64,000 bases of DNA from Limonium bicolor (lineage: Eukaryota; Streptophyta; Magnoliopsida; Caryophyllales; Plumbaginaceae), in contig CM041779.1 of NCBI GenBank assembly GCA_023374045.1, positions 302,694,167 to 302,758,166 on the forward strand, written 5' to 3'. The number at the start of each line of letters is the position of its first letter. Within the stretch, counting starts at the first letter, position 1. Positions 1-64,000 of the stretch are shown piece after piece. The notes beneath the pieces are model-generated. The model had not been told where the DNA came from. It saw only the letters and a list, made by a program, of their open reading frames with translations, and ran no database searches. The translations under genes and the position numbers were made by a program.

Positions 1-1
1 G

Positions 2-1693
2 TTGATGGCGTTAAAACAGGAAGGCACCGTCACTGATTTCCGGCAAAGGTTCGAGCACTTGTCGGCTAAACAGACTATGACAGAGGAGATGTTGATGGGA
101 ATATTCCGGGCTGGTCTGGCGCAGGAAATCCGGGCAGAAACAATGCTTTTCAAACCGAAAAGCTTGGCGGAGATGATGACCATTGCGGTGGAGGTGGAAG
201 AGAAGAACGCCGCTGTGGAGCGTGTCTCGAAGTACAGAACTGAGAAGCCTAAAAGCTGGACTGGGCCTAGGTCAGTGGGAATAATCGCAAATACTCCCCG
301 GCCCAACTTCAGTGAAAAGGGAGGGAGCAGTAATAGTGGGCCTTTTGGGGCAGCAACACGTGGGGGAAACTCAGTCACAAAAGAGCAGACCATGTCATCC
401 ACGGGTTCCCATTCTGTGACTGGGCCTAACCGGCTACTGGACCCTGAAGCCCAAAGACGGAGACGGTTGGGGCTTTGCTATACATGTGGAATTAAGTGGC
501 AGCCCGGCCACAGATGTAAAACGTCTGGACTTCAAACATTAGCGGTTGAAGAGGAGCAGACTGGGCCGGACGAATCGACTGGGCCGGAGGCGGAGGACAA
601 TTTAGATGGGCTTGAGGAAGAATTGCTCCAGGCAAACTTATCGCTGCACTCTGTCATGGGAATTCCTTCGAAGCGTACTATGAAGATTTGGGGAGAAATT
701 AACGGAACAAGGGTTTCCACGCTGGTTGATAGCGGGGCGACTCATAATTTCATTGCCCAATCCCTAATTGACGTGTTGCAACTCTCAGTCGACCCTTCCA
801 AGCGATTCAAGGTGGTGGTAGGAACGGGTGAAAGCATCGTCAGTGACGGTGTCTGCACGAGCGTGGAACTGATTTTGCAAGGTACGAAATTTATCCAGTC
901 CTTCTTACCTCTGAAACTATCTGGAGTGGATGTTATTCTAGGCTGGGAATGGTTAGCCTCTTTGGGTGAGACTCGCACCAATTGGGGGAGGCTCTCAATT
1001 CAATTCGAGAGGGACGGTCGGTGGATCCACTTGAATGGCGATCCGAATCTATGTTCGACGGAGGTTGGGGTTCGAACATTGCACCGGAATATAACCAACG
1101 ATCAACTGGGCTGGACAGTTCTGATGTTAACGCAAGGGGAAAGGCTACCGCAGGCACCATTAGACCCGGAATTGACAGAAATTCTGAAGAGATTTCCGAC
1201 AGTATTTAAGGAGATTCAAGGTCTCCCTCCCCCACCCCGATTCCACGATCACGCCATACCGCTTCAACCAGGAGCTGCCCCACCAAACATCCGCCCTTAT
1301 CGGTACCCCCATTACCAGAAGACCGAAATTGAGCGAATCGTGCGGGAATTACTGCATTCTGGCGCCATACGCCCCTGTAACGGCCCTTTCTCTAGTCCGG
1401 TATTGCTGGTAAAAAAGAAAAACGGGGAATGGCGTTTCTGTGTGGACTACCGTGCTCTGAATGACATTACAATACCAGACAAATTCCCAATCCCAGTTAT
1501 TGATGAGCTGCTGGATGAGTTGAACGGTGCCACTGTCTTCTCCAAGTTGGACCTTAAGTCCGGTTATCACCAGATCCGGGTCCGCAGTGAAATGTCCCAA
1601 AGACCGGGTTCCGCACGCATCAGGGCCATTATGAATTCCTGGTCATGCCGTTTGGGCTCAAGAACGCGCCAGCAACGTTTCAAGCTGTCATGA
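2..1693 (+). pseudogene. gag C-terminus, protease and RT N-terminus of element G
   Basis: The reading frame is open from the window edge. The zinc knuckle CYTCGIKWQPGHRC near residue 160 marks the nucleocapsid end of gag. The protease active site is VDSGATHNF near residue 242. Reverse transcriptase follows from about residue 420, with KKKNGEWRFCVDYRALND and FSKLDLKSGYHQIRV. After that the frame leaves the RT fold near base 1591, and the last 30 or so residues are out-of-frame sequence. RT continues in another frame from about 1645. The break looks like loss of a single base in an otherwise well-conserved polyprotein. The ATG at the left edge may be internal to gag, because the true N-terminus lies outside the window. 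Confidence 0.88.
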
Positions 1694-4110
1694 ATGAGGT
1701 TTTTCAGCCTTTCTTGCGGAAATTTGTGCTAGTTTTTTTTGATGACATATTGGTTTATAGCAAGGATAAGCCGGCACACTTTCAGCACTTGGAAGCGGTG
1801 CTTCAGGTCATGGCCGAACACCACCTGGTTGCCAACAAAGAAAAGTGCCATTTCTTCCAACCTAGTCTTGAGTATTTGGGTCACATAATCTCGGCTAGTG
1901 GGGTGGCTGCTGATCCGGAAAAGATCCGCTGTATGTTGGACTGGCCAACACCAAAATCAGTACGTGAACTAAGGGGATTCCTCGGGTTAACTGGATACTA
2001 CCGACGGTTTGTTCAAAACTACGGGACTGTGGCAGCACCTCTGACGGCTCTCTTACGCAAGGAATCCTTTAAGTGGAACGACCAAGCCCAGGCAGCCTTT
2101 GTGGAGCTGAAAAACAGATTGACATCAGTACCGGTGTTAGCCATGCCGGACTTTACCAAAGTATTCACTGTTGAAACAGATGCCTCTGGGTTTGGCATCG
2201 GTGCTGTCCTGATGCAGGAGGGCAGGCCCATCGCGTATTTAAGCCAAGCTTTATCTCCACGAGCTCAGTTGAAATCCACCTATGAGAAGGAATTGATGGC
2301 GGTTGTTTTTGCGGTTTCTAAGTGGCAGCATTACCTCCTTGGAAGGCGATTTGTGATAAAAACGGATCAGCGCAGCCTCAAGCACCTTTGGGACCAGCGC
2401 TTACTCACTGAAGAGCAACATAAGTGGGCCATCAAACTGTTGGGGTTTGATTTTGAGATTCAATACAAACCCGGGAAGGAGAATCGAGCAGCAGATGCGC
2501 TGTCACGGAAGGAAGTACCACAGCTGTTTGCCTTGTCCGTGGCAACCTGGGATGGCTGGGAAGTTCTGGAGGATGAACTACAGCAAGACCCAAAGTGGCG
2601 GGAACATATTCAGCACCTCTCGGTGGACCCGAACAGCAAACCTGACTTTTGTTTACACAAAGGGAGATTGTTCTATAAGGAGAGATTGGTTCTGGCTGCT
2701 AATTCTTCTTTCATTCCCCAGCTTCTGCAGGAATTTCATGCGGGACCTGCAGGTGGCCATTCGGGTTTTCTGCGAACATACAAGAGGTTAGCAGCAGTCT
2801 TCTACTGGGAAGGCATGAGACAGCAGATTAAGCAGTTCGTAGCAGCTTGTGAGATCTGCCAACAAGTCAAATACAGTGCCCTCTCTCCTGCTGGTCTCCT
2901 CCAGCCTCTGCCCATACCGGAGCAAGTTTGGGACGACATTTCAATGGACTTCATTACCGGGTTGCCCAAGGTCGCTGGGGTTGACACAATTCTGGTTGTG
3001 GTTGACCGCTTGACCAAGTTCGCTCATTTTCTGCCTCTGAAGCGACCGTTTACTGCGGGGGATGTAGCTGCTGTGTTCATCAGAGAGATAGTGCGGTTGC
3101 ACGGATTTCCCAAATCCATAGTCTCTGATCGAGACTCGATCTTCACCAGCGCCTTCTGGCGTGAACTGTTTAAACAGTCCGGCACTGTTTTGCGCATGAG
3201 TTCGACCTACCACCCCCAGACCGATGGTCAAACAGAGGTGGTCAACCGCTGCGTTGAAGATTACCTACGCTGCTACACCTTTCAGCATCCACGAAAGTGG
3301 ACCAAATGGTTAACCTGGGCGGAGTATTGGTTCAATACCACATACAATCAGAGCTCGAATACTACACCGTTCAAGGCACTTTATGGACGAGACCCTCCCG
3401 CTCTGGTTCGTTACAGCCCCTCTAGTTCACCTTTGACTGCAGTGGATTCCCAGCTTCAGAAGAGAGATTTAGCCCTTGATGAACTTAAGCAGCAACTGCT
3501 ACAAGCCCAGCACAGAATGAAACTCCGTGCAGATCAGCACCGACGGGATGTAAGCTTTGAGGTGGGCGATTTCGTTTACCTACGCCTACGCCCTTACATT
3601 TACCAATCTCTCACGGGCAAACGCAATGCAAAGCTCAGCCCACGATATTATGGGCCATTTGAGGTAGAGCAAAGAATTGGGCCAGTAGCATACCGCCTGA
3701 AGCTACCAGCAGATGCTCGCATTCACCACACAGTGCATGTCTCCCAACTTCGTAAGGCACAACCTGCTTCTCCGGTTATCCCCACACTGCCTCGTGAGCT
3801 GACACAGGACATGACCATGCTGATCCAACCGGAGCAAGTGCTGCAGGTGCGCCAAGGTAACACAGCAGAGGAAGTCCTCATCCAATGGGCTAACCTGCCC
3901 TCGACTGAAAATTCATGGGAAGAATCCACACTCATCATGGCACAATTCCCGGAATTCCACCTTGAGGACAAGGTGGCTCTTCTTCGGGGGAGAGATGATA
4001 CGATCGGGGGGACCACACCTAAGCCGACGTGGAAGGTATATGAGAGAAGGAGGAAGAAGGGGAACAACAACAAACAGGTGCTGCCGGTGCGCCCACCCGC
4101 AGACATGTGA
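1645..4110 (+). pseudogene. RT, RNase H, integrase and chromodomain of element G
   Basis: This continues the polyprotein after the frameshift. RT resumes with MPFGLKNAPATFQ and the catalytic box VFFDDILVYS. RNase H starts around residue 175 (VETDASGFGIGAVL) and ends at KENRAADALSRK. The integrase zinc-binding HHCC region lies near residues 365-410. The integrase core has catalytic Asp in ISMDFITGLP and VSDRDSIF, and Glu in the HPQTDGQTEVVNR block. A GPY/F-like stretch (YYGPFEVEQRIGPVAYRL) precedes a chromodomain of about 50 residues ending near FPEFHLEDK. The last 40 residues are basic and probably lie in the 3' LTR. Apart from the upstream frameshift no stop breaks this 821-residue reading, so the insertion is fairly young. 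Confidence 0.9.
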
Positions 4111-4456
4111 CAGAGGAGGACCACTACTATCTTTATATTGCTGTTATTTACTTTACCATCTCTAGTAATTCCTAGCTTAACCTTTTATTGCTTTTGCTGT
4201 CGTTTAGCTAGTATATATATGGCTGGGGTTAGCTAGGTCTGGGCATCTGGGAATTTACCACTTTCGGCCTCTCTGAGGATTAGGCAGGGTTCATCCCTGA
4301 TTGTTTTGGCTCCTTCGGGAGAGGTGACTTCACCCTTGTCTAGCCATTTTTGGCAAGCTTTCCCTGTAAGGCCTTGCGCCTCTTTAATTATCAATGACAG
4401 CCGGTGGTTCTTTTAATGAAGTGCATGAGAGAAGCATATATATCCCAGGTCCCAAC
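3996..4456 (+). repeat. Probable 3' LTR of element G
   Basis: A purine-rich run (GGGGGAGAGA) just before a TG at 3996 looks like a polypurine tract followed by an LTR start. The pol reading frame runs about 110 bp into it. The right end near 4456 (CCCAACA) is a guess from the TG...CA rule. The 5' LTR is outside the window, so the pair cannot be compared. Confidence 0.45.
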
Positions 4457-5184
4457 AAATTTCAACTTCTTGATATCCCTTTCGTCTTACAGTTTTCCCT
4501 ATTTGTAGATAGGCCCAAACACTAGATACTTGGAGAGCAAGGACAGAACCAAAGACTAAAAAAAGCCCAATAATCTTCTAGTCCTTCCATAGTCTCATTC
4601 GATTTTAAAAAATAAACGGGCTAGGCCTACCAATTTGGACTCTTAACACTCTAAGTGGGCTGCGTATGTTTGACTGATAAGTTGAGGTTGGAATTAGGAG
4701 CAAGCACGGTTGCAAAGTCTGAGTGCCCAATGTGGCAAGTGTTGTGCACCTCATCTTCTTTGGTTTGCTCTGTTCTCTGGGTTCGATAGTAGTCTATTGT
4801 TTTGACAATACACTCTAGGCTGGTGCACTTAGCTCTTGTTTGTGATTTCAAATAGTGGGTGCAAACGACGTGTACACTTATATCTTGCCAGGATTTTCTC
4901 ACTGGGCTTTCACTTAGTAAGGTTTTAACAACACTGTAACCTGCGGCCACTCGAGGTGGGAGTACATCTCTGTCAGTGTATGTTTTTGTCCTCTTGCGAA
5001 CTCTTACTTCTTTACTAAATAATAAGCCTTGTGCCACAAGTATAAAAAACACCTAACTATATGGAAAATAGTTGAAGCAAACAAATTCAGTAATTAACTA
5101 CAGAATAGCACAGTACACATGGAAGTAACAATGAGCAGAAGTAAATGAGTGGGGGAACAGAAATTGTTGTAGATGATTTCGTAC
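4457..5184. other. CstF-50 intron remnant or G flank, no recognised gene
   Basis: DNA between element G and the last visible CstF-50 exon. It holds a 133-codon minus-strand open frame (4651-5052) with no WD40 pattern and no recognised family. The expected next CstF-50 exon, which should begin with an FFDFS-like stretch, is not found. It is most simply the remaining part of a CstF-50 intron. Confidence 0.5.
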
Positions 5185-7002
5185 TTCATAGTGTGATCTT
5201 TGGCTCCAGATATTAGAATTGAGTTGCGTGGATGGAAATCCAGATCATTTATTGGCTGCAGTAGATTTAACAAATAAACACATCATACCTCACTATAAGA
5301 ACAAACGCTGATCAATGTCACAAAGTCAGAAAATGACCATAAAGAGAAAATGCTTAAAGAATCCCCATTCAGATGACCAACGAATAATGAACTTACAAAG
5401 CCGTCAGTACCACAATATGTGCAGAAAAGCCATTATGTTCAAAATAAAAGTTAAGCTAGATTTCAAGACAAAAGATGCTAACTAGTCAATGTCAACATTC
5501 ATCATGCTCATCATATCAGAAGGGATCACTCCTGCATCTTATTTTAGCTACCAGTTGGTAGAAGAAGCAACCTGCATATGATCATAAAAGGTTCGCATGA
5601 CAGGGCGAACAGGCCCATCCCTTCCATCTGGTAAGGTCATTTGGTTGATCTTTGAAATCTGCAGCAGTGATTACAAAAAATTTCCTCCCATTCGTCAGTC
5701 GATGTTACCCACAAAATCACAGAAGAGAAACTAAAAAGGTTTCCTGCAGGCTAAAAGGTACCAACCTCAAACAGCTTGATAGACGTGTCTGCACTCCCTG
5801 TAGCAAAATATTTACCATCCAGACTAAACCTTGCACACCTTGCAATATTCTGAAATGAGAAGAAGAATTGCCAAATATTTAGTTCCTTAACACTCCAAAG
5901 TATAAATGAAGCAAGGGAAAAGGTCTGATGCTTACTTTATGTTCTGAAACATTCCTTGTGTCATGCCCTGGAAAGTTCTTAGAGGGAGAGACGCATCCTG
6001 TAAAACACTATAACCAAAATAAAAAAATATTTTATAACTCATATCAGAAGCAATGCTGTAACACACATGCCATATCACATCTACACAACTCTTCTCTAAT
6101 CACTATTCTAGTGCCCAGCATTTAAGCATTGAACTGCATACGGAAAAAGCTACATCGTGGGAACTGGGAACAAAAGAGCAAAGCCCAGACCTTACACCTA
6201 GGGTGCTTCTCCATCTCAAACCTCAAAATAAGATACCTTACAAAATACTATTGAACCCTGGGAGTGGCTGAGTAAAGGTTAGAGTTCAGAATCTAAAGTT
6301 TAGGTACTAAAAACCCTTAGTTGAATAACAGGAGCACAAAGCTGTATAATCCAAGGTATAGGTACTTATTTGCCCAAAAAACCAACTAGCCTGAAATCAA
6401 CGGAAGCTGTTCCAGGAACCAAGCTGGAACCATAACCTGCAGGCAAGGGTACACCCGAATCATTCAACAGAGGAGATGAAAGTGCTTTTGCTGGCTCTCC
6501 ATTCTCCACTGCCAGGCCCTGGTATAAAATAACATCATCCCATACGAAAACATGAGATTGATAATAAACCAAAATCCCAATGAGACAATATAGATGACCA
6601 TTTATGACACACTATTACCACCCCGGCCCTTTTCATTACCCTCGACTTTATAACATTCTCGAACAGTTTATTCCACCAAAAGGGACTGTACTACGTATCC
6701 CCAACTATAATAATCAAGTGAAATAATTAGCTACAGATGATGTAAACGGTCTAAAACAAATTGTTATATCGACTTCCACTATAAATTTACAACTGTCTGT
6801 TCTACTTCCTAACCTTGGCGACGAGATCGAACAGTCGGTTGCGAGGGACTTCGACCTCCAATGGCGTCAAGGTTGTCGTCGCAACGGTTTTAGCGGCATA
6901 CTGGTGGTTGTTGTCGCGGAGATGAGCTACGATCAGCGAATATGTTTGCCTATGGACCTTTCCCTCCTGTACCAACTGATTGAAATTGCTATCCGTTCCC
7001 AT
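5185..7002 (-). CDS. CSTF50: Cleavage stimulation factor subunit 50 (CstF-50/CSTF1), 5' exons only
   Basis: CstF-50 is a nuclear WD40 protein of the CstF complex that acts in mRNA 3'-end cleavage and polyadenylation. Six exons can be read on the minus strand with consistent phase: 7002-6814, 6518-6383, 5997-5936, 5849-5766, 5658-5572 and 5255-5185. Introns are bounded by GT and AG. Exon 1 (63 codons) starts at MGTDSNFNQLVQ and matches the N-terminal dimerisation domain (YSLIVAHLRDNN, NRLFDLVAK). Exon 4 carries a first WD40 blade (RCARFSLDGKYFATGSADTS, IKLFE). Exons 5 and 6 give MRTFYDHMQ and PINDLDFHPRNSILISGAKD. About 188 codons are seen; plant CstF-50 usually has about 430. The remaining WD40 exons are absent up to the retrotransposon, so they lie left of the window or are lost. 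Upstream is a copia LTR within about 150 bp of the start codon. Confidence 0.88.
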
Positions 7003-7110
7003 GAGAGCTCTCCTCTCTATTCACCCTTTCTGGGAAGTGGTACTACAAAACGAAACCTGAGCAAGGAGTACTGCGCATGACTTACTTCTACCCTCTTCTA
7101 TAAAACAAAT
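7003..7110 (-). promoter_or_regulatory. CstF-50 5' leader and proximal promoter region
   Basis: A short stretch between the CstF-50 start codon and LTR-like sequence. No TATA box or other defined element could be assigned. The copia LTR end begins very close by, so most of the native promoter is probably displaced into or beyond the N gap, or the LTR supplies it. Confidence 0.3.
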
Positions 7111-7345
7111 AATAGTTAATAGGCCCATATGTAAAAGTTCGGTCCAATATCTTCTTACACTTTCAGTTACCCTATTTGTACATGTATATACACTGTAAAC
7201 AGTAAAAGGCTCAGAGCAGCCGTCATCAATACATTCAATTCAATTCATTGGGATTCTCTCATTCTCTCCTTTCATTCTCTCGTTCTTCAATCGCCTTCGT
7301 ATGGTATCAGAGCCGCTAGCAGGCTCCTGCATTCTCTTCGTTCCC
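7110..7345 (+). mobile_element. Ty1/copia-like 5' LTR end and primer-binding site
   Basis: The sequence TGGTATCAGAGC at 7302-7313 is complementary to the 3' end of initiator tRNA-Met, the usual plant LTR-retrotransposon primer. Before it lies a pyrimidine-rich LTR tail (CTCATTCTCTCC-like runs) and a TATA-type box at about 7182-7193. The element body enters the N gap immediately, so the family is uncertain. Copia is favoured from the leader, which resembles common plant copia elements. The left LTR boundary is not resolved. Confidence 0.6.
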
Positions 7346-7845
7346 NNNNNNNNNNNNNNNNNNNNNNNNNNNNNNNNNNNNNNNNNNNNNNNNNNNNNNN
7401 NNNNNNNNNNNNNNNNNNNNNNNNNNNNNNNNNNNNNNNNNNNNNNNNNNNNNNNNNNNNNNNNNNNNNNNNNNNNNNNNNNNNNNNNNNNNNNNNNNNN
7501 NNNNNNNNNNNNNNNNNNNNNNNNNNNNNNNNNNNNNNNNNNNNNNNNNNNNNNNNNNNNNNNNNNNNNNNNNNNNNNNNNNNNNNNNNNNNNNNNNNNN
7601 NNNNNNNNNNNNNNNNNNNNNNNNNNNNNNNNNNNNNNNNNNNNNNNNNNNNNNNNNNNNNNNNNNNNNNNNNNNNNNNNNNNNNNNNNNNNNNNNNNNN
7701 NNNNNNNNNNNNNNNNNNNNNNNNNNNNNNNNNNNNNNNNNNNNNNNNNNNNNNNNNNNNNNNNNNNNNNNNNNNNNNNNNNNNNNNNNNNNNNNNNNNN
7801 NNNNNNNNNNNNNNNNNNNNNNNNNNNNNNNNNNNNNNNNNNNNN
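7346..7845. other. Assembly gap of exactly 500 N
   Basis: An unbroken run of 500 N. The round number suggests a fixed-size scaffold join rather than a measured gap. The right contig starts in the middle of the 5' LTR of element A. Confidence 0.99.
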
Positions 7846-7869
7846 CAGTTTCTTTTCATTGCGGTTAGG

Positions 7870-10080
7870 GGCTCTTCAGTAGCTTGATCCGGTTGTTTTT
7901 GGGTCTAACTTGGATGTTAAAACCGGGATTAAGCACTTAATTAACTGAGTGAGGAAGTAGGTTGGAAAGACAAGAAAACAGAAACCAAATTCTAAGGAAG
8001 GAGTAGCAGTGTAATTTCAGATTCTGTACCTAGCTGTTTAGTGGAAGTTGCACCAGTGCGATGCTGTTTGGGTTGTCTTTTTGAGTTGAAATATAGCTAG
8101 AATGATTAACCAAGTGACCAAATAATTTGGGGTGGGATGTGAAGTCAAATCGTGAATCAAAACAGAAAAGAGTTAGCAGAGAGGATGATAGTCTCTGAGT
8201 TTCAGTTTTTTTTGTAGTTTTATTCGGTTCTGTACAAGAGGATTCTAAGGGAGTTAATAGAGTTGTTTAGAGTTGTTTGTAAGCTTAAAATCTTGCTAAA
8301 ACGCTTACATGAGTGGTAAACAATTTGGGAAGAATGAGAAATCGGTTCGTGAACAAGGACAGGAAATAGAATAGAGAATATCAGGTTCTGCATTACAGAT
8401 TTTCAGTTTTTATCAGTTTCTACCAGTCTCGGTTTGAATAAGGTTGCAGTGGTTTTGTTTAGAGTCTCAAGTCTGGATAAAACTCTTAACTCAGCAGCTA
8501 AACACCTGAGGGAAACTGAAATGAGATTTAAAAAGCAAGAAAGAAACCGAAAACAAACTACACCAGACTGCACTACTTCAGTTGCATAGTTTTTTTTTTC
8601 CAAAAAGAGTGAGTTCTGTATATGCTTGTTACAGAGGCTGTGTAAGGGATTACACCGAGAGTTCCATAAGTTAAAACACTGCCAAATCATGTAGCTAAAT
8701 GTTGAACCTTTTGAGGAAGAAATTCAAAGTCAGATTCGTGAGAAGATGAAAGTACAAGAAGAGAACAGAAGAGAAATATCAGCTTTGTATTTTCAGTTTT
8801 ACAGTTCTTCTGAGAACTTAAATTCCACATGATTCTGTTACAGAGAACAAAAAAAATTGTATTGAGTGGTTAATGATCCTAAAGCATTCTAATGCACTTA
8901 TTTAAATGCGTAAACACCTTGGGAAAATGATAGGAATCAAAGTAACCAGAGAAGAAGAGAGTACACCTGTTTCATGATCTCAGTCCCAGCAGTTTTCTTG
9001 CTGCTCCAGTATACTAAGTACATCAGTGAGGGTACTACGTTTGTCTAGATAGTTGTGCGGGTTTACAACATAAGATAAACACGTAATTAAGTAAGGAAGT
9101 ACAGGGGACAGATCAAAAAGACAGATTAATACCAACAGAATAGAAACAGGAGAGAAAGTTACCAGTTTTTATGTTTTGTTTTCTAAAAAATTGCTCTCTG
9201 TATAATGTATTTCAGAGTTGTTAAGGGAAGTTATAGTGGCTTGAAAAATGAATTTACAACATTACTGATGCAATGATATTGGTGGGTATATTCATTGGGA
9301 AGACTAGAGGACAGTGTAACAAAACAAAGGAAGTAATGCAGAAGAAAACATACCTATGCTGTTTCAGATTTTTGATGGTTGATAGGTTCAGTATAATTGA
9401 GTTACAGGAGTGATATGAGAGTTGTAATGGGTTGATCTTGAGTGTAAAACCTTGATAAGACACTAAACTAAGTGGGTAAATACTCAGGGGGGATTAGAAA
9501 TCGGTTTAACTAACTAAAAGAAAGGATGAACAATAAACATACAGATTGTGTTTCAGATTTTTTTTCTGTAATTTGTTGCCTCTGTATAACAGTAATACAG
9601 GTGGTATAAGAGTGTTGAAATGGTTTGGAAATGAGCTTATAACTGTAATAATACATATACCTAGGTGTTTAAGCACTCTGAAAAAAATAAGAAATCGATT
9701 TAATGCAACAAAAGTGAAGTTGGAATGGAAGTGTTCACATGTTTGGTGTTCCAGTTTCCTGAAACTGTTACCTCTATATGATCGACTTCCAGATGTGTTA
9801 AAGCTGGGGTGTTGGTCTAATAATAAACCCAAATCATTACCAAACACTTAGCTAAATTGGTAAAACGTTTTGGGGGGGAGTTAGACATCAGTTTGACACA
9901 TTAGAGGTGAAGCTAGGTGAAGTAATGCATGTAAATCGTGTGCAGTTTAGAACATTCAATGCTTCTGTATAAACATGATTCTAGGAGGTTCCTAAAGATT
10001 ATATCACTATGATAATAGGTTTAAAACACTGCTAACCTATCTAGCTAAGATGGGAGTACACTCAAGGCAAGTTAAATCTG
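7870..10080 (+). repeat. Degenerate tandem array with ~190-bp period (5' LTR copy)
   Basis: A recurring block of a TTTCAGTTTT-type start, TTAAAACACT and GGTAAACAC-like core, then a G-run, can be followed at about 7911, 8093, 8281, 8463, 8664, 8874, 9061, 9241, 9440, 9622, 9815 and 10017. Spacings are 180-210 bp, mean about 191. Units are strongly diverged from each other but shared one-for-one with the 3' LTR. Confidence 0.7.
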
Positions 10081-10996
10081 CTTTAGATAAACTTGTTACA
10101 TATTAGTGTTTAAAAGTACCCTAGAATAATAACTAGTGGGAGTACTTGGTTGACTCACACAACGACGATGTGAACGTCCTAGGAGTTAAATAATAATCTA
10201 ACATGAGTACTTGGGGAGTTCTAAGGTTTAGAAATATTGTACGTTCAACGACTCTCCTAGGAGATAACCCCGGTACAAACGAGATTAACTAGAAAGGTGT
10301 CGTCACATGAAATCATAAACTGACACATTATTTTTAATCAACGCTAGGGTCGTAACGAATGCTACCCGGGGCCCAGTGCGTGAGACGACACTTGCTTCTG
10401 AGTAAGGTATGGACATGTGTGGTTCGTATGTTGCCGTGTTACACGGCTTGTTTGCTTTGTGTGCTGTGTGCTTTGTGTGACAATGACTCTAAGACTAAAA
10501 GCATGAAAATTGGATTGCTTCTTGTGGCTTGCTTTTATGCGTGTTATATATATCCTTGTGGCATTTTACTTGCGCGCACACAGTAGTTTAGTCCCTTTCT
10601 CGTTTATGGAACTTGAGACGAACTACTACGAACTATGAAAACAAAGAAAACTCAATAAGGGGAACTCCTCTCTAACCCATTGAGGACTACCATGACACCC
10701 ACTATGGTGTCTATTCATTAATCATAATGAAGAGCAAGTCTCCTTGGGTGAGACATGACGAACCACGAAGACAAAACAAAAGAACTATACAAAGAGACGA
10801 ATCCTCTCTAACATTAGAGGACCGCTAATGACACCCACTATGGTGTCGAGATTATAATGATAATGACACGAAAAGTATCAACTGTGAAACATGAGAATAA
10901 CCCGGGAAGACAACAGCTCGGGCCGCGCGGTATGGATGATCGGGAGTTGGTATCTGCATCAGATCCTTCGACCGTCTATGATGGAATATATTTTGG

Positions 10997-11344
10997 TGAA
11001 GCACATCCCGGAGTCCAGAGGTGACTTCCGCTTCCTTGACCCTGGGTGTCGGGAATGGGGGAGTGACAAGTTGGTGAAGCACATCCCGGAGTCCAGAGGT
11101 GACTTCCGCTTCCTTGACCCTGGGTGTCGGGAATGGGGGAGTGACAAGTTGAAGCACATCCCGGAGTCCAGAGGTGACTTCCGCTTCCTGACCCGGGTGT
11201 CGGAAGGGGAGTGACAAGGGAAGTCAGAGGTGACTTCCGCTTCCTTGACCTGGGTGTCGGGAATGGGGGAGTGACAAATGGTGAAGCTTATCCTGGAGTC
11301 TAGAGGTGACTTCCGCTTCCTTGACCCTGGGTGTCGGGAATGGG
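10997..11344 (+). repeat. 78-bp tandem repeat array in 5' LTR of A
   Basis: About five copies of a 78-bp unit containing GGTGAAGCACATCCCGG and GACTTCCGCTTCCTTGACCC. Starts are near 10997, 11073, 11152, 11220 (truncated) and 11280. The unit is a multiple of three, which creates repetitive open frames on both strands that are not genes. Confidence 0.9.
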
Positions 11345-11973
11345 GGACTAGCTATGGAGGAGACGTCCTCCAACGTGCGGTGATAAAAGAATTCACAAGA
11401 AACCCTTGAAGAAACAAGGAATGATTAGCACCTACATAATAAAGCCTCGAGATCTAATCTATATCCCCTGACTCGGTGCCAGAGAATAGAGGAAAACATG
11501 TGTAACGAAACCAAACAAATAAGAAAATTCACAAATGTGATCATTTAAGTAACAAGGAATGAATAGCACCTACATTATAAAGTCTCGGGATCTAACCTAC
11601 ATCCCCCGGACTCGGTGCAAGAGAAGAAAGATAAACATATGTAATGAAAACAAGAAAACAATACGCAATCTCTTGAATGATCCCATAGTGAGGATCGACG
11701 GTATAATGTACCTACGCACACGTTTTATAATTACCTGACTGTTGTTGCTACACTAGCAGCTTATGTGCTGGACTTGCGTGTTTTGACATTGTTGTGTTAC
11801 TTGCAAGATGTGCTTGGTTGCTTGCTGATATTGCTATGCTACCGATGAGTGTGTATGATATCATGATGTACTGATGTGTGCTTTACTGCTTTATCATAGC
11901 ATGTAAAATGACTTAATAATATTCGACCAATTAGTCGTGTGGCCCGGTAACATGCGGGCTTCACACGTTCATA

Positions 11974-12016
11974 CTCAGCGTAGTTTGCTGAGTCCTTTAC
12001 ACCCAATTTTTTTCAG
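11974..12016 (+). promoter_or_regulatory. LTR 3' module: hairpin plus CAG acceptor-like site (5' LTR of A)
   Basis: The hairpin CTCAGCGTAGTTTGCTGAG at 11974-11992 is followed by a T-rich tract and TTTTTTTCAG|GT at about 12016. Equivalent modules occur in LTRs of B, D and E, and at 19438-19479 in the other A LTR. Confidence 0.6.
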
Positions 12017-12374
12017 GTCTTGTGCCAGACGATAACGGAGAGTAGGCAAGGGTGACTATCATAGGGGTAGTCCACATGGCAAGACTTTAAGTAGTATGCT
12101 TTTATGTATGAGTTGTGTTTATGTTGTTTAAGTTGTTAACTAAACTGTAGATGCTCGGTACTTGAGTTGTACTTTATATTGTATTTGGATTTCGTTAAGT
12201 TAGACTTCCAGCCATACAGACCGTAACTTGGAGTTGGTAATGAGGACTGTCAACCACGTGAGTGGTTGGCGTCTGTAGCACCCGAATAGAGTCGAAACCG
12301 CTGCGTAGACATCTCGTATTACCGTTAGGCGCGTCGTTTGATTATTGGTCGTTATTCGGGGTGTTTACAGAAAG

Positions 12375-12402
12375 TGGTATCAGAGCGTAGTTGCGCTCTG
12401 AT
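12375..12402 (+). promoter_or_regulatory. Primer-binding site in a perfect hairpin (element A)
   Basis: TGGTATCAGAGC (12375-12386) matches the tRNA-iMet 3' end. ATCAGAGCG and CGCTCTGAT form a perfect 9-bp stem around TAGTTG (12379-12402), so the site can pair with its own downstream copy of the tRNA-like sequence. Confidence 0.85.
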
Positions 12403-12569
12403 GACTGGAACAGAGGAGTACCGAGTATAGGAAAACCTAAATTTGAGAAACGGGGTTACGGGTTAGTTTGTGAGGCTCGTTTGTTAGGGTCCTTTTCAAT
12501 CCGTAGGAAAACGCTGGAGAGGTAGAAAGCCTCCTCACACTCGGGAAAACCCGATCTGGCGTTTACACA

Positions 12570-12641
12570 ATGGCATATAATCAATCCGGTAAGGAAAACT
12601 ATGTACCCCTAGCTTCTCATCGATGTTTTGGTTTAGTGTAG
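12570..12641 (+). pseudogene. Vestigial gag start, 23 codons, fused to 3' UTR
   Basis: An ATG 200 bp after the primer site opens MAYNQSGKENYVPLASHR and stops after 23 codons. The following bases (GGGTACAGGGGCGTACCCC, then a purine tract) match what lies after the pol stop codon in element B at about 25930. The simplest reading is that nearly all of gag-pol was removed by one internal deletion joining the gag start to the pol 3' end. It is unlikely to make a functional protein. Confidence 0.5.
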
Positions 12642-12660
12642 GGTACAGGGGCGTACCCCT

Positions 12661-12677
12661 CTTTTAAGGGGGGTAAG
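12661..12677 (+). promoter_or_regulatory. Upstream polypurine tract (PPT1) of element A
   Basis: CTTTTAAGGGGGGTAAG, identical over 17 bases to the LTR-adjacent tract at 13026-13042, and preceded by a GGGTAC/GTACCC hairpin. Confidence 0.7.
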
Positions 12678-13025
12678 CGCGTTTTGTTTTGTATGTGTGT
12701 TGATTTATATGATGTATTCCTACAACCACTCGTGGTTGGTTGGTAGGTTTGTGTGTTTGGATTGCGTGTGAAAATGTTATGTACGCTATGTATGAATGAA
12801 TGTTTGTGCCTTGACTTGCACTTTGACATGATATACACATTGCTAGCTCCTTGGTGTACTACGAGGACTTGTGTGAAGCCACTGATGTGGCATGGTGCTT
12901 AGAAGCACTGAGCATTAAATATGGACTTATCTTTTGGGTAGCGATAATGAATGCGGGACTGGATCCCTAAGATTACCAGGAGTGGAAAATATAAGCTAAG
13001 GAAGTAAGACTTCGGGACGAAGTCT

Positions 13026-13043
13026 CTTTTAAGGGGGGTAAGT
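13026..13043 (+). promoter_or_regulatory. Polypurine tract (PPT2) at the 3' LTR junction of element A
   Basis: CTTTTAAGGGGGGTAAGT directly precedes the LTR start TGAAACACCCC. The same arrangement is seen at 26300-26316 in B and, reversed, at 41864-41880 in D. Confidence 0.85.
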
Positions 13044-13471
13044 TGAAACACCCCTGAATATTTACACATAAAATCATAAACGCGAGGAGATTACCCGGTC
13101 GCGTTTCATAAGCCGGACATATAATAAATTTCGAACAATTAAATTTGGTATATACATGTAACGTTATGTATTAATACAGTCACGTACTTATATATGTACG
13201 TTTATAAAAAATACATATACGAAACGTTACAACATTACAACGTCGTATATGATAAATAATAATGTCGCATAGTCACATATAACTAAAACGCGACGAAATA
13301 GAAAGGGGGCATATATAAAACATACATGTGCGTATAAATGACTAGCGCCGTATAAAATTAATAACACGACATATTATATAGTCGTTTATATATATGTAAA
13401 TAAACATGTATATAGCTTATACAAAAAAAAAAGAGGGAAAAAGAAAAAGGGAGCAAATACACTCCCACTGA

Positions 13472-13525
13472 GTTTCGAACCCGAGACCTCCCGTACTTTT
13501 CCCGAGCACTTAACCGTTTGAGCTA
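13472..13525 (-). other. tRNA-like Pol III box A/box B pair
   Basis: On the minus strand TAGCTCAAACGG (box A-like, 13514-13525) is followed by GGGTTCGAAAC (box B-like, 13472-13482). The spacing fits tRNA genes or SINE heads, but there is no clear acceptor stem. It may be a fossil tRNA or SINE head within the LTR. Confidence 0.45.
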
Positions 13526-14949
13526 TTTGCGAATTCAATAACAAACACCCATCTAACTATCTTAGTACCGTGTCTGTCACTGTACTAAAAAAAAAAAAAA
13601 AGAGGATGAACAACAACCCAAACTAATTCACGTGTGCCACTTACTTTCTCATCTCTTCCTCGGTACTACACCTGATCGAACAAAAAAAAAACTTAACAAC
13701 AGACCACATTGTCAGGCATGAGACCGACAAGGATCTGCATCAGGCATGGGCATTATCTCTTACCCTTTTAATGCACTTCTAGGCGTGTGAGAGCCTCTTA
13801 TTGACCTCAGCTTTCAGACTCCCCAATTCCCACGCACGCTCCTTGGGAATGGCTAGCACTAACCCAATGCATCTAACACCAGGAGAAAATGACGACAATA
13901 CTACCAGACAGCAATTCGGTACTTGTTTGGAATCTGCACTCCGGTCTCCAACACACCACCTCCGCTGCATGCTGCTGTCAATGACCCAGGTCAGTTGTGT
14001 CATGTCCCAATGCCAGGACAACAGATGAGAGGACAGTCAGTCACTCACCTGAGAGTAAGCGTTCCAATTTGCACAGGATTTCCAGTGGAAACAGCCACCA
14101 TTAGTGCCTACTTAGCCGCGTCAGTTTTTTTTCTTTTCCTCTGGCCTCTGATGAATATTCTTGCCTCCGTCTTTCCTCTCTTTCCCTTCGTGCATGAGCA
14201 CCTGGTAGGGTGTTGAGAACCCTCAAAGATCCACTCCATTCTTTCTCAAGCTCAGCGCAGGAAAATGTTACCGGTTTGTATCTCTCACACCAGTTTCTTT
14301 CCTGGTTGCTTCTGTCTGAAAACTTCTTCTCAAACCACTTTGATCTTTCTCATTTCTTTTCTTGTTGCACACCAGAACTCTCTTGCTAAGTGCTGATAGA
14401 GCTTTGGAGATTCTGTAGCCAGCCCTCTCCATGATCCCTCCAAGGTAAGACTAGGAAACCAGGAAAAAGGAAAAGTAAAACTGGTTGTTTAAGTTCCTTG
14501 ATACTTCTGTTTTTGTGTCTGAAAATTTGATGAACCGACTTCCTTTTTCTCCTCTGTCCTAGTGTGTGAATTTCCTCGACAAGACCCTTCTGGATCGAGC
14601 CTGAACTTTCGGGGAACCAACACCTAACCAAGGTTAGAAGAACTGTTACAAAGCTATTCTTTACAGCACGTACTAACAAGCTGAAATAATCCATACCTGA
14701 ACTTGTCATTTGGTCTCTGTCTAGTTGTGAGAAGATACCAGAAAAAGACCAAGGGATAACTCAAGAGGGACAAGTGTGTAACACCCAAGGTAGTATTCCT
14801 CAACTCACACTCGTTTCCTGCTTTAAAACTACACCAGAATCAGTGCACTCTACTGCTAAGAGAAAAAAAAGGAACTTACCGTTAAACCTGATAATTAACT
14901 CATGCTTCTGTAACCACTGTGTACTGACTATTAAAGGTCTAGGAGTGAG

Positions 14950-17530
14950 GTAGTTGTAGTGTGGAGTTATTGATGGTATTAAAACACAGTTAAACGTGTA
15001 GGCAGGTTAGTAAACACCCTGGAAGCATCAAGACAGAAACAAGATCAGGGCATGAAAAACAAATCGAAGAAAACTATCTGTTTCAGTTTCGGTTTCCTTC
15101 CACATCAGTGTTAAAACATTCCAATGGTATTAGCAGTTCTGCCTTGGGTTGTTTTGGAGTTAAAAAACTGGTTAAAACACGTAACTAAATAACTTACAAA
15201 CAACTCCTGCGAAACTAGCAAGCAGATTAGGGAACCGAAAAAAAAAATATATATATATAGAAGGAACACACCAACTTAGGTTTCAGTTTTCCAGTTTCTT
15301 TTCATTGCGGTTAGGGGCTCTTCAGTAGCTTGATCCGGTTGTTTTTGGGTCTAACTTGGATGTTAAAACCGGGATTAAGCACTTAATTAACTGAGTGAGG
15401 AAGTAGGTTGGAAAGACAAGAAAACAGAAACCAAATTCTAAGGAAGGAGTAGCAGTGTAATTTCAGATTCTGTACCTAGCTGTTTAGTGGAAGTTGCACC
15501 AGTGCGATGCTGTTTGGGTTGTCTTTTTGAGTTGAAATATAGCTAGAATGATTAACCAAGTGACCAAATAATTTGGGGTGGGATGTGAAGTCAAATCGTG
15601 AATCAAAACAGAAAAGAGTTAGCAGAGAGGATGATAGTCTCTGAGTTTCAGTTTTTTTTGTAGTTTTATTCGGTTCTGTACAAGAGGATTCTAAGGGAGT
15701 TAATAGAGTTGTTTAGAGTTGTTTGTAAGCTTAAAATCTTGCTAAAACGCTTACATGAGTGGTAAACAATTTGGGAAGAATGAGAAATCGGTTCGTGAAC
15801 AAGGACAGGAAATAGAATAGAGAATATCAGGTTCTGCATTACAGATTTTCAGTTTTTATCAGTTTCTACCAGTCTCGGTTTGAATAAGGTTGCAGTGGTT
15901 TTGTTTAGAGTCTCAAGTCTGGATAAAACTCTTAACTCAGCAGCTAAACACCTGAGGGAAACTGAAATGAGATTTAAAAAGCAAGAAAGAAACCGAAAAC
16001 AAACTACACCAGACTGCACTACTTCAGTTGCATAGTTTTTTTTTTCCAAAAAGAGTGAGTTCTGTATATGCTTGTTACAGAGGCTGTGTAAGGGATTACA
16101 CCGAGAGTTCCATAAGTTAAAACACTGCCAAATCATGTAGCTAAATGTTGAACCTTTTGAGGAAGAAATTCAAAGTCAGATTCGTGAGAAGATGAAAGTA
16201 CAAGAAGAGAACAGAAGAGAAATATCAGCTTTGTATTTTCAGTTTTACAGTTCTTCTGAGAACTTAAATTCCACATGATTCTGTTACAGAGAACAAAAAA
16301 AATTGTATTGAGTGGTTAATGATCCTAAAGCATTCTAATGCACTTATTTAAATGCGTAAACACCTTGGGAAAATGATAGGAATCAAAGTAACCAGAGAAG
16401 AAGAGAGTACACCTGTTTCATGATCTCAGTCCCAGCAGTTTTCTTGCTGCTCCAGTATACTAAGTACATCAGTGAGGGTACTACGTTTGTCTAGATAGTT
16501 GTGCGGGTTTACAACATAAGATAAACACGTAATTAAGTAAGGAAGTACAGGGGACAGATCAAAAAGACAGATTAATACCCAACAGAATAGAAACAGGAGA
16601 GAAAGTTACCAGTTTTTATGTTTTGTTTTCTAAAAAAATTGCTCTCTGTATAATGTATTTCAGAGTTGTTAAGGGAAGTTATAGTGGCTTGAAAAATGAA
16701 TTTACAACATTACTGATGCAATGATATTGGTGGGTATATTCATTGGGAAGACTAGAGGACAGTGTAACAAAACAAAGGAAGTAATGCAGAAGAAAACATA
16801 CCTATGCTGTTTCAGATTTTTGATGGTTGATAGGTTCAGTATAATTGAGTTACTACAGGAGTGATATGAGAGTTGTAATGGGTTGATCTTGAGTGTTAAA
16901 ACCTGATAAGACACTAAACTAAGGGGTAAATACTCAGGGGGGATTAGAAATCGGTTTACTAACTAAAAGAAAGGATGAACAATAAACATACAGATTGTGT
17001 TTCAGATTTTCTTTCTGTAATTTGTTGCCTCTGTATAACAGTAATACAGGTGGTATAGAGTGTTTGAAAAGGTTTGGAAATGAGCTTATAACTGTAATAA
17101 TACATATACCTAGGTGTTTAAGCACTCTGAAAAAAATAAGAAATCGATTTAATCAACAAAAGTGAAGTTGGAATGGAAGTGTTCACATGTTTGGTGTTCC
17201 AGTTTCCTGAAACTGTTACTCTGTATGATCGACTTCCAGATGTGTTAAAGCTGGGGTGTTGGTCTAATAATAAACCCAAATCATTACCAAAACACTTAGC
17301 TAAATTGGTAAAACGTTTGGGGGGGAGTTAGACATCAGTTTGACACATAAGAGGTGAAGCTAGGTGAAGTAATGCATGTAAATCGTGTGCAGTTTAGAAC
17401 ATTCAATGCTTCTGTATAAACATGATTCTAGGAGGTTCCTAAAGATTATATTCACTATGATAATAGGTTTAAAACACTGCTAATATCTAGCTAAGATGGG
17501 AGTACACTCAAGGCAAGTTAAATCTGCTTT
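14950..17530 (+). repeat. Degenerate ~190-bp tandem array (3' LTR copy)
   Basis: Same array as in the left LTR, with about two extra units visible at its left (near 15090 and 15280). Small indels distinguish the copies, but unit order is preserved. Confidence 0.7.
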
Positions 17531-18439
17531 AGATAAACTTGTTACAGATTAGTGTTTAAAAGTACCCTAGAATAATAACTAGTGGGAGTACTTGGTTGAC
17601 TCACACAACGACGATGTGAACGTCCTAGGAGTTAAATAATAATCTAACATGAGTACTTGGGGAGTTCTAAGGTTTAGAAATATTGTACGTTCAACGACTC
17701 TCCTAGGAGATAACCCCGGTACAAACGAGATTAACTAGAAAGGTGTCGTCACATGAAATCATAAACTGACACATTATTTTTAATCAACGCTAGGGTCGTA
17801 ACGAATGCTACCCGGGGCCCAGTGCGTGAGACGACACTTGCTTCTGAGTAAGGTATGGGAATGTGTGGTTCGTATGTTGCCGTGTTACACGGCTTGTTTG
17901 CTTTGTGTGCTGTGTGCTTTGTGTGACAATGACTCTAAGACTAAAAGCATGAAAATTGGATTGCTTCTTGTGGCTTGCTTTTATGCGTGTTATATATATC
18001 CTTGTGGCATTTTACTTGCGCGCACACAGTAGTTTAGTCCCTTTCTCGTTTATGGAACTTGAGACGAACTACTACGAACTATGAAACAAAGAAAACTCAA
18101 TAAGGGGAAACTCCTCTCTAACCCATTGAGGACTACCATGACACCCACTATGGTGTCTATTCATTAATCATAATGAAGAGCAAGTCTCCTTGGGTGAGAC
18201 ATGACGAACCACGAAGACAAACAAAAGAACTATACAAAGAGACGAATCCTCTCTAACATTAGAGGACCGCTAATGACACCCACTATGGTGTCGAGATTAT
18301 AATGATAATGACACGAAAAGTATCAACTGTGAAACATGAGAATAACCCGGGAAGACAACAGCTCGGGCCGCGCGGTATGGATGATCGGGAGTTGGTATCT
18401 GCATCAGATCCTTCGACCGTCTATGATGGAATATATTTT

Positions 18440-18815
18440 GGTGAAGCACATCCGGAGTCTAGAGGTGACTTCCGCTTCCTTGACCCTGGGTGTCGGGATG
18501 GGGGAGTGACAAGTTGGTGAAGCACATCCCGGAGTCCAGAGGTGACTTCCGCTTCCTTGACCCTGGGTGTCGGGAATGGGGGAGTGACAAGTTGGTGAAG
18601 CACATCCCGGAGTCCAGAGGTGACTTCCGCTTCCTTGACCCTGGTGTCCGGGAATGGGGAGTGACAAGTTGGTGAAGTACATCCGGAGTCCAGAGGTGAC
18701 TTCCGCTTCCTTGACCCTGGGTGTCGGGAATGGGGGAGTGCCAAATTGGTGAAGCTTATCCTGGAGTCTAGAGGTGACTACCGCTTTCTCGACCCTGGGT
18801 GTCGGGAATGGGGAC
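18440..18815 (+). repeat. 78-bp tandem array in 3' LTR of A
   Basis: Five units starting near 18440, 18516, 18594, 18671 and 18748. All five are near full length, whereas the left LTR has shortened third and fourth units. Confidence 0.9.
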
Positions 18816-19841
18816 TAGCTATGGAGGAGACGTCCTCCAACGTGCGGTGATAAAAGAATTCACAAGTAACCCTTGAAGAGACAAGGAATGATTAGCACCT
18901 ACATAATAAAGCCTCGGGATCTAATCTATATCCCCTGACTCGGTGCCAGAGAATAAGTGGAAACATGTGTAACGAAACCAAGCAAATAAGAAAATTCACA
19001 AATGTGATCATTTAAGAAACAAGGAATGAATAGCACATACATAATAAAGTCTCGGGATCTAACCTACATCCCCAGACTCGGTGCAAGAGAAGAAAGGAAA
19101 ACATATGTAATGAGAACAAGGAAACAATACGCAATCTCTTGAATGATCCCATAGCGAGGATCGACGGGATAATGTACCGACGCACACGTTTATAATTACT
19201 TGACTGTTGTTGCTACACTAGCAGCTTATTGTGCTGGACTGCGTGTTTGACATTGTTGTGTTACTTGCAAGATGTGCTTGGTTGCTTGCTGATATTGCTA
19301 TGCTACCGATGAGTGTGTATGATATCATGATGTACTGAAGTGTGCTTTACTGCTTAAATATAGCATGTAAATTGACTTAATAATATTCGACCAAGTAGTC
19401 GTGTGGCCCGGTAACATGCGGGCTTCACACGTTCATACTCAGCGTAGTTGCTGAGTCCTTTACACCCAATTTTTTTCAGGTCTTGTGCCAGACGATAACG
19501 GAGAGTAGGCAAGGGGTGACTATCATAGGGGTAGTCCACATGGCAAGACTTAAGTAGTATGCTTTAATGTATGGGTTGTACTTTCGGTTTATGATGTTGG
19601 ATTATAAGTTATTAACTAAACTGTAGATGCTCGGTACTTGGGTGGTACTTTATTGTATTTGGATTTCGTTAAGTTGGACTTCCAGTCATACAACCGTAAC
19701 TTGGAGTTGGTAATGAGGACTGTCAACCACGTGGGGGTTGGCGTCTGTAGCACCCGAATAGAGTTCGAAACCGCTGCGTAGACTTCTCCCGCTAACTTAG
19801 GCGCGTCATATTATTGTTGGTCGTGATTCGGGGGTGTTACA

Positions 19842-20178
19842 TACCCTTTTGGATAATGAAAGGATTGTGAATGGGTATAGATGAGTAGTTTGTGGGAACT
19901 CATTATTTTGGTAGACTTGAAAGAGATGTAATTAATATGCTTTTGATACTCGGTAATCCAGTAATGTAAGTACATGATATTTTGTAAGTGGTATGTAATA
20001 TAGTAGCTCGGTATTATTTAGACATCAGACCGTGACTGTAAGTAGTGTAAGCCAAGCTAGCCGTATGGGTAGTTAGCGGCATTGTATCACCCGCCGTAGT
20101 AGTAGTAATTCCGCTGCGAGTAGTAGTATATTAGGATGATTCAACGGTAAGTAAAGGATTAGCGGTAAGGGTGTTACA
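19842..20178 (+). repeat. 3' end of a B-family LTR, split by element A
   Basis: It aligns with 30946-31287, the end of the 3' LTR of B. Shared blocks include CCCTTTTGGATA, CATCAGACCGTGAC and GGATTAGC...GGTGTTACA. It ends at 20178. Identity by eye is only about 70 percent, low for a true LTR pair. No primer site follows directly, so the 5' internal region is deleted. Confidence 0.7.
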
Positions 20179-20319
20179 TCCGGTATGGCATGGGGTACAC
20201 ACGGTTTACCTCACTCCAGGTAAACGACGTTTTAAACCCTTAGTGCCATAGTCTATGTGAAGTAATCCTTTGTATGCAAAGAATATTAGATAATGCCTGG
20301 TGACTCCAGGAGTGCTATC

Positions 20320-20975
20320 ACGTTGCATCTCGTGTCAAGATCATATGCCAGCTGAGGGATGAAGAGCAAGCACTTAAGCATAAGGCAAACAATAAGAACA
20401 CTAACTCAGAGGAGCAGAACCAGGGTAAGACTTGGAAGAAGAGGAAGGGGAAATTTACCCGCAGCTCCAGAAGAATGCCCTGGGAAATAACAGTGCCCAT
20501 GCTGAGAAGGGCAAGGTGGCTCAGCCGTTGCAGCTCACCTATACTGCGCTAGTGGCAGTGAAGCCACTGAGATCTTAGCCTTACAAGGGTAAGGATATGA
20601 AACTAAACTAGTATACATGTGAATTGGTATTAGTATGTCGAACCTTGCTAACTCTGAAGCTACAGGTTCTGGTTCTGGCTATGGTAAGAACCAAAGTGAT
20701 GTCCAAAACTATGTCTGCCGACATTGCAACTAAGATCACACCGACACTTATTGTCAAGGAAGAAAGATCCGATGCTACAACTGCTAGAAACCGGGGCACC
20801 GTGCGAATGAATGCCCCAATAACTCGAAGCCTAAGGGCAACTATCAGTGCTACAAGCAACGCGAAGGCAGGAGGTTGCATCTGGCGATGCTCAGACCCAA
20901 CATACCTCGAAGGGACAAGGGTCCCAAGGTGCTCAGAAGGGCGCACCGCAGAGGCAGCCAGCCTTGCACATCATT
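20320..20975 (+). pseudogene. gag C-terminal fragment of element B
   Basis: Plus-strand reading with frame changes gives a basic region (TWKKRKGKFTR-like), then two cysteine clusters. The second reads RCYNC, stop, KPGHRANECP: a zinc knuckle with one in-frame stop. The first 250 or so residues of a normal gag are missing. Gag would package the element RNA. It is clearly non-functional. Confidence 0.65.
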
Positions 20976-21159
20976 GATCGTGATGGGACCGGTACAAAGT
21001 CCGGCCTAGGTACTAACTATTACCTTTAATCCTTGAAGAGCATGTCTAAAGTATTGAATTACCTGTTTGAGTGAATGCATGAATGTGTAAGCACTTAAAG
21101 TTTGAATTTAAGCATGAAATGAGCTAGTTGAAACTAGAACTCACGTTAGATGAAATTTA

Positions 21160-21954
21160 CAACCAAAGGGAGATTTAATATCTGCTATCCAATACCTTCA
21201 AACCCAAACCATGAAGAAGCACATCACCACTCACCACTTCACCAACGAGCAGTGTCAGGTTATCTGATCAGGTATGATTCTATTAAAAGGATACTTGACA
21301 CCTGAAGCACAAATTGCCATCATACGACGTTGCAACCAGCTAGGAGCGGGTCCAGGAGGATTTTACACACCCGAATTTCCCGGTGGAGCGAAGATGAAGT
21401 TGAAGATGATGTGTTTGGGAAAGGATTGGAACCCTTATACCAAGACATACCAGAAGACGCAAATGTAAGACGGAGCGACACTACCAGCAATACCCACCAA
21501 ATTTCAGACGCTTGTTACACAAGCTGTAGAAATTGCACAACAATGTGAAGATGATCTAATCCCTGCACTTGAAGCAGATCTTTGTATCGTCAACTTCTAT
21601 AAAAAAGAAGGACGAGACAACAGAATCTCTTGAACAAGGCGTGTGCGTAATGTCTTGGTCCATTGGTGATGACGTGGTATTTTTGTATAGCGAGCAGAAG
21701 CGTGTGGACCTCGCCGAGAAATGGTATTGAGATCAGGAGATGTCTTAATCATGGGTGGAAAATCAAGGTTGCTGTATCACGGGATCAAGAAAATCAAGAT
21801 GAATACGGCACCACCGGCGATAATCAATGCCACACACATGAAACTAGGACGCCTAAACCTTACCTTTAGGAAGTATTAACCTTGTAATGCCACGCAATGC
21901 ATTAGTAATGTGTATTAGAGACACAACATGTATGATGGATGGTTTGTTAATAAA
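21160..21954 (+). pseudogene. Captured AlkB-like 2OG-Fe(II) dioxygenase, intronless and broken
   Basis: Between the gag zinc knuckle and the protease is a host-type coding block. GMILLKGYLTPEAQ, GPGGFYTPEFPGGAK, KLKMMCLGKDWNPYTKTY, ALEADLCIVNFYKKEG, SWSIGDDVVFLY, LRSGDVLIMGG and GRLNLTFRKY then stop are in the order of plant AlkB-homologue dioxygenases. These enzymes oxidatively remove alkyl groups from nucleic acid bases. The final RLNLTFR supplies the 2-oxoglutarate-binding Arg and the Asn, and YHG the distal iron-binding His. The stretch that should carry the HxD iron ligands (about 21605) is missing, with a frameshift there, and there is an in-frame TGA at 21265. No introns are seen. The trailing sequence has AATAAA at 21949, so a processed mRNA copy is likely. 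The native gene is presumably elsewhere in the genome. Confidence 0.75.
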
Positions 21955-22037
21955 AGTAGTGTTGGTTATTAAATTCCACTTGCGTTATACCATCGGTTCT
22001 TATACAAATTTATGAATCATTAGGTTGTGCACTCGGT

Positions 22038-22367
22038 ATGGAATGTTCCCTAAGTATTGTCACTGAGACACAGGCCGACAAGAGCGGCACCATTATCACA
22101 GGTTCCTTCCCGGTAAATGGCATTGATGCATCTGTACTGTTCGACTTCGGTGCCTCTCATACCTTGTTTCGCCCATCATTTGCGAAGAGGTTGAGGCTAG
22201 GCGCAGATGAGCTACCAGCCTTCCTGGTTACGCTCCCGTCGAAAGAGCGAGTAAGATGTACCAAGTATTACCAAAATGCCACGATTCGAATCAAGGGTGA
22301 AGAGTTTCCCATCTCCTTCATTGAATTCAATGGGTTGGGATTCGACTTGATAGTCGGGATGAACTAG
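22038..22367 (+). pseudogene. Aspartic protease fragment of element B
   Basis: Retropepsin-like domain: IITGSFPVNGIDASVLFDFGASHTLF, where the catalytic motif DSG/DTG has become DFG. It is followed by the flap-like region and the LIVGMN motif (usually GMDW). The active-site change and the stop after GMN make it inactive. It would normally cut the gag-pol polyprotein. Confidence 0.8.
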
Positions 22368-22559
22368 TTGAGCGGCACAAGGGGGTGAATCCTCTACCGC
22401 GCGTAGATTGCTGCTCAAGAGTCCATCTGGGGTTACTGTTTCATACCGCCAGAGGGCTAGAGAGCCTTCGACTACGATCATCTCCGCTATGGCTATGTAC
22501 CGGGAGCTCAGAAAGGGGCACGATGTGTATTTATGCTATGTGCAAGATCTAGAAAGAGA

Positions 22560-23410
22560 TCCAGAATTCAGCACTGAGGTGCTAGTTGTATCAGAATTTC
22601 CTGATGTGTTCCCAAAGGAACTACCTGGTATGCCACCACAGAGAACAGCAGAGTTTGAGATTGACCTCGTACCTAGTACTGGTCCCATTGCTAGGGCACC
22701 ATACCGTATGGCACCGGCCAAATGATAGAACTTAAGAAGCAATTACGTGATCTACTCGACAAAGGGTTCATATGCCCGAGCGTATCACCCTGGGGAGCAC
22801 CAGTCCTCTTCGTAAAGAAGAAGGACGGTAGCATTCGCCTCTGCATCAACTACTGCGAATTGAATGCGGTCACTGTAAAGAACAAGTATTCATTGCCACG
22901 CATCGACGACCTGTTCGATCAGTTGAAGGGAGCTTCAGCCTTTTCCAAGATTGACCTTCGATCCGGATATCATTAGATTGCCATCCGAGAGCAAGATATT
23001 GAGAAGACCGCATTCCGTACGAGATATAGCCACTACGAATTCACGGTGATGCCATTCGGTTTGTCGAACGCACTAGCCAAGTTCATGAACTTGATGAATC
23101 AGTTATTCAGTGATCAGTTAGGTACTTAGTCTTCATTGACGACATTCTCATGTATTCAAAGACAGCGGAAGAGCATGAAAACCACCTGAGAAAAGTACTT
23201 AAGATACTGCGCAAGAATCAGCTGTATGCGAAGTTCTCCAAATGCGAGTTTTGGCTTGATCAGGTATCATTCCTAGGTCATGTTATCTCAAGCGCGGGTA
23301 TTTCAGTCGATCCGGCTAAAAGTGAAGCAGTACGATCATGGCCTAGACCAAAGACTGTTACTAACATCCGGAGCTTTCTTGGTCTAGCCGGTACTGGAGA
23401 TTTGTGAAAT
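22560..23410 (+). pseudogene. Reverse transcriptase of element B, broken by stops
   Basis: It begins at VVSEFPDVFPKELPGMPP and runs through APYRMAPAK, stop, [38 protein letters not shown], stop, [13 protein letters not shown], and the catalytic [10 protein letters not shown]. It ends with [15 protein letters not shown] and RSFLGLAG. Substitutions and small indels give at least four interruptions. The active-site Asp pair is retained, but the reading frame is not. Confidence 0.85.
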
Positions 23411-23960
23411 ATTTTTCTAAAGTCGCAAAGCCCATGACGACATTGATGAAGAAGGATGCACAATTTGTATGGACTGATGACTATGAGAAATCCTTTCAAA
23501 GCTTGAAAGACTCGTTGACCTCAGCGCCCGTTCTCACTCTCCCAGAGGTCATAGAGAGATTCGAGGTAAATGTGATGCGTCTGGTAAGGGCATGGGATGC
23601 GTACTCATGCAGCATGGCTAGGTAGTAGCTTACGCCTCCCGTCAGCTAAAGATACATGAGGAGAATTACCCTACTCATGACTTAGAGTTTGGAGCCATTG
23701 TCTTTGCATTAAAGATATGACGACATTATCTATACGGGGTAAGCATCGCCATCTATTCTGATCATAAGAGCTTGCAGTATGTCTTCACACAGAAAGAATT
23801 GAATCTGAGACAGAGAAGGTGGATGGAATTCCTATCTGATTACGACATCGACCTTCAGTATAAAGAAGGGAAGGCAAACATTGTAGCCGATGCCCTGAGT
23901 CACCGAGCACACTCACTCCATTCACTACTCACTTCTTCTATCTTGGTTGATGAGGTATGA
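23404..23960 (+). pseudogene. RNase H region of element B
   Basis: It includes KKDAQFVWTDDYEKSF, LKDSLTSAPVLTLPE, a broken first catalytic block near 23580, and [40 protein letters not shown]. The last motif closes the gypsy RNase H domain. Stops at about 23625 and 23720 break it. Confidence 0.8.
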
Positions 23961-24119
23961 GAGGCTTAGTTGAGCGACCCTTACATGAAAGAGATCAGAC
24001 AGAAAATCATAGAGGGCACATTCAAAAACCGAAAGTACGACTTCAAATTGCATGAAGATGCCACAATTGTAATGCCCAACCTTAATCCGGAAATTTTTGC
24101 GCGGAAGCGAGACCCTAAG

Positions 24120-24490
24120 GGGCTCTTACGGATTAGGTCATAAGACCAATTAGGCATCACCGGCGTTGGGTCAAAAGACCCAACCAGCCTATTACTCAGT
24201 GCAGATGGAACAACCATCCACTTAGCCACAAGCAAGAGTCAAGAGTGGACTTAAACCCCCCAACGACAAGTTCCTTCACTGACTCACATTCCCGTGGCCC
24301 AAATGCCTCGGTCGAATGCCAGGCTGCAGCTTAGACTGAGTCAACTCCGTCCCTCTCCCTGCAGCCCGAGTACATGTGCGTCCCTTAGCGGCCGCACTCG
24401 TCCTCGGCACCGTCGGGCCTCCAACAGTCCAACAGCCAAAGACCCCAACTAGTACGAGGCAACTAAGCGTCGTCCTGATTGTATGGCTCC
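24120..24490. other. Unexplained GC-rich block inside pol of element B
   Basis: Between the RNase H/linker sequence (ending near KRDPKGLL) and the recovered integrase N-terminus there are about 370 bp richer in G+C than their surroundings. The block includes a GGGTCAAAAGACCC palindrome, a NotI-like GCGGCCGC and several stop codons. Expected pol residues are missing here. No known element was recognised. Confidence 0.4.
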
Positions 24491-24559
24491 TTCCACGAAA
24501 GGTGCAAGGGGCATTGCACATCAGAGCCGTCTTACGGTTCGGCAAGTGTTGAGTCCTGG

Positions 24560-25343
24560 AACAGGGCGGAGACAGGGTGTGCTAACTTTGATCCGGCTGA
24601 ATGGCAGATTATGTGTTCCCCAAAGCAATGCTGAGCTGAGGGATCACATTCTGCGAGAATCACATTGTTCTACACTATCTGTCCATCCGGGAGCCTCTAA
24701 GATGTACAAAGACATGATGGAGGTACTTCTGGTGGTCAGGAATGAAATCTGATGTGATTGAGTATGTTCTGAGGTGCCTCATGTGCCAGAACGTGAAATT
24801 TGAGCACCGAAGACCGGGCGGAATGGTGCAATCTATGCCAATTCCGGAGTGGAAATTCCATGATATCTCCATGGATTTTATTGTAGGACTCCCACCTGGC
24901 AGGGGAGGACTCAACATGATCTGGGTAGTAGTCGATCACCTCACCAAGGTTGCCCACTTTATTCCGATGAGGGACACCTGGAAGGTGGCGAAGCACGCTG
25001 AGCTATTCGACCGGGAGATCATTCGACACCACAGAGTTCCAAACACCATAGTATCTGACCGTGATACCAGATTTCTTCGAGATACTAGAGAGCCACACGG
25101 GAAGCGTTGGGCACTGAGTTGAAGCTTAGCACTGCATTTCACCCACAGACCAATGGTCAGACAGAAAGGACCATCCAGACACTCGAGGACATGCCTAGAG
25201 CATGTTCCTTAGACTTTCAGCGGAGCTGGATCGATAAGCTTCATCTGATCGAGTTCTCTTATAATAATAGTTATCACACGTCAATCAAGATGTCTCCATT
25301 CCAAGATTTGTATGGTAGACCCTGCCGTACCCCATTGTGTTAG
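24560..25343 (+). pseudogene. Integrase of element B, frameshifted
   Basis: The zinc-binding segment is visible as LRDHILRESHCSTLSVHPGA and LRCLMCQNVKFEHRRPGG, with a frameshift between them. The catalytic core has Asp in ISMDFIVGLPPGRGG and IVSDRDTRF. The sequence then shifts frame and resumes TAFHPQTNGQTERTIQTLED, which includes the catalytic Glu. About 20 residues between the second Asp and the Glu block are garbled or lost. It would insert element DNA into chromosomes, but cannot as read. Confidence 0.85.
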
Positions 25344-25358
25344 GAGGAGTCGAACGAA

Positions 25359-25905
25359 GTGGTCATAATTGGACTGGAGTATCTTGAACAAGTACAAGCT
25401 GAAGTTCAGCAGATCCGAGCAAATATGAAAGCCGCCCAAGATAGACAGAAATCCTATGTAGATGTGCGACAACGCGACCTTGAGTTTGCCGTGGGTGACC
25501 AAGTGTTCTTGCGCGTTTCACCTATGAAGGGTGTGTTTCAATTTGGCCAGAAGGGCAAGCTGAGCCCGAAGTTTGTAGGGCCGTACACGATCATTGAGAG
25601 AGTTTGATCTGTGGCTTACAGGTTAGCATTACCTGAAGAGTTGGGGCGTGTTCATGATGTCTTTCATGTATCACAACTCAAGAATACATAGCTGATTCTT
25701 CTCATGTATTAGAACCTGAACATCTATCCCTAGAGCCGACGATGAGATACGTCGAGACTCCACTGAGAATCCTTGATACCAAGACTAGAGACACTCGCCA
25801 TAAATCTGTACGAATGGTGAAAGTCTTGTGGTCTAACCATGATGTCGAGGAAGAAACTTGGGAATTAGAGGACGCCATGAAGGCGGAGTACCCACAGTTA
25901 TTGTA
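25359..25905 (+). pseudogene. Integrase C-terminus and chromodomain-like tail of element B
   Basis: DRQKSYVDVRQRDLEF, GDQVFLRVSPMKGV and GKLSPKFVGPYTIIERV form the GPY/F region. One stop then precedes RLALPEELGR-like and HDVFHVSQL sequence. The tail RYVETPLRILDTKTRDTR, MVKVLWSNHDVEEETWELED is the divergent chromodomain of Tekay/Del elements, thought to steer insertion to heterochromatin. It ends at TAG near 25905. Confidence 0.8.
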
Positions 25906-26316
25906 GACTAGATTGTCTAGTGCTTAGAGGGTACGGGGCGTACCCCTTTTTAAGGGGGGTAGAGCCATTTTGTTTTGGCATTGCTTCGGATAGCATTGCA
26001 TAGTATGTATGTATTGTAGTACACTTTGTTGGCACAATGTAGTGCTAACTGTATTTTGGTATGTTTGCACAATGTGTAATGTACTTGTGTTATACGGTAT
26101 ATGACACAATTGGTAGTGTGATTGTATTGTAGAATTGCTTGCATTGTAATTGTGTATTGCGCTTGGATTGTGTAGTACTTGTAGTGTATGGAATGTGAAC
26201 ACCTTGTAAGGTGGTAGTAATGTATGATCTTTGGCAATTGAGTTACCAAATGAGTAGAGATGGTAAACCGCCAACCTAAGCAACTTTGAGGGTAAAGTTC
26301 CTTAAGGGGGGTAGAT
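25906..26316 (+). other. 3' untranslated region of B with two polypurine tracts
   Basis: It starts after the pol stop. The hairpin GGTACG...CGTACC (about 25930) is followed by PPT1 TTTTTAAGGGGGGTA (25947-25961). A TG-rich low-complexity stretch follows. PPT2 CCTTAAGGGGGGTAGAT (26300-26316) touches the 3' LTR. No gene is visible. Confidence 0.75.
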
Positions 26317-27300
26317 TGAAATACCCAAAATTAAAAATAGTGATTAATTAGGCTAATGAGGATTTTATAAGCTTAATTTTCCTAAATAAACACGTGGGAA
26401 CAATTCCCAAAGAAAACGGACCCATAAAACGGATTAAAAACACAAACGTACCTTAAAGCGTGTTTTTCAAGGAAAACCGGGAAAACACGACTTTAAGTAG
26501 GTTAAATAGAACCGTAATAATTTTAGTCAATTAATATCTATAATTAAGCATTAGTGAAGGGCTAGAGCCATTAAAATTAATTAAACGAGAAAAATTCTGG
26601 AATACGGGTTCAAGTTAGTGAATAGTGCAAAAACGAGAAGTTGAGGGGTGTTAGTTGTAATAAGAGAAAAACATTTCCCCATGTGCAATTAAAATATGAA
26701 ACTTTGTGAGTGTGTGTGTGTGTGGGACGATTATTCAGCCCTCTCCTCTCTTCTTTATTTACTCTCACTCACAAAGGATAATGTAATAAAGGGAGAAAAA
26801 GTAAAAAGCCTCTATCTCCTCCCACTCCTCTCTACTCTCATGATTTTTCTCTGCTCCACAATCCCCTCTTCTTCCTCCATCTCTGTAATGGCGATTTAGA
26901 AACCCATCACAACAGCCTCATTTCACCCATTTTGAGAGCCAAAATCAAGTCCAAAGGCTACAAAAATTATACCGTTGAATTCCCTTAGTTTGTGAGATCA
27001 TTTCCACCCTTCAAAAATTGAAAATATCCAACTCCATATCCATGGCTGTTGCTTCCATTGGAGCTTGAAGGTGACCATTGGAGCTCCAACTTCTTCTTGT
27101 TGTTCTAAGATAAGAAAGGGACTCAAGTTCTTCTTTTTCCAGCTTTTCCTTTGTAAAAATGAAAAACCCACGTTTGAACCCTACTGCTCCTTGTTCAGCC
27201 GGTTTTAGCATTCCAATTTAGGAGCTGAAGCTTTGCCACTTTGCTACCCAAAACTTCATCTAGAAGTTCAAGATAATACCTCCTTAGAGTTTTGAGCATT

Positions 27301-28429
27301 TGTTAGGACAAGATCCTTTAGTTTTGATGATAGTAAACCTTATATTGTCTATCTAATGTGTTTGTCAAGATTCATGATTCAGATAGACAGGTGAATAAGT
27401 GGCTTAGCATGCAAGGTTGCAAGCGCACTTAAGTCATGAGTGGCTTAGCATGCAAGATTGCAAGCGCGCTCAATCCACTACATGTGCCCTACCAGTCGCA
27501 CACCTGCCTGTGAGAGCTCCGTAGAACTTCTAGCACAGACAACCAGTCAGACACCGCACGAAAATATCTCTTATGCTTAAAGATGAAAATCAAAGACATA
27601 AGACTGCAAAGGATTGACACATTCATTTAAGACACATACATCCACATGAGCAACTTGTTCAAGACAAGCTCGCGACAAAAAGAAGAAGTCATTAATGCAC
27701 AAGATAACAAAGCTGTAAAAGAACATCATTACATAGCTGTAATGAATTCAGAAGAGGGCATTTATGAGCATTTAATGAGCCAAACAAATCAGGCAAGTGG
27801 GGCACACAAATGGTGATCGACCTATCAAGAAGGTTGCCGCCAACTTGACCAACCATGAGGCAACACGTAGCTCAAGCCTCCAGATCAAGTTGAAGACTCT
27901 CTGCAAGTCTAGTGTGTTTGTTATGTGAATAATCCAAGTATTAGTCGACTTCTAGAAGTCTAGGGATTAATAGGACGGTAGTTACATCCTAACAACCGTA
28001 TATATACTTGCATCTATTCTATATGTAAGTAAGCCCTGTACGAGAGAAAAGATAGAGATAATCTAGGCAAGTGTGGATCAGACTTAGGAGTGTGTGTAAG
28101 TGCTAGAGAGTTGGTGAGCTAGAGAAAACTGTGTAGAGTATCAATACATTGGGTATTTGATAGGACAACAGGTCGGGGAACAGTCGGTTAACCGTAGGCC
28201 AATAGTCAGGAGAGGGTTGACGACTTTAGGGGTAAAGTCGAAACTGTCCCGGGAGTCCGTGTGTGGGGCAAGGGAGGTTAAGTGAATTTCGTGTATGTAA
28301 ATTCTCAATCGAAATGTGTTTTCCAGTTTAAAGTTATCCCTTGTCTCTCCTTAAACTATCAAGATTTATTAGAATCCACGATACGTCCACGACACGTCGG
28401 GGACGCATCGGGAGCGCTTGCTAGTTTCA
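27301..28429 (+). mobile_element. Solo Ty1/copia-like LTR with perfect 5-bp target duplication
   Basis: 1129 bp beginning TGTTAGGACAAGATCC and ending TAGTTTCA, flanked on both sides by GCATT (27296-27300 and 28430-28434). A TATA box (GTATATATA, 27999-28006) gives plus orientation. A 37-bp direct repeat with GGCTTAGCATGCAAG lies at about 27400-27475. No internal region remains, so it arose by LTR-LTR recombination. Copia type is inferred from the start sequence. Confidence 0.88.
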
Positions 28430-29349
28430 GCATTCTCTTATAAGTTAGGGTTTAATTCTTGAGTTAGGAAATTTACTTGCTTTGTTGTGTATCCCTTGGA
28501 ATGTGGCTGTAGCTTGGCCAATTTAAAATCAAGAAACAAGAAAAACAAGAACAAAGAGGAAAGGAAGAACAAGAAGGGAAGAAGGAGAGAAAGGAAAATA
28601 AACCAAGAAACCTAAGGTAATGAATTTACCTTTGTACAGATTTTAAGGGTTGAGTATGGTAACTACATTGCTTTAGTATCGTGTAATGCTACAGTAATGG
28701 TAGGAAAGAAATGGAGTATGTTAGTGTTGATTATATTGATAAATTAGAAGCTTTTGAACCAAGTGAATAAAATGCTAAGTGTGGGAATTAAGTGTGTGGT
28801 AAGTGTTTAGAATTTTGTATGGATGATGTATGTATTGAACAGGGATGTAAAACTGAGTTGAATAAGCAAAATAATATGGTGCGAATGCTTATAAATGTAG
28901 GAAAACTCTGTCAAAATTTGGGTAGAAACTAGAGGACTTGATAGTGCAATTGTTTGGAAAGAACCTAGGTTGGTCTAGGTGTGTTTAAGGATTGAATTGA
29001 AGTAGTTATCACATAGGTTTGTATTAGAGGGAAGTTGTGTACTTGAGTAGAACTAGAAATGGAGTAATGTAAGCTGCTTAACTAGGTAGTGCTAGATGAA
29101 GAACTATTGAGTTAGAGAAAGCAAGAAAGTAAAAATCTGTAGCAGCAACTTAAGGAAGAAAACTAACAAAGAAAAGTGTGTAAAATTATCAGAGGTTGAG
29201 TGATGAGTTTGATGATTGAATTGGGGTAGTTTAGAGAGTCTAATCAGTGTTAAAATATGCTAGATTTTATGTAGGAAGATCGGGGAAGAATTTGGTAAAA
29301 AATTGAAGTTGAAATAGAGTCAAAACTGTCAAACTTGAACGTTACTGCA

Positions 29350-29591
29350 CTTGGTCCGGACAGAAACCCGGACCAAGCACAAAACATGACAGAAAGGAAT
29401 ACAGAAGGAGTGGTCCGGGTTTACAATTTAGTACACAAACCTGGACCACCCCAAAATGTAGACAGAAACTTAATCCGTGTATGGTCCGGGTTTGTGAATC
29501 GGTACACAAACCCGGACCACTCTAAAATCACACCCGAGACTTTTCCAAAGCCTTGGTCCGGGTTTGTAACCTCGGACACACACCTGGACCA
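29350..29591 (+). repeat. Four tandem hairpins with GGTCCGGGTTTGTG arms
   Basis: Palindromes at 29350-29377, 29410-29449, 29482-29519 and 29554-29591. The third has a perfect 15-bp stem (TGGTCCGGGTTTGTG) with an 8-nt loop. Spacing is about 60-75 bp. Two equivalent hairpins occur in LTR E at 49278-49315 and 49351-49386. Confidence 0.9.
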
Positions 29592-30768
29592 CTCTAAAAA
29601 CTTCACAGAAATAGTTTTAAAGCCATTTTAAGGTAGGGACTTGGTTGGTAATGTTATTATAAGGTAAATAACACTTGATTAATGATGTTTAATGGTCATA
29701 AAGGGCATAAACAAGCTTAGGAAGTAAATTTAAGTTAGTGACTTAAGTAATGAATTTGAATTGCAAGAGTTAGTAACTATAGTCGGGAAAAATTAAAGAT
29801 AAGATGAGTTAGGTTAATTGTAGGTAATTAACCGCCCGATCCCTTGTATGTTATAGGACCCAAATAGTTGAACTCCGAAGAAAAGTTGGAAGTCCGAGAA
29901 TGATGGTGAACGGTATAATTTTCACATGCCCCGTATGCTACCGTGGTTACCTGATTTGTGTGTTTGTGTGTTATGTATGATCACCTAATTAAGATAAAAT
30001 GCACGAATCGGGTTTATTGCACTTTCTTGTGCTTGTAATGTATTGTTCCTTGATGGATTGTATTTGAACTTGTAGTTTGTATAATTCATGAAATGTATGA
30101 TTGTGAATGAATCGTTTGGTTGCCTTGGTGTGAAGTGTACTAACCAAGTAGTATGGAAAGAATGATTTCTCACTAACTCCTAACTAAGTAACATTTCTAG
30201 CCTTGAGTAAAAATGGTAATTGGAGTAATGTGAGGAGTCCGATATAGGTTCAGCCACGCGTGAGAATGAGGAAATACGAGAGGTTGTTTCCGAGTTCTGG
30301 CCTATTCTTCTTTGCGGTCCAAACCCCTTAAATGGGTAGGAACCCTAGGAAGTAAGCCACCCTAAAGCCCGGTGGTGGGATATCGTAGTCCCTACCCGGA
30401 GGTCACACCGACTTGACTTGAGTATTAAAGTAAGAAGAGTAATTGGCCAAGTAAAGGTCATGACTAGTGTAAGTCAAGTATCTCGAGTAAAAGAGTAAAG
30501 TACACCCGATTAACCCGGACGAGTAAGTAACTACCAAAGTAATGAGTATGAACTTGAGAAGTGTATCTCAGTGCCTAGGTAGGTAGGAATGGTTGATTTG
30601 TAATTGCCTTCCATTGAATGTATCGGATTGTATGTATGTATGCACTATGGTGTGAATGCATTATTGATCATTATAGCATGTATGCATGAATAAAATAAAT
30701 GAACTCCATGTATGCGACCAAGTAGTCGGCGTACCCCCGTTAGCACGCGGGGTATGTGAATTTCATAC

Positions 30769-30812
30769 CAGCTTTTGCTGAGCCCCTGGGGCACTGTTTT
30801 TATTTCTTCCAG
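30769..30812 (+). promoter_or_regulatory. LTR 3' module of B: twin hairpin plus CAG site
   Basis: CAGCTTTTGCTG, then GCCCCTGGGGC, then a T-rich tract and TTCTTCCAG|GT. LTR E has the same order on the minus strand (47647-47688). Confidence 0.6.
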
Positions 30813-31287
30813 GTACTCGTGAGGAATGATGGTCGTGTTAAGACCGAGATGAACTCTTTTTGTGTAGTTAGTAGGATGAGTATGGTGTACCAAGTTGTAC
30901 ACAACTTATAGCCTCTTTGTGTAGCCGGTGTACCATGTGGTACACCCTTTTGGATATTTTGGATTGTGAACTTGGTAGGAATGAGTAGTGGTATACTCTC
31001 ATAGCTTTTGATTAGGCATGTAAGAATGGGATGTAATTCGATATGAATTTGTATACTAGGTAATCCAAGGATGTAAGTAAATGCTGGGAATGTAATGGAA
31101 GTATTTGTTATTGTTCGGTATATGCTATTCATCAGACCGTGACAATAAGTAGTATGCGCCTTGTTAGTCATTGGGTGGCTAACGACGTTGGATCACCCGC
31201 CGTGAGTATGTAAGAATTCCACTACGAGTAGAGTAATTATGGATACGATTAGAGGATAATAATAGGATTAGCAGCTGGGGTATTACA

Positions 31288-31876
31288 GATAGACAATTTT
31301 GATAACTTTAAAATAGATTCTTCTTCAACGGACGTGAAATTGGTGGAAATGATAGACAATTTCGATAATTAAGGAATAGATTATTCTTCAATGAATGTGA
31401 AATTAGTGGGATTGATAGACAATTTCTAAAACTTAGAAATAGATTCTTCTTCAGCGGATGTGAATTTAGTGAAATTTATAAACAATTTTGATAACTTTCA
31501 AATAGATTCTTCTTCAACGGACATGAAATTAGTAGGATTGACAGACAATTTCGACAATTTTCAATGAGATTCTTCTTCAACGGACGTGAAATTAGTGAAA
31601 TTGATAGACAATTGAGGTAACTTTAAAATAGATTCTTTTTCAACGGACATGAAAATAGTGGAATTGATAAAAAAATTTGATAGATTTAAAGTAGATTCTT
31701 CTTCAACGAACGTGAAATTGGTGGAAATGATAGATAATTTTGATAATTTAGAAATAGATTCTTCTTCAACAAATGTGAAATTAGTGGGATTGATAGACAA
31801 TTTCGTTAATTTTCAAATAGATTATTCTTCAACGGACGTGAAATTAGTGGAATTGATAAACAATTTTGATAATTTA
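31288..31876. repeat. 63-bp minisatellite, about nine copies
   Basis: Unit pattern GATAGACAATTTTGATAA, then ATAGATTCTTCTTCAACGG and a GTGAAATT(A/G)GTGG-like end. The 63-bp length equals 21 codons, and long stretches are open on both strands. The plus reading repeats DSSSTNVKLVE and IDNFDNLEI. It directly abuts the end of LTR B. No host gene was recognised around it. Confidence 0.9.
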
Positions 31877-32215
31877 TGTAATTCCCCCTTCCCACATCGA
31901 GATATGAATAATAGTGTGAGTAGTTTTAGAATACATATGAGTTGACTACAACAACCAGGCCTTCCTCTTTTAAGCCTAAGTGAGGATTAAGGGCCTAAAG
32001 TGGCTAGTTTTCAAGCCTGAATGGCTTGGGAGCTAGGTTGTTGGATAGTTGCTCATACGGGGTGTTACAAATGGTATCAAAGATGACTCGGGACCGTGTT
32101 GGGATGAGCTTCCCAACACCTACCGAGGAGGTCCATGGGACTTGGATGTTATGCTTATGATGAGGACGTTCCATTCTTTGAGTGGGGGAGTATGTAATAC
32201 CCCCTTCCCACATCC
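31877..32215 (+). mobile_element. TRIM (terminal-repeat retrotransposon in miniature), 3' LTR truncated
   Basis: LTR 1 (31877-32069, 193 bp) begins TGTAATTCCCCCTTCCCACA and ends CGGGGTGTTACA. It is followed by TGGTATCAAAG (32072), a tRNA-Met-type primer site. About 110 bp later a purine tract (GAGTGGGGGAGTA) precedes a second TGTAATACCCCCTTCCCACA at 32193. The second LTR loses similarity after about 22 bp. Total internal length is about 120 bp with no coding, which is typical of TRIMs. Confidence 0.8.
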
Positions 32216-32833
32216 CCGTCAGTGAGTAGAAGTCAAAGACACTGAGCCAACCTTTGGCCCCCGGGATAACCAAGTCCGAAGACAAAATGTGGAATATGGA
32301 TCTGATACAGATATGCCCTTTCAACCAATACACCATGCGTGGCCGGTACCACCGGATTTCCTCTCATCCCCCAGTAACCAAGTTCGTTAGAAGTGTCAAA
32401 GTTAGTTCGAGTCATCACGGTATCGGATGTCGACTAAGTAATCAAAAGAGGTTAGCAAGTAATCCCCAAATTCATTCATCGTTAGGTATTTCCTTCTCCC
32501 TTATGTGTGTTTTTATGTCTACTCCAAGGTATAGTTAGTAGTATAATACGCAAATTAACAAGTCAAACAAATATTCAAACACCAAACAATATAATAGTTT
32601 GTTTTCCATGCAATTATCTTTGCTCATTTCAATTAACAACTAGCACACAAGTTAGGGTAATTTGGTTACACGCAGGGTGCACAAAACCATACCTTGGCCA
32701 AATAGACGCTCGCCTACTTCCGGCTAACGTCCCCGGCTATCCCGTTCCTATAGTTGAATTAACGGTATATGTTAATTCCTTAGCGTTTTCGGATGTAACA
32801 GCTTTATTTGATAACATCCCTCTTAGTTAACTA
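32216..32833. other. No recognised feature
   Basis: Moderately AT-rich, with no convincing gene, repeat or LTR terminus. Short open frames on both strands lack family motifs. Confidence 0.5.
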
Positions 32834-32880
32834 TTTACTATATATATATATGTTTGTGTGTGTGTGTGTATATATATGTA
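32834..32880. repeat. TA/TG microsatellite
   Basis: Alternating TATATATATATA, a TGTGTGTGTGTG-type run, then TATATATATG. Confidence 0.9.
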
Positions 32881-35267
32881 TTCCCTTCAAATTAAGTGTC
32901 AAGCTAATGTGACATTTATCCACTTAACCTTAATGTATTATATAAACACACATGTTGTTATGCCCCATAATTTTTTTTATCATATTCTTTCTGATCCGCA
33001 AAGGGAGTTTCATAACATATTGATCTTATGTTAGTTTGTTACGATGTTGTTTCGGCCTTTTCTATTTATATGAGCAAGTAGGGTTACATTTGTCTATTCC
33101 CTTTATAAATTTATTTTTGGAAGGAGTATTTCTTTTATTGATTTTCCTCTTTCTCTCATTTATAATTCACGTTCTACTTTCTATTCCACTTTTGACATCT
33201 ATTCAGGACAATTTTCAATGCTCTCCACTTCCTCCCTTTGCTTTCTTCCCCTCATCTTCAATTCTCTCCCAATGTCAAGATGCTAGTTTGTTCATTGAGG
33301 ATTCCGTTCATTAGTCGATTGTTTCTCAGGTTTGATGTGTATATTCTGGCTTCATTCTTTGTTAAGTTTTTCCCTCTTTCTCTCCTAATTTTGATTTTGG
33401 AATTCAGGAATTGTTCGGTCCGAGAGTCGTGGATTCGTGTGGAGATTCGAGGAGTCTGATGGTTAGGGCTCACAGAGATAGCTTTGCTTCGGATGTGAGG
33501 TAGGTGGTAAATGGATTCAGTTGTGTATGTTCACCCACGGGGGTTCCGTTTCAATTCCCATATATGATTGTTTTGACTCTCTGATTAGTGAAGTTTTTGG
33601 TTGATTTTGATGTGTGTTTTGATCTGTCAAAACTCCATGGGAAGAGTGTTTGTTTTGCGTATTTTATTATGAGGATCTCTGTGCATTTCAATGGAGTTTT
33701 GAGCTTTGGAATTGCCCTCTGTCACGCCTTTTATTTGTAGATTTCAATGATTATTTTGAGTGTTGTTTGATTGCGTTTTCTGATGGCTAAACCCCATGGT
33801 TTCTCCCCTTTCCAATTTTGGAAGTATTGCGGACGTCGGTGTTGATCTGAGTTGTGTCCATATGGATGTTCGCTGTTTTGAAATTACAGGTTTCGTGACG
33901 TCTGGACTGGTGGTCTGGCATCTTCTGTATTCCATGTTTAAACTTGTCCGGACTTGCGTCTGTACATTTAAGTCCGGACGTGAGTGAGGACGCCTCTACT
34001 TTCCCTTGTTTGTCGCATAACTTCTTCGTTTAAACTTCGTTTTGAGTGTCGTTTGTGGCTTTGGACTCCTCTTTTTGAATAATATCTATTTCAATATGTT
34101 TTGGCTCATGTTTATGTGTATTATGATCTGAAAGTCTTTGATAAGCCTTTGAACTCTGATTTGCTCTGAGAGCGTATTTCAGCTTCTGATTTCAATTTGA
34201 CCTTCTGTATTTAGCTAGTCTTACTTAAGACTTCTGCTTCAACTTATGAATTCTATTTTGCTTGTGACTAAGCCCTTGTGCTTTGGTGTTAGCGCTCTAC
34301 AACACTCTATGTTCTGTTTCGATTAAACTTTCATTTTTGGGACCTAGTTTCTGTGCATTCTGAGCCGTGAAGGGCTGGGTCGAGCTATTCTGTGGTATAC
34401 CATGTGGACGTCTTTCTGAGTGTTGGGTCATTCCCATTCTATTCTGTGGGGTTGACGAACCCTTTGGCCATCGGGTCATTTCTCCGTTGTCGAGGGATCT
34501 GTTAGATCCATAGGTCTCCGACCCTTTCTAAGTATTATGTTCGGTGCTAGTGTCCAATCTCTGTTTATAGGTGATCTGCTTCCATCTGTTATGTGTTTCT
34601 GATTTCTAACAGACTATTGTGAGCTTTCTGTCTTTTGGAAACCTCTGATTTGTTAAGTGCCTTATTTTTGTTGCCCTGACTGTTTCTAATTTCTGACAGA
34701 CTGTTGTGTGCTTTCTGTCTTCTCAATGTTTCTGTTTTGTAAAGTGCTTTACTTCATCTGCTCTCCCTCTCCGTGTTTGGTTTTACAGGGACTACTCTGT
34801 GCTTTCCATTTTTGTTAAGCTTTCATCTTTGTTAATGTGAGCCTCGATTTTTAAACCCTTATCCTATGTTGATTAAGTTAATTAGGATCTGATCGGGTTT
34901 TAGGTCCACTTATAACATAAGATTAATAACTAGGTCATATAACACAAATTATTAAATCCGAAGTCAGCTCACTGGAACCTATTATGAGTCGCCACCTAAT
35001 TTTGACCTAGATTAAATTAGTAAAGGAGAGTTCGGGTTTGGGGGCTTGGTATACGACTTATTTAGGGTTTAAAATACTTTCATTACCCCTCCTAGGTCGT
35101 TTTTCCTCTACTTAGTTTAATAACGGCTTATTACAAAGTCATTTTAACCTAAGTGCGCAACTTTATAATTTTTTAGTATGTTTGATGTTTTTTACAGAAA
35201 ATTAAAGTGGATATTAAAACTACCTAAACTAGGGTTTCAGAGGCAGAATTAGGTCAAATTTGTTTTC

Positions 35268-35484
35268 GTCCGTGGCCACGGACCTACTATCCGAACCCAC
35301 GGACCTCAGTTAACCTAATTATTCAGAAAAGTCGAATTTAAGAGAAAACGAAATTTTGAAAAAGTCCGGGGCCACAGACAGGACGCCCGTGGGCCCAAAC
35401 ATTGTTTAGAAAAACCTAAAATTTGAAAAATTTAAAATTCCGCCGCCGTCCGTGGGTGTCCGTGGCCACGAACCACTCACGGAC
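35268..35484. repeat. GTCCGTGGCCACGGAC palindromes in element F
   Basis: A perfect 16-bp palindrome at 35268-35283 and a looser inverted pair at 35448-35484 (GTCCGTG/CACGGAC arms around another GTGGCCAC). Further half-sites lie between them. Confidence 0.85.
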
Positions 35485-36056
35485 AGGGGTTTTCTGGTGG
35501 TTCCCGATGGTGTTTTTGGTTCAAAATATATGGTCGTATAGCCTGAAAGGTGTACAATACGTTAGTAATCAAAAGTTTTCAATTTGAAGTTGAATTAAGT
35601 ACGAAACTTAGTGCACAAGTTATCAGGCAAAAACAAAGGAAAACGCTAATTTTGGAGCCGAAAAAGCTCAATTTGATTCCAAATTTCAACAGAGTGTTAA
35701 TGGAGTCGAGGAGAGTCAGGAAACCTGAACTTTAACCTGTTTTACCTCGGAATTCAAGGTGTTTCTTCACATCGTGATTCTTCGGAGGCCTCGTTGATGG
35801 CGGATCTGAAATAACTTTGAACCGAGCTTCTGACTGCTTGTTGTTCTTGATTTTCTTCACGCCTTGATGGTGTTTTGGTGAAGGTTTGGTGATTGTTGAT
35901 GTTTTGGGAGTTGGAAAAAGTGTTTTGGTGTTGATTTTGTGAGATTTCGATGGAATTTTGGGGCTCAGATGTGTAAAAACATGGGGAGGTTGTGACGGCT
36001 GAGTTTTTTGAAGTGTTAGGGTTCTTGAAGTTCTGATTTGATCAAGGGATAAGGTT

Positions 36057-36065
36057 CCTTATATA
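36057..36065 (-). promoter_or_regulatory. Candidate TATA box of element F LTR
   Basis: Minus-strand TATATAAGG. The assignment rests on motif and position only. Confidence 0.35.
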
Positions 36066-36618
36066 GGCTTCCTTAAAGATAGAAAAATCCGGTAAAAACC
36101 GAGATTTACCGACGTTTTAGCTCAAGGGCTTCAAAAAAAGAATTTGACTATGAAATTTTAACCATGTGTAAAGGATGATATTTCTGATTTTTCCAAGGAG
36201 GAATTGAATTTTTTTGGATTTTGGATTATTTTTAAATTCAATTTCTCGTCAGATTCAATCAGAAATTACTAGAAAATTATTGGAAATTTGAAAAATCAAA
36301 ATTCCTAAGCCATTATGCTTACAATGTCATCCTTTATCATGGGTTAAAATTTTAAAGCATTTCGCGTTGATTTGAGCAATTTTTGAGGAGAGAGAAAGCT
36401 CATAGGGGGCTTAGGAGCCTTAAAAAATTATGAAAATGCCCCAGAAGATGACTAGGCTGTCCCCAGTACTCGAAATGTGCCGATCGAACTGGGAACCCTC
36501 GCTACTTGACCAAACTAGCCTATTAGTAGAGACTCTCTTCTAAGGGGGTTAAAATTGTGGGTATACCAGATTGCCCCGCGTCAACTAGGCTTTGTAATGG
36601 AAATGAAAAGGCTAGTTG

Positions 36619-36623
36619 ATGCT
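36619..36623. other. Target-site duplication of element D, left copy (ATGCT)
   Basis: ATGCT precedes TGTAACACCCC at 36624 and recurs at 63113-63117 after the other LTR end. Confidence 0.9.
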
Positions 36624-37011
36624 TGTAACACCCCTCTCGATAAACACGTAATAATCCCTCACGTAGCATAATTAAAAACGTCTTACAGAGGAAGAATAAA
36701 CATTAATACTCACTCGGGTGTCACGTGCCATTACTCGCTCATGCGAGTAACGAAGCAGAAACTAAATCCAACAACCAAAATAAACAACACTACTAAACCG
36801 CTGTGACAATGAGATAAATCCTATACATCACTCTAAGTCCATAACCATAACCGTCGACAAGTGAGCGTCTACCCAATCCAGAATATACACAACCGTACCA
36901 TAATACAATCCACAGTCTAACATTGTTATACAATTGAGTTCCATGTGCGGTAAATAAATAACACCCTAACTACCCGGGTCCCGCACTTCGGTTTCAACGA
37001 TGATCAGCAAC

Positions 37012-37049
37012 CTGCACAATGCTATAAAGGCTCAGCGATAAACGCTGAG
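37012..37049 (-). promoter_or_regulatory. LTR 3' module of D: hairpin plus CAGG
   Basis: CTCAGCGATAAACGCTGAG (37031-37049) and, on the minus strand downstream, GTGCAGG (CAG at 37014-37012). The 5' LTR copy of D (51873-51890) has lost the CAG. Confidence 0.6.
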
Positions 37050-38488
37050 TATGCCGGGCCTGGACCCTATTGGTCACTTAGTCATTTTTAACCATCTTGA
37101 TATTAGATTGGTTTCATGCTTTACCATTTTACAGATATAATTAATACCTGTAATAATCATGCATAAACACATAAACATCCATCCAGTCAATACAGTCATT
37201 ACATCTCACAAACATCAGTTGCATAAACAAACGTATCGAATAATTACAGTACTGTGTATAATCGCCTTAGCGAACGGTTTCCATATTTAATGTTATTTGG
37301 CCTTCAAGGCCCCATCCATCCTAACCATGTTTAATTAATTACCAGTTGGGCGTCATATTGGGACAACCCGTATCAACCTTACCAATGGACAGTAGTCCTC
37401 CCGTACACACAAAGGTGCTCATGTTGCTAGAGGTCCGGAGGCCCCTGGTCGTTCACTTTGCCTCGTAAGGCGTCCATATAAAGGTCATAGCCGTGTATAG
37501 CAAGTACCATCTGACCCACGATCCAATTAGGGCTCGTTGGGAAATTTCCTAGAGTAGTACCTGATCGGGTACCCCTCAGTGATCACAAATGCGCAACCAG
37601 GTAGTTCGTAAACTACACTGGATTCCTCCCCTCATCTCATACCAACTCTCTCATAAGATTAAGATATACTCTTAGTTTTTATGGAGAATACATTTTATTA
37701 ATTAGCTGCCCAATGGGTCTTACGCATGCCTAAAAGTAATCTAGGTCGTATTCATGTTCGAGATCCATGCTCTAGAGACCGACATTGTCGTATCTCATAC
37801 CTAAGTGTCTTACTTAGGATATCTTATACTTTATTATAATACTAAGGGTATTATATTAAGTAACCATCGTGTCATCACATTAAGCGCATATCTATGTTTA
37901 TATAAGCCGATCTATAGTCGACGTAGTGTTAGTCCCGTAGGACGCTCGCGCATAATTAAATAATGCAATAACACACATCATCACATACACATAACCACAC
38001 ACATATCACACAAGTTATATATCAAACAAATCCGAGCCCGAGGAATTCCTCAGGACAACCCGGATCAAACCTCTTTACATACCGTTCACCAATGACCTAG
38101 GTTGCGCAATAGACCACTAGCTCGTCAAGCGCCTTCGTCGGTGATACGATCTAAATATCAAGCACACTATAAGTCAATCCACATGACTTAATTAAGTTCG
38201 GTAAATCTGAACAACACAAATAATCCCGACATTACATCCCCGGATTTTAACTGTTATTTGTCAAGTTACCGTTATACGAGACTCGTTAATCGTAGTACGT
38301 ATTAACTATCAATGCCTAGGTTTATTTAAGCGAGTCGGTTATAAAACGTCTTAGTTGTAGCGTTTTTAAACGTTTGGACCTATTCCTCGTATTTTGTTTT
38401 CGAGTATACAAATATATATTCCTGTTAATACTTAAATATTAGTTTAATCATTCGGGTTCGGTATACGAGTATACATTTATAATATATA

Positions 38489-38624
38489 GTTGCATGCGTG
38501 CATGCAACATTAATTCGCATCGCATTTTATGCTCATGCATTAATGTTTATAATTCGTTCCATGAATTAATATTGTTCTCTTTTGAACTTAGGTATATAAT
38601 ATATAGTTGCATGAATGCATGCAC
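38489..38624. promoter_or_regulatory. RY-type (CATGCA) palindromes in LTR D
   Basis: A palindrome GTTGCATGC-GT-GCATGCAAC (38489-38508) and a second partial copy at 38606-38624. CATGCA is the RY element bound by seed B3 factors such as ABI3 and FUS3. Regulatory use is inferred. Confidence 0.4.
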
Positions 38625-41600
38625 TAATGTTTATATGGCATTTTTATTTAGCCGTTTATTATAATACAATGTATTATAATATTCAAGACTTGTAACAAGT
38701 TATATTTAGTTTCCAACGAATTAACTTGTACTTTACAAACTTAGTAATGTGATAACATTCATTCTTTATATTATATAATTTCCAACTATATCATATACTC
38801 ATTACTTATATTTATTCTCATATGCTTGCGCATCATATATATACACTTATATTTATATTTCCTGATTTATTCTCTTATATTATATGTCACATTTTCATCA
38901 TCTTAATGTAAGATGATTATTTGATTTGTTGCATTATATTATGCAATTTATATTAAGAACTTATCTTAATATTTTGTAATATTTCATGACATATACTTAT
39001 AATTCCTAAGGTTTATTTTGTGCTAACCTTAGTTTATAAATTCCATTTTCTCATTAATTATCACATCATTTCATGTGAATGTTATTAATGATAATTGTTT
39101 CATTTAATCACATTAATACTATACAATATCTATAACATTTATATCATTATAAACCATAGCTTAAAAATTTATTTTCAAACAGCACCTATTATTTGCGCAC
39201 AACACATTACTTCCATTAATTATATTTTTGACCACATAATTTATACAATGTTACATTGAACATTATAATATACAGTTTTAGAAACTATATTTTAATTGCC
39301 GAAGCACACTATATATATATTATTTATTATTCCTTAATAAAATCCTTTAACCCCTTTTTACAACTTAATATGAATTCCTAGCACCAATCCCTTAACCATT
39401 ATCACCAATAACATAAACTTATTACAATTTATCAACCTCATTTATAAATCACCCATTAAATAATTAAATATTTAGTGTTGACCCAAATCGATATTCTAAT
39501 TTCTATCTGATTCTATTTTAGATTTGGACCCATTATAAAATCTGAACATCTAGCTCAAAGCATTATTTAACTAATTCTAAGTTAGTTTCATTCTGATTAC
39601 ATTTAGCCCAGTTGATCAACCTTGTCATTATTGTGGGCTACTCCTTTCTAAGCCCAACTAAATTTTATTATTTCAATTTACTTAAAGTCCACTACTTAAT
39701 CTGATATTTTAGCTAAAAGCCTCATTTCTGATTGGATTTTGAGCCCATTTGATTAGGTTATTTAGACCCTATGATTAGGTTTGACCCACCAAGGCCCAAC
39801 TTGGTTTAGCTTGTTACCAATTCATAATCTCAAATTAATTTTGACCTAACTCTAATTCGTTAAGTTTTCTAGACATTACCAAATCACCCCAACCTTTCAT
39901 ATTTACGTCTATGCCCTTATTTCCTTACAAATTTCGGTTTTACCCCTCAATCTTCCAGAACTTAAATAATTGCCCAAAATTTGATTTCAATTTCCGAAAG
40001 TTCCCAATTCATTTCGGTAACGCTAGTTCACAAATTCAGAATCCTAACTCACCAGATTCGGAAATCCTAATTCACTCTCAAATGCCCAGAAACATTAATT
40101 TGTTTCGAAAACCCCAATTACATGTTCGACAACTCTAATTACTGAATTTCAGAATTCTAAGGTTCCAATTGAAACCCTAATTTTCACTCAAATCGTACCC
40201 AAATTTCCAGCAACTTAAATTTCAAATTCGGAACTCTAATTCCTTTAATTTCCCCATTCGATTTCAACTTCAGAAGCACTTAAAATTTCCTTGCAATTTT
40301 CGGAACAATTTTCAGCACCAATTACCCACTAAATTCCCAGAAACTTAATTAATTTCAAAACCCTAAATTTTTTTTGATTGAACAGCCCCAATTCACATTC
40401 AATCTCAGAAATCCTAAATTTAATTTATCCAGAAATATGTAAACTTCTCTACTAACTTTTCGGAACCCTTCACCGAATTTAGGGTTCTAATTACGCAGTA
40501 TAGAACTTCATACTTGCACATTTTAAAGTCCAGTACAAAATCGTTCATAGTTGTAGTTCATAAGCTACAAAAGTTAGAAAATTCGAACTACCACAAACAT
40601 CCACATCGCACAAGAACTAGCCAGAAATTGTACAAATTTTCGCAAGTAATATCGGCCTTAAACGCTAAGACATAGAGAGGGGAATGGGGGACGATTTCTC
40701 CTAAGTTTTCGGTTTAGATTTTCGCCTAAATCGACTTACCAAACTTAACAAAATGAAAATGAAAACAAAGTGGACTAATGTACACCTTGGAAGGTTTCCA
40801 GAAGTGGGTGGCTGGCTCTAAACGGGACTCTAGATCCGGCCTTCCTCTGGCGCACTGCTCGCGGTTCCCTCCGGATTTAGCAAAGAAGATGAGTTCTTGG
40901 TCTCACGGTGATGCTCCTTGTTCGTCCGCCAGTGAGAGATTTTGAATAGATTGAGGAAGAATAGAAGAGAAGGTGTTCTCGTTTGGGTGAGAAGAAGAAG
41001 ATGAATGAAGAGAGGTGCGGTGAAACAAGAAGAATAGAGGCGCAGTAGATTTGCCAGTTTAGGGTTGTGATTTTCGTGAGTGTAGACGATGAAGATGAGA
41101 ACAAGAGAGGGATGGGGCGGCGGTATTCAAGAGAGGCGCATAACACAACCTTTTTTTTTCCAGTTAGGGTTGCAACATTACCGTAAGTGAAAGAATAAGA
41201 GGATTGGATTTAGTAGGGATGGGTTGGTATTACAACCGAAAATGAAGAGTATTGATTGGGCCGGCCCAGTCATTCTGGGTGGGTCGGCCCACTTAATTTT
41301 TTTTGTTTATAAAATGTTACTCATATTTGTCGTTTCTAACTCGTTTTAAACCCATTTTTTATGCTGTTTGTGACACAATGTCCCGTTTAACGAGACAAAA
41401 CATTTTATGATTCTAAATTTTTATTTTTAACCAATAATTATTATTGGTATTTATAAATTATAATAATTAGTATTTAATTTCTAATTGGTTTGCGTTTGGC
41501 CATTTTAGGCGAAAACGCGACGTCTTTTATTCCGACTACTTAACCAATTTTTTAATGCCTCCAAAATTACCCAAATAACTTTATAAGGTGTCTAAGGCCT

Positions 41601-41863
41601 TGTTTTCACTTCTAAAATATTGTGACATGTTTTTCGGTGTAAAAATGATAATTATATTTTCATTTATATTCCTTTTTCTAAACCTCCTCAGTGTCGTTTA
41701 CGCTTCGTTAATGTTTCCTAATGACTTTTTAGGGTATAAATAAATATTATTATATTCCCTTTTTTACTTATTTCAGGATAATTAATTCCTTAATCTCTCA
41801 TTAATTACTTTTTATTTGATTAATTTATTATTAATTAAAGTAATTCATATTTGGGATATTTCA

Positions 41864-41880
41864 ATCTACCCCCCTTAAAA
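41864..41880 (-). promoter_or_regulatory. Polypurine tract (PPT2) of element D
   Basis: Minus strand CCTTTTAAGGGGGGTAGAT, directly before the LTR start TGAAATATCCC. Confidence 0.85.
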
Positions 41881-42470
41881 GGACTTCGTTCTGAAGTCGT
41901 CTTTCTCGAATAGATTACAATTACTACCCGAATAACTCATAATGTACATCTATGTGATGTAACCTTCACACATAACGCAATACGCTTATACAGCACATAG
42001 CCCTTAATTTTTTGGCGTTAATTCAAACATATGGATGTAGGCGATCCATCAGCACCGTTATTTCATATCAGTTCTACCAATCTTGACAACCTCCCTGAGG
42101 TGTCCATCACTTTCAACATTCTACTGTTCCATACCTATGATCCAATCAGTATCTAAACGATACTATGTGTAAGGGATTCATAGAATCATAAACGTATATA
42201 TCACTTGTATCATAAAAAAAACTGCATTCACATTATCATATAAGTATCTCATAGGATACATACAAACACATACATTCATAAGTGTGCAATGCACATACAA
42301 TCAAACAGCGCATGCCCCGCGTGACAAACGAACAACCAACAACAAACAATGAACAACAACCCCCAATTTATTGTATGCCCCACATACAACTCGTTAAATT
42401 TAGTGCACACACTATGCACAACCAAGAGGCTCTACCCCCCTTAAAGGGTTACGCCCCCGTACCCCACAAG
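41881..42470 (-). other. 3' untranslated region of D with upstream PPT1
   Basis: On the minus strand, GGGTACGGGGGCGTAACCC is followed by CCCTTTAAGGGGGGTAGAGC (42447-42431), matching the corresponding segments of A and B. The rest is AT-rich and non-coding. Confidence 0.7.
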
Positions 42471-45400
42471 TATACAACAGACGCTATTCGAAGAGCGCTG
42501 GATACTTGGGAGTGGAGTCTTCTCATATTGAGAGACGGCTGATCTTAGCCATTCGGTTCTAAAAAAATTATGTGAAAGGTGAGGCGCGTAGATTTCCAGC
42601 CAAAGGCGTGAAGTACTTGGTGCGCTTTCTCAACCACGTTCTATTGGGCCCACTCGCTCCGTATTAAGGTGTAGACTCACGGATAAGGCTAATACACCCT
42701 TCATTTCTACTGTTATTGTAGATGATTTATTGGCAGTAGTTTATTGCTGATGTCGTTCCATTGTGACGGTCTTGTTCACGGTCTTTGTAACTAGAAACAG
42801 AGGTATCGCTGTGGGTGCGGTAACATTAGTTGTATGTGCACATGACTGGATCAAAATCGTATGTCGATATTTGGATTGCTAGTGCACAACATGATTCAAG
42901 TTGTTATTATCTTCACTCGTCGGTATAGTGTTGAGATGAAGTATGATGTTAATAATCATTTGTATCCAGTGTCGTTTGCACTAGTCGTAACAATTTCTTT
43001 AAGACACATGTTAATAACTGCACGAGGATAATTTTGTAATCCCGTGCCTCCCGGTGTTTTATTCTGGAGTAAGGTATTTATTTGTAATATTTGTTATGTA
43101 TTTCTTGTTGGGATATATAGTGCTTCCCATGTGGCGATTTCGCAATATTCATTGTATGGTCTATCCCGTTTATTAGGGGGAATCCATTGTCATAGTCACA
43201 TTGGTGTCCTGCACTGTTTGACATCCCATGCGGGGATGTTCTTGCCAGTTGAGGTATTTCCTCAGTTATATTTTATATTTTTATATTCACACGTTTTTCA
43301 CAAGGAATATCATTATATATTTGTAAATTCATATTTGAGTTATGGTTTGAACTCGGTAGTTATTTTGGAGCATGTGCTTTGACTGTCCAGGCTGTTGTAT
43401 AGCCTTTCTTCCGCGCGCACCATATTTCAATAAATTAGACGGTTGTATATTTATTGTGGTATTTGCTTTAAGATTTAGGGCATCCGCTAGTGTACTAGCT
43501 TCGCCTTTATTGAATATTAGATAATTATGTACTAGTGTTCAACCTCTTGTCAGTTATGAACGTACCACTGTCCTCAATTTGGACATACATGATGTTCATC
43601 CCATTTAGCATTGTTGTACATATTTTTGTATTTGGTGAGTAGCTCTCCCTTTGCCCCGTTTACGGGTAATGATTATAATTATTAAATGGTTACTTTTGAG
43701 TATTTCAAATTGTTAGCATAAATAGCTATTGGGTCTGTTAGGGAACCATATCTTCATTTGCCCATTTATTGGGTTTTCTTGCTTGTCCTTTAATTAACTA
43801 TCAATTTTCTCCACTGTCGGGAGGTTTTTTTTTAGTTACTGTGTTTTGGCCATTCCTTTGCGGAGTTGTTGGTTCCCTTAATTTCGTTAGTTAAACTGGG
43901 TTTTACTCATTGATTCATCCTGGGTGGTTATTTATACGGGTCTAGGTTTATATTTCCGACCTTCGTGTGGAGTTAACTACCTCCTGTGTTCCTTTCACCA
44001 CAAGTCTACGTGTATGGGGTATCGTACTGATACATTGCCACTTACTTGACTAACTTATGAATAAGTCTGTCAAGCCCACAAGCTCCCATGGAGTTTGGTC
44101 GTCCCATAACTCGTTTATAAACTCGTAGTGTCTATCACACGTTCGTGAAGTATTTTGTTGTCAGTCTCCTTCCTTGTTAATATTGGGGGTCTCCCGTGGG
44201 AATGTTCAGTTCCCCGGGTTCCCTGCCCAATGGATATGGGTTCGTGTATTGTATTGGCAGATGTTTGTTATGTATCCTAAAGGTAAGGCTCGCACTGAAA
44301 TAATGGGAGATGGTTTTTCTCCTCTTTGTTGTTGAGTATATTGTGGGTAACGGTTAGTTGATTTCTTTAAGAGAATATATGCGTTCTTGTGTTCGTAAGT
44401 TTGTTGTTAGTTATTGTTTAGCAATTCCTTTATTGGAGTTACCCTTATACTGGGTGTAACTGTTGTTATCTAGATTTTATGTGCGCGGTTTGGCGCCTGT
44501 TAGTTAATTTGCATGTTATTCACATTGCTTACGGTATGTACCGTAGCACTCTTGACTTTATTATATTTCCTGGGTTATATCGTTTAGCACAGTACCGGAC
44601 TCCGTGGCGAGGATGTGTGCATCCTTCCTTTATGAAAGTCCTTATGGTAATTTGCTTCTTGTTATCTGTCATATTAATTCAGACATCGTTTTCTTAGTTA
44701 CTTACATTTAAAGGTAATCGGAGGCGGTGTCCCCGACCTCCTGGGCTCACGCCCGTTTACTAGTACATTAAGTACTTACTTTAACTTACGCTATTTAGCG
44801 TTTTGTTTGGGTGTTTTGTATCATTGGTTACACTTGGTATTTGTATTATTGTTTAGGTGCTTTGCCATTGTTTAATTCACATATTTATCATCACTGGCAG
44901 TCGTACTAATAGTAGACGATGTGCCTTTTGCATACACACCTAATTATTACTTTTTACATGGTGGAACGCTAATGGTGGTAGCCACTCTTTTACTTGGATC
45001 TTGTCCCGTAATCAGTATGATCATGATAATACACATAAGATTTAATCTTGACGTTTGTTCGTTCGTAAATGTACATAATCGTACATGGCACTCCTTGGTA
45101 AAGGTAGTGCCCAGGGGTGGTAATTATTCCTGCGTTAAACATAAATTCGCGTTTATTGTTGCGAATGGTATTGGTAGTAACCGTGTTATGGTAGAATTGT
45201 TCTTTTCAATCTTGGTCCTATTGTGGACTGTCATGTTTTACCACGTTTCTGGTGTTCATCACATGTTGGCGTAAACTGGTAGTGTGTATTATTGGTATTG
45301 ATCGTCATGTAATCATATTTCCTCTACAATTCTTTGTATAATTTAATATGTACAAGGGTGAGCTGTTAGTCACAAGTATTTTTATTTAATACCTTATTGT

Positions 45401-47066
45401 TAAACTGTTGCTAGTTATTTGTAGCTAGTAAACTACAATCTTCGTTTATTCCTATTATTATTATAATTAATTGTGGCAACTTGTGAAGAGTCTTAGGAAT
45501 CACCCGATTCTGATGTGATCAGCACCAGTGTCGAGCTATCCCTCCACCCCAATTTGTGGTTGGTTTCCTTGATCCCCGGGAATCAAGTTTCACCTCCCAC
45601 ATCCATTTCAGCCATTAGATAGTTTAACAAATAAATTACATTATGATACTTGGCTCATAAGCCGATCGATGTTATTAATTCATTATTGTTTGATGAAGGT
45701 AGTTCATTATGGGCTGGTGTATGCCCCTTTTTGTTATGATGGTCGGACTCATCAAGTCCTTCAGAAGTTGCAAATTAGTAGTCATGTTGTTGTATTCGAA
45801 CCGTACAATTGTTTAGCGGTTTATTGGTAGCCATAGTGTCGTACCATTGGTCTACATAGTTTACAGTACTTGTTTGTAACGATATGGTGATTGTAACTAT
45901 GATCGTAGTTGTTTGTAGCACTTGCAGTAGCAAGTGCGCGGGGTAGACAGAATTATTAGTACATCTTTTAGCTTAGCGCTTGTAGTGGCAAGCGCGCCAT
46001 GCAAATGGAAATGTCGGTTTCAGACTAGTTCGTCTTACTACCACATTGGTTACTCAAGTACCGTTAGAACAATTGTTCCTAAAAAGGACGGTATTTGGAT
46101 TGGAAAATTTTCCTGACCACATTGTTATTAGAATATCCAAGCTCTAACTCACATTAGGTTTATGATAGCACAAACGCTTGGAATTTTGTTTCTCCATAGG
46201 TGTCGCCATGACAAAGTTCTAGTGTTACAGTATTGTGTGTACACAAGAGTAGGACTGGAATTTGAATATGACAAGATGAGCGAACTTACAAAATTCTCCA
46301 CACTTCTCAATATAATCTCAGTTTACGGTTTGGTATTACAATGCAATAGCATATTGGTTAAAGGTCCCCATTACGGGCGACGGTCTCGCGGAGCTCAGGA
46401 TGCTCCCGATCCGCTTGCCCTGATGTCTAGGGAGATCCTTTCCATGACATTTACAGTAGCAGTGGCGCTCGCCTCTAGCGGTGCCTATCGTTACAACGCT
46501 TGGTCGTTAAGGGAGGTATGGTATTGAGTTTTTTTATTAATGTTACAGGAGTAGGAATTTATTCATTCAATGCAAAAGCGTTTAGACGGTCTGTTGGGCT
46601 TGGTAGCATTCTTCCCTATATTCGGGGCTTGTATCTTTCAGTTGTATCATACTCATTGAGTTGTGGCGGGAGGACTACTGTCGGCGGTAGTCCATACTGG
46701 ACTTCCACATGAAAGTGGACTGTCGTCATTGTACTCAGGATGTTAGTATGTCTCCTCCTGACTGAGCTCTCAGTTGGTCCATACGGGAGTAATATTCCCG
46801 GGCCTTTATGCCCCTGGCCAGCTTCTTGGCCCACACCACCACTAGATATTGGTATTACCGTCCGTCTTCTCATTACTCGATTACTCATCACATTACAATC
46901 AACTGGTTTGTGCACCTCATGGGCTAACACTTGCAAGCCAAAGGCTTTGCTAACACATAAATTCACTTAAATGATGACGTTTCGTACCTCACAAACGTTT
47001 CCCGTATTATCCAATCCTAGGCTCACTGTCTTAAATCCTATTATCTCGTCATCAGAGCGGTACTCC
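42471..47066 (-). other. Internal region of D, no gag-pol recognisable
   Basis: About 4.6 kb, the length expected for gag-pol, but no protease, RT, RNase H or integrase motif was found on the minus strand. Plus-strand open frames (43044-43382, 44921-45274, 46162-46527) encode hydrophobic or unpatterned peptides with no family. The plus strand is notably T/G-rich. Hairpins occur at 45918-45937 and 45976-45995. Confidence 0.55.
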
Positions 47067-47078
47067 GCTCTGATAACA
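47051..47078 (-). promoter_or_regulatory. Primer-binding site in a perfect hairpin (element D)
   Basis: Minus strand TGTTATCAGAGC (47078-47067), one base from the tRNA-iMet match. ATCAGAGCGG and CCGCTCTGAT form a perfect 10-bp stem with a 4-nt loop (47051-47074), as in element A. Confidence 0.8.
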
Positions 47079-47082
47079 CTTT

Positions 47083-47131
47083 TGTAACACCCCTCTCGAT
47101 AAACACGTAATAATCCCTCACGTAGCATAAT
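47083..47131 (-). repeat. 5' LTR of D, inner 49 bp
   Basis: Matches 36624-36672 of the 3' LTR. Interrupted by LTR E, whose left target duplication ATAAT is 47127-47131. Confidence 0.9.
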
Positions 47132-47646
47132 TGTAACACCCCTACCGGTAATCACACCATTAACTCCTAACCCGTCTCCATTATCAATACACAAGCAGCG
47201 GAAATCCAAACTACAACCGGGGGTGATACAATGCCGTTAGTCACCCACGTGACTAACAAGGCCAATCCAAACGCAAATACAACAACAAATACAATATCGG
47301 TCTGATGGGTCTTATACCGAGTACACTATACAAAAGACACTTCCTTTACTTAATCAATTCTCAAACTAAATACAACTTCAAATCCATTATATACAATACA
47401 ATCTCAAATCTGTTCTATACCGAGTATCTACAATTCCCAAGTTCATCATTGACCTTTCGGCCTTACAAATCCATAATACAACAAATTCTATTCTTATTCG
47501 ACTACCCATAGCTATAACAACCCCGTCCTACTCTCGAACGGTGACCGGCTACAAGCCCTATACAATTCACTACTATCTATATTTCACTCCTAGCTATCCC
47601 TGCTTAGCTGTCGGTCTCTTACTGTGATCATGTCCGCTTCGGGTAC

Positions 47647-47688
47647 CTGCACACTAAAAATGTTGCCCCTAGGGGCTCAGCTTACGCT
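47647..47688 (-). promoter_or_regulatory. LTR 3' module of E: twin hairpin plus CAGG
   Basis: Minus strand CAGCGTAAGCTG, GCCCCTAGGGGC, then GTGTGCAGGT. Confidence 0.6.
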
Positions 47689-49277
47689 GAATATGACTTC
47701 CGCATACCCCGCATACTAGCGAGGGTACGCCGACTAATTGGTCGAGAGCATGCGATTCATTTTAATTCAAACAGCATGCATACAACATACATTATATATG
47801 TACATTCACAATCAAGTTCATCACTGAACACAAATACTAACACACACATAAGGGGTTAGTTTAGTTTGTCACATACCTAGGCTTGAGGGTTTCTATCTCT
47901 CTAAGCCTTACTCACTTACTCATGTTCTACCCCCTCCCTTGGGTACTCTTACTCACAATCTCAACAAGGCCTACAACACTCAACTCAATTCTCACTCAAC
48001 TCAAAATTCTCAAGTCCCTCAAGTCACAACTCAATTCTCGTTACTAACGTACTCAATTCAATACTCAATACTCAATTCATTACTCAATACTCATTTCATT
48101 ACTCAATACTCAATTCATTACTCAATACTCAATAGTCAAAGGCATCTTTTAAGTCTTAGCCACGACCTCCGGGCAGGGTCATACACAAGACCCACCACCG
48201 GGCTCAACAATACAAAGGATCTATGTGTTTAGTTCCTCAAGTTCACAAATGTCCAGTTCTCTACCGGACTACTCAAATTCCCAAACTCCTCTCTCGAAGT
48301 CATTTCACAATCACAAGGATCAGCCTAGAGGTATCTCTCTCGATAACATCTATTGGCTTAGGGAATTCTCAATGTCTAGTATTCTAAGATTTAGGGTTTG
48401 ACTATATTTCTAAGGGGTTTGGTGGTCCCTTACCATGTGTTACCTCATTCCTGGTTCATAGTGTGAACTCTCATCAATCCTCTAATAGAGGTTACTTAAT
48501 ACTTCCACCATTATTAGTTTTATGGATTAAGTCATTTCGGTTCTCTAACCGTTATCGGGAGTTTACTAGTTTCCCGTACTCTCTCTCTCACGTTCTAGTG
48601 AGTTCGAAGGTTTAGGTTATCGTTTCTTGGTTCGATAATTTCAGTGTGTTCCCACATTATGTTATTTCGCACTTGACTCATCCTATGAGTCACTACTCAA
48701 CAAGACCCAACTATGGGTCGCACTACACCACACATTCACATACAAGCAATTCATCCCCAATCCGCATTTCATGAATTATACAAACTTTAGTAAAAGGAAT
48801 ACAATCCAACCACAAACAATACAATACAAACACAAGAGAGTACACACAATCCGATTCGTGCATTTATCTTGTTAGGTGATCACACAATCAAACAAGCACA
48901 CAAATCGGGGTAACCAAGTTAGGATACAGAGCATGAGGAAATCATACCTTTCACCGGGGTTTTACTTTTATTGGGTCACCTCTTGTTCCTCGAATCTCAC
49001 TTCCGAATCACTAATCATATATCAAGTGCTTCCATTATTATTAAGGTAGTACAGTATGTAAAATTAGTACTCCCATAGTTAACCCGTTATCCCATTAATC
49101 TTAGGTTTACTTAAGTGTTCTTAAACTCACAAATTTCTCCATCACTTCCCAAACTTGTTTACACTTCTTAGGACCATTAAAGGTCACCAATCAACTCCTA
49201 CACATCACCTAAAACCAATACCATTCAATCCCCCATGTTTAGAACCCTTTAAAACACATTCTGACAATTTTTTATGA

Positions 49278-49386
49278 TGGTCCGGGTTTGTGTCCGGGTC
49301 TACAAACCCGGACCACCCCCTGAAATCACTTTTTGCCATGTTTTTGCTATGGTCCGGGTTTGCGTACCGATTTGCAAACCCGGACC
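49278..49386 (-). repeat. Two GGTCCGGGTTTG hairpins in LTR E
   Basis: 49278-49315 (TGGTCCGGGTTTGT and its complement) and 49351-49386 (GGTCCGGGTTTGC and its complement). Counterpart of the four hairpins in LTR B. Confidence 0.9.
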
Positions 49387-51506
49387 CCCTCTGGAACTGT
49401 CAAAATTTACAGTTTTCCACTAGTTTTCAACCCCTAATTCACCTCTAATCATTTCCTAAGCTTTCCACATGTTTCCTACATGTTTAAGCACCCTAAAACA
49501 TGCCCTAAACCTCTTCAAATCATTGGTTTAATCCTTACTCAAATCCTTGCTCAACTTCCACAATTTCTTTCCCTCCTGTTACAGTTTCTGCACCCATGTG
49601 CATTTCTAACTTCCCTTAGCACTTTGCACTTTGTTCTAACTCCATTTGACCATACCAATTCATTCCTAGCCAAATGCATTATCTACACCCAAGTCCAACT
49701 CTCCTTTCCAAGCTTTTGCACACTTACTCTTTTCTAGCAAGTTTAAGTTACTACCATGAGTTATGCTACAGATTTTTACCTCTCTTCTTCTAGTTTTCCA
49801 AATGCCATTTAAAGGCTATTACTACACTCTACTCAACACTACAAACACCTAGGTTTCCCAATTCACTAAGTCATCTTTATACACTTGTTTTTCCACCAAA
49901 ATTTTTCCATAACCTCCCCATAAACCTAACATGTCCATTCTCACCCATTATCACCAAAATCAATCCTAAACTAGCCACACCCATGAGGGGTCCTACCAGA
50001 GCATAATATATCCTCAAAATTCACCAAACAACATTATAGTTCACAACCTCCAACACTTGGCTCCAAGGCCCTTAATTCACAATTAAGTTCACAAACCTAC
50101 CAATTTTCAACCAAGCACACTATCACTCATACTTTGGGTTTATTATTAAATTTAACCCATCCCAAATTTTAAAACAATCAAAACAAGCATTAAGGTGAGT
50201 TTCTTACCTTAAGCTCACAAATTCCTCTTTTGATTCTCCTCTTGTTCCTCCTCTTCTCAATTTCGGTCAAGTGGGAATGGACTTTCCAAACTCCATCCCA
50301 ACATTCAAGAAATACAAAAATATACTCAATTAATTATCTAAACCCTTAGGAAATCTTAATTCAATTAAAGGGCTTAAAACACAAAGTTAGGGTTTACCTT
50401 TAGAGATTTTTGAGAGGGGGTCTCACCCTTGAATCAAGAAGGGAGTTACTCCACCATTGGAGGGTTGAAATGAAGCTCAAAATCAAGAAGAAACAAGGCA
50501 TGAGTATGGGCAAAAATCGGCCAAGGCATGAAAATGGGAAACATGAGTTTTTCTCTTGAAACTTTTTACCTTGTTTGAAAGAGGAGACTCCAAGCTACAA
50601 GATGATGTGCTTTTCTCTTCAAGTGGGGAAAACCCATGGAGATTAAGTTCTTCATTTTTGAATTTTGAAAAGAGGGAAGTGTAGAGGAGGATGAGGGGAG
50701 TTCAAATATGTAATTTGTTTTGCATTTGGAGCTTGGAGGAAGCTTAGGCAAGCAAGGAAATGGAAAGAAGCCATGGGAGGAGAGGAAGAAATTGCTTTAG
50801 GAGAGGGGAGAAGACAGTTGACGGCTGGGGAAGAAGAAGGAGGAAAGAGAAAAGGAAAGAAAGAAATGAGAGGAGAGAGAGGGTGGGGGTACCTTTTTAC
50901 TTTTCTTTCTTTCTTTTCTTTCTTTTCTTCCTAGCTTATTAGGTGTGTGAGAGGGCTGTCTCACAATTAAAAACCGGCCCACATAACTGTTACAGGCTGG
51001 AGCGTTTTTTCATCTTTTACAGAAAATGCTCGTTAATTTACCCGGTTTAGTACTATTCACTAACCGGGCCCGTTTTCCAAAATTTTCTCGTTTCTTTAAT
51101 CTTATTGGTTATTAAGCTTCCATTAATGTCTAATTATATTTATTTAATGAACTATTATTTTTACAGGTTCGTTTGACCACTCAAAGTCGCATTTTCGGGC
51201 TTTCTCGAAAAACGTGCGCTAAAGCTTTATTAGTGTTTTAACACATTATTTGGATCCGTTTCCTTCGAGAATCATTCCCATATATTAATTAGGCATGAAT
51301 AAGCCTTAGGAATCATTATAATACTCTAACCGAGGTCTCGTACCTCCTATAGTTACATAACGCTTATTTTAGCGTTTTTCACTTTTAAAGCATTTTCTCA
51401 TCTCTTTTGGATTTATTTTCCTTACAAAAATTACTTAGGCACTATTAGGCCCTTAAATACCATATTAGAATAATTTAATCACCATATTTAAGTTCGGAGT
51501 ATATCA

Positions 51507-51922
51507 ATAATTAATAACGTCTTACAGCGGAAGAATAAACAACATTAATACTCACTCGGGTGTCACCTGCCATTACTCGCTCATGCAATTAAAGAAGCAG
51601 AAACTAAATCGAACAACCAAAATAAACAACACTACTAAACTGCTGTGACAACGACATAAATCCTATACATCACACTAAGTCCATAACCATAACCGTCGAC
51701 AAGTGAGCGTCTACCCAATCCCGAATATACACAACCGTACCATAATATAATCCACAGTCTAACATCGTTATACAATTGAGTTCCATGTGCGGTAAATAAA
51801 TAACACCCAAACTACCCGGGTACCGCACTTCGGCTTCAACGATGATCAGCAACTTGCACAATGCCATAAAGGCTCAGCGATAAACGCTGAATATGCCGGA
51901 CTTGGACCCTATTGGTCACTTA
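51507..51922 (-). repeat. 5' LTR of D, middle segment
   Basis: Matches about 36668-37080 of the 3' LTR, after the E duplication. Broken at 51922 by the CACTA element; the 3-bp target would be TTA (51920-51922). Confidence 0.9.
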
Positions 51923-52190
51923 CACTAGTACAAAAATGACCTATTTCAGCGCCCCTATCTCGGCGGTTATGACTCGGAACCACCGAGATAGGTCCTCCGT
52001 AATTTCCTTAATTAAAAAAATAACATCTATTTCGGCGGTTCCTAGTCACAGCCGCCGAAATAGATATATTTGGTAGTCTATTTCGGCGGTTGTGACTAGG
52101 AACCGCCGAAATAGATGTTTTTTTATTTTAAATAAATACGGAGGACCTATTTCGGTGGTTCCTAGTAACAACCGCCAAAATAGGTCATTT
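51923..52190. repeat. CACTA left terminus and subterminal palindrome
   Basis: Eight or so copies of the CTATTTCGGCGGTT motif alternate in orientation and build a long imperfect inverted repeat centred near 52072. In known En/Spm elements such subterminal motifs bind the TNPA-type protein. Confidence 0.85.
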
Positions 52191-53927
52191 AATAAACACC
52201 CCCACCCAGCCCCGACACAGTTACGCTGTTACAACCTAACCCACACCCCTCTTCTCTCTGTTAACCGGCGATTTCGGCTCCGATTTCGACAGCCACCACA
52301 CCGCCACCGCTCTGACCTTCGTCGCCCTCCTCCCGCCTTCGCCGTCATGTGTGGTAGTCATCGGAAGTTGTTGATGCAACAACAACAGCAGCTACGGTAA
52401 TAAAAACCCCAAATCGGTTTTGACTAAAAAATTACAAATGTGTTGTTAAAATTGATAGATTCGTGTCACATTATGATTGTGGATGCTGATATTTATTGTG
52501 TGTGTCAAATCTTTGAAAGATTTGGTTGTTAAACTAATCAAATTAAGTATGAACACAAGGTGTTTGATGAAATGTCTGAGTGAATATTTTTACTGTTTTT
52601 TGCCCTTCTTTTAAGTATAGTTAGGTTAGCTTATTTGGGCTAGATTTATTATGCTTATATATGGGTGGAACAATGTTTGAGCATTATTTGTGCTTATAAT
52701 TATAAGCAAATTATAAACATTGTAAGCTATATAGTGTTGCGCCCTCAATTGATACTTATTTTGCGTCTGCGTTGCCTCTGTAGAGATTGGTACTGCTACA
52801 CGTCTCGCACGCCTAATTGAGAAGAGGGGTTGAAAACAATTCCTTTAGGAACTGGTAATATACTTTAACTTATCTCTTGATTCTCTTCACTCACTGTAAA
52901 TTTACAACCTAACTACAAATAAGGAATAAATTTGGTATATATTAGTTTGGTTTATGATGGAAATTTGTATTGTTGAATGATTGGTGAATGCTTAATAATA
53001 AGCATGGTTGTGTCTTTGTAGAGGGAAATCACTAAATGGGTTCACCGGATTGAAGTCGTACGGAGCTGAATACATTTCATTTGTGAACCCGTAATATACT
53101 CAACCTACATCTTCATCTTTTTAGCTCATTATATATAATTTTGCAATCGTAATTACAAACAATTAACATACGTAAACTAATGAGTTTCTATTCTATCTAC
53201 AAAAGTGGTTAAGAAACTCCTCAGTCATTGCACGGTAGATTGAAAGCGGAGTGGAAGAACCGGTAATATAATCTAACTTATCTTTTTCTCTTTTATACTT
53301 TGTATTTGATTTCCACATTTTGAAATTTGGTTTGATGAATAGATTTGGTATTAGTTTGGTTTGTGATGGAAATTTGTGTTGTTGAATGATTGGTGAATGC
53401 TTAGTAATAAGCATGGGATAGGTAAAATTATGCAAAGGTCAAGCCGTTTTTTTTTAACAAAATCTCTTCGTAATGTTGTATTTTGTCTTAATATAACAAT
53501 TTTTTTATTATCGGGTCTCACTATATATTAGCCTACGACTTCCAGCAAAGTCAAACCACTCTTGTCGCTCTCTGTGTACCAACCATCCTCCTTCCTCCTT
53601 CTCCCTCTATACATCGTACAAACTACAAACAAGTAAGTAGTTTAACTTATGTTTTTGTTTTAAAAAATGTAATTATTTATTGAAATTAAAATGCTACATT
53701 TTTTGGGTTTGAACCTTAGAGTTAGGCTTGAATTTTGAAATTAAAATGCTAGTTTGCTTGGGTTTGAAAATTAGAGTTAGGCTAGATGTTTGAGGCAAAA
53801 CTGCTAGTCTATTTGAGTTGGAACCAGTCACGCTCCACTAGGATCTAAACACGTGCAAACAAATGTAATCTATACCATCGATTTAGGTAATGTGATTCTC
53901 ATACCAGTTGAGTGTTTGACATATAGA
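52191..53927 (+). other. CACTA 5' region, probable leader and introns
   Basis: A short C-rich region (about 52200-52400) may be a non-coding first exon; ACGGTAATA near 52395 could be a donor. Two related segments (about 52845-53010 and 53262-53420) share GGTAATAT, TTTGGTATTAGTTTGGTT-like and GATTGGTGAATGCTTA blocks, an internal duplication. No transposase coding is seen before 53928. Confidence 0.5.
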
Positions 53928-56900
53928 ATGGAGCGTGACTGGATGTATGGTGATCGAGGAGATCACTTTGACAAGATGTTGAAAGAGTTCTGCAAAGCTG
54001 CAGTGCAACATAAGAACATGACAAAGGCGGTGAAAATTCCATGTCCTTGTGTTGACTGCGGTGTGTTAAGACATTATTCAACCATCGAGGAAATTGAATT
54101 TCATCTGAAGGCCCGTGGATTCATGGCACATTATAGAAGATGGACGTTCCATGGTGAGTCTATTGATGATAACGACGTCTCCTCATGCAGTCACGATCGA
54201 AAGAGGATGAGAACTGACCACATCCTTGATACTGTCAATGAGTCGGAACTCCTAGATAATTTAGGTTTCAATGAAAGTGATCAGATGGCTTACCATGATG
54301 AGCAAATAGACGAGATGTTTGACATTGTCGAGGATAATTTTGCTGATAGGCCGGATGAGTATCAAAGATTACTGGACGCATCCAAAATAGCCTTGTACCC
54401 GGCCGGCCCCATGTGCACTAAGTACAACAAATTGACCGGTGTATTGAATTTGTTCAATCTGAAAGGGACACATGGGTGGAGTGACAAGAGCTTCACGGCA
54501 CTTCTTGAGTTGCTTCATGATATGTTTCCTGATGGTAACGGTCTGCCTACCACCACCTATGAAGCAAAGAAATGGATGTGTCCAATGGGAATTGAGTACA
54601 AAAAGATTCATGCATGCCCAAACAACTGTGTGCTGTATAGGGGAGAGTACGAACAATTAGACAAGTGTCCAAAATGTTCATTGTCATGATACAAGCATAA
54701 GGATGGTGACTCCCCCGTCCATAAAAAAAGTCCTCCAGCTAAACTGTTGTGGTATTTGCCGATCATACCTAGATTCAAACGGTTGTTTGCCAATCTGATA
54801 GATGCAAAAAATTTACGATGGCACGCAGAGGGTAGCAAAAGTGATGAGAAGTTAAGACATCCAGTAGATGGACCTCAGTGGAGAAACATCAACAGACGGT
54901 TCAAAGATTTCGGTGATGAAAACAGGAATCTGAGGCTTGGATTATGCACTGATGGGATGAACCCGTATGGTACGTTGAGCAGTCAACATAGCACTTGGCC
55001 TGTTTTGCTAGTGATATACAATTTGCCCTCATGGCTATGTATGAAACGAAAGTACATAATGTTATCACTCATGATATCTGGTCCCAAGCAGCCAGGTCAT
55101 AACATTGACGTATATCTCGCCCCACTGATTGATGATTTGAAGTTATTATGGAATGAGGGTACCGTGGTGTATGATGCCTATGCAAGAGAAAATTTCACGC
55201 TTAAAGCATTGTTATTCTGTACAGTCAACGACTTCCCTGTGTATGGTAACTTGTAAGGATACACAGTCAAAGGCACATTTGCATGTCCTGTTTGCGAGGA
55301 TGACACATGTTAGAACGTTTAAAAAACTGTGGTAAAAATGTTTACATGTGCCATCGAAGGTTTATACCTGAAGATCATCCTTTTCGAAAGAAAAAAAAAC
55401 TGTTTAACGGCAAAGCTGAGACTCGTGCAACCCGTCTACCATTAACCTCCGAGGAGGTTTATTCAAAGGTTAAGGACATCGTAAATGTTTTTGGGAACAC
55501 AACAAAACCGCCAAAAAACATTTGGAAAAAGTGTTCCATCTTTTGGGAGTTACCGTATTGGCGTCATTTGCCTGTCAGACACTGTTTGGATATCATGCAT
55601 ATCGTGAAAAACGTCGGTGAGGCAGTGAGCGGGACTTTGCTCAATATACCGGGTAAAACAAAAGACGGGTTAAAAGTAAGGAAAGACATGCAAGCCATGG
55701 GTATACGACCAGAGTTACACCCACAAGAGAACGGGAAACGAATTTATCTACCTCCTGCGTGCTACACTCTTTCAAAAAATGAAAAAAATCAGCTTCTGCA
55801 AATGTTTGCATTCAGTAAAAGTACCCTCCGGGTACTCTTCAAACTGGAAGAACATAGTCTCGATGAAGGATTTGAAGTTGCTAGGCATGAAGTCTCACGA
55901 TTATCATGTGTTAATGTACATCTCCTTCCAGTAGCGATCAGAGGGATTTTACCTGATAATGTCAGAAATGCTTTAACCAGATTATGTTTCTTCTTCAATG
56001 CCGTCTGCTGCAAGGCAATTGACATGAACTCCCTCAGTGATCTACAACATGAAATTGTAGTCACATTATGTCAACTTGAGATGTACTTTCCACCATCCTT
56101 TTTTGACATAATGGTGCACTTAATTGTCCACATCGTTCGAGAGATCCAATTTTGTGGTCCGGTCTACTTACGATATATGTACCCTTTTGAACGATACATG
56201 GGTATCCTAAAGAGTAGAATGAAGAACAGATATCGACCAGAAGGGAGCATAGTAGAAGCGACGGTCACTGAGGAAGTCATAGAATTCGTGACTGATTATT
56301 TGAAAGAAGCAGAGGCAATTGGTATTCCAAAACCGGACACTACAATAGGTATAAGGGTAAAGGTGTCATCGGCAGAAAGATTGTACATGTGCCACGTGAT
56401 CTTATTCACCAAGCACATCTTTTTGTATTACAACACGTTGAGGTTGTTGAACCTTTCTTCGACACCCATATGGCTGAGTTAAGGCAACAAAATCCCACTA
56501 AAGGTCATCTTTGGCTGACAACTGAACAAAACCGAGTGTTTGTATCATGGTTCAAAGATCATGTGTTTGAACTAGCTTCATCAAATCCAGAATATGTCAG
56601 TGAAGAGATTAGATGTTTAGCCGTTGGACCTGAAACTAATGTTATTTCGTTTGAAGGGTATGACATAAATGGATATACATACTACACTGCACGCCAAGAT
56701 GCTAAGTCAATAAATCAGAACAGTGGAGTAAAAATAGAAGCTGCAGTCACTGAATACCAAACCGGTAACCAATCTCGACCATTTAGCAGTTCTAGTTGGT
56801 ATTATGGTGTTATCGAGGACATTTAGGAACTAGACTACCACGTCGATTCTTTTTTAGTGTTTCGTTGTAAATGGGTAGACAACCGACGAGGATACCAAAA

Positions 56901-57210
56901 TGACGGAGGACTCACTTTGGTTGATCTTTCACGTATCGGCTATACGAATGATCAATTTGTCCTAGGAAAGGATTGTGAGCAAGTGTGGTATGTTCAGGAC
57001 CCGAAAGACTGTAGGTGGTCTGTTGTTCTTCCTGGGAGAAGACCAGTTTTGGTTGAAAATGAAAACAATGACGAAGACGACCACGAGGTGATAGAAGAGA
57101 CAAATATTTTTCCTACGGGATTACAGGACTCTAATGATGATTTACAAAATGAATTGCTTTACACAAGGTCAGACCATGATGAGGGTGTCTGGGTTGAAAG
57201 TGGAAAATAA
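53928..57210 (+). pseudogene. CACTA transposase (TNP2 / Transposase_21 type), broken
   Basis: The start MERDWMYGDRGDHFDKM is the usual N-terminal transposase-associated domain with Cys motifs (CPCVDCG). The transposase_21 catalytic region follows: LCTDGMNPYGTLSSQHSTWP (Asp), ACPVCEDDT and LDIMHIVKNV (Asp). A DUF4218-like region (RGILPDNVRNAL, EMYFPPSFFDIMVHL, RYMYPFERYMGILK) and a DUF4216-like region (YYGVIEDI, FRCKWVDNRRGYQ, FVLGKDCEQVWYV) complete it. Interruptions: TGA at about 54687, TAA at 55254, a frameshift near 55300, a frameshift near 56370, and TAG at about 56824. The product would cut and paste the element. Three of the breaks are single substitutions in otherwise well-conserved sequence, so inactivation is recent. 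Confidence 0.9.
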
Positions 57211-57379
57211 TCTAAGTTTTGGTGTCAGATAATACCAAAATCGAGTATGTATTTTCTAAGTTGGATAGAGTATCTTTTTTTAATGTTATATCAACTATTT
57301 TTGTTGGTATGTTTAATTAATCTTTATATTAATATGTCTTGATCTAATGTTTTATTTTATCTCAGTGGTTGATCACCCG

Positions 57380-60300
57380 ATGGACGATCCAGTTGGACAG
57401 CTCATCACGACTGGAGAAGTTGAACCACCACAGCAGACGAGACGAGCTAAGCGGGTCACACGTGGTGGTAAGAAGGCTTCGAGGAAGTCCGCGACAGAAC
57501 AAGAGGCTGAGGCTGGCCCATCACAGCAAGCTGAAGAGCCAACAACTAATTCATCATCTCAGACAAAACCAAAAAACGGGGTGCCACACGAGCGCTGAAG
57601 GCAAACAAAGGCCCCCCACGAAGCCGGTGCGCTTCAATGAGTACCTGCAGCCGAACGGAGAATGGAAGAAGGATTTTGTTGCTTACTCGGGGCATCTGGT
57701 TAAGACATACTGCAATATCAACCACAATTGGAAGATGGTGCCTAAGGCGTTGAAGGAGACCATGTTTCAGCGTCTTCAGGTAAACGATCACACATCTTTA
57801 ATAGTATATTTGTTTTAATATAAATGCAAGAGTTGCTTATAATGTGTCACTAATCTTGCGTTCGTGTATGTAGGATAAATTTTGCGTAGATCCCTCTCAT
57901 AAGGACCATGTGCTACAAGCAATGGGTCGACAGTTTCGGGACCATAGGCATCTGCTTGCCGACAAGTATATCTACAATGCGAGCGATGTAGAGGACCCGG
58001 ATGATCCAGAAGCAACAAGTGATGTAAGGCCACCGTGGGAGGTGTACGATGGTATCACAGAAGAGCAGTGGACGCAGTTCGTTGAGGCTCGTCACACCGA
58101 GGAGTTTAAGGTGCATTTGTTGTGTTGTTCTCTCATTCATATGATATCAATTATTATAAATTGTCTCACATATATATATGTAATTTAAATTTTTTGTAGG
58201 CTCTTCGTGCGCAACAGCAAGCGAACACGAAAAAAATTTGTACCCTCATCACTTGGGCGGCAAGGGTATCGCCGAGCGTACCATAGAGTGGGAGAAACAA
58301 GGTCTACTACCATCAGATGTACCTCTGAGTGCCAGTGACAAGAGGATGAAAATATGGAAACTCAGTCGCATTCCCAAAAAATCCAATCCTGAAAATCCTC
58401 AGTATGATGAGGCCACGACAGCCGTTATAAGTCAAATGGTGAGTTAAAATTTTAAAAGAGTATAATGATTGTTAATTCAAAGTTGAAAATTTGGTTTGTG
58501 TGACTTTCTACTAATTTGTAATGACATTTGTATAATTCATAACAGGATGAGTTGAGCTCTCAAGTGTCCCAGGGTACTTGGACTCCTGTCAGGCACCATG
58601 ATCCTCTTTCTCGTGCTCTCGGAAAGACGGATCATCCAGGCCGTGCTATCGGTTTTGGTGGCCAAGTTGGAATCCGTCAAGCTTTTGGAAATCCCGGTTC
58701 CAGGCAAGGCGTCCAAGGTAACACGATGACATACGAAGAGCATTTGGCAAAAACAGCTGATATGAAGGAGTAGTGGATCGCTGAAGCTATGGCCAGAATG
58801 CGAGCCGAGATGTTTAGCAGTGAAGAAGTTTCTAGACCACCGGTTCCCCCACCCGTTCAGACAGAGACTACACCTGTGCGGAGGAGTAGCGTCCAATCGG
58901 TTGATCCGTTTCCGTATGCATCTCTCAAGGTTAGACTAACTTGCTGATTATAATGCATGAAAATTTAATCTTTCACTTGGTGTTAGCAATTTAGAAAACT
59001 GTCTAAACATGCATTTTCCATATAATTTTCAGACCCTACTGACTGCACGTTGCTCTTAAATATTGGTGATGAGAATGTTACGGTTGCGTGGGGCAAGTTG
59101 TTTCCCTCTACTCATACCGATATAGTGAACGGTCAACAGCTTAGAGTAACCATGTTAGGGTGCTTGTGGATGATTACGAGTCTCAATATGGTGATGTTGG
59201 GTTGCCGGTTCCTTTCCCTGGTGTATGTACAGTGCGTGCGTCCCAAACTTATACAATTCAGTGGCCGGTTCACTTGGTCAGACTCGCGGGGCAGGTAAGC
59301 GAACTGAACAATATATTCTCTGAAATTGTTTTCTTTTACAATATAGTCTAGTTGTATAACGTTATAGGCTTAATTAATTTATTAGGAAAACATTACACCC
59401 AAATCTGATAAGAGGAAAGGAAAGAGTATTGCTCAACCAGTTCCTGCCCCTTCTGTTCCTTCAAAGGCATCGATATGCAATGTCAAAATTAGAGATAAAT
59501 TAGTGCCACAAAACATACTCGATCGCTTGTCTCCTAATCTAGCAATCCTGCACGCGGCATTACTGATGACGCCTCCTGATCATGATGCGATTACATTAAC
59601 CGTCGATCAGATGATGTTTCATTATGAGGAAGGTTCTGTGATAGACATTTATATGAACGATTTTGTGGATGTATTCAACCGGGATTGGCTGAATGTATCA
59701 ATCATCAAGTCAGCCATGGTGTGAGTGATTACTACCTGTACATATTTGAATTGAATTTTAAATTAGTGTTGATGAAATGTTAAATCCCTAACGATATTGT
59801 CTTTATGGTGAAGACATGTGCAATATAAGGCAGTCAAAGAACATGGCAACAACGATTTCGGTTACTTGTGTCCTGCTATGTGCTCCCAGGCGAATATGTC
59901 AAGTGACCTCGAGCGTATTGTGCAATACTTAGCAACGCTCTACACTGTGGGAACAAGTCTTACGTTATGCTACCGGTTCATCAAGGGTAACTTCATCTTC
60001 CGTTGCTATTTATATGATGATCATTTAATTGTATTCAATTAATGGTATTCTAATACGTGAACAGCCAACACTGGTCTTTACTAGTGTTGTCAATGAAGAA
60101 CCCTAGGATTTTTCAGTTTGACTCACTTGGTAGGAGTGCCAAGAGACCAATGATAGCGGCAATGCTTGTAAAGTGAGTTGTTTATCTTGTAGAATAATGT
60201 TTATTACTTAATCTTTTTACTGGAAACTTGTAACTTAATATGTCTATTAACCTATATGTTTGGTTTAATTTAGCGCATTTAAAGCTTCATTGATGTCATT

Positions 60301-60722
60301 GGGAAAACCATCGAAGAATAACAACATCCCATGGAACATTGTCAAGGTATATAATTGTGTTAATTGGTGTACGTAGTGTAGGAATACTTGTAAAGTCTTG
60401 AAAGAATGATGTTGAACATGTATGTATATATGTACAGTGTCCAGTGCAACCTGGAGGTTCTGAATGTGGATACTATGTCATGAGGTTTATGCATGACATA
60501 GTAGACGCGACGACATTTTTACCAGAGAAATCATTAGACAAGATAAGATTTGTTTAATGTTTTGGATATATACCTTCGTATGTTGTTATACTTGTAGCTT
60601 ATAATTAATGTTGTTTTTTACTCCAGGCTTTTGAAACGGCCGTATCGAATTATGAAGATCCACAAATTGTCGAGATTCTTGAAGATTGGGCAGAATACAT
60701 CATCACAAACTTCGTTACTTGA
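57380..60722 (+). pseudogene. CACTA second gene with C-terminal Ulp1-like (C48) cysteine protease domain
   Basis: A multi-exon gene. Readable exons: 57380-57779, 57874-58110, 58200-58438, 58546-58929, 59033-59294, 59386-59720, about 59814-59986, 60065-60172, 60274-60346, 60437-60555 (end uncertain) and 60627-60722, mostly with GT and AG borders. The N-terminus is basic and Ser/Gln-rich (TRRAKRVTRGGKKASRKS). The middle has the plant transposase-like domain (PVRFNEYLQPNGEW, WEVYDGITEEQW). The C-terminus has the protease residues: His in QHWSLLVL, Asp in FQFDSLG, Gln and Cys in CPVQPGGSECGYYVM. Frameshifts near 57590 and in a poly-A run near 58235, and a TAG at 58771, break it. Ulp1-type domains in plant transposons are known, with role unclear; desumoylation is inferred. 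Confidence 0.75.
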
Positions 60723-60955
60723 ATTTGCGTTTGTAGCAGAATAGTTGTAACTCATGACATTTGTAGTTACTGTATAAAGTTATCAGTATTGTAATATTAC
60801 GGTATATTTTTACATATATGATTTAGTTAATTTGTTAAGTAAGTTGTTGGGCTGTGACCCGGCCCCGTTTGATGGCCGTAGAATGTGAAATTGATTGCCC
60901 ATTTGTGCTGGCAGTGTGATATATGTGATACACATGCAGGTCTGCTTGAAACATT

Positions 60956-61083
60956 GAGGTGTTCATATGGTATATAGAGAGCTACCCTGGTGGAAAAAAA
61001 ATGGACCTATCTCGGTGGTTGTACAAAGAACCGCCGAAATAGACATTACCAGGGTAACTCTCTATATACCATATGAACACCTC
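60956..61083. repeat. 36-bp fold-back palindrome at CACTA/LTR D junction
   Basis: The arm starting GAGGTGTTCATATGG (60956-60991) is inverted at 61048-61083 with one mismatch, around a 56-bp loop that contains two subterminal CACTA motifs. LTR D resumes at the last bases (CTCAAATT). Confidence 0.95.
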
Positions 61084-63112
61084 AAATTAATTTTGACCTA
61101 ACTCTAATTCGTTAAGTTTTCTAGACATTACCAAATCACCCCAACCTTTCATATTTACGTCTCTACCCTTATTTCCTTACAAATTTCGGTTTTGCCCCTC
61201 AATCTTCCAGAACTTAAATAATTGCCCAAAATTTGATTTCAATTTCCGAAAGTTCCCAATTCATTTCGGTAACCCTAGTTCACAAATTCAGAATCCTAAC
61301 TCACCAGATTCGGAAATCCTAATTCAATCTCAAATGTCCAGAAACATTAATTTGATTTGAAAACCCCAATTACATGTTCGACAACTCTAATTACAGAATT
61401 TCAGAATTCTAAGGTTCCAATCGAAACCCTAATTTTCACTCAAATCGTACCCAAATTTCCAGCAACTTAAATTTCAAATTCAGAACTCTAATTCCTTTAA
61501 TTTTCCCATTCGATTTCAACTTCAGAAGCACTCAAAATTACCTTGCAATTTTTGGAACAATTTTCAGCACCAATTACCCACTAAATTCCCAGAAAATTAA
61601 TTTCAAAACCCTAAAAAAAAATTTCGATTGAACAGCCCCAATTCACATTCAATCTCAGAAATCCTAAATTTAATTTATCCAGAAATACGTAAACTTCTCT
61701 ACTAACTTTTCAGAACCCTTAACCGAATTTAGGGTTCTAATTACGCAGTATAGAACTTCATACTTGCAAATTTTAAAGTCCAGTACAAATATCGTTCATA
61801 GTTGTAGTTCATAAGCTACAAAAGTTGAAAAATTCAAACTACCACAAACATCCACATCGCACAAGAACTAGCCAGAAATTGTACAAATTTTCACAAGTAA
61901 AATCGGCGTTAAACGCCGAGACACGGAGAGGGGAAAGGGGGATGATTTCTTCTAAGTTTTCAGTTTAGATGTTCACCTAAATCGAACTACCAAACTTAAC
62001 AAAATGAAAATGAAAACAAAGTGGACTAATATACACCTTGGAATGTTTCCAAAAGTGGGTGGCTGGCTCTAAACGGAACTCTAGATCTGGCCTTCCTCTG
62101 GCGCACTGCTCGCGGTTCCCTCCGAATTTAGCAAAGAAGATGAGTTCTAGGTCTCACGGTGATGCTCCTTGTTCGTCCGCCAGTGAGAGATTTTGAATAG
62201 ATTGAGGAAGAACAGAAGAGAAGGTGTTCTCGTTTGGGTGAGAAGAAGAAGATGAATGAAGAGAGGTGCGGTGAAACAAGAAGAATAGAGGGCAGTAGAT
62301 TTGCAAGTTTAGGGTTGTGATTTTCGTGAGTGTAGACGATGAAGATGAGAACAAGAGAGGGATGGGGCGGCGGTATTCAAGAGAGGCGCAGAACACAACC
62401 TTTTTTTTCCAGTTAGGGTTGCAACATTACCGTAAGTGAAAGAATGAGAGGATTAGATTTAGTAGGGATGGGCTGTATTACAACCGAAAATGAAGAGTAT
62501 TGATTGGGCCGGCCCAGTCATTCTGGGTGGGTCGGCCTACTTAATTTTTTTTTGTTTATAAAATGTTACTCATATTTGTCGTTTCTAACTCGTTTTAAAC
62601 CCGCTTTTTATGCTGTTTGTGACACAATGTCCCGTTTAACGAGACGAATCATTTTATGATTCTAAATTTTTATTTTTAACCAATAATTATTATTGGTATT
62701 TATAAATTATAATAATTAGTATTTAATTTCTAATTGGTTTACGTTTTGCCATTTTAGGCGAAAACGCGACGTCTTTTATTCCGACTACTTAACCAATTTT
62801 TGAATGCCTCCAAAATTACCCAAATAACTTTATAAGGTGTCTAAGGCCTTGTTTTCACTTCTAAAATATTGTGACACATTTTTCGGTGTAAAAATGATAA
62901 TTATATTTTCGGTAATATTTCTTTTTCTAAACATCCTCAGTGGCGTTTATGCTTCGTTAATGTTTCCTAACGACTTTTTAGGGTATAAATAAATATTATT
63001 ATATTCCCTTTTTACTTATTTCAGGATATTTAATTCCTTAATCTCTCATTAATTAATTTATTATTTGATTAATTTATTATTAATTAAAGTAATTAATATT
63101 TGGGATATTTCA
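61084..63112 (-). repeat. 5' LTR of D, outer 2.0 kb
   Basis: Aligns with 39832-41863 with a few percent difference and similar length. Ends GATATTTCA at 63112, followed by duplication ATGCT (63113-63117). Its 80-codon minus-strand frame (62154-62396) is shared with the other LTR (40877-41146) at different length and is probably not a gene. Confidence 0.9.
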
Positions 63113-63117
63113 ATGCT
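63113..63117. other. Target-site duplication of element D, right copy (ATGCT)
   Basis: Same five bases as 36619-36623. Confidence 0.9.
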
Positions 63118-63182
63118 TGAGTGATACCCCAAAATTTTGGATCTTAAAAGACCCCGCATGTAGTTGAAAACCAACAAATTGT

Positions 63183-63600
63183 GTCGAGCTGTTCTAAGGC
63201 GCTGACTACCTATGAGTAAAGTGAAAGGATGTCTAGCAATTCTAAGGCGTCGACCACCTAAAGGTAAAAATGAAGTAATGTCGGACTATTCTAAGGCGCC
63301 GACTACCTATAAGGATGATATGATGTTAGGGTATTCTAAGGCGTTGACTACCTATAGTGAATGAGATGATGTCAAGCTATTCTAAGGCGTTGATTACCTA
63401 TAATGAATGAAAAGATGTCAAGCTATTCTAGGCGTTGACTACCTATAATGAATGAAATGATGTCAAGCTATTCTAAGGCGTTGACTACCTATGATGAATG
63501 AAATGATGTCAAGCTATTCTAAGGCGCTGACTACCTAAAGTGAAATAAAGTATGCCGAAAATTCTAAGGTGTCGGGAACCTGTAATGCAAATGTAAATGT
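63183..63600. repeat. 46-bp minisatellite in element F, about nine copies
   Basis: Core ATTCTAAGGCGTTGACTACC with variable AATGAATGAAATGAT-type spacers. Outer units are more diverged than central ones, as expected from unequal exchange. Confidence 0.9.
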
Positions 63601-64000
63601 CATGCAGAAGAAGATGATATGATGATGATGCTCGGATGCTTCTAGGGACCGAAACCCGTTCCAATGCTCCTGGTTGGTATACTATGGGGACTTATTACCT
63701 CTGCCCACCAACTAGGGTACTGGGATAACTTCTAGATTACCAAGGGGACTTATTACCACTGCCCACAAGTTGTTTCTCCTTAAAAGTTTACATGAAGATG
63801 GAGACTTATTGCCTCTACCCCCACCAACTTGGATCACACTCTTTCTCATACTTGTCTCGCACTGAAGATGATAGTAGGTCTCATACTGGTCTCGCACTAG
63901 ATGATGATGCTCGGTCTCGCATTGAATAATGAAAATGCTAGGTCACGCACTGAATGAAGAAAATGCTAGGTCTCGAACTAAAGTCTCGAAAATGATGGGT
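63601..64000. repeat. Further short tandem repeats in element F
   Basis: Three diverged blocks with GGGGACTTATTACC(T/A)CTGCCC (about 63685-63830), then about six blocks with GGTCTCGCACTGAA and GAAAATGCTA (63855 to the end). Probably untranslated region of a Tat-like gypsy element. It runs off the window. Confidence 0.75.

Follow-up and report, generated by a model that had tools for sequence, protein, structure and literature searches.

A probable accessory ALKBH1-type gene between gag and pol of a high-copy chromovirus group in Limonium bicolor

We analyzed a 64,000-nucleotide stretch of the Limonium bicolor genome (assembly GCA_023374045.1, contig CM041779.1, positions 302,694,167 to 302,758,166), hereafter the window; all features of the element described below lie on the forward strand. 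A preliminary description made from the letters alone had placed an AlkB-like dioxygenase between the gag and protease regions of a retroelement, and both the identity and the position were borne out. Read through with X, the block scored 125.2 bits against the Pfam profile PF13532 (2OG-FeII_Oxy_2), for which the cut-off is 31.2, and its 5′ and 3′ pieces taken separately scored 54.1 and 51.2 bits. A sequence search found OsALKBH1 (5xeg) to be its closest solved relative (E 3e-51). Gag zinc-knuckle residues lie upstream, and an RVP_2 protease (62.2 bits, 22038-22364) lies downstream.

Profile, sequence and family comparison place the ALKBH1-type exon, including its stop, at 21169..21879; comparison across the family bounds the coding part at 21169-21876 and the stop codon at 21877-21879, with no intron inside. 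The exon is decayed. A frame-shift-aware alignment to the protein P0002, with homology over 21168-21876, revealed stops at 21265 and 21466 and shifts at 21210, 21607 and 21722, and an eight-residue gap at 21607 removes the HxD iron ligands. The window copy was thus correctly described as inactive and as lacking HxD; it is a dead, old relic of what we call lineage A. The AATAAA reported in the tail of the block is present at 21949..21954 and recurs in all 14 aligned copies of lineages A and B, and it was not seen in three copies of lineage C.

The other parts of the element were delimited largely by alignment to related copies. Only the end of gag exon 1 is present (20179..20219), the remainder being missing here: homology to L041, L043 and L045, sequences from other copies, begins at 20176-20179, and a gag exon-1 protein match was obtained in all three of these and not in the window. 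Alignment with 10 B-type copies places gag intron 1 (CTCCAG|GTAAAC ... GACTCCAG|GAGTGC) at 20220..20309. It is followed by gag exon 2 (20310..20588) and gag intron 2 (CAAGG|GTAAGG ... CTACAG|GTTCTGG; 20589..20665), both from the B-type alignment. Gag exon 3 (20666..21009) carries the zinc-knuckle residues and, from alignment and frames, ends in phase 1 at the donor CCTAG|GTAC. The stretch between gag and AlkB, intron 3a (21010..21168), ends in the window with the acceptor CAAAG|GG, versus TTAG|GA in most B copies. Downstream of AlkB, a noncoding stretch (21880..22023) runs to the pol acceptor CATTAG|GT, a motif found at 3606 places in the genome. The remains of pol (22024..25907, the end being estimated) comprise, by profile search, protease, reverse transcriptase (RT), an RNase H trace, integrase H2C2, an SH3-like piece and a chromodomain-like tail; they contain many stops and shifts, and RVT_1 and H2C2 score below their cut-offs.

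Comparison with other copies places the 3′ long terminal repeat (LTR) at 26316..31287 (TGAAATACC ... GTATTACA), broken by about 1.1 kb (27300-28425) that is absent in L043, L045 and L046. The LTRs of L041, L043 and L045 are 82-90% identical to it. An LTR end at 19843..20178, which abuts gag at 20178/20179, is 71-73% identical to the same three sequences. We had considered 19843-20178 and 30944-31287 (71% identical) as the LTR pair of the AlkB element and rejected this, the comparison with L041, L043 and L045 showing that the left piece belongs to a related but different subfamily.

Several other repeats share the window. A 63-bp tandem repeat (9.4 copies, 31288-31876) starts at the next base after the 3′ LTR. 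A younger LTR element occupies 7846-19838, with LTRs of about 4.5 kb that are 97% identical, the left one running into a 500-N gap; it has the primer-binding site (PBS) TGGTATCAGAGC and about 2.9 kb between its LTRs, with no open reading frame of at least 120 amino acids. A second gypsy element with two long open frames lies at 2-4110 (Chromo 23.6 bits, just below the cut-off of 25.1). Two copies of a 2-kb direct repeat, 39829-41865 and 61081-63114, are 95.6% identical and 21 kb apart, perhaps the LTRs of a very long element. CACTA-type transposase remains (Transpos_assoc, Transposase_21, DUF4218) lie at 53853-56482.

We then looked for the AlkB block elsewhere in the window's own genome (2,924,550,425 bases). 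A DNA search gave 9069 first-look candidates, of which 40 were scored; all 40 matched, these being the window itself (100%) and 39 other places at 81-89% identity. Seven of them (L002-L008), taken with 1.5-kb flanks, aligned continuously to the window across the end of gag, AlkB and the protease, and six of the seven also aligned into RT. An exact 29-mer of the AlkB exon occurred at 3544 places and a 29-mer at the pol acceptor at 3606, with a control at 0 in each case. Among the first 100 pol-acceptor places listed, 67 had the AlkB motif upstream, 66 of these at a distance of 753-819 bases; of the other 33, the three that were fetched still held AlkB, badly broken in one.

Protein searches widened the family. 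P0001, an ENA protein 64% identical to the window block, matched at all 150 scored candidates (73-77% identity), 137 of which had no stop by table count. Twenty of these matches (L009-L028) define a second lineage, B; all 20 align from the start of AlkB into the protease, where their DNA is 70-72% identical to the window element, and the eight that were displayed upstream of AlkB all have gag frames there. A search with P0126, a Ranunculus ALKBH1, matched at all 81 scored candidates, by eye at places other than the P0001 matches; the three of these copies that were read belong to a third lineage, C, and have the order gag, AlkB, pol. Two more groups were each seen in a single copy: L050, which resembles P0002, stands for D, and L051 (C1:115789900-115791000) for E. 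The lineage-E copy is open over 263 amino acids, with GLQQDKD in place of GLHQDKD at the first iron ligand, and many frames of 263 amino acids occur among the 150 matches of the search that gave it. Runs of the AlkB motif spaced 10.4-10.7 kb apart were seen at G000:C1:1430701-1462108 and C1:7386765-7418629, as expected of tandem LTR-internal-LTR arrays.

Altogether the order of gag, AlkB and pol was kept in 30 of 30 other copies fetched with flanks. The window copy is therefore not a lone retrocopy, because the same junctions recur across copies and lineages, and we rejected that reading. The preliminary description had proposed a genome search for shared gag-AlkB-protease junctions and had suggested that, if these were found, the element would have spread with a demethylase gene; the recurring junctions agree with this. 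It had set against this a unique junction flanked by a short duplication, and what we found is a junction common to the other copies fetched. The chance landing of a host ALKBH1 mRNA copy in one old gypsy element, where it never mattered, would account for an exon that has no introns, ends near an AATAAA and is dead in the window, but it is very improbable in view of the thousands of copies, the junctions shared by those fetched, the many open frames, and the several lineages that fall into one clade. Around the window block itself, no poly(A) was found 3′ of the stop, the longest run of A being four bases, and no convincing target duplication, the two shared 8-mers comparing with 1.06 expected. 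A 5-base TAGGT pair around the block was rejected as a target duplication and is now read as splice ends.

Searches in other places returned less. The native host ALKBH1 gene was not found, the five matches read from two protein searches (L047-L051) all being element-like. A protein-database query set for lengths of 368-1170 amino acids gave 436 matches, and the best 120 of these had no retroelement Pfam domain that would mark a Gag-AlkB fusion. Nothing was found in the viral contigs and prokaryote genome contigs searched. Two predicted proteins of Smallanthus sonchifolius, P0121 and P0122 (786 and 583 amino acids), contain, as read, at least two AlkB domains in tandem.

To characterize the elements that carry the gene, we took the side sequences of nine of them, six B-type and three A-type. 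LTR pairs of 3.7-4.2 kb were present in five of the six B-type elements. One of the three A-type elements had an LTR pair (L045/L046, 1.6 kb, 92.7% identical), and the other two had none. Exact 5-bp target duplications flank four of the five complete elements, and in the same four the PBS TGGTATCAGAGC follows the 5′ LTR; in the fifth, the PBS match is cut. Kimura two-parameter distances between the LTRs of the five complete elements were 0.0044-0.0238. At a rate of 1.3e-8 per site and year, this divergence corresponds to about 0.2-0.9 million years, so that complete elements of recent origin exist. The one AlkB element measured is about 14.6 kb long. Pieces taken from open frames of the B type scored 67.1 bits for Retrotrans_gag and 25.8 bits for Chromo (cut-off 25.1). 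Chromodomain, gag, protease, RT and PBS together fit a Ty3/gypsy chromovirus.

Short GT-AG stretches, variable inside and flanked by conserved exons, interrupt the gag region of B-type copies at two shared positions. Intron 1 contains the word CTAAT in all 10 aligned B-type copies. Of 20 B-type copies, 17 have intron 1, two are unreadable, and one, L024, lacks it precisely (position 628). The spliced exon 1-exon 2 junction of the B type was found at 381 places in the genome with at most two mismatches (control, 0), and all of the 100 places listed were exact. Since there are copies that lack intron 1, it seems that spliced RNA of the element was reverse transcribed and inserted; some of the 381 places may be later copies of one such event. 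These hundreds of intron-1-less copies are a natural record of element RNAs that were spliced and then reverse transcribed. No copy without intron 2 was seen among the 20 B-type copies, 18 of which have it, two being unreadable.

The third intron would have one donor and two possible acceptors. The donor AG|GT at the end of gag was at the same place in all 14 aligned copies of lineages A and B, and the expected stretch contained it in 28 of 28; finding an AGGT anywhere within 170 bases is not a stringent test, and it is the fixed place of the donor that counts. An AG acceptor precedes the [FL]NICY sequence of AlkB in 25 of 28 copies, in phase 1 in all 25 that could be read, and another precedes pol in 27 of 28, in phase 1 in all 27 readable. 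Of 25 copies in which the gag frame could be read, 24 arrive at the donor in phase 1, and L010 is shifted. In lineage C, the two copies tested (L048 and L049) each have a phase-1 donor, CC(A/G)A|GTA, that is compatible with either acceptor; other donors fit too in L049, and the stronger GTAAGC site of L048 lies past a stop. If the RNA is left unspliced, the gag frame of the copies displayed runs into a stop shortly past each donor. Because these signals are conserved and compatible in phase, alternative splicing of intron 3 into either Gag-AlkB or Gag-Pol is strongly suggested. A spliced intron-3 junction, gag|AlkB or gag|pol, was seen in none of the 20 B-type copies.

AlkB might instead be a protein of its own, translated from RNA that is unspliced or initiated internally, with intron-3 splicing serving gag-pol only. 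The B and C copies read do have an ATG at GMILL, AlkB has its own stop, and the gag frame of unspliced RNA ends before AlkB, but 25 of 28 copies have an AG acceptor in the phase of gag where the AlkB exon begins, and a separate protein would lose the PFDIC-like stretch upstream of the ATG, which stays open. We regard this arrangement as rather unlikely.

The preliminary description had called for a family member that keeps HxD in an open frame, and lineage B provided many. A motif search found an open AlkB frame of 211 amino acids in 17 of 20 B-type copies, and NFY, HxD, HG and RxxxxxR were all kept in each of the 17. In lineage C, AlkB was open in three of three copies, with all motifs in two, L049 lacking the first R. 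In L051, the single copy of lineage E that was read, Q replaces H at the first iron ligand. P0001-P0004 scored 127-158 bits against PF13532, far above the cut-off of 31.2.

Ten pairs of AlkB frames were compared. Seven had dN/dS values of 0.055-0.140 (one of them at dS 2.4), one had 0.28 at dS 0.007, and two had saturated dS. In the six pairs with a usable dS, dN was 0.01-0.06 against a dS of 0.18-0.43. A dN/dS of about 0.1 may overstate selection, because the B copies were selected by protein score, which favors low dN, and because dS exceeds intron-3 divergence (AlkB dS 0.29-0.36 versus 0.11-0.12 for L012 compared with L010, L026 and L022); set against intron divergence, dN gives a ratio of about 0.3, which is the more cautious value. 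Protein change is low, and AlkB stays open in both lineage B and lineage C, between which dS is at or near saturation.

These values bear on whether AlkB is an unused passenger in an intron of the element, its open frames being those of young neutral copies. Gag-pol splicing would indeed remove the stretch that contains AlkB, and the LTRs are young, so that decay has had little time to act on many frames. Neutral drift would nevertheless have to leave dN at 0.01-0.06 while dS reached 0.18-0.43 in six pairs and introns diverged by 0.11-0.12 where measured, keep the catalytic residues complete in all 17 open B-type frames, and hold AlkB open across the B-C split. We consider an unused passenger improbable.

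The AlkB of the element belongs to the plant ALKBH1 class, which is nearest both by sequence and by fold. In a predicted model of P0001 (pLDDT 93), the nearest fold was OsALKBH1 (TM 0.93), with ALKBH5 at about 0.56. P0001 shares its fold and catalytic residues with plant ALKBH1 (OsALKBH1, 5xeg/5xoi) and is 52% identical to it in the structural alignment; the element clade differs from plant ALKBH1 in a shorter loop and in GDDxxF, [KR]R[MV]D and N-x-TH residues. With ALKBH1 as the nearest fold and a chromodomain present, assignment to the orchid type, an ALKBH5-type gene in a Tat/Ogre-like element, does not fit.

In two trees, the element AlkBs and P0001-P0004 formed one clade (support 99/100 and 100/100), set apart from angiosperm ALKBH1; an earlier tree, with five sequences of this kind, had given the clade a support of 93. 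Since the element AlkBs form one clade, a single capture by an ancestor of the elements is likely. One tree placed the clade beside Ranunculus (80/73); the second gave its position without resolution, with an AU p of 0.59 for holding the clade and Ranunculus together. The stem of the clade is about 0.64 changes per site long. P0001-P0003 come from other records, and since the best scored copies here reach at most 77% identity to P0001, at least one more genome probably carries such an element. The match of P0002 to lineage-D DNA extends upstream beyond the AlkB exon and covers P0002 residues 7-271, which suggests the same setting in another genome.

We think it probable that the window holds a relic of an accessory ALKBH1-type gene of a high-copy chromovirus group, a gene captured once, alternatively spliced to give Gag-AlkB, packaged, and active in demethylation. 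In this model, the ancestral element would have taken up a plant ALKBH1-type coding sequence once, into its gag-pol intron, and kept it while splitting into several lineages. Unspliced RNA would serve as the genome, its gag frame ending just past the intron-1 donor. Removal of introns 1 and 2 would give Gag with its zinc knuckle. Splicing from the single donor at the end of gag to the AlkB acceptor would yield Gag-AlkB, ending at AlkB's own stop, and splicing from the same donor to the pol acceptor would yield Gag-Pol, with AlkB lost as part of the intron. Gag-AlkB could then enter the particle with genomic RNA and demethylate or dealkylate the RNA or cDNA of the element, so that host control might be blunted or damage repaired. 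The demethylase function is putative, predicted from residues and fold, and we infer the packaging, substrate and benefit of Gag-AlkB. An enzyme that acts chiefly on host RNA or DNA, for example by disturbing silencing, and not on element nucleic acid in the particle, is somewhat unlikely; a host target was also proposed for an orchid element in the part of PMC9289625 that we draw on.

We put forward a more specific version tentatively, as a conjecture with a little less than an even chance of being right: that ALKBH1 was turned into an alternative last exon of gag, that one donor chooses between Gag-AlkB and Gag-Pol, that the product is a particle demethylase, and that all this arose independently of the orchid ALKBH5 elements. 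If true, nucleic-acid demethylation would be a recurrent need of plant LTR retrotransposons. DNA 6mA is among the targets to consider for ALKBH1-type enzymes, and a gene of this class puts DNA 6mA and cDNA repair among the possible targets, beside RNA m6A and m1A. AlkB domains also occur in plant RNA viruses. Like the viruses of this kind named in the sections of PMC9289625 used here, the elements are mobile RNA agents that carry AlkB.

The literature searched, to which subscription papers and preprints did not belong, showed no ALKBH1-bearing chromovirus and one lineage of AlkB-bearing plant retrotransposons in print, that of the orchid. As far as the consulted part of that report goes, a screen of 121 angiosperm genomes found a 2-ODD domain only in Phalaenopsis, in the ALKBH5-type ORF2 of Ogre-like elements, whose product was active on m6A in vitro (PMC9289625). 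Gypsy_Pa_2799 and its relatives resemble the elements described here in being plant LTR retrotransposons with an extra AlkB-family gene, catalytic residues kept and a high copy number (PMC9289625). According to the same portion of the report, however, Gypsy_Pa_2799 carries an ALKBH5-type gene (paALKBH5-like ORF2) in a Tat/Ogre-like element with dual RNase H, whereas ours is ALKBH1-type with a chromodomain; it has a tRNA-Arg PBS, 25.5 kb of length and 6.4-kb LTRs, compared with the PBS TGGTATCAGAGC and 14.6 kb in the one element measured here; and it has a separate 565-amino-acid ORF2 with gag-pol in one ORF, compared with an AlkB exon between gag and pol and introns in gag (PMC9289625). The orchid elements embody the same idea, but the gene class, element lineage and expression route differ, and the capture described here is a separate one.

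Other parallels concern splicing and additional genes. Introns are generally absent from plant LTR elements, and the text consulted names Ogre and EVADE as the exceptions (PMC12786077); against that background the splice layout found here is unusual. As in the gag-pol intron of Ogre and the short-GAG splicing of EVADE, as that text presents them, splicing here would set the gag and pol products (PMC12786077). Unlike these, the present element is a chromovirus, with two short introns in gag and an alternative exon that codes for an enzyme. The 5′aORF of sunflower Tekay group 2, as described in the part of PMC11728184 available to us, is similarly an extra ORF, retained by some 500 members of a chromovirus lineage; it lies 5′ of gag-pol, and that part mentions no AlkB domain (PMC11728184). 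That a gene of another AlkB class was captured a second time, independently, by a chromovirus with thousands of copies is an argument that control of epitranscriptomic marks or of alkylation is important to these elements.
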